Shown here in pieces: positions 1-64,000 of a DNA stretch of 64,000 nucleotides (positions are counted from its first letter, which is position 1; the number at the start of each line of letters is the position of its first letter). The translations under genes and the position numbers were made by a program. Origin of the DNA: Cymodocea nodosa (lineage: Eukaryota; Streptophyta; Magnoliopsida; Alismatales; Cymodoceaceae); NCBI GenBank assembly GCA_036874045.1, contig CM072335.1, positions 5,104,001 to 5,168,000 on the forward strand. The letters are read 5' to 3'. Under the pieces are notes generated by a model that saw only the letters and a list, made by a program, of their open reading frames with translations, was not told the DNA's origin and did not search any database.

Positions 1-1573
1 CTTAGAAAAGTTTAGATCATATCTGATTGGAGCTAAAGTAATAGTATACACAGATCATTCAGCTCTAAAACATCTAATAAAGAAAAAAGAGACTAAGCCT
101 AGATTGATCTGATGGATATTATTATTACAAGAATTTGATTTAGAAATTAAAGATAAAAAAGGTTGTGAGAATGTAGTAGCAAATCATTTATCAAGATTAC
201 AAATAGAAAAATCAAATATTGAAATTAAGGATAATTTTCCTGATGAACAATTAATGACCATCAACACAATACCTTGGTATGCAGACGTAGTTAATTATTT
301 AGTTACTGGTCTAACACCTAAGGATTGGAAAAGACAGTATAAGAAATTGTTTTTCTAAAGAATAAAATATTACTATTGGGAAGACCCATACTTATTTAAG
401 AAATGTCTTGATCTGGTTTTAAGGAGGTGTGTTCCAGAAACTGAATATCCGAGCATATTGTCTTTCTATCATGACCAAGCTTGTGGAGGGCATTTTGGTT
501 TAAGGAAAACTGCTGCAAAAATTCTGCAATGTGGATTTTATTGGCCAATACTATTCAAAGATGCTCATAAATATTGCTTAAGTTGTTTAAGATGTCAACA
601 AATAAGAAGAATATCAAAGAGGAATATGATGCCTCTTAATCCTATTGTTGAGGTTGAAATCTTTGATGTGTGTGGAATAGATTTTATGGGTTCATTTCCT
701 ATGTCTAATCAATTTAATTACATATTGTTGGGGGTGGATTATGTATCTAAATGGATAGAAGCTATTCCTACAAAAACTAATGACAACAAAGTGGTAATAC
801 AATTTATAAGAACCAATATATTTGCCAAATTTGGAATACCTAAAGATTATCAGTGATAGAGGAACTCATTTCTGTAATAGAAGTTTTGAAGCCTTAATGA
901 AGAAATATGGAGTAAACCACAAAATTGCAACATCATATCATCCGCAAACAAGTGGACAAGTAGAAAGTGCAAACAAACAAATTAAGTTAATCTTAGAAAA
1001 AGTAGTAAATCCTACTAGAACAGATTAGGCTAATAGATTGATAGATGCACTTTGGGCTTATAGACTGCTTATAAAATGAGCTTAGATATGTCACCTTTTA
1101 GGCTAGTATATGGAAAAAGTTGTCATTTACTAGCTAAAATAGAACATAAAGCTTATTGGGCATTAAAAACTCTAAACACTAATTTAAATCAAGCTGTTGA
1201 AAATAGAAAAATGTAATTAATTGAATTAGAAGAATTTAGAAATGAAGCTTATTCAAAGAAAGTAAGAGAAAAAGAGAAAATGAAATTCTAGCATGATAGA
1301 AAAATTATTCCAAAAAGCTTTGAAATAGGACAAGAAGTATATCTTTATATAGCTAGACTCCATAACCATCTAGGAAAATTAAGATCTAGATGGGTAGGAC
1401 CTTACATAGTTCGAAATATTTATCCTTATGGAGCTATTAAAATTGAAAATCCTAAAAATCAAAATATATTTAAAGTAAATGGACAAAGACTTAGACCTAT
1501 TCTGAAAACACCAAAAAGCTCCTTTGGAATTATAGAAGAAGTCAGAGTAGAGGACTACTCGAGCTTTACTTAG
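1..1573 (+). pseudogene. Athila-like pol, RNase H tail and integrase (copy W)
   Basis: Ty3/gypsy polyprotein C-terminus. The RNase H tail (about 1-115, 'DHSALKHL') leads into integrase. The zinc-binding HHCC motif runs from 'HDQACGGHFG' (about 470) to 'CLRCQQ' (about 590-603). The catalytic triad is D in 'GIDFMG' (about 678), D in 'SDRGTHF' (about 855) and E in 'GQVESANKQ' (about 960). The C-terminal part ends in 'VGPYIVRNIYPYGAI' and 'VNGQRLRPIL', wording typical of the Athila lineage, and there is no chromodomain. Integrase would insert the cDNA into the host genome. It is broken: an in-frame TGA at about 110, a 2-bp deletion near 845 relative to the copy at 58,560, and TAG at 1026. The stop TAG at 1571-1573 matches the one at 59,278-59,280. 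The 5' part lies left of the window. Confidence 0.93.
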
Positions 1574-1639
1574 TAAAAAAATCAGTTTTTATGTTTATTT
1601 AAAAAAATAAAAAAATTATAAAATATAAAAATCGTTGCG

Positions 1640-1800
1640 GTTCAACCAACTGGATCCATCGGTATGACCGGAACATAAAAAATATGTATATTAATTTTCA
1701 GAAAAAAATGTTGGTTTTACCGAAACATAGTATCAGTTCAATTGGAAAAAAATTAGGTTTGACCGAAACATAGTATCGATTAAATCGGTAATAAATAAAA
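1640..1800 (+). repeat. CCGAAACATAGTATC repeat block after integrase
   Basis: Non-coding spacer directly after pol. The motif ACCGAAACATAGTATC occurs twice, and related GACCGGAACATA also occurs, each followed by a partial reverse complement such as ATCGATTAAATCGGT. The homologous block is at 59,390-59,530, and longer versions occupy 31,400-32,010 (reverse) and 33,250-34,350. The function is unknown; the inverted character suggests structured RNA. Confidence 0.6.
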
Positions 1801-1854
1801 AAATAGAAAAACTATTATCTGTAGTATTTTTATTATTATATCTATTTGTATGGG

Positions 1855-1965
1855 GAGTCCATTGAGTTACGCTTAACTCAATGAGCATACTCCGTTGAGT
1901 CTTGAGTTATTCAACGAGCTTATTCCATTGAGTTAACTGTAACTTAACGGAGTACTGTAGCTAAG
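1855..1965 (+). promoter_or_regulatory. Palindrome cassette between pol and ORFX (copy W)
   Basis: Array of short imperfect palindromes built from TTGAGTTA and TAACTCAA arms, for example ATTGAGTTACGCTTAACTCA and CCATTGAGTTAACTGTAACT. The homologous array at 59,583-59,745 has the better preserved CGTTGAGTTA / TAACTCAACG arms. A telo-box-like TAGGGTTTT follows at about 2047, before the ORFX start. The regulatory role is inferred. Confidence 0.5.
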
Positions 1966-2134
1966 ACCGCGGATGAAATAGTAATAGTTGGTTCAAGAAA
2001 TGACCTGATTACCCGCCTAAACTTAGGGCTTATTTAAACTAAAACCTAGGGTTTTGGGGGCATTATCTGGCAAATCATTTAGAATCTAGAACATTAGAAA
2101 TCAAAGCGATTCTGTGCTATTGTGTAACTCCACG

Positions 2135-4341
2135 ATGAGGAATATGACGCCTGAATTCTGGGAAGATGCTGTGGACACCGCATAGTTTCTAAAGGAATCT
2201 GAAGAATGGCACATGCGGCAAAAGATCTGGAATATAACAAGAGAGAAAGAGCTACAAAATGTAGAATCAGAACTCTTTAACTTGAGGAAAGTTTTAGTTG
2301 AGTTAGAAATACAAATACCACAGATAATGGAGACACGAGTTAGAGTGGCAACTGAAATTGTAGTTAGCAAAGAAAGAAAAATTCGGCCAAACAATGAAGT
2401 AGCCCTAGAGCTAATTCAACGTAAAGCCATATTGTGGTTTAAGAAACGCATTGCTGGTCAAGGAAGCTGGGCAATATGGGAGCAGCAACGAGCAAGAGAA
2501 TAAGAAGAATCAACTACTAAAAGACCTGTTCCTAAGGAACAATAATCAGGACCTCCAGTTCAGCCAACAGAACCATTGCCACGATTAGCATTTGTTTGGC
2601 TGAGAACTAATGAAGAAGAGAAAGAATTTACTAGTTTGGTCAAAACAGCAAGAGACCAAGGTGATACTCAAGAAATAGCTACAGCTAAGGCACATATTTT
2701 ATATGATGCCATTAAGAGAAGAAGGGTCGAAGAAAAGATGAGGGCCCAATACAAAATAAAAGTTGAATAGCATTAGGCAGCAACTAAATCAAGTGCTGCA
2801 AGAGAAGCTGAGGCTGGTCCTTCGAGACCAGTAATTATCGAGAAAGTTAAACAGGAGGAGCCAGTACCTATGGCTCGAAGGCCTGTAGAGCCTACTTTTG
2901 TAGATTTAATTTCAGAAGAAGAAGAGGAAGAACAGACACAATTAATCAGAAAAAGGAAAGGAAAAGCAAAAGTGCCTAAAAATAGAGAGGAAATTAAATC
3001 TAAAGTACCAATTTTCACAGGGCCTGTGGAGTAAATTTTTATAAACCTGCTATCCGATTCTGAGGAGCAGGAGGAGCTACAGTAGGAGGAGCAAAGACAA
3101 GAAGAAAATCAGGCTAAAATTAGTCTACAGCCTATACAAGAAGAAACAGAAATTAGGGCAGAAACTGAATTGCCCGTAACTCTATCTCAATCTGTTACAG
3201 AATCAGAAATAACAATAATAGAACAGATTGTTAGTCAAGAGGAAGAAGAAAGAGTAGAAAATGAAGAGGCTAAAAGAAGCCATTTGGACAAAAATAACTT
3301 CACAGATTCCACTAAGGAGCAAGAAACTCTTCAGCAATTTATGGAAAGAATTCAAGATAGAGTGGAGAGTTCTACCGGCTCACCACCACAAACAGAAACA
3401 AAAATTCAGGAATCTGTAGAGAATGTTCAAATGTAGCCTATAGAAGAGGAAGAGCAAGAACAAACCCCTCTGGAACAACAAAGTCACCTTCTTGACCCGA
3501 CTGAAACAACAATTTTGAATGAAGTAGATTTTTGGAGTTAGGAAGCATATACCAAATATCAAGAAATTAGAGGTTACGATATTATTTATAGTAGACCAGT
3601 AAATTGGGATGGAATGCAAGAAATCAAAGATTTATTTGAATTCCAAGGTCTACTGCAGTTCATTTCTCAAGAAAGAGGGCTTACAGTTTATGAGAATTTT
3701 GTGTCTTGTTTTTATGCGAATTTAAGAGACTGAGAAGGAGGATTAATTTCCAACGTGGAGGAAGCTGATATACAGATAACACTGGAGCTTCTCCACAACA
3801 TTTTTGGTTTAAAGAATGAAGGAATAAAAATTTTGAAAGACACAACTGCAGTCTAGTGGACATAACAGCAAATTAAGGATTGTTTAGCTATCAACTTGGT
3901 GTGCCTTTATTAAACAGATTGAAGCATATAAATGGTAAAGCACACATGGTAGCTAACATTCTGATTAAGAATATTTATCAATGACAAGGCCATGACATAG
4001 AATTAAGTCAATTTGTCAAATGGGCCACTTATGCAGTTGTAAACAGGATTCAAATAAATTGGTCTGCAGTTTTTATCTCCAAGCTGAAAGCAGTAAAGAA
4101 AAAATTATTTTATGGAGATTTGATTCCATTGCAGATGGTGGATTGTATTGATTTCACGAAATAGGCATCAAAAAGGATCAGATCCAGAACCATTTCAGTG
4201 AAAGAATACAGAAATTTTGTAGCTACAGAGCTAGTTGTACCTTCTAGAGGAATTACAGAAGCTGTAGAAAGAATTAATCAATTAGAACTTCAATTAGAAA
4301 AACTCCAGAACGAAGTAGATGAACTTTGGAATAGAGATTAA
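2135..4341 (+). pseudogene. ORFX, FYANL-domain protein of the Athila-like element (copy W)
   Basis: About 735 codons counted through several stops. The start ATG at 2135 is aligned with ATG 59,900 in copy E. The N-terminal third is helical and charged ('VSKERKIRPNNEVALELIQ'). The middle is acidic with runs of E and the recurring phrase 'DLISEEEEEE' or 'NLLSDSEE'. The C-terminal third contains 'LFEFQGLLQFIS' and 'CFYANLRD', resembling the domain Pfam calls putative plant transposon protein, and ends in a leucine/glutamate coiled coil. I see no signal peptide or membrane segment, so this is not an obvious envelope-like protein although it sits in the env position after pol. Stops such as TAG near 3540 match CAG in copy E. 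A frameshift occurs near 3895. Role unknown. Confidence 0.72.
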
Positions 4342-4778
4342 ATTGTATTGTTCGTCTACTTGTATAAAATCGTATAAAAAATTGTATGATGTATTTGTAC
4401 TATAAATTGATTCATATTAATGAATATAAATTTTTCAGATGCAATTTTCATACATGTTTTGGATGTGAAAATGAAATGTATTGAATGTTATATATATTTT
4501 GTGGAAAATTATGAATGAATGTTTAATAGATTTACAATTTGCTGAATGACAAGATAAATGCTTAAAAATTTTTGCATGTTGCAAGGTAAAATGTAAATTC
4601 TGCATAACATAAAATGACCTGCAAGTTAAATCTTTATATAATGTTCAGATTTAAATGAATTTTGATTAGAATGATGCATTAATGACATAGATTTAACTTT
4701 ATTTCAGTTAGCAGAATGAAAAAGAAAAAAAAAATAGAGAGGTACTTACGAGGAGTAAAACTTAGAAGTTGTCAAGTG
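4342..4778 (+). other. AT-rich spacer after ORFX
   Basis: No coding potential. Strongly A/T-rich, with ATGAATG and TTGCATG-type repeats. It aligns by eye with 62,116-62,560 in copy E, so it is a conserved part of the element and not random flank. Confidence 0.6.
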
Positions 4779-4955
4779 TTAACTCAACGAAGTAAGTTCG
4801 TTGAGTTAAACTTAACTCGACGAGGTCAGTAATATAATATAAGATCACTCCGTTGAGTTATTTGTAACTCAACGAAGTTAGTCTGTGGAGTTAGCAACAG
4901 TAGCCAACTGTGCTCCGTTGAGTTATCTGTAACTCAATGAGGTTAGTTCATGGAT
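4779..4955 (+). promoter_or_regulatory. Palindrome cassette between ORFX and gag (copy W)
   Basis: Three to four palindromic units with TTGAGTTA/TAACTCAA arms, including CGTTGAGTTATTTGTAACTC near 4853. The same position in copy E (62,565-62,745) carries CGTTGAGTTA, a four-base spacer and TAACTCAACG, a perfect 10-bp stem. The cassette directly precedes the gag leader. Role inferred. Confidence 0.55.
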
Positions 4956-5068
4956 TAAGTAGAACGGTTATTCTTTTAACCACGAATGAAACTTCGTCGG
5001 TTTAACGGTTACCAAAATTTGAAATTAGTAATGGTACACGTACCCATAAAAACAGGAACCACGATGCA

Positions 5069-5093
5069 CGTTGCAAGACACATTCTTGCAACG
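5069..5093 (+). promoter_or_regulatory. Perfect hairpin in gag leader
   Basis: Arm CGTTGCAAGA, loop CACAT, arm TCTTGCAACG: a perfect 10-bp stem about 200 nt upstream of the gag ATG. Copy E has identical arms with loop CACGT at 62,857-62,881. The reverse copy near 28,300-28,330 keeps only a weakened version. Candidate RNA structure for packaging or translation; inferred. Confidence 0.55.
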
Positions 5094-5120
5094 AGATTTA
5101 TTCACTTTATGGATGTGCAT

Positions 5121-5133
5121 TATATATATAAAA
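5121..5133 (+). promoter_or_regulatory. TATA-like box upstream of gag
   Basis: TATATATATAAAA lies about 160 nt before the gag ATG at 5292, preceded at about 5034 by an ACGT-core box (GGTACACGTACC). Both are kept in copy E (box 62,909-62,921). In the reverse copy the corresponding place has TATAAAAG (28,260-28,267, minus). Candidate internal promoter for gag. Confidence 0.45.
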
Positions 5134-5291
5134 CAGAATGTTATTTACGAGTTAGCAGCACTTTTAAAAGAAAGGAGAATGCGTCGGAGGAACTGGAAGG
5201 AGAAGCAGCTGATTCAACTTCATCTGACAAAAAATATTTATTGAATGGAAAGCTTCAGACTGGTATGGAATTAATCTTCTGCTATTTATTT

Positions 5292-6635
5292 ATGAGCACA
5301 TGGACCCATTCTCTAAGCACTAAACGATTAGTAAGAACACCTACCTAGGAATTTTCATCGCAGAGGAGTACTGAAAAATTTTCTAAACTGAACTTTAACG
5401 AAATTCTTTAGGGTGTAGCTAACCTTTCTTTAAAAGAGAACGTAGAAATGGCTATTCCAGTAGAAAAATCATTAGGAGACATTCTGTATCCTGAATTAGT
5501 TGATGAACCTTCATGTATTTGATTGCCAAACTTTGAGGGAGATAGGTTTGAACTGAAATCTAATTATATTAGTCAATTGCCACATTTTCATGGATTAGAA
5601 AGAGAGGATGCCTATTATTTCCATAGAGAATTTAATGAAGTTTGTCAAATGATGAAAATGCCGAACATGAGTATAAATGCTATTAAACTTAGATATATCC
5701 CTTTTTCTTTAAAAGAAATAGCTAAGAGATGGTTATATACTCTATTACTTGATTCAATTTCTACATGGAATGAATTTTGCTCTGTTTTTCTGAAAAAATA
5801 TTATCCAACACATCAAATGATTAAAAAGAAGAAAGAAATCTTAATGTGTAGCCAAAAACAAGGTGAATCATTCTGGAAATATTTTGAAAGATTTAAAGAT
5901 TTATTGACTCAATGTCTACATCATGCAATGAGTAAGGCACAATTAATAGGTATAATTTATGAAGGCATAGATGTTTCAACAAAATCTTTATTAGAATCTA
6001 CTTGTCAAAATGGATTTTTAAAGTTATGTAGTGAAGAAGCATAGGCATATTTAGAAAACTTTGCAAAAAGAACTGCACAGTGGGAAAACTCGGTTGAAGC
6101 TATTGTAGATAAAAAAATATTGCCAAGAGGAATGCATGAAATAGATTCAAGTACTATGCTTGAGGTGAAATTAAATGAATTAACAAAGAAAATAGAAGAG
6201 TTATCATTAAATCAAAAGCTAGCAGAAAAGAATGCAAACATAAATGATTTAGATATTATTTATGCTAGAAACCAGAGAGATAACTTGGGAAATTCTTATA
6301 ACCCTAATTGGAGAAATCACCCGAATTTATCTTGGAGAAGCAACAATTTCCAAGGAGGAGAAAATGTAAATAAGAAGAATATAAGTTATGAAGCATTACT
6401 GGAACAAGGATCTAGAATAGAGAAATTAGAAAAGATAATCCAACAATTAAACAATCGTCTAGATTTTGTATTTGGAAATGCTGTAATTCAAAATCAGAAT
6501 AGAAATATACCACTTAGACAGAAGGAACCAATGGAAGTTAGACCTACTAGAGGATTGCTAATACAAGCAATGCCTAACCTTGTCAATAGATCTGTTAATG
6601 AAATTGATACCTCTTCTAGGAGGGTAGCTGAATGA
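5292..6635 (+). pseudogene. Gag capsid protein of the Athila-like element (copy W)
   Basis: About 447 codons. ATG 5292 ('MSTWTHSLSTKRL') is chosen because copy E (63,081) and the reverse copy (28,074) start identically. The Retrotrans_gag capsid region spans about residues 75-260: 'LPHFHGLEREDAYYFHREF', 'KRWLYTLLLDSISTW', 'GESFWKYFERFKDLLTQC'. Then come a Lys/Glu coiled coil and the Athila-type phrase 'SYNPNWRNHPNLSW'. No CCHC zinc knuckle is present; that motif is instead encoded upstream of protease (53,278 in copy E). In-frame stops at 5346, 5409, 5520 and 6042 all correspond to CAG, TGG or CGA in copy E. The oddity is its place: downstream of pol and ORFX, whereas Athila gag normally opens the polyprotein. 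Confidence 0.88.
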
Positions 6636-6689
6636 AGCAGCATATCTAAAGCAACTATTTGTATATATATATGTTTTTATTTATAATTA

Positions 6690-6768
6690 ATAGTATCGTA
6701 GAGTTAGTCCTTAACTCAACGAACTTAGTCCGTTGAGTTATGCTTTAACTCCACGAGGGTGTGCAGTA
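6690..6768 (+). promoter_or_regulatory. Palindrome cassette between gag and F-box ORF
   Basis: GAGTTAGTCCTTAACTCAAC followed by CGTTGAGTTATGCTTTAACT: two palindromic units with the same arms as the cassettes at 1855 and 4779. The reverse copy has the equivalent at 26,585-26,660. A TATATATATAT run lies just upstream (about 6661). Confidence 0.5.
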
Positions 6769-6824
6769 GTTATGTTAATTTTTGTCTCTGCTAAATTTTT
6801 GTTTACATTATACAAAATCGACAA

Positions 6825-7937
6825 ATGAAATTGATGCAATTACCGTTGGATGCACTAAGGGAAGTACTAAGTAATTTATCAGCTAAAGATCTATGCAGGC
6901 TGTGTTATGTATCAAAAGAAATTAAAGACTGTATTGAAGAAAAATATTTTCAAGGACTACAAGCTACAAAAATGACTAAGATTAGAGATGGATTTAGATG
7001 GAGGTCATTTAATCGTAGTTCAAATACCCATGAATATCTGGCTATGGAAGAAACTACTGGAATTCCACCCAATACATTAGATGAAGGATTAATCATATAC
7101 AAGATGAGACCAAGGTATGCAAGTTTATTATTACCTGATATTTTGATAAGAAATCCTATAACAAGAGAAGAATGGAATATAGGAAGACCTAATAGATTTG
7201 AAATACCAACAGTAAATTATGGATCGGCTTTGATATTTTCTGATAAAAATTCTACAATTCCTGAAAGATTATATTATTGGAGACCTATAGGAAATTGGGG
7301 TGAAGATTTACGCTTAAGTGTGTATAATTTTTTGAATAGATCTTGGAATGAAAATATTATGATATATCTGGGATGGAAATCATTAATTAACCAAACACAT
7401 GTCATACTTGATGGATATATATATCTAGTCACAGATATATCAATTGTATTTGGATCTGATTTATACATAGTGAGCATAGACAGTTATGATGAATATATAG
7501 AAATTTTACCTATACCGAGTGAAATAGCTAAACCACCATCTATAGAATTTAATAAAATTCAAATAGGAATGTGGTATAATGAAGAAGATGATCCTACTTT
7601 ATGTCTGATAAGATGGTGGGATGAACTGATGAAATTTCAAATATGGATTATGGAAGACATAAATGAATGGAAGTGAAAAGAGGAGTATATTGAAATAGAT
7701 CTAGAAATAGAAATTACTACATTACCCTGGAATCAAAAAGGATCCATTTCTGCATTTCATATCATTAATGGTAATACACTTGTATTTGGAATTTATAATA
7801 TATTACACGTTTACAAATTAAGAAAGAATAAGAACTACATTAAAACAGAATTAATAGCAAGAAGAATTATGCCTAAAAAGTTTGCTTGGACTGATACATT
7901 TATTCCATTTGTTCCTACTTTTCAATCATGTTCTTAA
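6825..7937 (+). pseudogene. F-box protein ORF carried by the Athila-like element
   Basis: 370 codons, open except for one TGA at 7674-7676. N-terminal F-box, residues about 4-45: 'LPLDALREVLSNLSAKDLC' then 'RLCYVSKEIKD'. The rest resembles plant F-box-associated propeller regions ('RNPITREEWNIG'). F-box proteins bind SKP1 in SCF ubiquitin ligases and select substrates. It has no introns. It sits between gag and the 3' polypurine tract on the same strand. A second, truncated copy at 20,622-21,118 (minus) holds the same place in copy M, so capture predates the split of these copies. It is much less broken than its neighbouring gag and ORFX. Met 6834 is an alternative start. The substrate is unknown. 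Confidence 0.8.
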
Positions 7938-9663
7938 GCTGTGATTTTGTGTGTTTAATGTTGTGTGTATTCTACGTTTATTTTTAGAAAAAATATAGTT
8001 TTCATTTTATTTTATAAAACAAAAAAAAACAAAATATCAATCCAGTTTGTTAGTATCTATTCTAGGAAACCAACTGGCTTGCTTGTAAGCCACCAGAGGT
8101 ATAGGAGCTTGGGTTCCACACAAGACACTGATTTATTAATATCTGTTAAATGTTATTTTGTTTTATATTCTACTTTTATCTGTGAATGAATAGTTTTCCA
8201 TAATCAAAAATCGAAATATGTAGAAGAAGATACAAACGAAACAAGGTATGTAACCAATTACTTATCCTGAATTTTAAATCAAACAAAACTGTATTCATGC
8301 CTGCTACAATTATTGTACTTATTGTCAAATCTTTTACATTGAGGACAATGCAAAATGTAGGTATGGGGGGGAGGTAATTAAAGTAACAGCCATGTAAGTT
8401 TGTTAATTAAAGGAATTAAAATGGTACTGCAAAGTTGTGGAAATTGAAAATTTTTATGGACTTGCTGTAACTATCTGATAATTGAGACTATAAAATTTTT
8501 ATAATCTATAACTGCTTGAATGTTATATTTAGAAGGTTATATAAGATGTTATAGAATTTACTATTTATGCAAATCTAGATATAGTATCTTATGTTTTTTT
8601 TCTGAATTTCATGAGTTTAACAATTTCACGATTTTAAAATGAAATCAGAATACTTAATGAAAAATCAATAAATTATCTGAAGTCCTAAAGGAGCTGAGAT
8701 GTGAATTCTAGATTAAATGAAACGCATATGATTAAAGATACATTTCATTTGACTGATTGAACTTGTAGAATGATTTATGTGTAGATTTTATTAAACTACA
8801 AAAAAAATATGAGCTCATTGTTATGGATTCATATTTCAGTAAATGATAGAAGCAGGGCTATATTAGATTGGTGATTACTGCATCTGTATTAATGAAATAC
8901 GTACATATACAGTATGTGATTAATGCTTTGTTTTGTGTGTATTTTGAAAAAAAAAAAAAAAGTAAAATTTTTTTTGAGAGTTTATTGACTTGTTTGATTA
9001 CGTGACATTTGTACTTGAGCAGATAGGTCTGTAAGGATTGTTGACCTGAAAAATGACTCTTGAAATCTGACAACCTAAGATCCTGATCAAATCTAGGATT
9101 GTTGACTGAAAGCTCGTTACATGGGTACATTAGAAAGCTCTTGTATGATTCAAGCTTGTCAAATTAACTTTTAAAGTACAAATATATATATATATATATA
9201 CATATACTGTTCTGAAAAGATACAAGTGTTTTGTAAAATACAGATATCTTATGAATCGAGTATATTTTCTGTTATCTAGAATTGCTGTAATATGAATCTG
9301 GAATTGACTTTTGAAGTTGTTTAATGGAGATACAATTCTTTATTCTACTTGTCTTAATCATATTGAATTGGATTGTAATTTGATTCGTATGTTGTTGAAA
9401 TTTCTTATAGAAATCTTATTAGAAAATTCAGGATGGCAAATGATGAAAAGAAGAACAAACAATAATATAATTAACACCTATGTGATGATGATATACTTTA
9501 TATGTAATTTACATATATTCTAAGTATATTTACAGGTTGATTACTGAAACATATAGAATATATATTCTTATGCTGAACAGAAGGAAAAAGAAAGAAGAAG
9601 AATTAGTTATAGCACTTTTTGAAAGACCAATTAATTAGATCTTAGTTTGCTAAGAGACAAGCA
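7938..9663 (+). other. 3' non-coding region of copy W
   Basis: About 1.7 kb, AT-rich, with no supported gene. It holds a (TA)n run at about 9183-9202, an A-run near 8950 and an internal polypurine motif (separate entry). Small ORFs here have no recognisable similarity. Confidence 0.6.
8337..8376 (+). promoter_or_regulatory. Internal Athila-type polypurine motif
   Basis: ATTGAGGACAATGCAAAATG is followed by TAGGTATGGGGGGGAGG. This GAGGACAATGC...GGGGG signature is characteristic of Athila elements near the 3' polypurine tract. It lies 1.3 kb upstream of the terminal PPT at 9669, so it may be a second priming site or a relic. Confidence 0.65.
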
Positions 9664-9683
9664 AAATTTAGGTATGGGGGAAG
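9664..9683 (+). promoter_or_regulatory. 3' polypurine tract of copy W
   Basis: AAATTTAGGTATGGGGGAAG directly abuts the LTR start TGTTTAGAATG. It primes plus-strand DNA synthesis and fixes the LTR boundary. Confidence 0.8.
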
Positions 9684-11861
9684 TGTTTAGAATGAAAAAG
9701 TGCATATTATTAAGGGTTAAATGATGGTTAATTGCATAATATTTAGCTTATCATATGAGAATTAAGCCATTATGTTATAATTGCACTGTTATATGCTTTA
9801 ATTAAAGAATCTGCTTAATTTTGGGGAATTAATGTTAATTTAGTACATTTCTGAACTGTTGGTAAGTTGCAGGCTGTGAAATTCTTAAGTATCCGAATTT
9901 TCTGATATTTCGAACAGTTATGTTTAACATATCGAACATATTTCAGACAGTTATGTTTAACAGACCGAACATGTCAGATAGTTATGTTTAAATTGCCGAA
10001 CAGTTATGTTTTGAAAGAATATTTTATTATTTCCTGAAGTACACGTGTCAACACCATAATGCATGACTTAAGTAAACTTTCAGTGAGTTATCTCTAACTA
10101 TCCGAAATTGCAACTGGGCATCGGACAGTTATATATGTAACCCTCCGAAATGTCTTTTTATTTATAAAATAACTGAGGACACGTGTCATGTTTTGGGAAA
10201 GTGACTTAAGTGGATTTTCAGTGAGTTATTTATAACTATCCGAAATGCATCTGAGCATCAGATAGTTAGACCTGTAACTCTCTGAAATGTGTATTTTATT
10301 ATTAAACTGCTGCTGACACGTGTCGAGATCTGGTAGATTTACTTAAGTTATATATCAATGAGTTATCTATAACTATCTGAAATACATCTAAGCATCGGAT
10401 AGTTAAGTTTGTAAGTATTCGAAATGCACCTAAGCATCGGATAGTTAAATTTATGCACGTGTTTTATAGTTAAATCAACGAAGAAAGTCCGTTGAGTTAT
10501 CTGTAACTCCACGGACTATTTATTTTCTAATATGCCACTGTAGCGATTGCAGGAACAGATAGGGAAGAGAAAAACCACGTTTGCATGTAGGGAGATGAAA
10601 TCATCACCGTTGATATGAATGAAGGAAATCCAACCGACCATTCAAGGAGAAGTAGTTACTACTAAAGAAATATAAAAGAAAAGAAGAAAAAGAAGTAAAG
10701 TGTGTGTGTGTGATCGATGGACAGCCAGTGTGTACAGAGGAGGAGCACCGAGCTTTCTACAGACAGTGTCGGCAATTCTCCAAAGTACCACACCAACCAT
10801 CGTTACCACCACGTTACCACCACCATAATCACCAACCATCAGAGGTCTGTGAGAATACTTTCTTAATGTTGGGTCGATTCCGAACCAAATATGGTGCCTG
10901 ACAACCACTGTAAGGAGTGATTGCGTTGCGGGAAGGGAAGCCATTTTCACCAAGCGCTGACTCATATTTCAGGAGTTCGTAAAGTTTTTAGCCTTAGCTT
11001 CAGGTTGATGCCTATATGTTGAAGAGGAGATCATCTTGCAATTTTGGACTCGCGATTCTATAGGGAGAGGAGACAGAATTGTAAGTGGTTTAACTTTCAG
11101 TGGTGTAATCGCGTTGCAAGTAATGACGGAAGTATTTACTATCAAGTGAGATTACTTTAAATTTCACCTTTCATCCATTTCCATTTTCATATTAAAACAA
11201 AAATACCAAAAAAATAGTTTATCTTTGTTTGTATGTGGTATTTGAGTGTTGTATTGTTTGTGTTGTATCGTGATTAATGTTATATTTATCAGTGTTGTGA
11301 TTGTTTTATGTTAGTTTTAGTTTTACAGTTTACTGAAATTGGTTCGATCAAAAGACTTAAAGATTTTAATGGTTACTGTTTGAATTATCTGAATGTTAGT
11401 ATGCTTAATGATATATCCAGTGTTTACTAATATTAAAGAGCTTAATTGATGTTATTTACAATCTGTGGAATTGCCCAATGGTTGGCCGAATTCCTCTGTA
11501 AATAGTAGTATTAAAAAGAAAAGATAGGCTCGTGGAGTTAACTTAAGTCTACGAGGTTAGTCTGTTGAGTTAGCCATAACTCAACGAACTTTGTCCATTG
11601 AGTTAACTGTAATTCAACGGAGAGCTTAGTGAATATATAAATTTGATTGTTAACAAACGAACAGTTCTCAAGTTCTTCAACAATTCCCTGTGAGATCGAC
11701 CTGTACTTGCACACTGATACAATAGATACTGTGCACTTGCAGTTAAAGTACAAATTGGAATTAATATCTAAATTGTTTTAAAGGTTGTTTGTTTACTTCT
11801 AAAAGAAAAAGAATAGGCATAAAGCTAAATTAACTAAGTAAAAACAGAAGTAGCAAATCCA
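9684..11861 (+). mobile_element. LTR of copy W (Athila-like)
   Basis: About 2.18 kb, starting TGTTTAGAATG after the PPT and ending near AGCAAATCCA. Homologous LTRs are at 50,967-53,135 and, reversed, 18,390-20,621. U3 has an array of TAACTATCCGAAA / CGGATAGTTA palindromes (9,890-10,450) with interspersed CACGTG boxes, then CCGTTGAGTTATCTGTAACT (about 10,482). The TATA box is TATAAAAG at 10,671. A second TTGAGTTA array lies at 11,527-11,622, and 'CCCTGTGAGATCGACC' near 11,685 is Athila-like. Confidence 0.85.
10671..10678 (+). promoter_or_regulatory. LTR TATA box, copy W
   Basis: TATAAAAG in a conserved purine-rich context. The same box is at 51,959-51,966, at 22,877-22,884 in the chimeric segment, and reversed at 19,525-19,532. 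Confidence 0.6.
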
Positions 11862-11928
11862 AGTTTTTCTGGTACGTTATTGGAGATCTAATCAGATATT
11901 CTAGTGTCGTGTTAGGAAAACACAAACA
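11862..11928 (+). other. Leader fragment with decayed primer-site repeats
   Basis: TCTGGTACGTTATTGGAGAT and TCTAGTGTCGTGTTAGG resemble the three primer-site-like repeats at 53,140-53,225. Leader sequence after this LTR means it is followed by the start of an element, later cut by a SIRE-like LTR piece. Confidence 0.5.
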
Positions 11929-12098
11929 ATATGTTTTAAAGTTATATTTTTGTATCATGTATAGTGCATGTTTAGACAACTTGTTGAGTTACTGCTTTGT
12001 TTGTAAAAAAGTCACGTGAGAACTCGTTGAGTTATAGACTTAAAGAATTTTTAAAAACACAATTCATCCCCCTCTTATCTAGTCATTCGATCCTACAC
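11929..12098 (+). mobile_element. Internally deleted SIRE-like LTR fragment
   Basis: It begins ATGTTTTAAAGTTATATTTT, as inside the LTR at about 25,155, and ends with the typical terminus 'CATTCGATCCTACA' (compare 26,555-26,570). The middle is missing. Confidence 0.65.
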
Positions 12099-12126
12099 AC
12101 TATCTTATAGGCCTGCAAATACACAT

Positions 12127-13330
12127 TGAGTTGTTAGTTCATTATTTTATAAGTTAATTTTGATGATGAAAAACGTGTGTTTAATATCTCTAAAATAATT
12201 TTAGTAGTCACTCTATTGAAATTGAAATTGTCTAACTGCTATATATTTAGAAATCTTTTAAAAATAGATTTCAAAAGGTTTTCATTTTTGTCTAGTGGCT
12301 AATAAGAGAGTTACATTGCAAGTCACTAAAAAAAAAGGTAAATCAAATAGTTAGCTTTTTCTCTTGGTTGATCAGAAAGTTATCCAAAATGATTTTAAGT
12401 TTCAACAGGCTAACTTTCTAAGTCTTTGATTTTCTAAAAGCCTCTGAAGATTTTATTTTTACAAAATCTACAACTACTATTTATTGACTAATTGTTTTGG
12501 CAAAATATCTTTTGATTATAGATCTCAAATTAATTATGATTGAACATTGCTAGAAATGGATTACTACACAAGGAATCTAACTATTTCAAAATCTTTTCCA
12601 CATATGCAAATCTTGAAGGAAGAATAGAAAGGATTTGCAGAAAATAGAAGAATTGAGAACAAACAAAATTTCAACACATAGAAGGTGAAATTGGTTTTTC
12701 AACAATCCTGCAAACACTCTAAAGATTCATCTATAACAAAACATTGAAGATTAAAGTCTACAAATCAATCCGGATTTCTCCCAAAGCTTCATCAAACAAC
12801 TCCCCACAGGAGTTGTCTTTGTGCTGTGTATTTTAATCATTTTGAGTTAGTAACTCCTGCAATTAAATTGTTTTCTCATTTGTTTGAAAATCCTAACTCA
12901 CAAGGGTGCTATGAGTATACCTTCACAAGGTCAGGGCTTTGGTGAAGAAAGTGAAGTGTGATACTTCACTTGCTCAAGATTGGGGTCTTGAGTACACAAA
13001 GTTAGTGCTTTATGTGAGGTTTTTGTTAAGCCTATAAAAATATCTATAAGGTTATTGCTTAGCCTACAAAAGTAACTTGTTTTAGATTTATGCTTAGCCT
13101 TAAAAGCACTTAGTGGAATTCTCAAGGATGTGGCCTTGAGGAGTGGACTACCTAGTTTAGGGAACCACTATAAAATCATTTATGTCATTTACTTTCTACT
13201 TTTCATTTTACAATTATAAAATTAATTAATTAGGATTCATTAGTGTCAACAACTTTTGAAAATTTAAAAACAAAATAAATTTTATTAGGACACTATTCAC
13301 CCCCCTCTAGTGTGCCATTTAATCTCATCA
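12127..13330 (+). mobile_element. SIRE/Maximus-type solo LTR, ends approximate
   Basis: It opens with the TTTTGATGATG phrase common to SIRE-type LTRs and ends with 'ACTATTCACCCCCCTCTAGT'. No internal coding sequence. The phrase GCCTG(C/T)AAATACACA occurs on both sides (about 12,111 and 13,335), but I could not settle a 5-bp target duplication. Confidence 0.6.
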
Positions 13331-13344
13331 AGCCTGTAAATACA

Positions 13345-13690
13345 CAGAGTTACCTAACTCAACAAGTTCTTCTTTCTATTTTATCACATGGTCTTTTAAA
13401 CTAGCCACACGTGCTTCCCACTAACTCAACGAGTTCTTCCTTCTATTTTTACATGTTAAGTTACTTAACTCAATGAGTTTTTCGTGCTGTCTTTACATGT
13501 TAAGTTAGATAACTCAACAAGTTCTTCCTTCTATTCTTACACATTAAGTTATCTAACTTAATGAGTTCTTCCTTCTATTTGTACACGATAAGTTACCTTT
13601 AACTCAACGAGTTGTCCTTTAACTTAATGAGTTCTTCCAAAGTTCTTTTAATTGACCTTTAACTTCTGTTTGGCTTTGATGCTCCATCTA
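13345..13690 (+). repeat. Tandem AACTCAACGAGTTCTTCC repeats
   Basis: Roughly six degenerate units of about 45-60 bp, each with AACTCAACGAGTTCTTCCTT followed by ACATGTTAAGTTA. Non-coding. Same GAGTT/AACTC vocabulary as the LTR and intercistronic arrays. Confidence 0.6.
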
Positions 13691-13699
13691 TGTCTATGA

Positions 13700-14235
13700 A
13701 ATACATCTTAATTCTTCACATAGAATTTTACATTATCAAAATACAAAGGTCCTTTCGAATTATGAAGAGGAAGAATATGAAATTTAAGAAGAACTATCAC
13801 ATACAATTGTCATTGAAACAAATGAAGAAAGTGGTAAACTAAACACCATAAAAAATTTTGGAGAAGTAAATCAGGAATATCTAGATACATATTAGAGCTA
13901 TGTTACTAAATGGAACGAAGAACTTGACCAAGAATATATTGCTAAGGTCAATGAAGAGATTTTTAATGACGAAAATGAAGAGGAAAATGTGGAAAAATAA
14001 CCAATTGAATTATATTTCAGAAATATTAACGTAAGATAGAGATTTGAAGCTTATAAATAGTTTGAAATCATTTATAGTTGGCCAAGTAAATTTAAGAATA
14101 TGGAATATTCAAGAGCTTCTTGAATATCAAGGGCTAATCTAGATATTGTTGATGGAAAGTGAACATCCCATCATAACAAATCAAGTCTCCTATTTTTATG
14201 CTAATTTAAAAATTGAAGGGGAGACAATTTTTATG
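13700..14235 (+). pseudogene. Divergent ORFX fragment
   Basis: Scattered frames encode ORFX-like pieces: an acidic 'EENVEK' stretch, 'EYQGLI' and 'QVSYFYANLKIEGE', corresponding to 'FEFQGLL' and 'FYANLREE' of the other copies. It is the most diverged ORFX here and stops where the reverse integrase begins (14,236). Confidence 0.6.
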
Positions 14236-15134
14236 AATCTTCACACTACTTTTTCTAAGATTAACTTAATTTGTTTGTTTGCACTTTCTACTTGTCCACT
14301 TGTTTGCGGATAATATGATATTGCAATTTTATGATTTACTCTATGTTTCTTCATTAAGGCTTCAAAACTTCTATTACAGAAATGAGTTCCTCTATCACTA
14401 ACAATAGCTTTAGGTATTTCAAATCTAGCAATTATATTAGTTCTTATAAAATATATTACCACTTTGTAGCCATTAGTTTTTATAGGAATAGCTTCTATCT
14501 ATTTAGATACATAATCCACCCCCAACAATATATAATTGAATTGATTAAACATAGGAAATGGACCCATAAAATCTATTCCCCATACATCAAAGATTTCAAC
14601 CTCAACAATAAGATTCAAAGGCATCATATTCCTCTTTGATATTCTTCCTATTTGTTGACATCTTAAACAACTTAAGCAATATTTATGAGCATCTTTGAAT
14701 AGTGTTGGCCAATAAAATTCACATTGCAAAATTTTGGCAATAGTTTTCCCTGAACCAAAATGTCCTCCACATGCTTGATCATGGCAGAAAGACAATATGC
14801 TTTGAAATTCGGTTTCTAGAACACACCTCTTTAAAACCAAATTAGGACATTTCTTAAATAAGTATAGGTCTTCTCAATAGTAATATTTCACTCTTAAAAA
14901 GAACAATTTCTTATACTATCTATTCCAATCTTTAAGTGTTAAACCAGTAACTAGGTAATTAACTATGTCTACATACCAAGACATTGTGTTTATGGTCATT
15001 AATTGTTCATTAGGAAAATTATCCTTAATTTCAATATTTGATTTTTTTATTTGTAATCTTGATAAATGGTCTGTTACTACATTCTCACAACCCCTTTTAT
15101 CTTTAATTTCTAGATCAAATTCTTGCAATAACAA
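14236..15134 (-). pseudogene. Integrase, copy M (truncated)
   Basis: Reverse-strand integrase with zinc-binding 'HDQACGGHFG' to 'CLRCQQ', first catalytic Asp in 'WGIDFMGPFP', second in 'SDRGTHF', and Glu in 'GQVESANKQ'. It breaks off right after 'LILEKVV' at 14,236, losing the C-terminal domain. A stop separates 'DYVSK' from the next block near 14,497. Confidence 0.9.
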
Positions 15135-16734
15135 TATCCACTAGATCAATCTAGGTTTAATCTCTTTCTTTGCTATTAGGTGTTTTAAAGCTGAATGATC
15201 CATGTATACTATCACTTTAGCTCCAATCAGATATGATCTAAACTTTTCTGAGGCAAACACAACAGCTAATAGTTCTTTTTCAGTAGTTATATAATTAACT
15301 TGAGCATCATTTAAAGTTTTGCTTGCATAATGAATTACTTTAGGAGATTTTTCTATTTTATATCCTAAGACTGCCACTACAGCAAAATCAGATGCATCAC
15401 ACATTAATTCAAATGGATAGCTCCAATTAGGTGCTTGTATTATAAGAGTTGAAATTAAGCTAGTTTTAAGCTTAAAAAATGCTTCTTTGTAATTTTTATC
15501 AAAGTTAAATAAGACATCTTTTAATAGATTAGTTAAAGGTCTAGCTATTTTGCTAAAATCTTTAATGAATTTTCTATAAAATTTTGCATGTCCTAGAAAT
15601 GATCTAATATCTTTTACTGATTTAGGTTCTAGTAGATTAGAAATTACTTCTATTTTTTCTTTATCTACTTCCAACCCTTTCATTGAAACAACATGTCCCA
15701 AGACTATTCCTTGTTTAATACAACGTTTAACACTTGGTCTAAATTATTTAAACACACTTCATATAAAGTTCCATATATAGTAAAATCATCCATAAATATT
15801 TTTAAAAAATCTTCAGTCATTCTAGTGAATATGCCCTACATACACATTTGAAAGGTATCTAGTGCATTGCATAATCTGAATGGCATCCTCTTAAAAGTAT
15901 AAGTTTCATTAGGACATGTGAAAGTTGTTTTCTCTTGATCCTCTGATACTACTAGAACTTGGTTATTTCCTAAATACTCATCTAGGAAATAATAATATTA
16001 TTGCCCTGCTAATTTTTCTAGCATTTGATCTATAAAAGGTAAAGGAAAATGATCTTTCCTAGTCACATCATTTAGTTTTCTATAGTCTATACACACTCTC
16101 TAGCTTGATTGAATTCTAGTAGGTATCAAGTCCTAACTTTCATTCCTAATAATTGTTAATTCTGATTTCTTGGGAACTACATGAATTGAACTAACCCATG
16201 AACTATCGGAAATTGGATAAATTATATCATTTTCTAACTATTTCACTATCTCCTTCCTAACTAATTCTTTAAGGTTTGGATTTAATCTCTTCTCAGGAAT
16301 TCTAACTGATTTAGCATTTTCTTCTAAATATATGTAGTGACAGCATAAAGTTGCACCTAACCCTTTTATATCAGCCATAATCCATCCTATTGCCTCTTTA
16401 TAAGTTTTTACTACATCTTTTAATTTAGAAATTTGATCCTCTTTTAAATTTGATGCAATAATAATTAGACATGTTCGTTTTTCTTTTAGAAATATATAGG
16501 TTAATTCAGGAGATAAAGGTTTTAAATATAAATGTTGATCATTAGAAGTTAGAGCTCCTAATTTAACATTTTCATCTTTTATATTATCCTCTTCTTGATC
16601 TCCCTCTACATCTATGCTTTCACTTACTTCTAAAGTTTCAGAATCTAATTGACTATTTAATTCTTCTTGAATCACATCATCTAGCATATCTCCTTCATCC
16701 TCTAGAAAGTCTATAGTATGTAAGAACATTTCTA
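15135..16734 (-). pseudogene. Reverse transcriptase and RNase H, copy M
   Basis: Ty3/gypsy RT/RNase H. RT runs from 'DYRKLNDVTRKDHFPLPF' through the FMDDF active-site region (about 15,790) to '[15 protein letters not shown]'. RNase H shows '[11 protein letters not shown]', '[11 protein letters not shown]' and '[10 protein letters not shown]'. Several stops and frame changes lie between 15,700 and 16,240. It retains the RT N-terminal lead-in (about 16,135-16,595) that copy E has deleted. Confidence 0.9.
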
Positions 16735-18312
16735 ACTCCTCAAACTTTTCTAGTTTAAAAATGTTTAATTAAATATCCTCATTACCATATGCTAACTTCA
16801 TCACTCCACTTTTACAATTTATAATAGCCCCTGATGTTGCTAAAAATGGTCTTTCTAAAATTAAAGATGTATCATGATTTTGATGCTTAATTTGTTAGAA
16901 ATTCCAAATCACAATATCAATAGGATATATGAAGTTCTTGATTTTAATTAGGACATCTTCTATTTTTCCTCTAGGGTATCTTATACTTCTGTTTGCTAAT
17001 TGAATGACAGTCCTAGTAGGGATTAAGCATTCTAATCCTAAGGATGCAAATATATCACTAAGCATAACATTTATACTAGCAACTAAGTCTATTAAGGTTC
17101 TTTCCAAAATGGTATTTCCTATGGTGCATGATATAACAAGGATTCCTAGATCAGATAACTTTTTAAGAATTTACGGCAGAAATAGAGAACTACTTTGCTC
17201 AACTAAAAAGACTTTCCTTAAAACTTTTCGCTCTCTTTTCTTAGTACACCAATCCTTAAGAAATTCAGCACAAGGTGACATTTTCTATAATAAGTCTAAC
17301 AAAGGAATGTTAACTTGTACTTTTTCAAAAATTTCACTAATTTTTTCTTATTTTTCAGGAAATATTTGTTGTAATCTTTCAAGATAGGATGCTAATGATT
17401 GTGATTTACAAGATTCTTTTTCTTTCATTTCATTCGTTTGATCATTTTTAATCTTATTTTTAGATTTAGATTTTTCTTCATTGATTTCTAAGTTTTCAAA
17501 TATTACATTGTCATTATCATTTTGGATTTTGTTCTTATCCAACTTCACATTGCTTTCTTTTTGAATTCTTAGTGGTATATCAGTTCTAGATCTTAATGTT
17601 ATACATATATCTTCTAGATTTTCATTACTTTCATAATGTTCTTGTATTTCATTTTCTTGATTTTGATCTTCAATTGTTTTCAATTTTAACTTACATTCTT
17701 TAAATTCTATTACATTGGTGTCTTCTTTTATTTGTATGTCTTGCAAATTATGTAAATCTTCATCATTAAAGTTTTCATTTGTGTTTTCCTGTTGCATAAC
17801 TTGAAATTTCATTGTTAATTCATCCAATGCTTTTAACTTTCTTTCTAGATCATCTAATCTCATTACATTCAATTTTTGATCAATTCTCATTATGGTTTTT
17901 TCTATTTCATATATGATATCGATTTTAGGTTCTGAATATTCTTCCCTATAATTTATTTGGTTGACTTCTTGTTGCTGATACATATATTGTTCTAGTTTGT
18001 CCATGTTTTACTCTAAGCTACGCTCAAGTCTGTCATATCTATCCCAAACTTCCTTATCTCTCAATATATTACTTATTCTAAATTGACCATGAGTTGGGTA
18101 AACTATAGGATTCTCATACTCAATTCTATTATATTAAATATAATTCATTTGTTGTTCATGTGATCTAACCATCTACATTCATCTCAGTTTCAAACAATTG
18201 GAAATGTTATGACCTTCCAAATTGTAAAATTTACATATGTTAACTATAGGTTTCAAAAATCTTTGAACATAAGCATATACCATATTCTCAATTATATAAT
18301 AAAAATACACTC
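16735..18312 (-). pseudogene. Zinc knuckle, coiled coil and protease, copy M
   Basis: First ORF after the LTR on this strand. The knuckle is damaged ('CKFYNLEGHNISNC', second Cys lost). Next come 'YDRLERSLE', a Lys/Glu-rich coiled coil, the Athila-type phrase 'DICITLRSRTD', and the aspartic protease 'LIDLVASINVM' (usual D-L-G-A-S, Gly changed to Val) with 'QLANRSIRYPRGKIEDVLIK'. There is no capsid domain between LTR and knuckle. Confidence 0.85.
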
Positions 18313-18360
18313 CCTCTACTATTAAAACAAAACAGTACTCACAGTTGCTTAACTTCTCAA

Positions 18361-18378
18361 TCCTCGACAACAGTGCCA
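18361..18378 (-). promoter_or_regulatory. Primer binding site, copy M
   Basis: On the minus strand TGGCACTGTTGTCGAGGA, close to the complement of the tRNA-Asp 3' end (TGGCGCCGTTGCCGGGGA) used by Athila elements; 14 of 18 positions agree. Confidence 0.7.
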
Positions 18379-18389
18379 GAAAACTTATT

Positions 18390-20621
18390 TGGTGTGAAAA
18401 TCTTGTTTGATTTGTTTCTAGGCTTGTATTAATAAATTATTTTAGAAGTAACAAACAACATTTCACACAAATTAGATATTAAGTCTAATTTGTATTTTTA
18501 CTATAAGTGCACAGTGTATATTGTATTTGTGTCCAAGTATAAGTCGATCCCACAAAGATTGAGTAAGAATTGTGTACTATTTTGGTTTTTAAATTAGAGT
18601 TTATATGTATTCAGTTAAGCACTTCGTTGAGTTATAGTTAACTCAATAGACTTAGTTCATGGAGTTACAACTAACCCAACAAACTAACCTCGTGGACTTA
18701 AGTTAACTTCACGAGCCTACCTTTCTAGTTAAATATTGCAATTCATAGAGGAATTCAGCCAACCATTAGGCGATTTCACAAAATATAAATAACATCAATT
18801 AAGCTCTTTAATGTTAGTTAATCTAAGATTTGTCATTAAGTAACACTAACATTTAGATATTTCAAATAGTAACCATTAAGATTTTTAGTACTCTATACGA
18901 ATCAATTTCAGTAAACAATAAAACTATTTTCTATTTTCTGAATCAAACAAACATAAAACATTTACATTACTAACAATGATAACATTAATCACAATACAAA
19001 ACAAACAATACAATACTTTAATACTAAATGTAAACACAGATAATTAATTATTTTTGGTGTTTTTGTTTTGATATGTTCCTGAAGATGAGCAAAAGGTGAA
19101 ATGTAAAAATCTCTATCGACAATAAGAACTTCTATCACTACATGCGACGTGATTACACCACTAAAAACTTAATCACTTACAGTCTTGCCTCTTCTCCCTA
19201 TAGAATCACGAACCAAGACTTGTAAGTTGATCTCCTCTTCAGTATACTAGCATCAACCTGAAACCAAGGCTAGAAGTTTTATGATCTCTTAAGATATGAG
19301 TCAGTACTTGATGAAAACAGCTTCCCTTTTTGCGACGCGACCACTCCTCACAATGGTTGTCAATCACTGTGTTTGGCTTAGAATCGACCTAACATCCAGG
19401 AAGTATCCTCACAAACCTCCGATGGTTGGTGATTTTGGTGGTGGTGTGGAGCTTCAGTGAACTTCTGATGCTTCCTATAGTCAGCACAGTTCTCCACCTC
19501 TTCTCCCTTTGTCTTTCTCCTCTTCTTTTATATTTCTTTCAATAATAACTATTTCTTCTTAATTGATCGGTTGGATTTCCTTCATTCATATCAACAATGG
19601 TGATTTCTTCTTCATTCCATAAGTGAATTCATGCATGATACGTGCAATCATGGTTTTCCTTTGAATTTCCTATTTTTGCAACTACTATAGTAGCATGTTA
19701 GAAAATAAAAGGTCTGTGGAGTTAGTGTAACTTAATGGACTTACTTCGTTGATTTAACTATAAAACACGTGCAATAAAGAAATACCTTATAAGCTTATAA
19801 CACTAACACAATGTGTTACCTTAGTGTATATTCAAGCAACTCAACATGTATAATTATGCTAACTTAACGAGTTATACATGTGCAACTCACATGACATAAT
19901 AAAGCATTTAATTTCGACATATACATAATTCTAACTTAACGAGTTTAGATATACAATTTACAATATTTTTTACTCACTAACTCAACAAGTTCTCACGTGA
20001 TCTTTTTATACCTTTAAACCTATAACTTAACGAGTTGGCACGTGATCTTTCAACAAAAAGAACACTAACTCAATGAGTTGTTAGTATGCACCTATACATG
20101 ATATAAATATGTGTAAATAAAATAGATCATGCTTAATACTATAAAACCACACTTAAATCAGGTTTTCAGATCACGACACATGTCATTAGTAAGTTTTATG
20201 ATAAAAAGATATTTTGAATACTTGCAAACCTAACTATCCGATGCTCAGACACATTTTGAATAATTAGTAGATAACTTACCGAAAATCCACTTAAGTCTTG
20301 TATTAAGGTTACAACACGTGTACTCTAGGAAATAATAAAATATTCTTTAAGCATTTAAAACATAACTGTCTGGTACATAAAATGTAACTCTTCGAAATAA
20401 CAGACAATTCAGATACTTAGGAATTAAAAAGCCTGTAACTCACCAACAGTTCAAAATTGTACTTAATTAACACTAATTCCCTAAAATTATGCAGATTCTT
20501 CCATTAAGGCATATAATAGTGCAATTATGACATAATGGCTTAATTCTCATATGATAAGCTAAATATTATGTAATTAACCATCATTTAATCCTTAATATTA
20601 TGCACTTTTTCATTCTAAACA
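18390..20621 (-). mobile_element. LTR of copy M (Athila-like, chimeric U3)
   Basis: Reverse LTR starting TGTTTAGAATG at 20,621; the inner end is approximate. TATA at 19,525-19,532. It is flanked on one side by the truncated F-box and on the other by a primer site, so it joins the 3' half of one unit to the 5' half of another. About 19,780-20,215 does not match LTRs W and E. It matches the SIRE-like U3: CACGTGAGAACTTGTTGAGT and TTAGTGAGTAAAA on its own strand (compare 21,545-21,580). Confidence 0.82.
19780..20215 (-). repeat. SIRE-like U3 segment inside an Athila-like LTR
   Basis: Repeats of CACGTGAGAACTYGTTRAGT and ACTCGTTAAGTTA in the orientation of the LTR, closely matching 21,465-21,600 and 25,200-25,330 of the Ty1/copia element. 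Absent from the other two Athila-like LTRs at this place. Confidence 0.65.
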
Positions 20622-21118
20622 CTTCATCCGAATTTCCAGTTGGTCTCTAATAAAACAATTTATATGGCATAATTGAATTCCAATCAAAAAATGTTAATGC
20701 TATTCTTGAATTTTTAGTGGGAACTTCAAAAGTACTTGGTTTTCCAATACTAAATTCTTCTCTAGCGATAGGATTTCTAATAAAAATATTCAGTAAAAGC
20801 ATATCATACCTTGATTTAGTTCTATGAATGATCAATCCCTACATCACTTCCCATAATATAATCTACTCCTCCTAATGCATTAGGTGGAATTCCAGAAGTT
20901 TCTTCTATATTCGTATATTCATAACTTACTATACTACGACAGAATAATTTCCATAAGAATCCATCATTGATGTTTGTTATCTTAGTAGCTTGCAATCTAT
21001 GGAAGTAACATTCAGTTATATAATCCCTAATCTACTTTGAGACACAACATAATCCGCACAAATCTTTAGTTGACAAATAACTTAATACTTCTCTCAATGC
21101 ATCCAATGGAAAATCCAT
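20622..21118 (-). pseudogene. Truncated F-box ORF, copy M
   Basis: Starts 'MDFPLDALREVLSYLSTKDL' followed by 'CGLCCVSK'. It is broken by stops and a frameshift, then resumes with 'IFIRNPIAREEFSIGKPSTF'. It ends at 'RPTGNSDE', where the sequence passes straight into the LTR through GAAG/TGTTTAG. The rest of the F-box, the 3' non-coding region and the PPT are missing. Homologous to 6825-7937, about residue 165 of 370. Confidence 0.8.
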
Positions 21119-21178
21119 AGTTTCCAATTGTTGTGATTCTGTATTCAACAACATAAAAATGAAAATAAACATTAATAA

Positions 21179-22735
21179 TGTTGAGTATTTTGTTTTGATG
21201 ATGTGTGCTGAATGAAAAATAATCATATTTGCTCAATTACTATTGCTTGTGAAAGGAAATTAAAGTATATCAATTAATATAGAAAAAGCTTACTGATATA
21301 AATACTTGTCTATATTGGATCTGAAATTATACTAAGTTAATAACTAGTCGTTTCGTTGCATTAATTTCTCATTTAACTAAACATTAAATTAACGTGTGTT
21401 TCTATTGAAAAGTATGATATATTTTAAAGTTATATTTTCTGTATCATGAACAGTGCACGTTTAGACAACTCGTTAAGTTAGAGTTTTATTTGTATAGAGA
21501 TCACATGAGAACTCGTTAAGTTAGAAGCTTAAAGGTTAAAATAGGTCACGTGAGAACTCGTTAAGTTAGTGAGTAAAAGAAGAGACGAACTTGTTAAGTT
21601 AGTGTTATACACGTGGTGAAATTATAAGTTATGAATGTTATATTGTATTACGTGAGGTGCACATGTTTAACTCGTTAAGTTAATATAACTAAACGCATTG
21701 AGTTGCTATATTAAACACTAAGGCAACGTGTTAGGTTAACGTTATAAACTTAAGTTGTTATTTTTGCATGCGGTAAAATTCTTATTATAAAAACATTTGT
21801 TTATTACTAGTTTGTTGAGTTATCGTAACATAATGGAGATAGTTCATTGAGTTATCCGTAATACCATGAGGATAGTTCGTTAAGTTAGCTACAGTACTTG
21901 TCATGTGAGTTGGCACATGAGAAACTCGTTAAGTTAGAAACGTTAAGTTATACATATACTTGTGTTACTCATTTAGTTAACATTAAAGTAACGACTTCTT
22001 ATTATACTTGGTGAAAAATTTTGGAAGAGAACGTTTATTTTGTAGGAAATTTTTCAGAGATCTAGGATTGATAATTAAAGAAAATTCGAAATGTAAACGT
22101 AGGTCAGAACGTGTGTATTTTGATGAAGGAAAAAGAAAAGGCATGAAGAAGTGGAAAACTAGTAGTGATTAAATGTGGAGGGTATGCATGAAATGAAGAT
22201 ACAGTATAAAAGGCATAGAATTCTCATTGATCAGTTATCCCTGCACATCAAACGAAAAATCTTTTCAGGGATCAAACTATCCTTGCACACCAAAAGAAAA
22301 ATCCTTTCAGGGATCAAAAACACCTTTTCGGGGAAAAGTTCTTAGGTGGAAGAAAGTTCAGTGAAGCATAAAAAGGTAAGATATATGTCACTGAAGATTT
22401 GAAGTATCAGATGGAAGAAAATTCAGTGAAGCAAAAAAGGTCAGATTTACGTCATTGAAGATTTAAAGTATCAGAAGAAAGTAAATTCGGTGAAGCATAA
22501 AAAGATAATATATTTGTCACTAAAGAATTGCTGAAGAAGAAAAAGAAGAAAAAGAAGAAAGATCTCAAACAGGGAGAAATGTTTTAAATTCCGCAAATTA
22601 GTTTTCTCTATTTGTAGTTATGAAATTGTATAGATGAAACATGGTATCGATATATAATTGCATCTACAATTTCTGAGGAGAATTGAATTATATATTGTAA
22701 TTGAAACCTTGAATAAAAATGATTTTATGAAAACA
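21179..22735 (+). repeat. 5' LTR of the SIRE-like insertion, 3'-truncated
   Basis: Near-identical to 24,914-26,472; the last 98 bp of the full LTR are missing. U3 carries repeated ACTCGTTAAGTTA units with CACGTGAG boxes. TATA box TATAAAAGG at 22,205-22,213. After GAAAACA (22,735) the sequence switches to the Athila-like LTR. Confidence 0.85.
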
Positions 22736-24110
22736 ATGTAGCAGTTGCAGAAACAGGATAGTTGGAAGAAAAACCACGATTGCACGTATTACGTAGGGAG
22801 AAGAAAGCATCGTCGTTGATATGAATGAAGGAAATTCAACCGACCATTCAAGCAGAAGCAGTTACTACTGAAGAAATATAAAAGAAAAGAAGAAAAAGAA
22901 GAAAAGTGTGTGATCAATGGACGGCCAGTGTGTACAGAGGAGGAGCATCGAGCTTTCTACAGGCAGTATCGGCAATTCTCCAAAGTACCACGCCAACCAT
23001 CGTTACCACCACCACAATCACCAACCATCGGAGGTCTGTGAGAATACTTTCTTGATGTCGGGTTGATTCCGAGCCAAACACGGTGTTTGACAACCACTGT
23101 GAGGAGTGATCACATCGCGGGAAGGGAAGCCATTTTCACCAAGTGCCGACTCATATTTCAGGAGATCGTAAAGCTTCTAGCCTTGGCTTCGGGTTGATGC
23201 CTATATGCTAAAGAGGAGATCATCTTGCAATTCTGGACTCGCGATTCTATAGGGAGAGGACACAGAATTGTAAGTGGTTTAATTTTCAGTGGTGTAATCG
23301 CGTCGTATGTAGTGACAGAAGTATTTACTATCGATTGAGATTACTTTACATTTTACCTTTCGCCCATTTCCATGATCATATTAAAACAAAAATACCAAAA
23401 ACAATTTATCTGTGTTTGTTTGTTGTATTTGATTGTTGTATCGTGATTAATGTTATCTTTGTCATTGCTGTGATTATTTTATGTTTGTTTTAGTTTTACA
23501 GTTTACTGAAATTGGTTCGTTCAAAAGACTTAAAGATTTTAATGGTTACTGTTTGAATTATCTAAATGTTAGTATGCTTAATAATAAATCCAATGTTTAC
23601 TAACATTAAAGAGCTTAATTGATGTTATTTACAATCTGTGGAATCGCCTAATGGTTGGCCGAATTCCTCTGTAAATAGCAGTATTAAAAAGAAAAGGCAA
23701 GCTTGTCGAGTTAACTTAAGTCCACGAGGTTAGTCTGTTGAGTTAGCCATAACTCAACAAACTTTGTCCGTTGAGTTAACTGTAACTCAATGGAGGGCTT
23801 ATTGAAGATATAAATTTGATTGTTAACAAATAGACAATTCTAAATTCTTAAGCAATTCCCTGTGGGATCGACCTGTACTTGCACACTGATATAATAGACA
23901 TTATGCACTTGTAGTTAAAGTACAAATTGGAATTAATATCTAAATTATATTAAAGGTTGTTTGTTTACTTCTAAAAGAAAAATAATAGGCATAAAGATAA
24001 ATTAACTAAGTAAAAACAGAAGTAACAAATCTAAGTTTTTCTGGTGCGTTATTGGAGATCTAATCAGATATTCTAGTGTCATGCTGGGAAAACACAAACA
24101 ATGTTGTATG
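22736..24110 (+). repeat. Athila-like LTR promoter/U5/leader segment inside the SIRE-like element
   Basis: Matches copy W 10,537-11,928 in order: GTAGCAGTTGCAGAAACAG, TATAAAAG (22,877), the TTGAGTTA array (23,700-23,795), 'CCCTGTGGGATCGACC', and the decayed primer-site repeats. Same orientation as the host LTRs. There is no target duplication around it. Confidence 0.8.
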
Positions 24111-24129
24111 TAGAATCCTTGCAAGCTAA

Positions 24130-24411
24130 TTGAATTTATCCGACTGGCCCTCTGAAACTAAAGGCATGAGAGCTTTTAGTATAAAAGATTTGCAAAAATT
24201 CCAAGTCATGCATAAACCTCAACGACAACAACAACCTGATTGTATAGACCATATACAACAACAACAATCAAGTTATTCAGTTCAAGCAGAACAACAACTC
24301 CAACTACCTCCTGACCTAGATGATGTGCTTAACGACATCAAAAATGATATTAGGCATCTAGGAGATAAAATATGTAATGCTATAAGTGATATACTTAGGA
24401 GAAATAGATAA
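24130..24411 (+). CDS. Unrecognised Gln-rich ORF remnant
   Basis: About 93 codons open from a TTG; the first Met is codon 14. Gln-rich middle ('QQQQ' runs, 'QAEQQLQLPPDLDDV') and an amphipathic C-terminus 'DIRHLGDKICNAISD'. It lies just upstream of the polypurine stretches, so it may be the tail of the lost SIRE-type coding region. I do not recognise it. Confidence 0.35.
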   Translation: MNLSDWPSETKGMRAFSIKDLQKFQVMHKPQRQQQPDCIDHIQQQQSSYSVQAEQQLQLPPDLDDVLNDIKNDIRHLGDKICNAISDILRRNR

Positions 24412-24913
24412 CTGTTTGTTTGCTTGTATCTGAATACAAAATATAATATTTGTATTCCTTGTTTGATTCATTGAACAATACATTTTTCTGTAAATGTTTA
24501 CAATTCTTATTATTGTTTACAGAAAGCGTTGTTGTAAATATATCTCTCACTTATATTCTATGTAATTATCTTTTTGATTAATGACAAAAAGGGGGAGAAA
24601 TGTTATAAAAAAGATGATTATGATTTTAATTGCATATAGTATAAAGGGAGATGATATTTATGGTTATTGTAATTTGACAGATGATAATGTAATCTGAAAG
24701 GTAGAGAAATGATACTTATATAACTATTGACATCTGGAAGTTTTATTTCTGAGAGGTGAAATTTACACAAACAATAGAAATAAGCTTAAGTGAACTTAAG
24801 TCAACAAACTTGTTTGTTGAATTAAAAGTTAACCTAACAAAGGTACTTTGTTGAGTTAAATATATTTCATAATTGATTTAATATGGTTTTGTCATCATCA
24901 AAAAGGGCAAGAT
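24412..24913 (+). other. 3' non-coding region with two purine tracts
   Basis: GACAAAAAGGGGGAGAAATG at about 24,582-24,601 and CATCAAAAAGGGCAAGAT just before the 3' LTR. The second abuts TGTTGAG and is the likely PPT; both are SIRE-like in form. Confidence 0.65.
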
Positions 24914-26570
24914 TGTTGAGTATTTTGTTTTGATGATGTGTGTTGAATGAAAAATAATCATATTTGCTCAATTACTATTGCTTGTGAAAGGAAATTAAAG
25001 TATATCAATTAATACAGAAAAAGCTTACTGATATAAATACTTGTCTGTATTGGATTTGAAATTATACTAAGTTAATAACTAGTCGTTTCATTGCATTAAT
25101 TTCTCATTTAACTAAACATTAAATTAACGTGTGTTTCTATTGAAAAGCATGATATGTTTTAAAGTTATATTTTCTGTATCATGAACGGTGCACGTTTAGA
25201 CAACTCGTTAAGTTAAAGTTTTATTTGTATAGAGATCACGTGAGAACTCGTTAAGTTAGAGGCTTAAGGGTTAAAATAGGTCACGTGAGAACTTGTTAAG
25301 TTAGTGAGTAAAAGAAGAGACGAACTCGTTAAGTTAGTGTTGTACACGTGGTGAAATTATAAATTACGAATGTTATATTGTATCACATGGGGTGCACATG
25401 TTTAACTCGTTAAGTTAACATAACTAAACGCATTGAGTTGCTATATTGAACACTAAGGCAACGCGTTAGATTAACGTTATAAACTTAAGTTGTTATTTTT
25501 GCATGCGGTAAAATTCTTATTATAAAAACATTTGTTTATTACTGGTTCATTGAGTTATCATAACACAACGGAGATAGTTCATTGAGTTATCTGTAACACC
25601 ACAGAGATAGTTCGTTGAGTTAGCTACAGTACTTGTAACGTGAGTTGGCACATGAGGAACTCGTTAAGTTAGAAACGTTAAGTTATATATATACTTGTGC
25701 TACTCGTTTAGTTAACATTAAAGTAATGACTTCTTATTATACTTGATGAAAAATTTTAGAAGAGAAAGTTTATTTTGCAGGAAATTTTTCAGAGATCCAG
25801 GATTAATAATTAAAGAAAATTCGAAATGTAAACGTAGGTCAAAACGTGTGTATTTCGATGAAGGAAAAAGAAAAGACATGAAGAAGTGGAAAACTAGTAG
25901 TGATTAAACGTGAAGGATATGCATGAAATGAAAATACTGTATAAAAGGCATAGAATTCTCGTTGATCAGTTATCCCTACACATCAAACGAAAAATCTTTT
26001 TAGGGATCAAACTATCCCTGCATACCAAAAGAAAAATCTTTCAGGGATCAAAAACACCTCTTCGGGGAAAAACTCTTAGGTGGAAGAAAGTTCAGTGAAG
26101 CATAAAAATGTAAGATATATGTCACTAAAGATTTGAAGTATCAGATGGAAGAAAATTTAGTGAAGTAGAAAAGGTCAGATTTACATCACTGAAGATTTAA
26201 AGTATCAAAAGAAAGCAAATTCGGTGAAGCATAAAAAGATAAAATATTCGTCACTAAAGAATTGCTGAAGAAGAAAGAGAAGAAGAAGAAGAAGAAAGAT
26301 CTCAAACAGGGAGAAATGTTTTAAATTCCGTAAATTAGTTTTCTCTATTTGTAGTTATGAAATTGTATAGATGAAATATGGTATCGATATATAATTGCAT
26401 CTACAATTTCTAAGGAGAATTGAATTGTATATTGTAATTGAAACCTTGAATAAAAATAATTTTATGAAAACAGTATCTCAACTTGTTTTTGAGTTTTAAA
26501 GTTTCAATTATATTCGAAAATATTGAAAAACACCATTCACCCCTCTCTTGTGTAGCCATACGATCCTACA
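24914..26570 (+). repeat. 3' LTR of the SIRE-like insertion
   Basis: 1,657 bp, full length, TGTTGAG...CCTACA. TATA box TATAAAAGG at 25,940-25,948. Repeated ACTCGTTAAGTTA and CACGTG boxes at 25,200-25,690, plus TTCATTGAGTTATCTGTAAC (about 25,580), nearly the palindrome of the Athila-like LTRs. Confidence 0.88.
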
Positions 26571-26582
26571 AATAATTAACTT

Positions 26583-26660
26583 ACTGCTAAGTTCGTTGAG
26601 TTAGGTATTAACTCAATGAACTAAGTTCGTTGAGTTAAGAAATAACTCCACGAACTTGAG
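26583..26660 (-). promoter_or_regulatory. Palindrome cassette between gag and F-box, copy M
   Basis: TTCGTTGAGTTAGGTATTAA followed by CTCAATGAAC and TTCGTTGAGTTAAGAAATAA: the same place and design as 6690-6768. Confidence 0.5.
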
Positions 26661-26768
26661 AATAATAAATAAAAACTATTTTTGTTATATACTCAAAGTT
26701 TTCTATGTTTTGTTGTTTTTCTATTTTTTTCTATAGTATACATATATTATAATAGCAATTATATTACT

Positions 26769-28074
26769 TCATTCTGCTTCCCTCCTATAGGAGGTATCAA
26801 TTTCATTTACATTTCTATTTAAAGGATTCAGTATTAATTGACTTGGTAATTTAAAGGATTCAATTATATATGCTTGAAGTCTAACTTCAATTGGTTCTTT
26901 TAGTCTAAGTATATTTCTATTTATGTTTTAATTTTGGACTATAGTATTTCCAAATACATGATCTAAATGATTCTTCAAGTTTTGAATTATCCTTTCTAAT
27001 TTATCTATTCTAACTCCTTGTTCAATTAATGCTTCTTAACTTTGATTTTTATCATTTATATTCTCTCCATCTTGGAAATTGTTATTTCTCCAAGATAAAT
27101 TTAGGTGATTTCTCCAATTAGAATTGTAAGAATTATCAAAATTTTCTCTTTGGTTTCTAACATAAATAGCATCTAAGTCATTCATACTTGCATTTTTTTC
27201 TACTAGCTTTTGATTTAATGATAACTCTTCTATTTTTCTTGTTAATTTACATAATTTGACTTCAAGCATAGTGGTAGAATCAAGTTCATGCATTCCTCTA
27301 GGTAGTATTTTCCTATCTAAAATAGCTTCAGCTAAATTTTCCTATTGTTCAATTCTTTTTGCAAAATTTTCTAAATATACCTATGCTTCTTCGCCATACA
27401 ATTTTAGAAACCCATTTTGACATGTAGATTCTAACAAAGATTTCATTGAAATATATATGCCTTCATAAATTATACCTATTAATTGTCTTTTACTTATTAC
27501 ATGATGTAAACATTGAATTAGTAAATCTTTAAATCTTTCAAAGTATTCCTAGATTGATTGTCCTTTTTTTGGCTACACATTAATATTTCTTTTTTCTTCT
27601 TAATTATTTGATGAGTAGGATAATATTTTTCCAAGAAAATAAAATAAAATTCAGTCCATGAAGACAGAGTATATAGTCATCTCTTAGTTGTATCTTTAAA
27701 GCAAAGAAAATATATTTAACTTTAATAGCATCTATACTCATATTAGGCATTCTCATCATTTGACAAACCTTATTAAATTCTCTTAGGAAGTAATAGGCGT
27801 CTTCTCTTTCTAATCTATGAAATTGTGGTAATTGACTAATATAATTAGATTTTAGTTCAAACCTATTTTTCTCAAAGGTTGGTAATCAGATACATGAAGG
27901 TTCATCTACCAATTTAGGATAAAAAATTTCTCCTAATGGTCTTTCTCCTAATATCTCAAAGGATTTTGTTAATTTTGATTTCAGATAATTTTGAAATTTG
28001 TTTTTGTGTTAAATAATCTTGTTTAAGTGTTCTAACCAATCTTTAGTACTAGGAGAATGAACCTAGGTGCTCAT
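26769..28074 (-). pseudogene. Gag capsid protein, copy M
   Basis: Starts 'MST' then TAG (TGG in copy E). Capsid pieces 'LPQFHRLEREDAYYFLREF', 'MPNMSIDAIKVKY', then frameshifts; the C-terminal 'NSNWRNHLNLSWR' part is open at 27,036-27,293. Ends 'NEIDTSYRREAE' at TGA 26,769. Somewhat diverged from W and E but in the same position, downstream of ORFX. No zinc knuckle. Confidence 0.85.
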
Positions 28075-28259
28075 AAACTTACAACATGAATTAAATTTAA
28101 AAAGTTAAAAATACATACCAATTGCAACACTCGTCTGATAATCCTGATAATACTTGAAGTGGTCGACGGTTGAAGTTGAACTAATTACTCCTCTTCAATC
28201 ACCAATGAGTGCCCTTCTTTCTTTACTATTGGTGTTCAGATTATGCAGCTTTGCTTTTT

Positions 28260-28267
28260 CTTTTATA
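28260..28267 (-). promoter_or_regulatory. TATA-like box before gag, copy M
   Basis: TATAAAAG on the minus strand in the context GCATTATAAAAG, the counterpart of GCATTATATATATAAAA in copies W and E, about 190 nt upstream of the gag ATG. Confidence 0.45.
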
Positions 28268-28424
28268 ATGCTCATCCATTCTGTAGATGCCTTCTCATTA
28301 CAAGAACATGCTTTGTGACGTGCATTATGGTTCCTATATTTATGGATATGTGCTCCAATCCTAAATTTAAATTTTTAGTAGCCACTAAGCACATGAAGTC
28401 ATGTTCATGGAGAAAAGAATAATC

Positions 28425-28690
28425 GTGTAGCTAACTCTATGAACTAACTTCATTAAGTTACAGATAACTCTGTAGAGCGACCTTGTTTACTATTCTTAAC
28501 TTAATGAACTAACCTTGTTGAGTTAATAGTTAACTCAATGGACTAGCCTAGGCTTCTAATTCATAACTTCACGAACTAACTTCGTTGAGTTACAAATAAC
28601 TTAATAGAGTGACATTATATTCCTATTACTTGCATCATAGAGTTACAATGTAACTCAATGAACTAACTTCATTGAGTTAACACTTAGGCA
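28425..28690 (-). promoter_or_regulatory. Palindrome cassette between ORFX and gag, copy M
   Basis: Several TTGAGTTA/TAACTCAA units, for example TTCATTGAGTTACATTGTAA and CGTTGAGTTA arms, matching the cassettes at 4779 and 62,565. Confidence 0.5.
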
Positions 28691-28942
28691 ATTTTCTACA
28701 AAGAAACCTACTTCTCATATTAACTTCTCTATTTCATTTCTACATATTATCAACATAAGAATAGTTAAATATATAATCATTCATGCAATTAAATTCACAT
28801 TGACAAAGAAAAATTACTTCATTTCAATTCATCCATAATTATCACATTTCACACAATATTATAATTTTCAAATAGGTATATATAAATATATTGTTTTGAT
28901 ATAAATTTTTAATTACATAAATTACAAACTTCTATACAAAAA

Positions 28943-31070
28943 TCAATCTTTTCTTTTTAATTCTTCTATTTCCTTATGGAGCTCTGACATTTGTTGTTCT
29001 AATTGGGCTATACGATCCAATGTTAATGAAGATTCTCCAAAAGGCCCTAAAATAATAGTAGTAGCAACAACAATAGCTTCCAAATTTCTATATTCTTTCA
29101 TAAAAATGGTTTTTGATCTCATCCTTTTGAATGTCCATTTCGTGAAATCAATTACTCCCACCATCAGAAGTGGAATCAAATCTCCATAAAATAATTTCTT
29201 CTTTGCTGCTCTAATCTTGGAGAGGAATACTTTACACCAATTTATTTGAATTCTATTTACAACTGCATACATGGCTCATTTGACAAATTGACTGAGTTCA
29301 ATATTGTGGTCTTGTCTTTGATAAACAGTCTTTACTAAAATGTTAGCCACCATGTGTGCCTTTCCTTTTAAGTACTTCCTTCTATTTAAAAGTGGCACAC
29401 TAGGATTGATGGTCAAACTCTACTTTATTTCTTGATCTGTCCATTCAGTAGCAATTGTATTTTCTTCCTTCATTCTTCAATCTAAATATACTATGAAGGA
29501 GTTCAAGTGTTAACTGTATGTTAGCATCCTCTACATTTAACAATAAAAATCCATTTTCCTCTCTCAAGTTTACATAGAAACTAGGCACTAAGTTTTCATA
29601 TATTGCATGCTCATTTGCCTTTGGAATTAATTCTAGTAGGCCTTGGAATTCAAATAATTTTTTCATACCTTCCATTCCTAACCAGTCAACTAGCCTACTA
29701 TATAAAATATTGTACCCCTTTATTTCTTGATGTTTTTCATATGCTTCCTGACTCCTAAAATGAACAATATTCATTTCTATTACTATAGAAGGCTTAGGAA
29801 ATTAGACTTCTTGTTCCATCAGGGTTTGCTCTTCTATTTGCTGTGTTTGCTACTGATGTAAGGAGCTATCCGGAGATTCCTATTCTAGTTCTTCTCCTAA
29901 TTGTAGCAGAGAGCTGGCAACACTCTCTACACTCTTTTCCTTCAAATTGTCTAGATATTTCTAAAGAGTTTCATCCTCTTCACTAGAATCTTCTAAATCC
30001 TCTTTTTCAGTCATTTCTTTTTCAGCTTCTTCTCCCTCTTCTTCTTCTTCCTCTTCTCCATAGTTAATGTTTTTCTATGTTAGTGGAAGACTTGGGTGTA
30101 GATTTGGGCACAGTAGTTTCTACCTATTTAGTTTTTTCTTCATCTTCTCCTTCTTGCTACTCTCCTTACTGCTGTAGTTCTTCCTCCTCATCTAATAACA
30201 AATCTACATAAATGGTCTCCTTTTGCCCTTTTGTAAAAACTATAAGCTCTTGTTTAATTGTTTGAGCCTTAAGAACTACTTCTTTTCCTTGTCTTCTTAT
30301 TAATTGTACCTATTCTTCCTCTTCTTCCGATGGTAGATCCACAAACATAAGTTCTTTATGCCCTTTTGTCACTGGTTTAGGCACTTCTTGCTTAATATTT
30401 ACAAGCCTTGAAGGACTAGCTTTAGCTTCTTTATGTGTAGTAACTAGTGTTAATCCAACCACTACATGATATTGTTCTACTTTAATGTCATACTGAGCTT
30501 TTAATTTATCTTTTGCCCATTTCTTCATCATGGAATCATATAAAATATGGGCTTTAGCAACAGCCATAGTTTCTTCTTCTCCTTGATCTTTACAAAGTTG
30601 AACTAATCTTATGAACTCTTTTGTTTCCTCTTCAAACTCAAGTCTACAAAGTTGAACATGTACCCTAGATATTTCTAGTTGTTGTGAGGGTCCAAGCTAT
30701 TCCTATTCTTATTATTGTTCTTCCCTATTCATATGTCTTTCAGCTACACAATATATATGATGCAAAAACCATGCTCTTGATTTACGTTGGATCAATTCTA
30801 TGGTAGTTTCATTGTTAGGCTTGATCCTACATTCTCTGTTAACTACAAATTTTGTTGCTACCCTCATTCTCATTTCAAATATACAAGGAACCTTAACATT
30901 CATTTTAGCTATTTTCTTAGTAAAACAAAGAATCTGTTCTTCTACCTCTAGTAGCTATTTCTCCCTAGTGGAGTTTCTAAGCGTTTTCCAGGAATGCCAC
31001 ACCTCTAACCGATGAAGAAAGTTTGTGATGTCAATTTCGTCCGACTAGTTCTATGCCATCTTCAAATGTT
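28943..31070 (-). pseudogene. ORFX, copy M (divergent)
   Basis: Reverse-strand ORFX in several frames: N-terminal 'MRVATKFVVNRECRIKPNNE', acidic middle 'MFVDLPSEEEEE', 'LFEFQGLLELIPKANEHAIY', 'SFYVNLREENG' (FYANL to FYVNL), and the C-terminal coiled coil 'RIAQLEQQMSELHKEIEEL'. The domain order equals that of copies W and E, but the residues differ enough to suggest another subfamily. Many stops and frameshifts in 29,800-30,300. Confidence 0.7.
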
Positions 31071-31084
31071 TGATTTCTCAAATT

Positions 31085-32098
31085 GCTAAGTCTCTAATTA
31101 TTTTTGCTAATAATGCCCCCAATCTGAAGTTTCATGGATTAAATAAGTCTTAAGTTTTGGCAAGCTATCGAGTTATTTCCCACACAAATTAAGCATAGCT
31201 TAACATTACTACTCTATTAAGTTACACATTAACTAAACGAACTAAATTGTGGACTTATCCTAGTACTCCGTTGAGTTACAAGTTTACTTGACGGAATAAG
31301 TTTGTGGACTTACCGTAACTTAACAAAGTAAGATCATTAAGTTAAGTGATAACTCAACAAACTTTACTTAGGAATTAAATCTAATAAAATATAATATATA
31401 TATATATATATATTTCTATTACAATTAAACCAAACGATTTTTAGTCTAACTAACTCTAGGTTATATAATTTTTTTTTAGATTCAATTGAACCACTATTGT
31501 GTTTTGGTCGAACTAATGATTAATATATATTTTTCCTTTTTTTCGGTTGAACCATTGGATTTTTAGTTAGACCAAAATGAAATATATATATATATAATTT
31601 TCAAAAATTTGATTAAACTAAGACCTGGTGAAACCGACACTACATAATTATATATTAAAAAATAAATTTTTTTCTTCTTTAAACTTTAGTTGAACCAAGA
31701 CAATGTTTTAGTCAAATCAAAAGAAATCTTCTTTTTCTTTTATATATCACAACTTCGATTGAATCAAGACTATGCTTCGGTCAAACCAAAATTAATATAA
31801 TATTAACACTTATATATTTTTTCTTCGATTAAATCAATATCACACTTCGATCTAATTGATACAATTTTTTTGTTTTATGACATTCGATGAAATCGATGTT
31901 GAACTTCGATCAAATCGATAATTATACTTAATTTTTCCTTCATCTTCGGTCAAACCATTGGATTTTCAATTTCATTAAAGAGGAATATATATTTATTATT
32001 ATATATATATATATATTAATATGCATTTCTTCTTACGTAATGGGCCTTAGGTAATCTTCCATTCTCACTTCTTTTATAATTTCAAATGCACTTTTTGG
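31085..32098 (-). other. Integrase tail and spacer, copy M
   Basis: On the minus strand: the end of integrase ('SKSAFEII'), an AT-rich spacer with repeated GGTTTGACCGAAGCATAGTC-type units, then the TTGAGTTA cassette at 31,190-31,370. It forms a fold-back with 33,150-34,350. Copy M ends at the junction near 32,099. Confidence 0.7.
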
Positions 32099-33130
32099 AA
32101 ATTAGTAGCTGATCACTTGTCAAAGTTACAAATAGAAAATTCTAAAATTTATATTAAGGATCATTTTCTTAATGAACAATTAATAATAATAGAAACAATG
32201 TCTTGGTATGTAAATATAGTTAATTATTTAATTACAAGATTAACACTTAAGGATTGGAATAGACAAGATAAAAAATTATTCTTTTCAAGAGTAAAATATT
32301 ACTATTGGAAAGACCCCTACTTATTTAGCTATATATTATTGGATGTGGATTATGTATCTAAGTAGATAGAAGCAATTCTTATAAAAACAAATGACAACAA
32401 AGTGGTAATACATTTTATCAAAACTAATATAATTACTAGATTTGGAGTACCTAAAATTATCATTAATGATAGAGGAACTCACTTTTGTAACATAAGTTTT
32501 GAAGCTTTATTGAAGAAATATGAAGTAAATCACAATATTGTAATTTCATATCACCCTCAAACAAGTGGACAAGTTGAAAGTGCAAATAAGCAAATTAAAC
32601 TAATTTTAGAAAAAATAGTTAACCCTACTAGGAAAAATTGGTCTACTAGATTAATAGATACATTTTGGACTTATAGAACTACTTACAAAACTAATCTAGG
32701 GATGTCAACTTTTAGAATAGTATATGGAAAGAATTGTCACTTATCTACTGAATTATAACATAAAGTTTATTAGACATTAAAGACTTTAAATATTAACATA
32801 GATAGAGTTGTTGAGCATAGAAAAATAGAACTAATAGAATTAGAAGAGTTTAGAAATGAAACTTATTCTAAAGCATTAGTAGAAAAATAAAAGATGAAGT
32901 TATGGCATGATAAAAAAATTATATCAAAAACCTTTGAAATAAGACAAGAGGTGTATCTTTACATGTCTAAACTTTATAACCATCTAAGGAAATTAAGATC
33001 TAAATGGACAAAATCATATATAGTTTGAAACATTTATTCCCATGGAGTAATTGAAATTGAAAATACTAAAAATCAGAATATATTTAAAGTTAATAGACAA
33101 AGACTTTGACCCATCCTTAAATTTTCAAAA
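32099..33130 (+). pseudogene. Integrase fragment lacking its zinc domain
   Basis: RNase H end and integrase. After 'KYYYWKDPYLF' it jumps directly to 'YILLDVDYVSK', so the HHCC zinc domain and first catalytic Asp region (about 360 bp) are deleted. The second Asp ('NDRGTHF') and Glu ('GQVESANKQ') remain. Stops at 32,363 and 32,756; the C-terminal part is degenerate to about 33,110. Confidence 0.85.
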
Positions 33131-33600
33131 AGTGCATTTGAAGAACAGAAGATTACCTAAGGCTCATTACAAAGAAGAAATGCATCTTATAATAATAATA
33201 ATAATATATATATATAATATATATAATAATAATAAATATATATATTCCTTTTTGATAAAACCAAAAATCCAGTGGTTCAATCCAAGATGAAGGAAAAATT
33301 AAGTATAATTATTAGTTTGTCCAAAGTTCAACATCAATTTCACTAATTGTCATAATAAAAAATAAAAAATTGTATCGATCAAACAAAAGCGTGATATCAA
33401 TTTAACTAAAGAAAAAATATATAGGTGTTAATATTATAATCATTTTGATTTGACCGAAACATAGTCTTAATTCAACCGAAGTTGTAATATATAAAAGAAA
33501 AGGAAGATTTCTTTCAATTTGATCAAAACATAGTCTCAATTTAATCAAAGTTTAAAGAAGAAAAAAAATTATTTTTTAATATATAATTATGTATAGTTTG
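32911..33600 (+). repeat. Tandem duplication, unit 1
   Basis: About 690 bp covering the integrase C-terminus and spacer; repeated as 33,601-34,290 with a small indel near 33,830 ('AGAATTATAGAAG' present only in unit 2). Confidence 0.85.
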
Positions 33601-34290
33601 AAAAAAAATTATATCAAAAACCTTTGAAATAAGACAAGAGGTGTATCTTTACATGTCTAAACTTTATAACCATCTAAGGAAATTAAGATCTAAATGGACA
33701 AAATCATATATAGTTTGAAACATTTATTCTCATGGAGTAATTGAAATTGAAAATCCTAAAAATCAAAATATATTTAAAGTTAATAGACAAAGACTTTGAC
33801 CCATCTTTAAATTTTCAAAAAGTACATTTAGAATTATAGAAGAAGAACAGAAGATTACCCAAGGCTCATTACAAAGAAGAAATGCATCTTATAATAATAA
33901 TAATAATAATATATATATAATAATAATAAATATATATATTCCTTTTTGATAAAACCAAAAATCCAGTGATTCGATCCAAGATGAAGGAAAAATTAAGTAT
34001 AATTATCAATTTGTCCAAAGTTCAACATCAATTTCACTAATTGTCATAATAAAAAATAAAAAATTGTATCAATCAAACAAAAGCGTGATATCAGTTTAAC
34101 TAAAGAAAAAATATATAGGTATTAATATTATAGTCATTTTGATTTGACCAAAACATAGTCTCAATTCAACCGAAGTTATAATATATAAAAGAAAAGGAAG
34201 ATTTATTTCAATTTGATCAAAACATAGTCTCAATTTAATCAAAGTTTAAAGAAGAAAAAAAATTATTTTTAATATATAATTATGTAATAT
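33601..34290 (+). repeat. Tandem duplication, unit 2
   Basis: Second copy of the unit starting AAAAAAATTATATCAAAAAC, in direct orientation and immediately adjacent. The high similarity suggests a recent event, such as a template switch. Confidence 0.85.
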
Positions 34291-34350
34291 CGATTTAACT
34301 AGAATAGAGTCTCGATTTAACCAAATTTTTGAAAATTAAAAATGACAATA

Positions 34351-35153
34351 ATTATACATTTTCTTTTAAGCCTGTTTTTCTCCTAGGTTACACTTAAGTG
34401 CCGAAGTGCATGTTCATCCTTACATTTAACATTTTTATTTTGATATTCTTTTTTACACATTTCACCATCTTCATTACCATACTAAAATAACTCATACATA
34501 AATATGAAAAATATTTTTGCATAATAAGAGTTATTTTCGATGAGTTTTTGTTATCATCAAATGCCTAACAATACAAATCTATATACCTACATATGTATGT
34601 ACATACATACATACACATATATCTCTTTATCTATATACATATCAATATACATACATATATTGAAATGTATAAATTTTTTTAGATCCTCAGGTCTAAGAAC
34701 TAGGCTTCAGATCCATGAAGAATGCAAATTTGAAAGGTCCGAGGATCCACTTGGATCCATCTACCTATCGAACTCGGCTTCTTACTTGATTCTGGAAGAG
34801 ATATAGCTTTTACAACTTCATAGAAGTTAGGTTTAAAAATTTGAGAATCTTCTTTGTTATAACCTACGCACATTTTTTTTTTAGTTTCAATTTTATCGCT
34901 ACTAATATAACTTCTATCATAAAAAATTTACCAAGTTGTTGGTCGTGATAAATCTAGAAATTTTATCCAATAAATTTTTGGTACTACGACATAAGAAAAT
35001 ACCATGGTATCAATACCACATATAAAATAAGCATGTAACGAAAATTGAAAATTTTAATTTGACATAAACTTTAAAAAACTACATTTTTCCAGAACTACAA
35101 TATATGTATGTTATATTAATATGCATGTGTAATATGTATATTAATATACATAA
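34351..35153. other. Intergenic AT-rich sequence
   Basis: No gene supported. (ACAT)n-like runs at about 34,590-34,660; otherwise unique AT-rich sequence. Confidence 0.5.
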
Positions 35154-35350
35154 ATATATTATATTATATTATATTATATTATATTATATTATATTATATT
35201 ATATTATATTATATTATATTATATTATATTATATTATATTATATTATATTATATTATATTATATTATATTATATGATGGTATCGTATTGTATCGTATCGT
35301 ATAATACCGTATCATATCGTATTGTATAGTATAGTATAGTATAGTATAAT
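35154..35350. repeat. Pentanucleotide microsatellite (ATATT)n with variant tail
   Basis: More than 20 perfect ATATT units to about 35,270, then degenerate pentamers of TATCG and TAGTA type to about 35,350. Confidence 0.95.
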
Positions 35351-35916
35351 TTGCAATTCATTTATCCTTGGAGAAACTTAGAACTTCTCTAAGTAGTTCA
35401 GTGCATAAACCTTGTTTAGATCTACTACAACTAACTTATGAAAATTCTTTTAATAGTTGAAATCTAAAAGTTAATCTTCGAAGTACACAATGGAAAAGAA
35501 AAATAGAAGAATATTAGAGCCCATGTACAAAGCTATTAGGGCTTGTCAATTAGAGCATCCAAGTGAAATCCAGTGGCCTATGTCTGAAGGGTCCTTACTT
35601 ATGCAAGGCGCATGACATTTAATCGGATTGATAAGGAGATAAATAACCTATCTGTACCTTACCTACGGTACAGAAGTTCCCCAAGAGATAGCATATAAGC
35701 CATGTCGTGGTCTCTCCACAAGGAAAGTATCCCTTTCCAAACCATCCAACGCTTGGGAACAACTGCATGCTTTGATGCCATAAAAGTATACAAACGTTTC
35801 CTTCTCTCCGGAAAGAAACCAACCCTGCACCAAACCGTAGAGCATTCTCTATTCCAAATCTCATCTTCATCCTTCGTTGCTTCTTTTTTCTCTCATTTTC
35901 TCTTCCTAGCTAGAAA
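35351..35916 (+). promoter_or_regulatory. Upstream region of the NTF2-like gene
   Basis: Promoter and 5' untranslated region by position. It ends in a pyrimidine-rich stretch (CTTCTTTTTTCTCTCATTTT) before the ATG. ORFs on either strand here look spurious. Confidence 0.4.
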
Positions 35917-37031
35917 ATGTTATCTTCAATCAGCCAGATTTTGCCCATGTGGTTGGCTTCCACTTCCACCGGCCGTCTGCCTTCAGTGAGCCAGTTGCCT
36001 AGTCCCCTTCGTCGCGACAACTGCAAAACATTAATTCCTGGCTCTTCCAAGCTGCTTCGGTCGAGGAAGAGCATCAGAAAATCGACGCACGTAGCGCTGA
36101 CCCGTTGTTCTTCTTCTTCTCCCGGTGGCGATCCAGATGGAGACAATGGCAAGCAGTCGTCACTTGAAACAATCTCAAGGTTGTACAACGCTATCAAGGA
36201 AAGAGACCATGAAGAATTGTCGGAGCTGATCAGGAAGGAATGTCGACCATTACAAGGAAGGAAGGTGATACTGATGCGTACATATGGGAAGATTAATGGT
36301 TCGGATGCAATATTACTGGCTTTTTCTTGTTGACGTGCGTGAATGCCCTGGGTTTTTCATTCCTTGTAGCAAGTGTTGGAGATGTTGTCGATGCTGACGA
36401 GAGCGATGCGTGGTGGGAACTTGGTGTTTGTCATCAGACCCAGCATGAAGGACGGCATGGAGATCGCCGTCGAATGGCAATTAGGTTCGTGTTTTGCGGT
36501 TCATTCCGTCCAAAATTAGCTGGTACGTACAGATGCACCCAAATAAAGATCTAACGGCATCAATGCAGAATGGAAGAAGAGTGGTGGTGATCCTTCAGGA
36601 AAAGGCTATGATTTCTACGCCTTTCACTTGTACAAGGGCAAGCTGCTAATCAGGTTGGTGGTAAAGGTTATATTACACGTTCCCAAAGCACAAAATGCGT
36701 AACAGAGATAACCAAGATTTTACAATAAATGTCTGACGAATTTTGAGATCACAGGAACATGGAAATGATAACAGGACTGCTATCACGACTTGAAACTATA
36801 AGATTGGTAGGTTATATAAGGCTTTCTAATACAAACTGCCGTGGTGCCATGCTCTGATGGGTTTTCCTTTCTTTGCTGCAGAAGCTGATGAGTTTCCTGC
36901 TGCCCCTTCTGAATGGGATTGCTTCCAAATTTTCAATGGATAATAAAGAAAGAAAGATGCTGTTGTTCAGCATAATCGTTACGTTAGCAATGACAATTTC
37001 TTTCGTCGTTTTCAAGGATTTGCCTTTTTAA
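35917..37031 (+). CDS. Plastid-type NTF2-like (SnoaL-fold) family protein
   Basis: Five exons with GT-AG borders and continuous phase: 35,917-36,264, 36,370-36,484, 36,569-36,653, 36,755-36,806, 36,882-37,031, giving 249 aa. Residues 1-60 are rich in Ser, Arg and Thr, like a plastid transit peptide. The NTF2-like domain spans about 85-205: 'LYNAIKERDHEELSELI', 'VFVIRPSMKDGMEIAVEW', 'GKGYDFYAFHLYKGKLLI', 'RNMEMI'. A C-terminal hydrophobic segment ('LLFSIIVTLAMTISFVVF') suggests a membrane anchor. It resembles uncharacterised plant NTF2-like proteins. Relative to those I recall, a short aromatic stretch after 'ECR' seems missing. Undamaged exons and higher GC than the surrounding transposons argue for a functional gene. 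Biochemical role unknown. Confidence 0.82.
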
Positions 37032-37873
37032 ATCTACATGGGATCCATATGTCAATACATTTCCCTGGTCTCCTCCTTCCTGAACAGATCTTGCTTTCTA
37101 AAATATCACAGTATGATACCGTAAGAAACAGAAGGGAAAATATGGACTTCACAATAGCTTATGAACTGCTATCTATAGTCGACAACAAAGAAGATGCTGA
37201 ACATGCATTACAATCTCTGTAGGAGTAAAATACCAGCGGTCACCACGCAAGAACTGCTTCATACAACACTGCAATGTGATGGCTTACTACAAAAGAAACT
37301 GTCTCATGTGGGTTGAGTTATAAACAATGCACATCAGCTTTGTTACCAGAAATTGAAGCTTGGCTTAAGGTCAAGCACACAGGTAAATGAAATAACCTCC
37401 TGTAGAAAACATGTAAATCGAAACTAACCTAAAATTAGCAGAAATATTCTATTGCATCTTCTTGCTTTACTGCTACTTTAAAGCAGAAAAGTCCAACATA
37501 ACCATTCGGTGTAAAGTCGAAATGTTAATGCAATATTCACCAATAATTCAGTAATTTTCCAACAGATAATGAAGACAACGGGAGCCTTTTATCGCTCCAG
37601 CTTACAAATCGTCATCATTCATTTCCTTCCGTTAGTCCTCATTAATGGTAATTACAGCTTTCTAGTAGATAAACAAGTTTTTGGTCACGAGACATAACCG
37701 ATCAATTCCATTAAAAATGAATGACGTTTTGATCGGTTACCTCAGCTGTCCTGTTAGACCAACTAGAACGCAACTTCTTCAACACATATCTGCAAGTAGA
37801 CAAAAATTTGGTTATTTTAGATTTGTTGACGGCATATAGGAGACTACCTTCCAAACAAGGACAACCATGAACA

Positions 37874-37925
<52 letters not shown>

Positions 37926-38298
37926 TTTTCTGACTACTTCAGCTAAGATATTGCCAAAGGAATGAAATCTCATCATACAGAACGTTCATGCGTATTTCAT
38001 GCTACTATATCTATTGTCATATAATCACTTGATTTCATATACACAACATACCTTACGAAACCATGATTATAGAAACATGCAGATATTTTCTTATCGAAAA
38101 TAAAGTATGATTCCATCCAGTGCAGGAAGAGTAAGTTGGATCACAGTTGCAGGAGCATTAATTTTCTAGTATATCTCAAACACAACAAATTTTAAAAAAT
38201 GAATAAATTGTAAAACGTTAACCATTTGAAAATAAGGTGGGAAGTAGAAAACAGATAAGTTCAAATCAACATACACTCACCAGTTAGAGTGATCAGTG
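37032..38298. other. Intergenic region between convergent genes
   Basis: No coding evidence. A (TA)n run lies at about 37,879-37,921. It should contain the 3' untranslated regions of both flanking genes, since they face each other. Confidence 0.5.
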
Positions 38299-41200
38299 TC
38301 AAGACTTTCTAAATAAATGTCGTGACAGTATTTCAGGGACTCCTAACGTGGAGATGCTATCGCATCCAAAGAGCTGCTGAAGTTTACTATCAAACTGTAT
38401 CACCATTTCATTGGATGGGTCCTGAAAAATTACAAAACAAAAAATTACGATACTTTTTTCCAGAAAAAATTGCATAGAGAAATAAATTTAATTAAGAAAA
38501 ATGTATAGAAAGAAATTTGCTTTCCTATGACTCGGGTCAAAAAAACTGTAAGGTGGTGATCTTCTCGATTAGATACCAAGTGATAGGGAGGAAATAAAAA
38601 CATACAATAAAGACTGTAAATTTTTGAAACAAACCTCTAACTGTTTTTCTTTTATATAATCCCAAATCCTTTTCGAAGCCTCTGATTGGAGCATTTCCTT
38701 TTCTCCAGTACCAAAGAAATCAGCCAGTGCATTGGATATTGTTAGATAGACATTACTATTGTCAGGCTCAGCATCAGGAACAGCTTCTGCTGTCTTTGTC
38801 CTTTTGGAGTCAGGACCAGGGTCTTCTGTATTGACAAAACAATATTTATTTTATACAAATTACTAATGATCAAATAACATTTCAGAATAAACTTGGTTAT
38901 TCATGCATACTCATCGAGTCAAGTGGTCTGATATGCTTAGCTAACAACTTATTCATGTTAAACATATCAGTACAATCTGTCTCAAAAACCAGACGCAGTT
39001 TATCATTGCAGATAATTTTCCTTTTGTTGCTAGGATCTTGTAGATTGTTCCTTTTTATGTATGCCCAGAGCTGCCTCACAATCTGAAACAAATAGTCAAG
39101 TATCCTCAGTATTTCAGGCGCACACACTGCCAGAGAGCAACAAAGTACTTTTCATGTAAATATGCTCATGCAATGGAAACTTTATTAAAGAACACAAATT
39201 CTAACCTGTGTCCTCGCCATTGTAGGTTCACCAACAATTGCTTGAAGTTCTGGTGAAACACGACAAACTTTATTTAAACCACCAGATCCACCTCTTTTTT
39301 TGACAGCAGCTTGGCCACTGCAATGGAATCAGAATTTTTCTATAATCAAGTAGAAAATGTGGCCCCAAGCACAATCACATGTATGGTGCAAGCATGCCAC
39401 ATGTATACAAGACACTTAAATCAGCAAAAGGCTTTTAGCAATAAAATCAATAAAATTAGAAAAAGAAAATGACATGGTATAGCAAACACTTTGCAAGTGT
39501 ACAACATAAAAAGTTTACTCAATCTTCAAAAAAGAAAAATTACTGTGTTCCTAAATTGTAAATAATAATGCAGCTCAGTAGCAAGTGCTAAATTGACCTA
39601 GAGCACTTTTTCATTAAGAATCACATTGAAAATGTGGATGAAAAGTAAAAATTGATACAATGATACAAGCACATAGCAGATATGCAAGATAGTTGGAGAA
39701 TGGAAAAGATGACTCTTATTCATGAAAATATTAATTAAATTTGAAAAATGAAATGTATGAACTTGTAACGATCACTTCAACATTTATATGATTCATTTAG
39801 TTGGGAAAAAACATGTTGCACAGCTAGGGCAAGTCAATAATAAAACGTCCTCAGTGTACTAAGAAAAAATCCTGTGAGAAATGATCATTCCTTTTAATGA
39901 GACAAACGATGACAATATTAATTAAATTTGAAAAATGAAATATATGAACTCGTAACAATCACTTCAACATTTACATGGTTCATTTAGTTGGGAAAAACAT
40001 GTTGCACAGCTAGGGCAAGTCGATAATAAAACGTCCTCAGTGTACTAAGAAAAAATCCTGTGAGAAATGATCATTCCTTTTAATGAGACAAACGATGACA
40101 AATTGCTCAAAATTAACACTTTATGGAGAAACAAATAGACCTAACAAAAGGAAAAAGTAAAATTAACCATCTCCTGGTTTATAGTTGTTAAATCAGATGC
40201 AATAAAAACAATTCCAAACATACCCTGCAAAAATACACCAAAAAAAAAGAATCAAGTATGATTTCTGCTTAAGTTACTTGTGTGAGTCTTTAAGTGACAA
40301 AAAGGAGATATAACAACCAATAATTGAAAACAACTAGATATATTAAATGTGCCGTTAATTTCTGCAACATGTTGTTTTTCACTATATGACAAAAACATTC
40401 TTTGTCCTATTTGAAAATAATGGCATCTCCCATATAAAAAAAAATACAGCTTGCTTATTTAAGGAACAGACTTCCACCTTGTAGCAAGGATTGCTGCTCT
40501 CCATGAGTCTTAATTCATGGGATTTTGGGAGATGGATTAATGGGGCTTCAATTTAAGGATAGACTGCATTTTTTATCCCAAGGGTTCCTTCTTCGTACCC
40601 CTGACGTTGTTCCTCAGAATCTCAGTGCCTATAATTGGGCACAATCCTTGTGTTCAGCCTCAAACACAATACGTCAAGCACGAATCCCCCTTAGAAAAAT
40701 CTAAAATCATGAATTATTTCTGAAAATTCCAACTTTCGACTCCCCGAAGCGAAATCGTAAACCTTTCTTGCAAAAACAAATAAAGAATAAACACCTCTAA
40801 GCCCAAAACAAATCACAAAACTCCACAAAGAAATAAAAATTCCTTCTTTACAAATGAATCCCACAAAAAGAGAAAAGAGATCAAGAAGCCACCTTCCTTT
40901 CGACAAAAGGGACCTAGAAGTCCCTGGAGCAAATACCCCAACCTGACCACCCCCCTGCTTCTGAATTGCCACCGCAGGTGCAGCCTGCTTTCGCTGCTGG
41001 TGCATCTGCACAGGTGACGGCTGGAAGGCCAGCTCGTGCTGTTGGGGCAAATGGTTGAAGGGCGACTGTGAGATTTGGTGATGCGGCAGTAGTGGGTACC
41101 CACTCAGATACTGCTGTTGCTGGAGCTGCTGTAGTTGTTGCTGCTGCAGATGGAGGGGAAAATGTTCCTTGGAAGGAGGGTGAAGAACGATGCCGATCTG

Positions 41201-41365
41201 ATCCCTAATGAACCCGACCTTGTGGGAGAGATCGAGCCCTAGCTTTGCCTCGAGTTGCTGGACGACGCCGTCCACGTTGATCGCCGCGGAGGAGGCGGAG
41301 GCATCCGTCGAGGTCTGTCGGAGCAGGGACTCCACGCAGTTGGCTAGCTCTTGGTCGGAAACCAT
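38299..41365 (-). CDS. DEK_C and double SWIB/MDM2 domain protein
   Basis: Five exons on the minus strand with GT-AG borders and continuous phase: 41,365-40,893, 39,317-39,206, 39,082-38,911, 38,825-38,635, 38,421-38,299, giving 356 aa. DEK_C domain at about 3-58 ('VSDQELANCVESLLRQ', 'LGLDLSHKVGFIRDQI'); Gln/Pro-rich linker about 70-150; first SWIB about 172-250 ('RQLWAYIKRNNLQDPSNKR'); acidic spacer; second SWIB about 278-352 ('KRIWDYIKEKQLE', 'DPSNEMV'). Plant proteins of this make-up are annotated as SWIB complex BAF60b or UAF30-like and are thought to act in chromatin or rDNA transcription in the nucleus. The start ATG lies 12 nt after an in-frame region rich in CGACGA. Intron 1 (1.6 kb) contains a tandem duplication. 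No defects seen. Confidence 0.9.
39727..40099. repeat. Tandem duplication in SWIB intron 1
   Basis: Two adjacent near-identical units of about 187 bp (39,727-39,913 and 39,914-40,099), both beginning AATATTAATTAAATTTGAAA and ending CAAACGATGAC. Few differences, so recent. Confidence 0.85.
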
Positions 41366-41530
41366 CGTCGTCGCCTGCAGCAGCCGCTACCCCGACCACC
41401 GTATCTCGGCCACCTAAAAATCAAAATTTTTTCCCTCCCACCCGCGCTTCCTGTGTTGCACCCCTGGCCCTCTCTCTCCCTCTCTCTCTCTCTCGATATA
41501 TATATATATATATATATATTAAGCGCCAAT
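41366..41530 (-). promoter_or_regulatory. 5' region of the SWIB gene with GA and TA repeats
   Basis: On the minus strand (TA)n then (GA)n lie about 100-150 nt upstream of the ATG. GA tracts are known binding sites of plant BPC/GAGA factors. Transcription start not determined. Confidence 0.5.
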
Positions 41531-41929
41531 AAGAAATCTGCTTTGTTTATATATACTACATGATTTAATAATATTAAATAATTACAATTTAGAATTATAT
41601 GGATGAATATTTATTTAAAGTTGGTTGAAATAAAATCCTCTAATATTATTAAGTCATACTTTTACACCGTAAAATAAACACTTCATTGTGTGAATCATGT
41701 ATTAAGGTTTCCCTTTCCCCACTTTAGTAAATGGAGCTGTGTCACCCTTCATTGTGTGAATGGCTGAGTTGTTTGGAGCAGGGGTGAGGGTTGGTTGGAT
41801 CTTTCTACATTAGAAAAGTAGGATGGTTATTGGTTCACCAAAATGTTTGGTGATATATCAGTGAGGTTTTTTTATAAAAGTCGTTTCAAATGAACAGTTA
41901 TTAAGCCTTATCTGATGAGAAGGAGGAGG
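41531..41929. other. Intergenic, no gene seen
   Basis: AT-rich with no coding similarity. The phrase TTCATTGTGTGAAT occurs twice (about 41,681 and 41,747). Confidence 0.4.
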
Positions 41930-41969
41930 AGAAGAAGAAGAAGAAGAAGAAGAAGAAGAAGAAGAAGAA
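41930..41969. repeat. (GAA)n microsatellite
   Basis: About 13 GAA/AGA units, slightly interrupted. Confidence 0.9.
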
Positions 41970-41974
41970 AAAGC

Positions 41975-43060
41975 TGAAGGAAGAAGTAACATTCAAGATC
42001 GCAGTATTATACTTTTGCATACACTCGCAAGCTCGATGGAACCCGCTGAAGTTTGAGCTTGAAACAATAACATTGGTGTTGACAGGAGGAAAGCACCCTG
42101 GTAAAGCCATCGGCGATTTGGTGAACAGACAGTATATGAATAATTTGAAAAATGCTTTACAATACGCGAATTCACAAACGAAATGATAGTCGACTTCTGA
42201 CATGTTTTGGTGTAGAAGATAAGGTTGTTGGTGAATTGAACTGAAGAGAGATTGTCACTGTAAAGGACAGGAGCATAATAGAGAGGAAGATAGTTTACGT
42301 AGAAGAAATGTAAGCCAGCGTAGTTCAGCAATGGTGTTGGTGATTGCTCGATATTTAGATTCTATGCTGGAGCAGGAAACAATTGTCTACTTTTTGGCAA
42401 TCCATGAAAGAAGATTGCCAATAAGAAATAGGCAAGCAACAGAGGTGGATTTGCGATCGATTGTATCTCCAACCCAACCAATATCACAGTAGGCCTTGAG
42501 TTGCTGGGATGTTATGGGAGATGTGGTGTCTGTTTAAGTAAATACAAGGCCATGGTGATAGTGCCTTTGGCAGACCAAAGAATGCATTTAACATCTTGAA
42601 GGTCTACTTATGTTGGATGTTGAAGTTGTTGAGCGATGCAATTGATGACCTAAGCAATGCTGGGATGAGAGCGAGTGAGGTACAGATGACCTCCCACAGG
42701 ATTGCGGAAAGTGGTGGATGATTCAAGTGGGGTAGCGGTGGTTGATATCGAAGCTCCATTGGAGGCAATCGAAGTAGAGCAAGGCTTGTAAAGATGCATA
42801 TTTAATTTACAGAAGGGTTGAGAGAGAAGAATGGCTCGTGATGTTCTTGAAATTTCCATGCCTACGAAGAAGTTGAGAGAACCCAGATGCCGATAGTGAG
42901 GTATCGAATTGGCAATTGAAAAAGCCATAAGATAGAAGAAATAAATTGTTTCAAGTGTAGTAGATTGTCAGAAGATGGTGGAGCGAAGGAATGTGAGATT
43001 GGGGAGGTGGGTGCAAGAAGTTGAGCGCAAGACAATGAAGAAGGTACAGATGTGGGCAAT
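41975..43060 (-). pseudogene. Ty1/copia RT and RNase H remnant
   Basis: Minus strand. The RT end 'HLGSLNFFVGMEISRTS' and 'GHLYLTRSHPSIA' (usual YLTLTRPDIA) is followed by the RNase H tail 'DTIDRKSTSVACLFL', 'NLLSWIAKK' and 'MSEVDYHFVCE' (compare the copia ending HIEIDYHFVRE). Broken into three frames with stops. No LTRs recognised. Confidence 0.8.
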
Positions 43061-43369
43061 AGTGAAGAGACGATAGAAGTCTATGATGGTTAAAAGGACA
43101 AGGTGAAATGATGTCGTGTTAATGGGCCGGGCCAGTTTAGGCTAGGTTTAAATTTTTTCAGGATAGTTTGCTTCGATATGAAATTTTTTGGGCTTGTCCA
43201 ACCTAACACGTAGCCCAAGTCCATATAGGTCGGGCCTGGGTCAGTCTGCAGGTCGTTTGCAAGTTTGCTTTTATACTTTTGTAAAATATGAATATGTAAT
43301 TTTATTTTTTAATTTTAAATCAAAAAATAAATATAAAAAATTAAAAAATCAAAAACTTCAATATGATTG

Positions 43370-43960
43370 AAGTTGAACTTCAATCAGATTGAAGAAAAAA
43401 AAATAAAAAACTTCGATCCAACTTAATCGAATCGAAGTAACAAAGTTTTAAAAATAAAAAATTTCAGTTAAACTAAAGAAAAAAATTAAAACACTTCAAT
43501 CTAACTCGATCAAACTAAAGTAACAAATTTTTTTAAAAAACCAAAAACTTTGGTTAGACCAAAGTTAAAATAAAAAACTTCAATCTAATTGAAGTTAAAA
43601 TTCAGTCAATCAACTTCAATGTTCAGTCTAACCAAGTTTTTTAAAAAAAGTTAAAAAAAAAAAAATCAAAAACTTTATTTAGACCAAAGTTGATCGAAGT
43701 TAAAATTCAATTGAATCAAATTTTTTTATTTTTAAAACTTCGTTACTTCGATTTAACTGGTTCAAAGTTTTTTGTTTATTATTATTATTATTTTCAATTT
43801 GATAAAAGTTGAACTTCAGTTTAATTAAAGTTTTTGATTTTTTTAAACTCAATCATATTGAAGTTTTTTATTTTTTTATTTTAATCTTATCGAAGGGTCC
43901 AACTAAAGTTTTTATTTTTTTATATTTATTTTTTCATTTTAAATTAAAATAAAAATTTTT
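43370..43960. repeat. Array of ACTTCGAT / ATCGAAGT palindromes
   Basis: AT-rich stretch with many copies of AACTTCAATC and GATTGAAGTT in both orientations, for example CTTCGATCCAACTTAATCGA then ATCGAAGT. Non-coding, inside the hAT remnant. Confidence 0.65.
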
Positions 43961-44239
43961 GCAATGTTATCTAATAATTGGTTATTCATCATTTAAACAC
44001 ATTATTTTATTTATAAATACATGAATATTAAACATAAGTCATCACTCATGATTCATCACATTAACATCAATATCAAGACATCATTAACTCATCATTCATG
44101 ATTCATCATCTATCAACACATTCAAACACAAGTCATAAAGTTAAAAGAATTATTTTATTTCTGAATTCAAATTAAAAATATATTATTTTTATAATTACAT
44201 CAAATATTTTTACATTTAATGTACATAATTACATTTAAA

Positions 44240-45830
44240 TATTTAAATTTACAAATTTATCGTTGAAGTCATCTTTTTGTTGTCTCGAGCAAGTTCCCAA
44301 TCTTTAATACATATTAATGCTTCTAAAATATTATTTTTTAATCTTACTCTTCTATCATTTAATATATTACCACTAATACTAAATGTCTATTCACATACTA
44401 TAGAATAAGTTAGAATTGTTAGTATTCACATACTATAGAAGAAGTTAGAATTGTTAGTAAATCTTTAGCTATTAATGATAAAATAGGAAATATATGTTTT
44501 TCACTAATTTATTACATCAAAATCTAAAAAATTAGGATTATCTCTTATTAAATAGCTATGATTAGTATTATTATAATTAATTAATTATTACCTATTTCTT
44601 ATGTTAAAATTACTACATTCATCAACAAATATACTATAATCAAATGGTAATGACGATGACGATGGTTGTAAAAAATAAGTTATATTTTGTATTTGTTATG
44701 TAACTTGTGTTCCATATTTTGTAACATATATATCAAATATATTATTTAAATCATTTTCTACATTTTCAATTGTTATATCAAGTTCTACGTTTAAACAAGT
44801 TTGTATTACACTTATTAATTTTTTAACAACTTTTATTTTAGTCCTAAGATCTAAACAAATACTTAATGTATATAAGAGATGTATCTTATCCCAATATTTT
44901 TTAAAAAAATCTTTCATTTTGAAAACTATAGGTGTAAAAAATGGATAACTATTATAATTATTAAAAACTCTTACAATATTATATAAGTGGTGGATTGCAT
45001 AAATAGATGTACAATAATATATTCCTAATAAATGTCTATTACATTATAAAATAATTTTAAAAATTCAATAAAACAATAACTATTGCAAAATCATTTTCCT
45101 TTAGTGGTGTTATACTATCATTTATTCTACCATTATAATAAGTTTTTATAGTTTCTTTATAAGGTAAACAATTATTTAACATTAAATATAATAAATTCTA
45201 CCTATGAGGGACATCCATTATAAATGTTTTATATAGTAAATCAAATGAATCATATATATGATTAAATTCTTGTTGTCATCTATCACTACTTAAAATCTAA
45301 GCTAATGCAATTCTAATAAATTCTACAAAAGGTTTTAATTCTTCAACACCTATTTGAACTATAAGATTAATTATATGACATATACATATTTGATGAAATA
45401 AATCAAAATCATTTGGTAGAGTTAATCTATTTTTAAGCATATGGATAGTTGCATTATTATTAGATGCATTATCAAATGTAATACTACTTACTTTTTCTTT
45501 AATTCCATAAAATTCAAAAATATCCATAATAGTAGAAAAAATATCTTGAACATTATGTAGATGATTTATTCTTCTAAATCTTATTAATCTTTTATATAAA
45601 ACCCAATTATCATCAATAAAATGTATAGTAATAACAATATATCCTACTTTAGTTCTACCCTCCTAAATATTAGATGTATATGCTATAGATGTATTAATAG
45701 AATCTATTATATTAACTAATTCCATTCTAAGTTTATTATAAAGTTCAATAATATCTTGTCTAGTTGTATTTCTAGAAACTTTTTTTAATTATGAACAATA
45801 AGCTTGTGAAATATATTCTTTAAAATGTTG
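44240..45830 (-). pseudogene. hAT-family transposase remnant
   Basis: Minus strand. Catalytic-region pieces: 'HFIDDNWVLYKRLIRFRR', 'SSITFDNASNNNATIHML', 'FHQICICHIINLIVQ'. Middle part 'FFKKYWDKIHLLYTLSICL'. C-terminal dimerisation region near 44,250-44,400 ('LNDRRVRLKNNILEALICI', 'KDWELARD'). Same family as Ac-like and RICESLEEPER proteins. Interrupted by several stops and frameshifts. Confidence 0.85.
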
Positions 45831-45840
45831 ATTATCATCA

Positions 45841-46499
45841 TGTTAGTGATTAGGTGCTCCTCAAATATCACAGGTGGGGAAGAAAGGGGAAAACAAATGC
45901 AACAGACTTTCCCTTTCTTCCACTCTCCACAAGGCTAGATGATTGCATTACCTAATACCTCTGACATCCTAAGTTGGAACCTATCAATTAGGGTACTACA
46001 TCCAAAATCTACCTTACTCGCACTAATCTCTTTCTGTTTCACTTGAAAATGTGAAATAAGATCTCTCACAAAGAACTCTCTATTTCTCTTGGCTAACGAG
46101 ATTCCTATAGGAAGAAAAGAGGAAGAACACCAAGATATACATGGTTTGGCAACTACCTACATCTATGGGTGCTAGAGATATCTTTCCATTATGGTGTGCA
46201 CTCACACTAGTGCAAATACAACCCTATTTATAAGGTAGTTACAAACCCTAGTTACAACAATTACAAGTTTGACCCTAGTCTTTCACTGGACGGCAACTTA
46301 GTTGTGGCACATACTACCAGAAGCACCCTCAGCTACACCTACTAACCAACTAGGTGGTCGACCTCCTCACTCCCTAGCTAAACTACCGATTATTCAGATG
46401 AGCTCTTTTGAATTCCATGACTGAGGTCCCAACTTCCACCTCTAACTCCAACTATCGCATCTGCGTTCTGAAGACTATCTCCATACATCTGCCTTAACA
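45841..46499 (-). repeat. 3' LTR of a reverse Ty1/copia element
   Basis: 659 bp. On the minus strand it starts TGTTAAGG after a purine tract (AAGTGGAAGA) and ends CACTAACA. A TATA-type CTTATAAATAGGG lies near 46,225-46,237. It interrupts the hAT remnant (left flank CATCA). Confidence 0.7.
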
Positions 46500-49202
46500 A
46501 TCTTCCACTTAAAGATTGTCTTCTTACTTACTATGTCTAGGGTTTTGTAATTCTTCTATTGTAGAGTTTTTACATCTAGCATTGATTTGCGGCTCTAGTC
46601 TTTTGTAAGCAAGATGAAATGACCCATTGTCCCTAAGTCATAGCTTTCAGATGACCAATCAGTCACACCCTTGGCACCTACAACTCATCTACCAACTTCC
46701 ACCTGCAAACTCTAGGTTGTCGTCGAATGTCCATTGGCTACCACCTAGCCTTTTGCCAAGTGACCCTTCTACTACGTCTACTGTTGGTGTCCATCTCCAA
46801 CTTCTAGCTTCTACTTGAATCTACCAGCATCCACCCTTAGGACCTAGGACCTAGGACTTGGATTCTCCTTCTATAGAAATACATCACCACACCACATACC
46901 CCAATAATCTCCCACTTGGAGATTGTCTCCTAGTATTCCTTGGTCTTGGTGTCACCTATAGGGGTTCCTTCTAAACCCTACGCTTGTCTTCAAACTTCAC
47001 GTTTCTTGGAGACCAACAAGCTCTCACTGAGCCTTAGCTTCTCAGGTTGAAATACCTTGGTGAAAGTGTCTACTGCATACTCAACTCCTTTCACCTCTTG
47101 GGATTCCACCTCCAATCTTGTTGCTAGGTGATTACGTTTTCGACAACTTGAAGTGAGCCACGAGATGTGGGTTGGTCTACCTCTTGACCATTGTGTTGTG
47201 GTGACCAAGTACTCTCTCTAAGTACTTCTCTTGGCACAATCTCAATTTCCAACTACTCTATCCTTGATGAGACACATTTGAGTATTTGCTGACCCTTGCC
47301 CATTGCACTTTATGTCAAACTTCCAGTTGCACTAATTCTTTAGCTTCCAGATCTCTTCTCTCTTAAAGCTCACAATCAACTTGTCATCTATGTGGACCTG
47401 TAGGATGACAAGGCATTACTGCATCTTCCTAATGTAGTAGTTTGTATCACATTTGTTGAAGCCCTCTAGTACAAATGAAGTTGTTGAATTCTTGTACTAA
47501 TGCCTAGATGCTACTTCAAACAATACAGATTTATGTACAACATGTAGATCATAATTTTCTACTTATCAAATACTATAGTTACTTCTGCTATTGGAGTTAG
47601 CTTTACCTTCTGGTTCTTCTCTAGGGACTCCATTTTCTAGCTAACTTCCACTGATCTACATCACAATATAGCTTTCTCGTTTGTCCTTGGCTTGCCATCA
47701 TTTATCAACAATAAGAGATTGAAAGATGGCATGAACCAATCTAAAGGTCTGGAAATCCTCATGGATCTCTTTGTCTGAAGGTTGACCATTAGCTCCTCCT
47801 CTTGAGTTGGCTAATCTACCCTTGACTCATCTTGGAAATCTCTGGTATTCTTAACATCTGTCCTAACATTATCTTCAGTTTCTAGTTCTTGGCCATCAAA
47901 AATTCAATTACATCCATCCGAATTTTGTCCTACTTCCTTAGAGCTCGAGAGCACCCACCCAAGTTTTGCATTGCCACTACTAGTTTTTGACTCTAACTAT
48001 CTAAGTTCCATTGACATTCTGTTGGAACTCTAGTCCAACTATTTGGATTTCGCTTCTATGGCTCAGCACTGCTCCTATGCTGACATAGATATTTGTCATT
48101 GAATGTGACGTCCCTTGCGTGGATTACCCTTTTGGCTTTGTCTTCTCAAAACTTGAAACCAAGGTAATCTAACTCATACATAGTGAAGTAGCATTTCTGT
48201 GACCCTAGATTTGACCTCCTCTACTCATAGTTCTTCCAAAACTCAGAGCTCTACTAGAATAAGTGATCCACTATTGATCATGTATGCTACACTTTGACGA
48301 ACTCCACCTAGAATGACTTTGAAAAATTGCATGTAAACTCATGCACCTGGCTCTCTTATGCAAGGTTCAGATCATTCTCCTAGCATCCCCTAGCTAAGGT
48401 TTCGAGTACTTTCTACAACCTCTTAATCCCTTAACTTTCACAAAAATCGATGAACTTCATTAATAACTACTAACGACAAGATGCCTTCCACATCATTTGC
48501 CATTAAGTGCAAGTTTTTGGTCCTCTCTCCAAATACAATAACCTAAATGCCATAGGTCATTCTCTACATTCTAGTGCCAAAGTTGATGTGGTGACCTTCC
48601 TCATCTAACTAGCTTATGGAGATTAAAACATTGGCTAATTACGAATACACCTTGTACTCTCTAAAGCCCTTGTTCGATTCTACACTAAACCTCTTTTCAT
48701 CCAAATACACCCAAACTAAAGTTGTCTATGAGGTATACCTTCTCCTTGAGGTAGAATGGGAAGATACTTCTAAGTCCATAAACCTAAGTGCTAATTGAAT
48801 TGTCAACACAATAGAATAATGTTGCATTTGATCTGTTAGCGAGAGCATCTACCCCTTACTCCATATCTGATCTCTGTCTTACTTCTCTTGGGTTCCGAGT
48901 AGTTTGATCGAAAATACCTAAACTTGCCTGGTCATACCTTGCCCTTTTCACAAGACTCTACTTTGTCTTTTTTAGATCTCTTACCATCTAGACTGGATTC
49001 TGCCTTGGATCTCTCAACTAAGTGTTGATGTCTAGACTTCTCTATTTCTTATCTAGTGGGTATCCTCTTTTTTGCTCCCACTCTTCCTCATGTATCTTCT
49101 CCGGATTTTGCATGCCTGACCTGGAATCTACTTCCTACAACCTCAAGAAGAAACTACAACAAACTTTGCTTTCTCCCTCACATAACCTTTTCATTTGTTC
49201 TT
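46500..49202 (-). pseudogene. Ty1/copia polyprotein remnant
   Basis: Minus strand, heavily decayed. The integrase-RT junction 'VIHARDVTFND' (usual SRDVxFDE) is at about 48,090-48,130, preceded by 'YELDYLGFKF'. The RT start 'ESLEKNQKVKLTPI' is near 47,590-47,640, and the RNase H tail 'VDTFTKVFQPEKLRL' near 47,030-47,070. No matching 5' LTR found in the window. Confidence 0.6.
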
Positions 49203-49620
49203 TGATGTCTTAAGCTAGAACTTGTCAAAAAGGGGTTGTGTAATCCAAATCTATAGATGGATCTAACATGCATGGAGGATGTGCATAAGAGGCAAGCATA
49301 ATGGCATGCATGGAGCCATGCATTAAAATAGGAAGCATACATGATGCTTGTGTGAGAAGAGGAGACGTGCATGGGAAAGAGGATCAGATCAATGGACTTT
49401 TTCATATGCATGGAAATAGGCATAGATAAGGGAATGTACTTTTTGTTTTGCATGAAAAGTGACATGAGGACTGACGTATGGTGCCCATGTCCTTACGAAT
49501 GTATGATTTAAATAAGAAAGAAAGACGAAGAAGGAGGGCAACTTCTTTCCCTCTTCTATCCTTGTGTTCTCAATATTGATTGTTGAAGTCTAAGTGATGC
49601 AAGGGAATTGCCATGGATCA
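49203..49620 (+). repeat. 5' LTR of a Ty3 chromovirus-type element
   Basis: Starts about TGATGTCTTAAG and is followed at about 49,622 by AGGTATTAGAG, which resembles the initiator-Met primer site TGGTATCAGAG. Contains several GCATGCATGG-like repeats. The boundaries rest on the primer-site position. Confidence 0.55.
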
Positions 49621-49686
49621 AAGGTATTAGAGTGAGGTTGATAGTGGTGCATGGTGGGTACTAGATCCACTACGACAGTCAGTGGC

Positions 49687-50966
49687 GAACCTTTCATTTG
49701 ATTGGAGATTTTTCGAGGGCCTTCAATGGTGTTCGTCATGTTGATGCCGGAGGGAAGGACATCAGGTGGTGACCAAGAGGGTGTCGCAATGGGTCCTATT
49801 GCTACTTTTATGAGGGAGATGCTCACTATGATGGAAGGAGTGTCTTCACGTTTAGATCGTTTGGAACATGGTGGTGAGACGTCGTTAGGAGTTCCTCTAT
49901 CTGGGGAGTACGAGGATGGGCATTCCGATGATAGCGAAAATGGGCCTCAAAGGGGGTAGGGCATTTTTCCCATTTCTGAGCTGAAGTGTGGATTGATTTA
50001 CCAAAGTATGATGGTAGTGTCAACGTCGACAAGTTAGAGGCATGGCTATCACAGATGGAGACCTATTTTTCCTTGAATAAGTACCTTGAGATAGAGCAAG
50101 TATCGTTTGCATGCTTGAAGCTCACTAGCCATGCATTGGCATGGTGGAATGACTTTGTTAGTAGGCGGCGTGTCATGGACATCACATGGGAGGAGTTTAA
50201 GAGACAACTATAAGAGGAGTTTTTCCCTATGGGATATGTACGGCAACAATGGATGTGATGGTATGGACTTCACCAACAACGCCAACAATCTGTTTAGGAG
50301 TATACCACAGAGTTTTGATGCATAGTTGTGGCATTAGGGATTTTTCTTGGAGGATCCAGAGATCGAAGAAAAGTATATTGCAAGTTTGAGTCCTCTAGTG
50401 CGATGAGAGCTTGCATATTTTGAGGTATGCGATATTTTTACAGCTTTGAGTCGTGCTATGGTCATAGAAGAGAAATGTCTCTATTCCTCTAGAGGAGAGA
50501 TTAGGCGTGACAATAACAATAATGGCAAGAAGTTAGCATCAAAGGAGCTACTGAAGAAGAAGGCCGAAGTTAGCAAGTCTACAAAAACCTATCATCATTG
50601 CAATAAGAAGGGTCATATTAAAGCTGATTGTTGGACCCTTCATCTGGAGAAGCAACCACGTCAAGGTGAGCGTGTGCGACGTACGGCAGTTGTGATGGAA
50701 AAAGAAAAGGAGGACTTGGGGGAGGTTAACCAACCCGACCCTACAGTGGCTTTGATGACACAACATGAAGATGCTTCACTAGTAAAGGAACTTTTTACCC
50801 TTCATATTCAAATGAAGCAAGGAATGGTCGATACTATCATTGATCCTTACAACTAGAAAAATTTGATTTCAAAGGCTCTTGTACAATAGGTGGGACTTCC
50901 AACAACTCCCCATCGAGTGCCTTATCCTTTAGGGTGGATTGTGCAAGGGGTGGGACGGTAGGTCAC
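49687..50966 (+). pseudogene. Chromovirus gag and protease start
   Basis: Frames together encode a chromovirus-type gag: 'LDRLEHGG', then 'LPKYDGSVNVDKLEAWLSQM', 'ETYFSLNKYLE', 'LKLTSHALAWWNDF', a zinc knuckle 'HHCNKKGHIKADCW' (first Cys changed to His), and the protease entry 'LFTLHIQMKQGMVDTIIDPY', where the usual D-S/T-G is lost. Cut by the LTR of copy E at 50,966, so pol is expected beyond the window's right edge. Confidence 0.85.
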
Positions 50967-53135
50967 TGTTTAGAATGAAAAAGTGCATAATATTAACGGT
51001 TAAATGATGGTTAATTGCATAATATTTAGCTTATCATATGAGAATCAAGCCATTATGTTATAATTGCACTGTTATATACTTTAATGAAAGAATCTGCTTA
51101 ATTTCGGGGAATTAATGTTAATTTAGTACATTTCTGAACTGTCGGTAAATTGCAGGCTGTGAAAGTCTTAAGTATCCGAATTTTCTGTTATTTCAGACAG
51201 TTGTGTTTAACGTACCGAACAGTTATGCTTAATGTACTGAAGAGTTATGTTTAAATTACCGAATAATTATGTTTTAAAATAATATTTTATTATTTCCTGA
51301 AGTACACGTGTCGAAACCATAATGCATGACTTAAGTGGACTTTCGGTGAGTTATCTCTAAGTATCCGAAATTGCAGTTGGGCATCGAATAGTTATATGTG
51401 TAACTCTCTGAAATCTCCTTTTATTATAAAACTACTGATGACACGTGTCATGTTCTGGAAGAATGACTTAAGTGGATTTTCGGTGAGTTATCTGTAACTA
51501 TTTGAAATGCATCTAGGCATCGGATAGTTAGACTTGTAACTCTCTGAAATATTTCTTTATTATAAAACTACTGATGACACGTGTCGTGATCTGGAAGATT
51601 GACTTAAGTTATATATCAGTGAGTTATCTGTAACTATCCAAAATGCATCTGAGCATCAGATAGTTAAGTCTGTAAGTATCTGAAATGCACTTGAGCATCG
51701 GATAGTTAAATTTATACACGTGTATTATAGTTAAATCAACAAAGCAAGTCCGTTGAGTTATCTGTAACTCCATGGACCATTTATTTTCTAATATACCATT
51801 GTAGCGGTTGCAGAAACAATACAGTTAGAAGAAAAAAACCATGATCGCATGTATCATGCAGGAATTCACTCGTCGAAGGAAGAAGAAATCATTATCGTTG
51901 ATATGAATGAAGAAAATCCAACCGATCATTCAAGTAGAAGCAATTACCACTGAAGAAATATAAAAGAAAAGAATAAAAAAAGCAACAGAGTGGTGGTTGA
52001 AGGGTGTGGCCAATGTGTGCAGAGGAGGATCACCGAGCTTTCTACAGGCAGCGTTGACAATTCTCTGAAGTACCACACCAACCATCTCCACCACCACCAT
52101 AATCACCAACCATCGGAGGTCTGTGAGGATACTTTCCTGATGTCAGGCCGATTCCGAGCCAAACACAGTGCCTGACAACCACTATGAGGAGTGATCGCGT
52201 CGTAGGAAGGAAAGCTATTTTCACCAAGCGCCGACTCATATCTCAGGAGATCGTAAAGCTTCTAGCCTTGGCTTCAGGTTGATGCCTATATGCTGAAGAG
52301 GAGATCATTTTGCAATTCTAAACTCACGATTCTATAGGGAGAGGAGACAGAATTATAAGTGGTTTAATTTTCAGTGGTGTAATCGCATTGCAGGTAGTGA
52401 CAGAAGTATTTACTGTCGACTGAGATTACTTTACATTTCACCTTTCGCCTATTTCCATGCTCATATCAAAATAAAAATATCAAAAACAACTTATTTGTGT
52501 TTATATTTTGTATTTGAGTGTTGTATTGTTTGTTTTGTATCATGATTAATGTTATCTTTGTTAGTGTTGTGATTGATTTATGTTTGTTTTAGTTTTACAG
52601 TTTACTGAAATTGATTCGTTCAAAAGACTTAAAGATTTTAATGGTTATTATTTGAATTATCTAAATGTTAGTATTGCCTAATGATAAATCCAATGTTTAC
52701 TAACATTAAAGAGCTTAATTGATGTTATTTACAATCTGCGAAACCGCCCAATGGTTGGTCGAATTCCTCTGTAAATAGCAGTATTAAATAGGAAAGGTAG
52801 GCTCGTGGAGTTAACTTAAGTCCACGAGTTTAGTCTGTTGAGTTAGCCATAATTCAACGAACTTAGTCTGTTGTCCGTTGAGTTAATTGTAACTCAACGG
52901 AGAGCTTATTGAATATAAATTTGATTGTTAAAAATGGAACAGTTCGCAATTCTTAAGCAATTCCTTGTGGGATCGACTTGTACTTGCACACTAATACAAT
53001 AGACACTATGTACTTGCAGTTAAAATACAAATTGGAATTAATATCTAATTTGTGTGAAAGGTTGTTTGTTTACTTCTAAAAAGGAATAGGCATAAAGATA
53101 AATTAACTAAGTAAAAATAGAAGTTAACAAATCCA
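50967..53135 (+). mobile_element. 5' LTR of copy E (Athila-like)
   Basis: About 2.17 kb, TGTTTAGAATG to near AACAAATCCA. TATA box TATAAAAG at 51,959. TAACTATCCGAA/CGGATAGTTA palindromes and ACACGTGTC boxes at 51,170-51,715; CCGTTGAGTTATCTGTAACT at about 51,750; a second array at 52,800-52,895. Left flank GTCAC would be the target duplication, with its partner beyond the window. No SIRE-like segment in U3. Confidence 0.88.
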
Positions 53136-53235
53136 AGTTTTTCTAGCACGTTGCTAGGTAACCAAACAAGTTTTCTGGTGTCGTGTTGGAGATCCAAGCA
53201 AGTTTTCTGGCACCGTTGCTAGGGAATTCATATAA
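53136..53235 (+). promoter_or_regulatory. Three primer-site-like repeats, copy E
   Basis: Units of about 33 bp: TTTTCTAGCACGTTGCTAGG, TTTTCTGGTGTCGTGTTGGA, TTTTCTGGCACCGTTGCTAG. The third (53,208-53,225, TGGCACCGTTGCTAGGGA) agrees at 15 of 18 positions with the tRNA-Asp primer site of Athila elements and is the likely functional one. Confidence 0.7.
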
Positions 53236-53277
53236 GCAACTGTTAGAGCTGTTTTGTTTTAATAGCCAGAGTGTTGT

Positions 53278-54980
53278 GTGTTTTCTTCTATAATTGAGAA
53301 TATGGCATATGCTTATGCTCAAATATTTCTGAAACCTGTAGTTAGCATATGTGAATTTTGCAATTTTGAAGGTCACAACATTTCTGATTGTTTGAAACTA
53401 AGACGTTTGCAGATGGTTAGATCCCATGAACAGCAAATGAATTATCCTCAATATAATAGAGCCGAGTATGAGAATCCTATAGTTTACCCAATTGATGGTC
53501 AGTATAGAATGTGTAATATGTTGAGAGACATGGAAGTTTGGGATAGGTATGACAGACTAGAGCGTAGTATAGAGCAAAACCTGGATAAACTACAATACTT
53601 TATGTGTTAGCAACAAAAAGTCAACCAATTAAACTATAAGGAAGCATATTCAGAACCTAAAATAGATATAATTTACGAAATTGAAAAAACCATAATGAAA
53701 ATTGATCAAAAATTGAATGCAATGAGATTAGATGATCTGGAAAGAAAACTAAAAGCATTGGACGAATATACAATGAAAATACAAGTTATGCAACAGGACA
53801 ATGGAAATTATGATGTTATAGATCTGCATAATTTGCAAAATACACAGCCAAAAGAAAATACTAATGTAAGAGAATTTAAAGAATGCACTTTAAAACTAAA
53901 AACAATTGAAGATCATAATCACGAAAATGATATACAAAAACATCATGAGAGTAACGAAAATCTAGAAGATGTATGTGTAACATTAAGATTTGGAACTAAT
54001 ACACCATCAAGAACTCAAAATGAAAATAATATGAAGGTGGATAAGAGTAAAAATCAAAATGATAATGAAAATGTAATAGCTGAAAATCTAGAAATCAATA
54101 AAGAACAATTTGAGTTTGCTAATGAGACTAAAAATGATTAAACAAATCAAACGAAAGAAAAAGAATCTTTTAAATCACAATCTTTAGCACCCTATCTTGA
54201 AAGATTACAACAAGCAATACCTGAAAAATAAGAAAAAATCAGAGAAATTTTTGAAAAAGTACAAGTTAACATTCCTTTGCTAGATCTATTGCAGAAAATG
54301 TCACCTTGTGCTAAATTTCTAAAGGATTGGTATACTAAGAAAAGAGAGCGAAAGGTTCTTAGAAAGGTCTTTTTAGCTGAGCAAAGTAGTTCCCTATTTT
54401 TGCCACAAATTCCTAAAAAGTTATCTAATCCTGGAATCCCTGTTATATCATGCACCATAGGAAATACTTAGGTGCAGGTATAAATGTTATGCCAAGTGCT
54501 ATATTTGCATCCTTAGGATTAGAAGGCTTAACTCCTACTAGTATAGTTATTCAATTAGCTGATAGAAGTATAAGATACCTTAGAGGAAAAATAGAGGATG
54601 TCTTAATTAAAATAAAAAATTTTATATATCCTATTGATATTGTAATTTTAGATTCCTAACAAATTAAGCATAAAAATAGTGATACATCTTTAATTTTGGG
54701 AAGACCATTTTTAGCAACATCAGGGGTTGTTATAAATTACAAAACTGGAGTAATGAAGTTAGCATATGGTAATGAGGATACTCAATTAAATATTTTCAAA
54801 CCAGAAAAGTTTGAGGAGTTAGAAATGTCCTTACATACCATAGACTTTTTAGAGGATGAAAGAGATATGTTAGATGATGTGATTCAAGAAGAATTAAATA
54901 GGCAAATCAATTCTAAAACTTTAGAGGAAAGTGAAAGCATAAATATAGGAGATCTACTAGATACCTACTAGAATTCAATC
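53278..54980 (+). pseudogene. Zinc knuckle, coiled coil and protease ORF, copy E
   Basis: First ORF after the LTR; Met at 53,278 or 53,302. It opens with an intact CCHC knuckle 'CEFCNFEGHNISDC' at about residue 30, then 'YDRLERSIEQNLDKLQ', a charged coiled coil and 'VCVTLRFGTN'. Protease pieces follow: 'LGAGINVMPSAIFASLGL' (catalytic Asp lost by a small deletion near 54,466) and 'QLADRSIRYLRGKIEDVL', then 'LILGRPFLATSGVV'. No capsid domain precedes the knuckle; capsid lies at 63,081. Stops at 53,608, 54,139 and 54,228. Confidence 0.87.
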
Positions 54981-56000
54981 AGGCTAGAGAGTATATATAG
55001 ACTATAGAAAGCTGAATGCTGTGACTAGGAAAGATCATTTTCCCTTACTTTTTATATATCAAATGCTGGAAAGATTAGCAGGGCAAGAATATTTTTGTTT
55101 CCTAGATGAGTATTCAGGTTATAATCAAATTCCAGTAGCATTAGAGGATCAAGAGAAAACAACTTTCACCTGTCCTAATGGAACTTATGCTTTTAAGAGA
55201 ATGTCATTCGAATTATGCAATACATCAGCTACCTTTCAAAGGTGTATGTAGGGCATATTTACTAGAATGATTGAAGATTTTTTAGAAATATTTATGGATG
55301 ATTTTACTGTATATGACAACTCATATGAAGTTTGTTTAAAAAATTTAGACCAAATATTAAAACGCTATGTGGGAAAAAATATGGTTTTAAATTGGGGAAA
55401 ATGTCACTTCATGGTTAAACAAGGAATAGTCTTAAGGCATGTTGTTTCTAAAAAAGGGTTGGAAGTAGATAAAGCTAAAATAGAAGTAATTTCTAATCTA
55501 CCAGAACCTAAATCAATAAAAGATATTAGATCATTTCTAGGACATGTTGGTTTTTATAGAAGATTTATTAAAGACTTTAGCAAAATAGCTAGACCTTTAA
55601 CTAATCTATTAAAAGATGTTCCATTTAACTTTAATAAAAATTGCAAGGAAGCATTTTTCAGACTTAAAACTAGCTTAATTTCAACTCCTATAATTCAAGC
55701 ACCTGATTGGAGCCATCCATTTGAATTAATGTGTGATGCATCTGATTTTGCTATAGGAGCAGTGTTGGGACAGAAGATAAAAAAATCTACTAGAGTGATT
55801 CATTATGCAAGCAAAACCTTAAATGATGCTCAAGTTAATTACACAACTACTGAAAAAGAACTATTAGCTGTTGTGTTTGCCTTAGAAAAGTTTAGATCAT
55901 ATCTGATTGAAGCTAAAGTAATAGTATACACGGATCATGCAGCTTTAAAACACCTAATAGTAAAAAAAGAGACTAAGCCTAGATTGATCCGATAGATATT
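54981..56000 (+). pseudogene. Reverse transcriptase and RNase H, copy E
   Basis: RT: 'DYRKLNAVTRKDHFPLLF', 'FLDEYSGYNQIP', 'TFTCPNGTYAFKRMSFELCN', active site 'FMDDF' (about 55,290), '[19 protein letters not shown]'. RNase H: '[16 protein letters not shown]', '[15 protein letters not shown]', 'YTDHAALKHL'. Stop TAG at 55,249 and the end near 55,995. About 480 bp of the RT lead-in present in copy M (16,135-16,595) is deleted at about 54,950-54,965. Confidence 0.92.
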
Positions 56001-59000
56001 ATTATTACAAGAATTTGATCTAGAAATTAAAGATAAAAAAGGTTGTGAGAATGTAATAGCAGATCATTTATTAAGATTAGAAATAGAAAAATCAAATATT
56101 GAAATTAAGGATAATTTTCCTGATGAACAATTAATGACCATCAATACAATACTTTGGTATGCAGACATAGTTAATTACTTAGTTACTAGTTTAACACTTA
56201 ATGATTGGAATAGATAGGATAAGAAATTATTTTTCTCAAGAGTAAAATATTACTATTAGGAAGACTCATACTTATTTAAGAAATGTCTTGATCTAGTTTT
56301 AAGGAGGTGTATTCCAAAAACTGAATATCAGAGCATATTGTCTTTCTATCATGACCAAGCTTGTGGAGGGCATTTTTGTTAGAACCCGAGTATTTTGATA
56401 ATGCAAAACCTATGTGAGGAAACATATTGTATTTCACAGTTAAGTCTGTACTGCATTAGTTTAGAAGGCTGTTAGAACAAATTCCAAGCAGACGAATAGA
56501 TTGAGAAGGTTCCAGATGATAATACTTTCAAGTTATAGTAAAATCAGACAATTACAGGTTCAAGCATCCAAAGAATAAAACAACAGCAAGACTATCAAAT
56601 AGTTAGAAGGATAACTATCTGAATTTTACAAAGCCTTCGGAGAGTTTTTATATCAGACAGTTAAGTTGGTTGAATGATCGGAGAGTTATGGAGTTAACTA
56701 TCCGAAAGAAAAAGGAAAATTGGAAAGTTAGAAAGGCTAACTATCCGAAACTTAAGTCATTCAATAAATCACGTGCAAAAATATAAAACGAAAGCTTAAG
56801 GACTTGTCGGAGAGTTAGATAACTATCCGAGTTTTCTTTTCGGAGAATTAGATAACTATTCGAGTTTTTCGGTAAGTTACAAGCATAACTTTCTAGAACC
56901 TAAGTCATTTTATTACGCACGTGCAAAATGGAGATGCCGTCAATTGAAAGCTTAAAAGGGAAAATCAGAGAGTTAGTTAACTATCCGAAATTTCAAAGAG
57001 AGTTTCAGTAAGTTATAGTTTAACTATTCGAAACTTAAATTATTGAAATTGCCACGTGCAGAATTCCAGAAAGAAGATCATTTAAGTTTTCGGAGAGCTA
57101 GAAAGATAATTATCCGAAATCTTAAGAGAATTTCGGTGAGTTATGGTTTAACTATCCGAAATTTAAGTTAGTGAATTTCCCACGTGCAGAATTCCAAATA
57201 GATGTTCAAATGGGTTTTTCGGAGAGTTAGAAAGATAACTATCCGAAATCTCAAGAGAATTTCGGTGAGTTATGGCTTAACTATCTGAAACTTAAGTTAT
57301 GTTTTTATGCACATGCAGTTTTGAAGGGACAGCTGTTAGAGACTTAAATGAAAGTTCGATAAGTTATAGTAGTTAACTATCCGAAAATCAGGAGTTCTTT
57401 CAGTAAGTTAAATACAAGACTCCGAACACTTGACTTTACACATGAGCAACTTAAAATCCTCACGTGACTCAAAGAATAGAACATGAGTTATGAATCGGCA
57501 AGTTATGGATGCTTTTCGATAAGTTATCTTTATAACCATCCGAAAGCCTGAGATTTTCGGAAGGTTACTTACTGAACATCAGACAGAACAGTAACTTACC
57601 ATATTTAGGTTTGATTATTTACCAAGTACAACATAATACATCCGTTGAAAGAAAAATATGATCGTTATACATTTGGTATAAATATGAGGAGTTTAAGAGA
57701 AGAGAACACAAATAACAGATATACTACATACAGTGAGCTACACTCCAATTTCAAAATACACTCAAGTCTGCCAACAGTAAAACATACTCTAAAGACATAT
57801 TGCATAAAAAGCTTTGTGTGCCAAAACTCTGATTGAAAGACTCAAGCTGTTGGTTTGTGGCTTCACCTTGAAAGCTACATTAAGTTGTTAGTTTGAGTTT
57901 TGACCTGAAAACTCTAGAAGTTGGTTTACTGAAGTTTATACCTGAAAACTTCTATGTTGTTGGTTCTTGCTTTGACCTAAAAGCAAGTGTGTAAGTGTTG
58001 AAACACTTAGTGAAGCCCAAGTGAATATTGGGGGTGGACTAGCCAAGTTGGTGAACCACCTAAAACTTGTTGTGTATTATCTTTCTTTACTACTTTGCAT
58101 TCGATTAATTTCATCTCTTTTCACTACTATTTGAATCATTTGTTTCAACATTTAAAAGAACATAAAAAGTTACACACTTTCACCATTCACCCCCCCCTCT
58201 GGTGAGTCTACCAATCCTAACAATTTTGGCTCAGGGAAAACTGCTGCAAAAATTCTGTAATGTGGGTTTTATTGGCCAACACTATTCAAAGATGCACATA
58301 AGTATTGCTTAAATTGTTTACGATATCAACAAATAGGAAGAATATCAAAGAAGAATATGATGCCTCTTAATCCTATTGTTGATGTTGAAATCTTTGATGT
58401 GTGAGGAATAGATTTTATGGGTCTATTTCCTATGTCTAATCAATTTAATTACATATTGTTGGGGGTGGATTATGTATCTAAATGGATAGAAGTTATTCCT
58501 ACAAAAACTAATGACAACAAAGTGGTAATACAATTTATAAGAACCAATATATTTGCTAGATTTGGAATACCTAAAGCTATTATCAGTTATAAAGGAACTC
58601 ATTTCTGTAATAGAAGTTTTGAAGCCTTAATGAAAAAATATGGAGTAAACCAGAAAATTGCAACATCATATCATCCGCAAACAAGTGAACAAGTAGAAAG
58701 TGCTAACAAACAAATTAAGTTAATCTTCGAAAAAGTAGTAAATCCTACTAGAATAGATTGGGCTTATAGAACTGCTTATAAGACAAACTTAGGTATGTCA
58801 CCTTTTAGGCTAGTATATGGAAAAAGTTGTCATTTACTAGTTGAAATAGAACATAAAGCTTATTGAGCATTAAAAACTCTAAACACTAATTTAAATCAAG
58901 TTGCTAAAAATAGGAAAATGTAATTAATTGAATTAGAAGAATTTAGAAATGAAGCTTATTCGAAGATTGTAAGAGAAAAGGAGAAAATGAAATTCTAGCA

Positions 59001-59280
59001 TGATAGGAAAATTATTCCAAAAAGCTTTAAAATAAGACAAAAAGTATATCTTTACATGGCTAGATTCCATAACCATCTAGGAAAATTAAGATCTAGTTGG
59101 GCAGGACCTTACATAGTTCGAAATATTTATCCTTATGGTGCTATTGAGATTGAAAATCCTAAAAATCAGAATATCTTTAAAGTAAATGAACAAAGACTTA
59201 GACCTATTCTGAAAATACCAAAAAGCTCCTTTAGAATTATAAAAGAAGTCAGAGTAGAGGACTACTCGAGCTTTACTTAG
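56001..59280 (+). pseudogene. Integrase, copy E, split by a solo LTR
   Basis: The RNase H/integrase linker runs to the zinc domain start 'HDQACGGHF' (56,350-56,376), then a 1.85-kb LTR insertion, then 'GSGKTAAKIL', 'FYWPTLFKDAHKYCLNCL', '[10 protein letters not shown]', second Asp position changed ('ISYKGTHF' instead of SDRGTHF), Glu in 'EQVESANKQ', and the C-terminal 'WAGPYIVRNIYPYGAIEIE' ending at TAG 59,278. No chromodomain. Confidence 0.9.
56377..58222 (+). mobile_element. SIRE/Maximus-type solo LTR inside integrase
   Basis: 1,846 bp, TGTTAGAACC to CAATCCTAACA, flanked by the perfect duplication ATTTT (56,372-56,376 and 58,223-58,227). Ends with 'TTCACCCCCCCCTCTGGTGA' like other SIRE-type LTRs. 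56,600-57,560 is an array of CGGAGAGTTAGATAACTATC-type palindromes with CACGTGCA boxes. No interior, so it formed by LTR-LTR recombination. Confidence 0.88.
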
Positions 59281-59582
59281 TAAGAAATCAGTTTTTATTT
59301 TATTTTCATATAAATAAATAAAAATCGTAGTAATTTTAAAAAATTATAAAATATAAAAAATCGTTGTGGTTCAACTGGCTGGATCCATCGGTATGACCAG
59401 AACATAAAAAAATCTATATTAATTTTTAGTAAAAAAAAAAAAAACTTTTGATTTTACCGAAACATAGTATCGATTCAACTGAAAAAAGTCGGTCTGACCG
59501 AAACATAGCATCAGTTAGACTGGTAAAAACCGAAAAAAACACTATTATCTTAAGTATTTCTTTTATATATATCTATTTGTAT
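59281..59582 (+). repeat. Spacer with CCGAAACATAGTATC repeats, copy E
   Basis: Counterpart of 1640-1800: ACCGAAACATAGTATCGATT and GACCGAAACATAGCATCAGT units. Non-coding. Confidence 0.6.
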
Positions 59583-59745
59583 GGGAGGTCCGTTGAGTTA
59601 CGCTTAACTCAACGAACTTACTCCTTTGAGTCTTAAGTTAGTCAACGAGCTTATTCTATTGAGTTAACTGTAACTCAACGGAATACTGTAGTTAAGTCCA
59701 TAGACTTAGTCCGTGGAGTTATCCGTGGTTCCACGGATGAGAAAG
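59583..59745 (+). promoter_or_regulatory. Palindrome cassette between pol and ORFX, copy E
   Basis: CGTTGAGTTACGCTTAACTC then AACG (10-bp arms, tiny loop), ATTGAGTTAACTGTAACTCA, and CCGTGGAGTTATCCGTGGTT then CCACGG. Followed by a telo-box-like TAGGGTTTT at about 59,812. Confidence 0.55.
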
Positions 59746-59899
59746 CGAGAGTTTTGTTTGGGAAATGACTTGATTACCTGCCTAAACTTAGGGCTTATTT
59801 AGACTAAAACTTAGGGTTTTGGGGGCATTATCCAGTAGATCAGTTAGAACTTAGAATAGTAGAGATCAGAGCGATTCCGTGCCGTTGTGTAATTCCACG

Positions 59900-62115
59900 A
59901 TGAGGAAGATGACGCTCAAGTTCTGGGAAGATACTGTTGACACATCAGAATTTTTGAAAGAGTTAGAGGAATGGCACACGCGACAGAAAATCAGGAATAC
60001 AACAAGAGAAAAAGAGATACAGAAGGTAGAATTCGAACTTTTCAACTTAAGAAGATTTTTAGTAGATTTGGGTATACAAATACCCCAAATAGTGGAAACA
60101 AGAATCAGAGTAGCAATAGAAATTGTTGTAAGTAAAGAGAGAAAAATCAAGCCAAACAACGAAGTAGCCCTAGAGCTAATCTAGTGCAAGGCCAAATTAT
60201 GGTTCAAAAAGTGCATTGTTGGTCGTGCAATGGGTGCAATAAGGCGGTAGCAACAAGCAGAGGAAGAACAAGATGAGCCAACTGCTGAAAGACCTATTCT
60301 TGAGGAACAACAGCTAGGACCTTTAGTTCCACCATTCAGGCTGTTGGAACGAGTAGCAATGTTGGGGCCTTCAACTGAAGAGGAATTAAGAGAATTCCAA
60401 GGACTGGTTCAAGTTGGGAAAAACCAAGGAGAACCAGAAGATGTGGCAGTAGCTAAAGCACACTTGGTATTTGATGCACTTTGCAAGAAGAGGGCTGTAG
60501 AAAAATTGAAGTTGAACAGCATCAAAGAACCACTATCAGATTTGCTGCAAGAGGAGAAGCTGAAGCTAGTCCTTCGAGACCAGCAAATATTGAAAAAATT
60601 AAACAGGAAGAGCTAGTACCTATGGCTCAAAGGCGTGCAGAGCCTTTGTTTATGAATTTAATCTCACAAGTAGAAGAGGAAGACCAGACACAATTAATCA
60701 AACAAATGAAAGGAAAAGAGATAGTGTCTGAACGTCAAAAGGAGATTAAATCTGAAGTACCAACATCAACAAGGCCTATAGAGTCAATTTTGGTGAACCT
60801 GCTATCCGATTCTAAGGAGGAGTAGGAGCAGTAGTAGAAAAAGCAAAGAGAAGAAGAAAAACATGTTGAAATTAGTTTGCAGCCTGTACAAGAAGAAGAA
60901 ATAGAAATTAGGGTAGAAGCTACTTTGTCCATGACTCCATCCCAATCTGCCAAAGAATCAGAAAGAACAGTGACAATGCAGATTGGTAGTCAGGAGGAAG
61001 AAGAAAGAACAGATAATGAACAAGAAACTAAACAAAGCCATATGGAAAGAAATGACTTTGTAGATTCCACTAAAGAGTAAGAAACTCTTTAGCAATTTAT
61101 GGAAAGAATTCAAAACAGAGTGGAGAGTTCTGCCGGCTCACCACCATAGACAAAAGCAGAAGCAAATGTTCAAGAATCTGTAGAACATTTTCAGCAAGTT
61201 CGAGTTCAGCCTATGGAAGAGGAAGATCAAGAACAAACCCCTCTAGAACAATAAAGTCACATTCCTGATCCGACTAAAGCAACATTTCTGAATGAAGTAC
61301 ACTTTTGGAGTCAGGAAGCTTATAATAAATACCAAGAGATTAGGGGTTATGATATCATATACAGTAGACTAGTAAATTGGGACGGAATGCAAGAAATTAA
61401 GGAATTATTTGAGTTCCAGGGTCTACTACAATTTATTTCTCAACATAAAGAGCATGTAATATATGAAAATCTAGTGCCCTACTTTTATGCTAATTTAAGA
61501 GAAGAAGAAGGACAATTAATTTCCAACGTGAAGGAAACTAATGTACAAATAACACTAGAGCTTCTCCACAACATTGTTGGATTGAAGAATGAAGGAAAAA
61601 AAATTTTGGAAAGCACAACTATCGTTGAATGGACAGAGCAGGAAATCAAAGACAGTTTGGCTATCAATCTTGGTGTGCCATTATTAAATAGACTGAAGCA
61701 TTTAAATGGTAAAGCACATATGATAGCTAATATTTTGATTAAAAATGTCTACCAACGATAAGGCCATGACATTGAACTAAGTCAATTTGTTAAGTGGGCC
61801 ACTTATGTAGTTGTGAATAGAATTCAAATTAATTGGTGTTAAGTCTTCCTATCCAAAATGAAGTCTGCAAAGAAGAAATTATTTTATGGAGATTTGATAC
61901 CTATATTGATGGTAGACTGTATTGATTTCACGAAATGGACATCCAAAAGGATAAGATCAAGAACCATTATAGTGAAAGAATACAGAAATTATGCTACAAC
62001 TGAAGTATTTGTACCTTCTGATGGCATTATTAGAGTTGTAGAGAGGATAAACCAATTAGAGCAGCAATTAGAAAAACTCCAGAAGGAAGTAGATGAACTT
62101 AGGAATAGAGGCTAA
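59900..62115 (+). pseudogene. ORFX, copy E
   Basis: About 738 codons with stops. Start 'MRKMTLKFWEDTVDTSEFL'. N-terminal helical region 'VSKERKIKPNNEVALELI', acidic middle, 'LFEFQGLLQFISQHKEHVIY', 'YFYANLREEEG', 'GKAHMIANILIKNVYQR', and C-terminal coiled coil 'RINQLEQQLEKLQKEVDEL'. No membrane segment. Stops include TAG at 60,182 (CAA in copy W), TAA 61,078 and TAG 61,090 (CAA and CAG in copy W). It sits between two palindrome cassettes. Function unknown; conservation in three copies suggests it serves the element. Confidence 0.75.
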
Positions 62116-62564
62116 TTATATAGTTTGTCTACTTATACTTGTATATATTTGTATGAAAAATATCTGATTTGATTGTACTATAATTGATTCATATGAATGA
62201 ATATATGTTTTTCGGATATATTTTTCATGCGTGTTTAGAATGATGAAATGAATGAACTATACTGAATGTTATATAATTTGTGGGACATTATGCATGAATG
62301 TTTAAAAGGATTTACAGTTTGCTGAATGATAGGATTAAATAATAGATGCTTGAAAATATCTGCATGCTGCAAGGTAAAATGTAAATTCTACATAACATGA
62401 AATGAACTGCAAGTTAAATATTTATATAATGTTTAGATTTAAAGGAATTTTGATTAAAATGCTGCATAAATGGCATGTATTTAACTTTATTTCAGTTAGC
62501 AGAGTATAGGAGAAAAAAAAAAACATAGAGGTACTTACAAGGAGTAAACTTAGAGATTACTAAG
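62116..62564 (+). other. AT-rich spacer after ORFX, copy E
   Basis: Non-coding counterpart of 4342-4778. Confidence 0.6.
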
Positions 62565-62750
62565 TGTTAACTCAACAAAGTAAGTTTGTTGAGTTAAACT
62601 TAACTCCACGAGGTCAGTAATATAATATAAGGTCACTCCGTTGAGTTATCTGTAACTCAACGAAGTTAGTCCGTGGAGTTAACAACAGTAACCGACATTG
62701 TTCCGTTGAGTTATTTGTAACTCAACGAGGTTAGTTCATGGATTAAGCAG
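62565..62750 (+). promoter_or_regulatory. Palindrome cassette between ORFX and gag, copy E
   Basis: CGTTGAGTTATCTGTAACTC then AACG at about 62,640, and similar units at 62,580 and 62,703. Best preserved example of the 10-bp stem. Confidence 0.6.
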
Positions 62751-62856
62751 AACAGTTATTCTTTTAACCACGAACAAAACTTCGTCAACTTAGCGGTTAC
62801 CAAAATTTGAAATTAGTAGTGGTACACGTACCCATAAAAATAGGAACCACATTGCA

Positions 62857-62881
62857 CGTTGCAAGACACGTTCTTGCAACG
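62857..62881 (+). promoter_or_regulatory. Perfect hairpin in gag leader, copy E
   Basis: CGTTGCAAGA, loop CACGT, TCTTGCAACG; arms identical to 5069-5093 while the loop differs by one base. Confidence 0.55.
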
Positions 62882-62908
62882 AGATTTATTTACTTTATGG
62901 ATGTGCAT

Positions 62909-62921
62909 TATATATATAAAA
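62909..62921 (+). promoter_or_regulatory. TATA-like box before gag, copy E
   Basis: TATATATATAAAA about 160 nt upstream of the gag ATG at 63,081, with the GGTACACGTACC box at about 62,821. Same arrangement as copy W. Confidence 0.45.
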
Positions 62922-63080
62922 TAGAATGTTATTTATGAGTTACTAGCACTTTTAAAAGAAAGGAGAATGCATTGGGGGAACTGGAAGGAGAAGCAGTTGA
63001 TTCGACTTCATCCATCAACAAATATTTACTGAATGGAAAGCTTCAGACTGGTATGCAATTAATCGTCTGCTATTTTATTT

Positions 63081-64000
63081 ATGAACACATGGACTCGTTC
63101 TCCTAGCACTAAACGATTAGTAAGAACACCTACCCAGGAATATTCAACACAGAGGCGTATTGAAACATTTTCTAAATTGGACTTTAATGAAATCCTTTGG
63201 CGTGTAGCTAACCTTTTTTTAAAAGAGAACGTAGAGATGGCTACCCTAGTAGAAAAACCATTAGAAGAAATTCTGTATCTTGAATTAGTTGATGAACCTT
63301 CATGTATTCGATTGCCAAACTTTGAGGAAGATAGGTTTGAACTAAAATCTAATTATATTAGTCAATTGCCACATTTTCATGGATTAGAAAGAGAGGATGC
63401 CTATTATTTCCTTAGAGAATTTAATGAAGTTTGTCAAATGATGAAAATGTCGAACATGAGTATAGATGCTATTAAACTTAAATATATCCCTTTTGATTTA
63501 AAAGACACAGCTAAGAGATGGTTATATACTCTATCGCCTGATTCAATTTCTGCATGAACTGAATTTTGCTCTGTTTTTCTGGAAAAATATTATCCAACAC
63601 ATCAAACGATTAAAAAGAAAAAAGAAATATTAATGTGTAGCCAAAAATAGGGTGAATCATTTTGGAAATATTTTGAAAGATTTAAAGATTTACTAACTCA
63701 ATGTCCACATCATGCAATGAGTAAAACACAATTAATAAGTATAATTTATGAAGGCATAGATGTTTCAATGAAATCTTTATTAGAATCTACTTGTCAAAAT
63801 GGATTTCTAAAACTATGTAGTGAAGAAGCATGGGCATATTTAGAAAACTTTGCAAAAAGAATTGCATAGTGGGAAAACTCGGCTGAAGTTATTACAGATA
63901 AAAAAATATTGCCAAGAGGAATGCATGAAATAGATTCAAGTACCATGCTTGAAGTGAAATTAACTGAATTAACAAAGAAAATAGAAGAGTTATCATTAAA
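63081..64000 (+). pseudogene. Gag capsid protein, copy E, runs off the window
   Basis: ATG 63,081 ('MNTWTRSPSTKRL'). Retrotrans_gag region: 'LPHFHGLEREDAYYFLREF', 'KRWLYTLSPDSIS', 'FWKYFERFKDLLTQC'. Stops TGA 63,555, TAG 63,648 and TAG 63,867 correspond to TGG, CAA and CAG in copy W, so neither copy is the ancestor of the other's stops. The F-box and 3' LTR are expected to the right of the window. Confidence 0.9.

What the first reader, a model, noticed from the sequence alone, without database searches (positions are those of the whole stretch)
50967..64000. Athila-like family with gag split and capsid moved behind pol
Copy E reads LTR, tRNA-Asp-like primer site, zinc knuckle, PR, RT, RH, IN, ORFX, then gag capsid. 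Copy W (1-6635) and copy M (32,098-26,769, minus) show the same IN-ORFX-gag order, and copies E and M both show LTR followed directly by the knuckle with no capsid. Known Athila elements put gag first. The upstream half keeps the CCHC knuckle; the downstream half keeps capsid and 'YNPNWRNHPN' but has no knuckle. I infer duplication or relocation of gag with complementary loss.
Basis: partly seen in the sequence, partly recalled or inferred. Interest (0 to 1): 0.88.

Follow-up and report, generated by a model that had tools for sequence, protein, structure and literature searches.

The report
Plant jumping gene with gag last
A very abundant plant retrotransposon carries its capsid gene after, not before, its enzyme genes, and still moved as one unit; two related families in the same plant show the same reversed order.

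Summary
The window lies in a 374.6 Mb genome, evidently a plant's, with thousands of loose candidate places. The order is LTR, primer site, zinc knuckle, PR, RT, RH, IN, ORFX, gag capsid, F-box, purine tract, LTR. Gag follows IN in 9 of 11 copies examined. None of the 10 copies with their own 5' LTR has capsid between it and the knuckle or PR. Six of 7 two-LTR copies have exact 5-bp target duplications, so the rearranged element moves as one unit. The moved gag is under purifying selection (dN/dS 0.30; 55 of 55 pairs). Two other Athila-type families here (RT-RH 66-73% identical to this one) are also pol-first, with a gag ORF after IN. They keep a knuckle in both Pol and Gag; the window family lost the Gag one. 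That supports duplication with complementary loss. A plant-type relative (L001) and 87 of 120 listed database relatives have capsid before RT. My searches found no report of this order. How Gag is expressed and Pol packaged is inferred.

The parts
50967..53200 (+). 5' LTR of copy E (TGTTTAG...AAGCA)
   Evidence: 85% identical to the W LTR; starts with the same TGTTTAG as the other copies whose 5' LTR start was read
53208..53225 (+). primer binding site of copy E, just after the LTR
   Evidence: sequence read; similar sites follow the 5' LTR in other copies; tRNA-Asp assignment is recalled, not tested
53302..53607 (+). N-terminal zinc-knuckle part of Pol, no capsid before it
   Evidence: CX2CX4HX4C in the translation; Pfam zf-CCHC_2 below cutoff (E 0.038); weak alignment to canonical gag residues 356-376
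53611..55248 (+). linker with TLRSG-like motif, protease and start of RT (broken frames)
   Evidence: tblastn to L001 residues 668-958 and 1163 onward
55252..55992 (+). RT end and RNase H of copy E
   Evidence: Pfam RT_RNaseH 1e-32
56377..58222 (.). later insertion inside IN of copy E, TG...CA with ATTTT on both sides, solo-LTR-like
   Evidence: read; copy W aligns on both sides of it
58223..59277 (+). rest of IN of copy E
   Evidence: tblastn to L001 residues 1638-1977, E 5e-111
59855..62112 (+). ORFX of copy E (broken), weak Transposase_32 similarity
   Evidence: Pfam PF20167 E 0.0018, below cutoff
63081..64000 (+). gag of copy E (starts MNTWTR..), capsid; continues in L012
   Evidence: tblastn to L001 residues 108-344; start; continuation
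1..1570 (+). RH and IN of copy W
   Evidence: tblastn to L001 residues 1471-1978, E 3e-152; Pfam Integrase_H2C2
2135..4342 (+). ORFX of copy W, by alignment with E (approximate ends)
   Evidence: blastn 492-6211 vs 58223-64000
5292..6635 (+). gag of copy W (broken frame): capsid and YNPNWRNHPN, knuckle missing
   Evidence: Pfam Retrotrans_gag 1.7e-19; alignment gap over the knuckle; start
6825..7934 (+). F-box gene of copy W, in two open pieces (6795-7673, 7677-7934)
   Evidence: Pfam F-box 1e-9; 387-aa open frame in L015
9673..9683 (+). polypurine tract of copy W
   Evidence: read; a like tract precedes the 3' LTR in the other eight copies whose 3' LTR start was printed
9684..11928 (+). 3' LTR of copy W
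   Evidence: 94.1% identical to its 5' LTR in L013
11929..11933 (.). target duplication ATATG of copy W (other half before the 5' LTR in L013)
26767..32103 (-). copy M: IN tail, ORFX, gag
20622..21144 (-). F-box remnant of copy M beyond the nested element
   Evidence: 65.8% to W 6810-7305; read
18387..20621 (-). LTR shared by copies M (3') and S (5'); lower end approximate
14245..18378 (-). copy S: primer site, knuckle, PR, RT, RH, part of IN

Best explanation
This is a mobile Athila-type LTR retrotransposon whose gene order has been permuted to pol first, gag last. SHOWN: one unit, 16.6-17.3 kb in the four fullest copies measured, bounded by matching LTRs and 5-bp target duplications, holds knuckle-PR-RT-RH-IN at the 5' side and ORFX-gag-F-box at the 3' side. 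The order recurs in independent copies and in two other families of the genome. The downstream gag starts like other plant gags, and in this family it lacks only its knuckle. INFERRED: gag was duplicated downstream of IN in an ancestor, and the 5' capsid was then deleted, leaving the knuckle on Pol. A likely route is recombination with a gag-only element of the kind described in Arabidopsis Athila. Genomic RNA is translated into Pol, while Gag is made from its own shorter RNA, by splicing or an internal start. Because Pol is no longer fused to Gag, its own knuckle carries it into the particle by binding the element RNA. The F-box gene is a captured host gene, kept for some use to the element.
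For: Order and unit: marker scan of 11 copies; 5-bp duplications in W, L018/19, L020/21, L024/25, L028/29, L030/31, that is 6 of 7 tested; LTR pair identities 94.1-96.9% in those six; spans. Coding constraint: dN<dS in 55 of 55 pairs for capsid and 43 of 45 for F-box. Clade: families B and C. Of the first 53 of 104 listed B gag places, 36 have IN 519-574 bp upstream, 0 have IN downstream and 17 have no IN of the typed list within 10 kb. Of 109 IN places listed, 13 lie in open frames of 1488-1491 aa with no stop inside, too short to hold a gag like that of the 2004-aa canonical frame; the longest listed is 1536 aa. Canonical comparison: L001, with capsid, knuckle, NPGW, PR, RT, RH, IN in one frame and no ORFX or F-box marker; 87 of 120 listed relatives with capsid before RT. 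Ancestral gag start: a W-x-R..RLV-like pattern shared with 28 of 122 listed gag proteins. Recombination precedent: passages of PMC2410132.
Against: No RNA or protein data, so separate Gag expression and Pol packaging by its knuckle are untested. Each class A copy read has stops or frame breaks. The 5' knuckle's homology to the gag knuckle is weak by sequence. One origin of the order is not resolved: A and B group (91/97), C floats, and one origin appears in 75% of 200 bootstrap trees. E lacks a matching duplication, and so does the one class B copy checked. In family C no start codon stands directly before the W-x-R gag start. In L022 a capsid-F-box block lies upstream of RT, but an LTR fragment separates them, so I read it as a neighbour copy. 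The genome-wide search for canonical-order copies did not complete.
Confidence: 0.8

Rival explanations
1. The ORFX-gag-F-box block is a separate or nested element, and the order is an accident of stacking.
For: Nested and tandem copies are common here: M and S share an LTR, the Q element sits in M, and L022 has a neighbour's block upstream.
Against: No LTR match lies between IN and gag in 9 of 9 copies that have both. In six of them one target duplication flanks the whole set. IN end to capsid marker is 3966-4214 bp in five copies.
Confidence: 0.03
2. The rearranged element is non-autonomous and borrows Gag from canonical partners; the downstream gag is a passenger.
For: Gag-only and pol-less Athila elements exist in Arabidopsis (passages of PMC2410132). 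The class A copies read are all broken.
Against: The downstream capsid is under purifying selection. Family B has copies in which both pol and gag frames are open. Among 124 gag places listed no open frame exceeds 677 aa, so no open canonical gag-pol was seen there.
Confidence: 0.12
3. Circular permutation: an LTR came to lie between capsid and knuckle in a tandem or circular intermediate, so gag moved without any duplication.
For: Tandem copies with a shared LTR exist in the window (M and S). The 3' block begins with a gag start.
Against: Families B and C have a knuckle on both sides, and the NPGW motif that follows the knuckle in canonical gag lies in the 3' block. A single cut cannot give that.
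Confidence: 0.1
4. Assembly or annotation artefact.
For: Repeats of 17 kb are hard to assemble.
Against: The junctions recur at similar spacing in independent copies with different flanks, and three families share the order.
Confidence: 0.02

Closest known systems
Athila / Calypso / Diaspora lineage of plant Ty3-gypsy elements (OTA superclade)
   Same: RT, RH, IN and capsid related; knuckle, PR motif; extra sequence after pol in most members
   Different: Diaspora, and the Athila and Calypso consensus elements, have one ORF for gag, protease, RT and integrase (passages of PMC1142308). Here gag is a separate ORF after IN and Pol starts at a knuckle.
L001/L002, an Athila-type plant-like element found in two bacterial assemblies
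   Same: 60-71% identity to this family over RT-RH and RH-IN; same domains
   Different: One 2004-aa frame with capsid first and the knuckle inside gag; no ORFX or F-box marker found
[quoted passage not shown]
   Same: Position between IN and 3' LTR; ORFX has weak Transposase_32 similarity
   Different: In the part I read (first of three, PMC7264820) such ORFs are env-like or of unknown origin; none is described there as the element's own gag
Foamy viruses (recalled, not tested)
   Same: Works like: Pol made apart from Gag and packaged through RNA binding, if the inference holds
   Different: Foamy viruses keep gag before pol; no membership claimed

Membership tests
LTR retrotransposon | Two matching LTRs (TG..CA), primer site after the 5' LTR, purine tract before the 3' LTR | tested here: met
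LTR retrotransposon | Target site duplication | tested here: met
   5 bp in 6 of 7 two-LTR class A copies; E fails; the one class B copy checked fails
Athila lineage | RT-RH and IN related to known Athila-type elements | tested here: met
   that the relatives are Athila-type is partly recalled
Athila lineage | Domain order gag-PR-RT-RH-IN (order used for classification in PMC6317226, passages) | tested here: not met
   Gag after IN in 9 of 11 copies; capsid before knuckle or PR in 0 of 10 copies with their own 5' LTR
Athila lineage | Gag and Pol in one ORF (passages of PMC1142308) | tested here: not met
   Separate gag ORF; B pol frames of 1488-1491 aa
Athila lineage | tRNA-Asp primer site (recalled as typical) | tested here: inconclusive
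   Site sequence read; complement to a tRNA gene not tested
Athila lineage | No additional RNase H (aRH marks Tat, PMC6317226 passages) | not tested
   Not scanned specifically
Nested composite of two elements | LTR boundary between IN and gag | tested here: not met
   No LTR match between IN and gag in 9 of 9 copies with both
Env-like plant retroelement | Downstream ORF encodes an envelope-like membrane protein | tested here: inconclusive
   ORFX has only weak Transposase_32 similarity; membrane segments not tested

The most novel reading that the evidence does not exclude
A clade of plant Ty3/Gypsy elements has abandoned the gag-first plan shared by retroviruses and LTR retrotransposons. Pol is translated first with its own RNA-binding knuckle and packages itself on the element RNA. 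Gag is a separate 3' gene on its own RNA. The window family has gone further: its Gag gave up RNA binding by knuckle altogether and it added a captured F-box gene, perhaps to have a host defence protein degraded.
Probability: 0.4. Interest if true: 0.92.

Novelty: new variant of a known kind. Interest (0 to 1): 0.82.

Why it matters
Gag before Pol, with Pol riding into the particle fused to Gag, is treated as the ground plan of LTR retroelements. A numerous element that reversed it and kept moving would show that the plan is not obligatory. It makes two questions directly testable: how Gag excess over Pol is achieved without a gag-first RNA, and how Pol is packaged without a Gag-Pol fusion. 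It also warns that classifiers that require gag-first order may drop or mislabel such elements: in one survey 159 Ty3/gypsy elements had no reliably identified GAG domain (PMC6317226, passages). Whether any of those are pol-first is unknown.

Tried and rejected
Considered and rejected: nested or composite structure, simple circular permutation and an assembly artefact (see rivals).

Led nowhere: IMG/VR scans with RT-RH and capsid found no relative. The first protein-database search, with the W capsid, gave only two fragments. AlphaFold models of the F-box protein and of ORFX had mean pLDDT 35 and were not searched further. Target duplications for more class B copies and for L014 could not be located. 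Never answered (not completed): canonical knuckle-to-PR places, the IN-ORFX junction, the gag-F-box junction, the ORFX-capsid junction and F-box places. A genome-wide test for canonical-order Athila copies is therefore missing.

Counting notes. The 11 class A copies are E, W and the nine other best-scoring RT-RH places fetched, not a random sample. Of the 11, L022/23 shows no 5' LTR of its own and L024/25 and L026/27 have lost the knuckle. In one search the KN row named M is copy S read twice; the capsid and gag-tail rows of L022 come from the neighbour block upstream and its F-box row may mix two F-boxes; dS for ORFX1 could not be computed. In one search some LTR ends were cut a few tens of bases short or long, and the L024 LTR is truncated (915 columns compared). 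In one search 61 of the 109 IN places were typed (22 of 33 gag places matched); one search used 98 of 109 IN places and the first 53 of 104 gag places. One search used 30 of the 120 listed relatives, chosen by hand for spread; 860 relatives passed the threshold. The spacings were typed in.

Literature: ten searches, of which eight bore on gene order or Athila structure and two on F-box genes; two searches returned no paper. Of the hits I saw listings and abstract beginnings, passages of five papers (PMC6317226, PMC1142308, PMC2410132, PMC11963269, and none further), and the first of three parts of PMC7264820. None of what I saw reports gag after pol in an intact LTR element. Most subscription papers are not held. 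I recall a study of reshuffled Elbe elements in beet that I did not see.
Full report
The finding. I treated the order, the mobility and the interpretation as separate questions.

Anatomy in the window. Self-alignment shows several copies of one family. Copy E has an LTR from 50967, a primer site at 53208 and a Pol start at 53302 whose first recognisable motif is a CX2CX4HX4C knuckle. PR, RT, RH, IN, ORFX and capsid follow to the window end. IN of E is interrupted by a later insertion (56377-58222) with ATTTT on both sides. Copy W runs from RH to IN, ORFX, gag, an F-box gene, a purine tract and the 3' LTR at 9684. Copy M has only the tail of IN, then ORFX and gag, a nested element, an F-box remnant and an LTR. 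That LTR is at the same time the 5' LTR of copy S, so M and S are in tandem.

A canonical yardstick. A scan of genome contigs found two nearly identical plant-like elements in bacterial assemblies (L001, L002; 99.7% alike). L001 has one 2004-aa frame with capsid (residues 170-262), knuckle (363), NPGW motif (403), TLRSG (567), PR, RT, RH and IN, and no ORFX or F-box marker. Against it, the downstream gag of W aligns from residue 86 to 432 with a gap over the knuckle. The 5' knuckle aligns at 356-376, weakly: 1 of 300 shuffles reaches the score with a 45-residue query, 20 of 300 with the longer one.

It is a genome-wide family. The window is part of a 374.6 Mb genome. First-look candidates number 2570 for RT-RH, 3691 for the knuckle and 3509 for capsid; these are loose counts, and 40 places were scored in each. 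I read E, W and nine other loci. Gag follows IN on the same strand in 9 of 11. L022/23 has lost it, and L026/27 carries an insertion that puts gag beyond the stretch. In 0 of the 10 copies with their own 5' LTR does capsid lie between it and the knuckle, or PR where the knuckle is lost (two copies). In L022 a capsid-F-box block lies upstream of RT, but it is followed by an LTR fragment and is best read as a neighbour copy; L028 has a capsid on the opposite strand outside its 5' LTR. F-box follows gag in 8 of the 9; L016/17 is rearranged there.

It moves as a unit. Six of 7 two-LTR copies have identical 5-bp duplications: W ATATG, L018/19 GTAAG, L020/21 GTTAT, L024/25 CTAAC, L028/29 ACGCA, L030/31 TTATG. 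Copy E is the exception: GTCAC before, AGAGA after its first downstream LTR. LTR pairs of the six are 94.1-96.9% identical, of E 91.9%, with transitions in excess. No LTR match lies between IN and gag in the 9 copies with both. The spacing IN end to capsid marker is 3966-4214 bp in five copies. Four full copies span 16.6-17.3 kb.

The parts were used. Between sequences of this family, dN is below dS for capsid in 55 of 55 pairs (ratio of means 0.30), for the gag tail in 51 of 55 (0.42), for F-box in 43 of 45 (0.38), for ORFX2 in 43 of 45 (0.22), and for RT-RH in 62 of 66 (0.38). These values include decay after insertion, so they likely understate constraint. Each class A copy read has stops or frame breaks.

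Two more families share the order. Searching the genome with the canonical gag gave 124 places in three kinds, none in an open frame over 677 aa. L032 (family B) has RT-RH-IN and then an open 454-aa gag with its own knuckle. L033 (family C) has a knuckle at the start of Pol, PR to IN, then an open 463-aa gag frame with a second knuckle; no start codon stands directly before its W-x-R start. A young family B copy, L034/L035, has LTRs 99.78% identical over 1807 bp. Its Pol frame starts 150 bp after the LTR with the knuckle near its start, and its gag, whose own knuckle is imperfect, follows IN. It shows no target duplication; its 5' LTR may be shortened. Among the first 53 listed family B gag places, 36 have IN 519-574 bp upstream, none have IN downstream within 10 kb, and 17 have no IN in the typed list. 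Of 109 IN places listed, 13 lie in open frames of 1488-1491 aa with no stop inside. Neither ORFX nor F-box markers were found in the B and C stretches, so these two look like additions of the window family. RT-RH identity between A, B, C and L001 is 64-74%.

How far it spreads. Of 120 listed relatives of family B Pol in the protein database (860 passed), 87 carry capsid before RT, 32 have no capsid match (several start inside gag, so they may be shortened gene models), and one Malus baccata model has a capsid fragment at its very end. In an RT-RH tree of 41 rows A and B group with 91/97 support, C is unplaced, and one origin of the order appears in 75% of 200 bootstrap trees. The gag starts of E, L032/L035 and L033 carry a W-x-R pattern; 28 of 122 listed gag proteins, many from Vitis, have it within their first 160 residues. 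The moved piece therefore looks like the whole ancestral gag.

Origin and mechanism. Canonical order is capsid, knuckle, NPGW, linker, TLRSG, PR. Families B and C have capsid-knuckle-NPGW-linker after IN and knuckle-linker-PR before RT. A single cut cannot give a knuckle on both sides, so I favour duplication of gag downstream and deletion of the 5' capsid; the window family then lost the Gag knuckle. Gag-only Athila elements and recombination between Athila families are described in Arabidopsis (passages of PMC2410132), which offers a donor. With gag last, Gag must come from another RNA or start than Pol, and Pol has no Gag fusion to carry it into particles. A knuckle at the start of Pol in all three families is what one expects if it packages Pol on the element RNA. 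These steps are inference.

A possible punctuation signal. An inverted repeat, GTTGAGTTA-N-TAACTCMAC, gives 18 hits at 11 places in the window (both strands counted) against 0 in 100 shuffles. In the nine other loci similar hairpins cluster in the gaps: after IN, before gag, between gag and F-box, and in the LTR. In family C the gap before gag holds sequences that look like splice sites by eye. None of this is tested.

Verdict. The order is real, moved as a unit, and is shared by three families. It is a new variant of a known kind. I found no report of it in my searches of the held library, which lacks most subscription papers.

Noticed in passing
C1:19684001-19694000 (L032) and C11:6010001-6025000 (L033, L036): Two further Athila-type families with gag after IN, each with a knuckle in the downstream gag; L033 also has one at the start of Pol.
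   Followed up: yes
window 4852, 6732, 10491, 11564, 23737, 26629, 52877, 59592, 62588, 62640, 62705: An inverted repeat GTTGAGTTA..TAACTCMAC marks gene gaps and the LTR of the family; 18 hits at 11 places against 0 in 100 shuffles. Function unknown.
   Followed up: partly
window 6825-7934; L015 3277-4437: F-box gene (387-aa open frame in L015, FBA_1 match below cutoff) between gag and 3' LTR in 8 of 9 copies with gag after IN, under purifying selection. Possible captured host gene.
   Followed up: partly
window 21179-26472: Nested element in copy M with 94% identical repeats at its two sides; between them lies the rear part of the family's own LTR and a 93-aa ORF, a chimera.
   Followed up: no
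window 20640-20610 (minus strand): In copy M the F-box frame breaks off at GAAG directly onto the LTR start; the purine tract of W also ends in GAAG, which suggests a deletion by microhomology.
   Followed up: no
L001, L002: Nearly identical plant-like retrotransposon contigs sit in the assemblies of Solirubrobacter sp. CPCC 204708 and Geminicoccus harenae CPCC 101083, most likely contamination.
   Followed up: no
window 32103-34338: Inverted copies of the IN end and a 690-bp direct repeat at 94%.
   Followed up: no
L033 7279-10000: Downstream of the family C copy an LTR is followed by the leader, a cut Pol start and what looks like another LTR start, like a deletion derivative in tandem.
   Followed up: no
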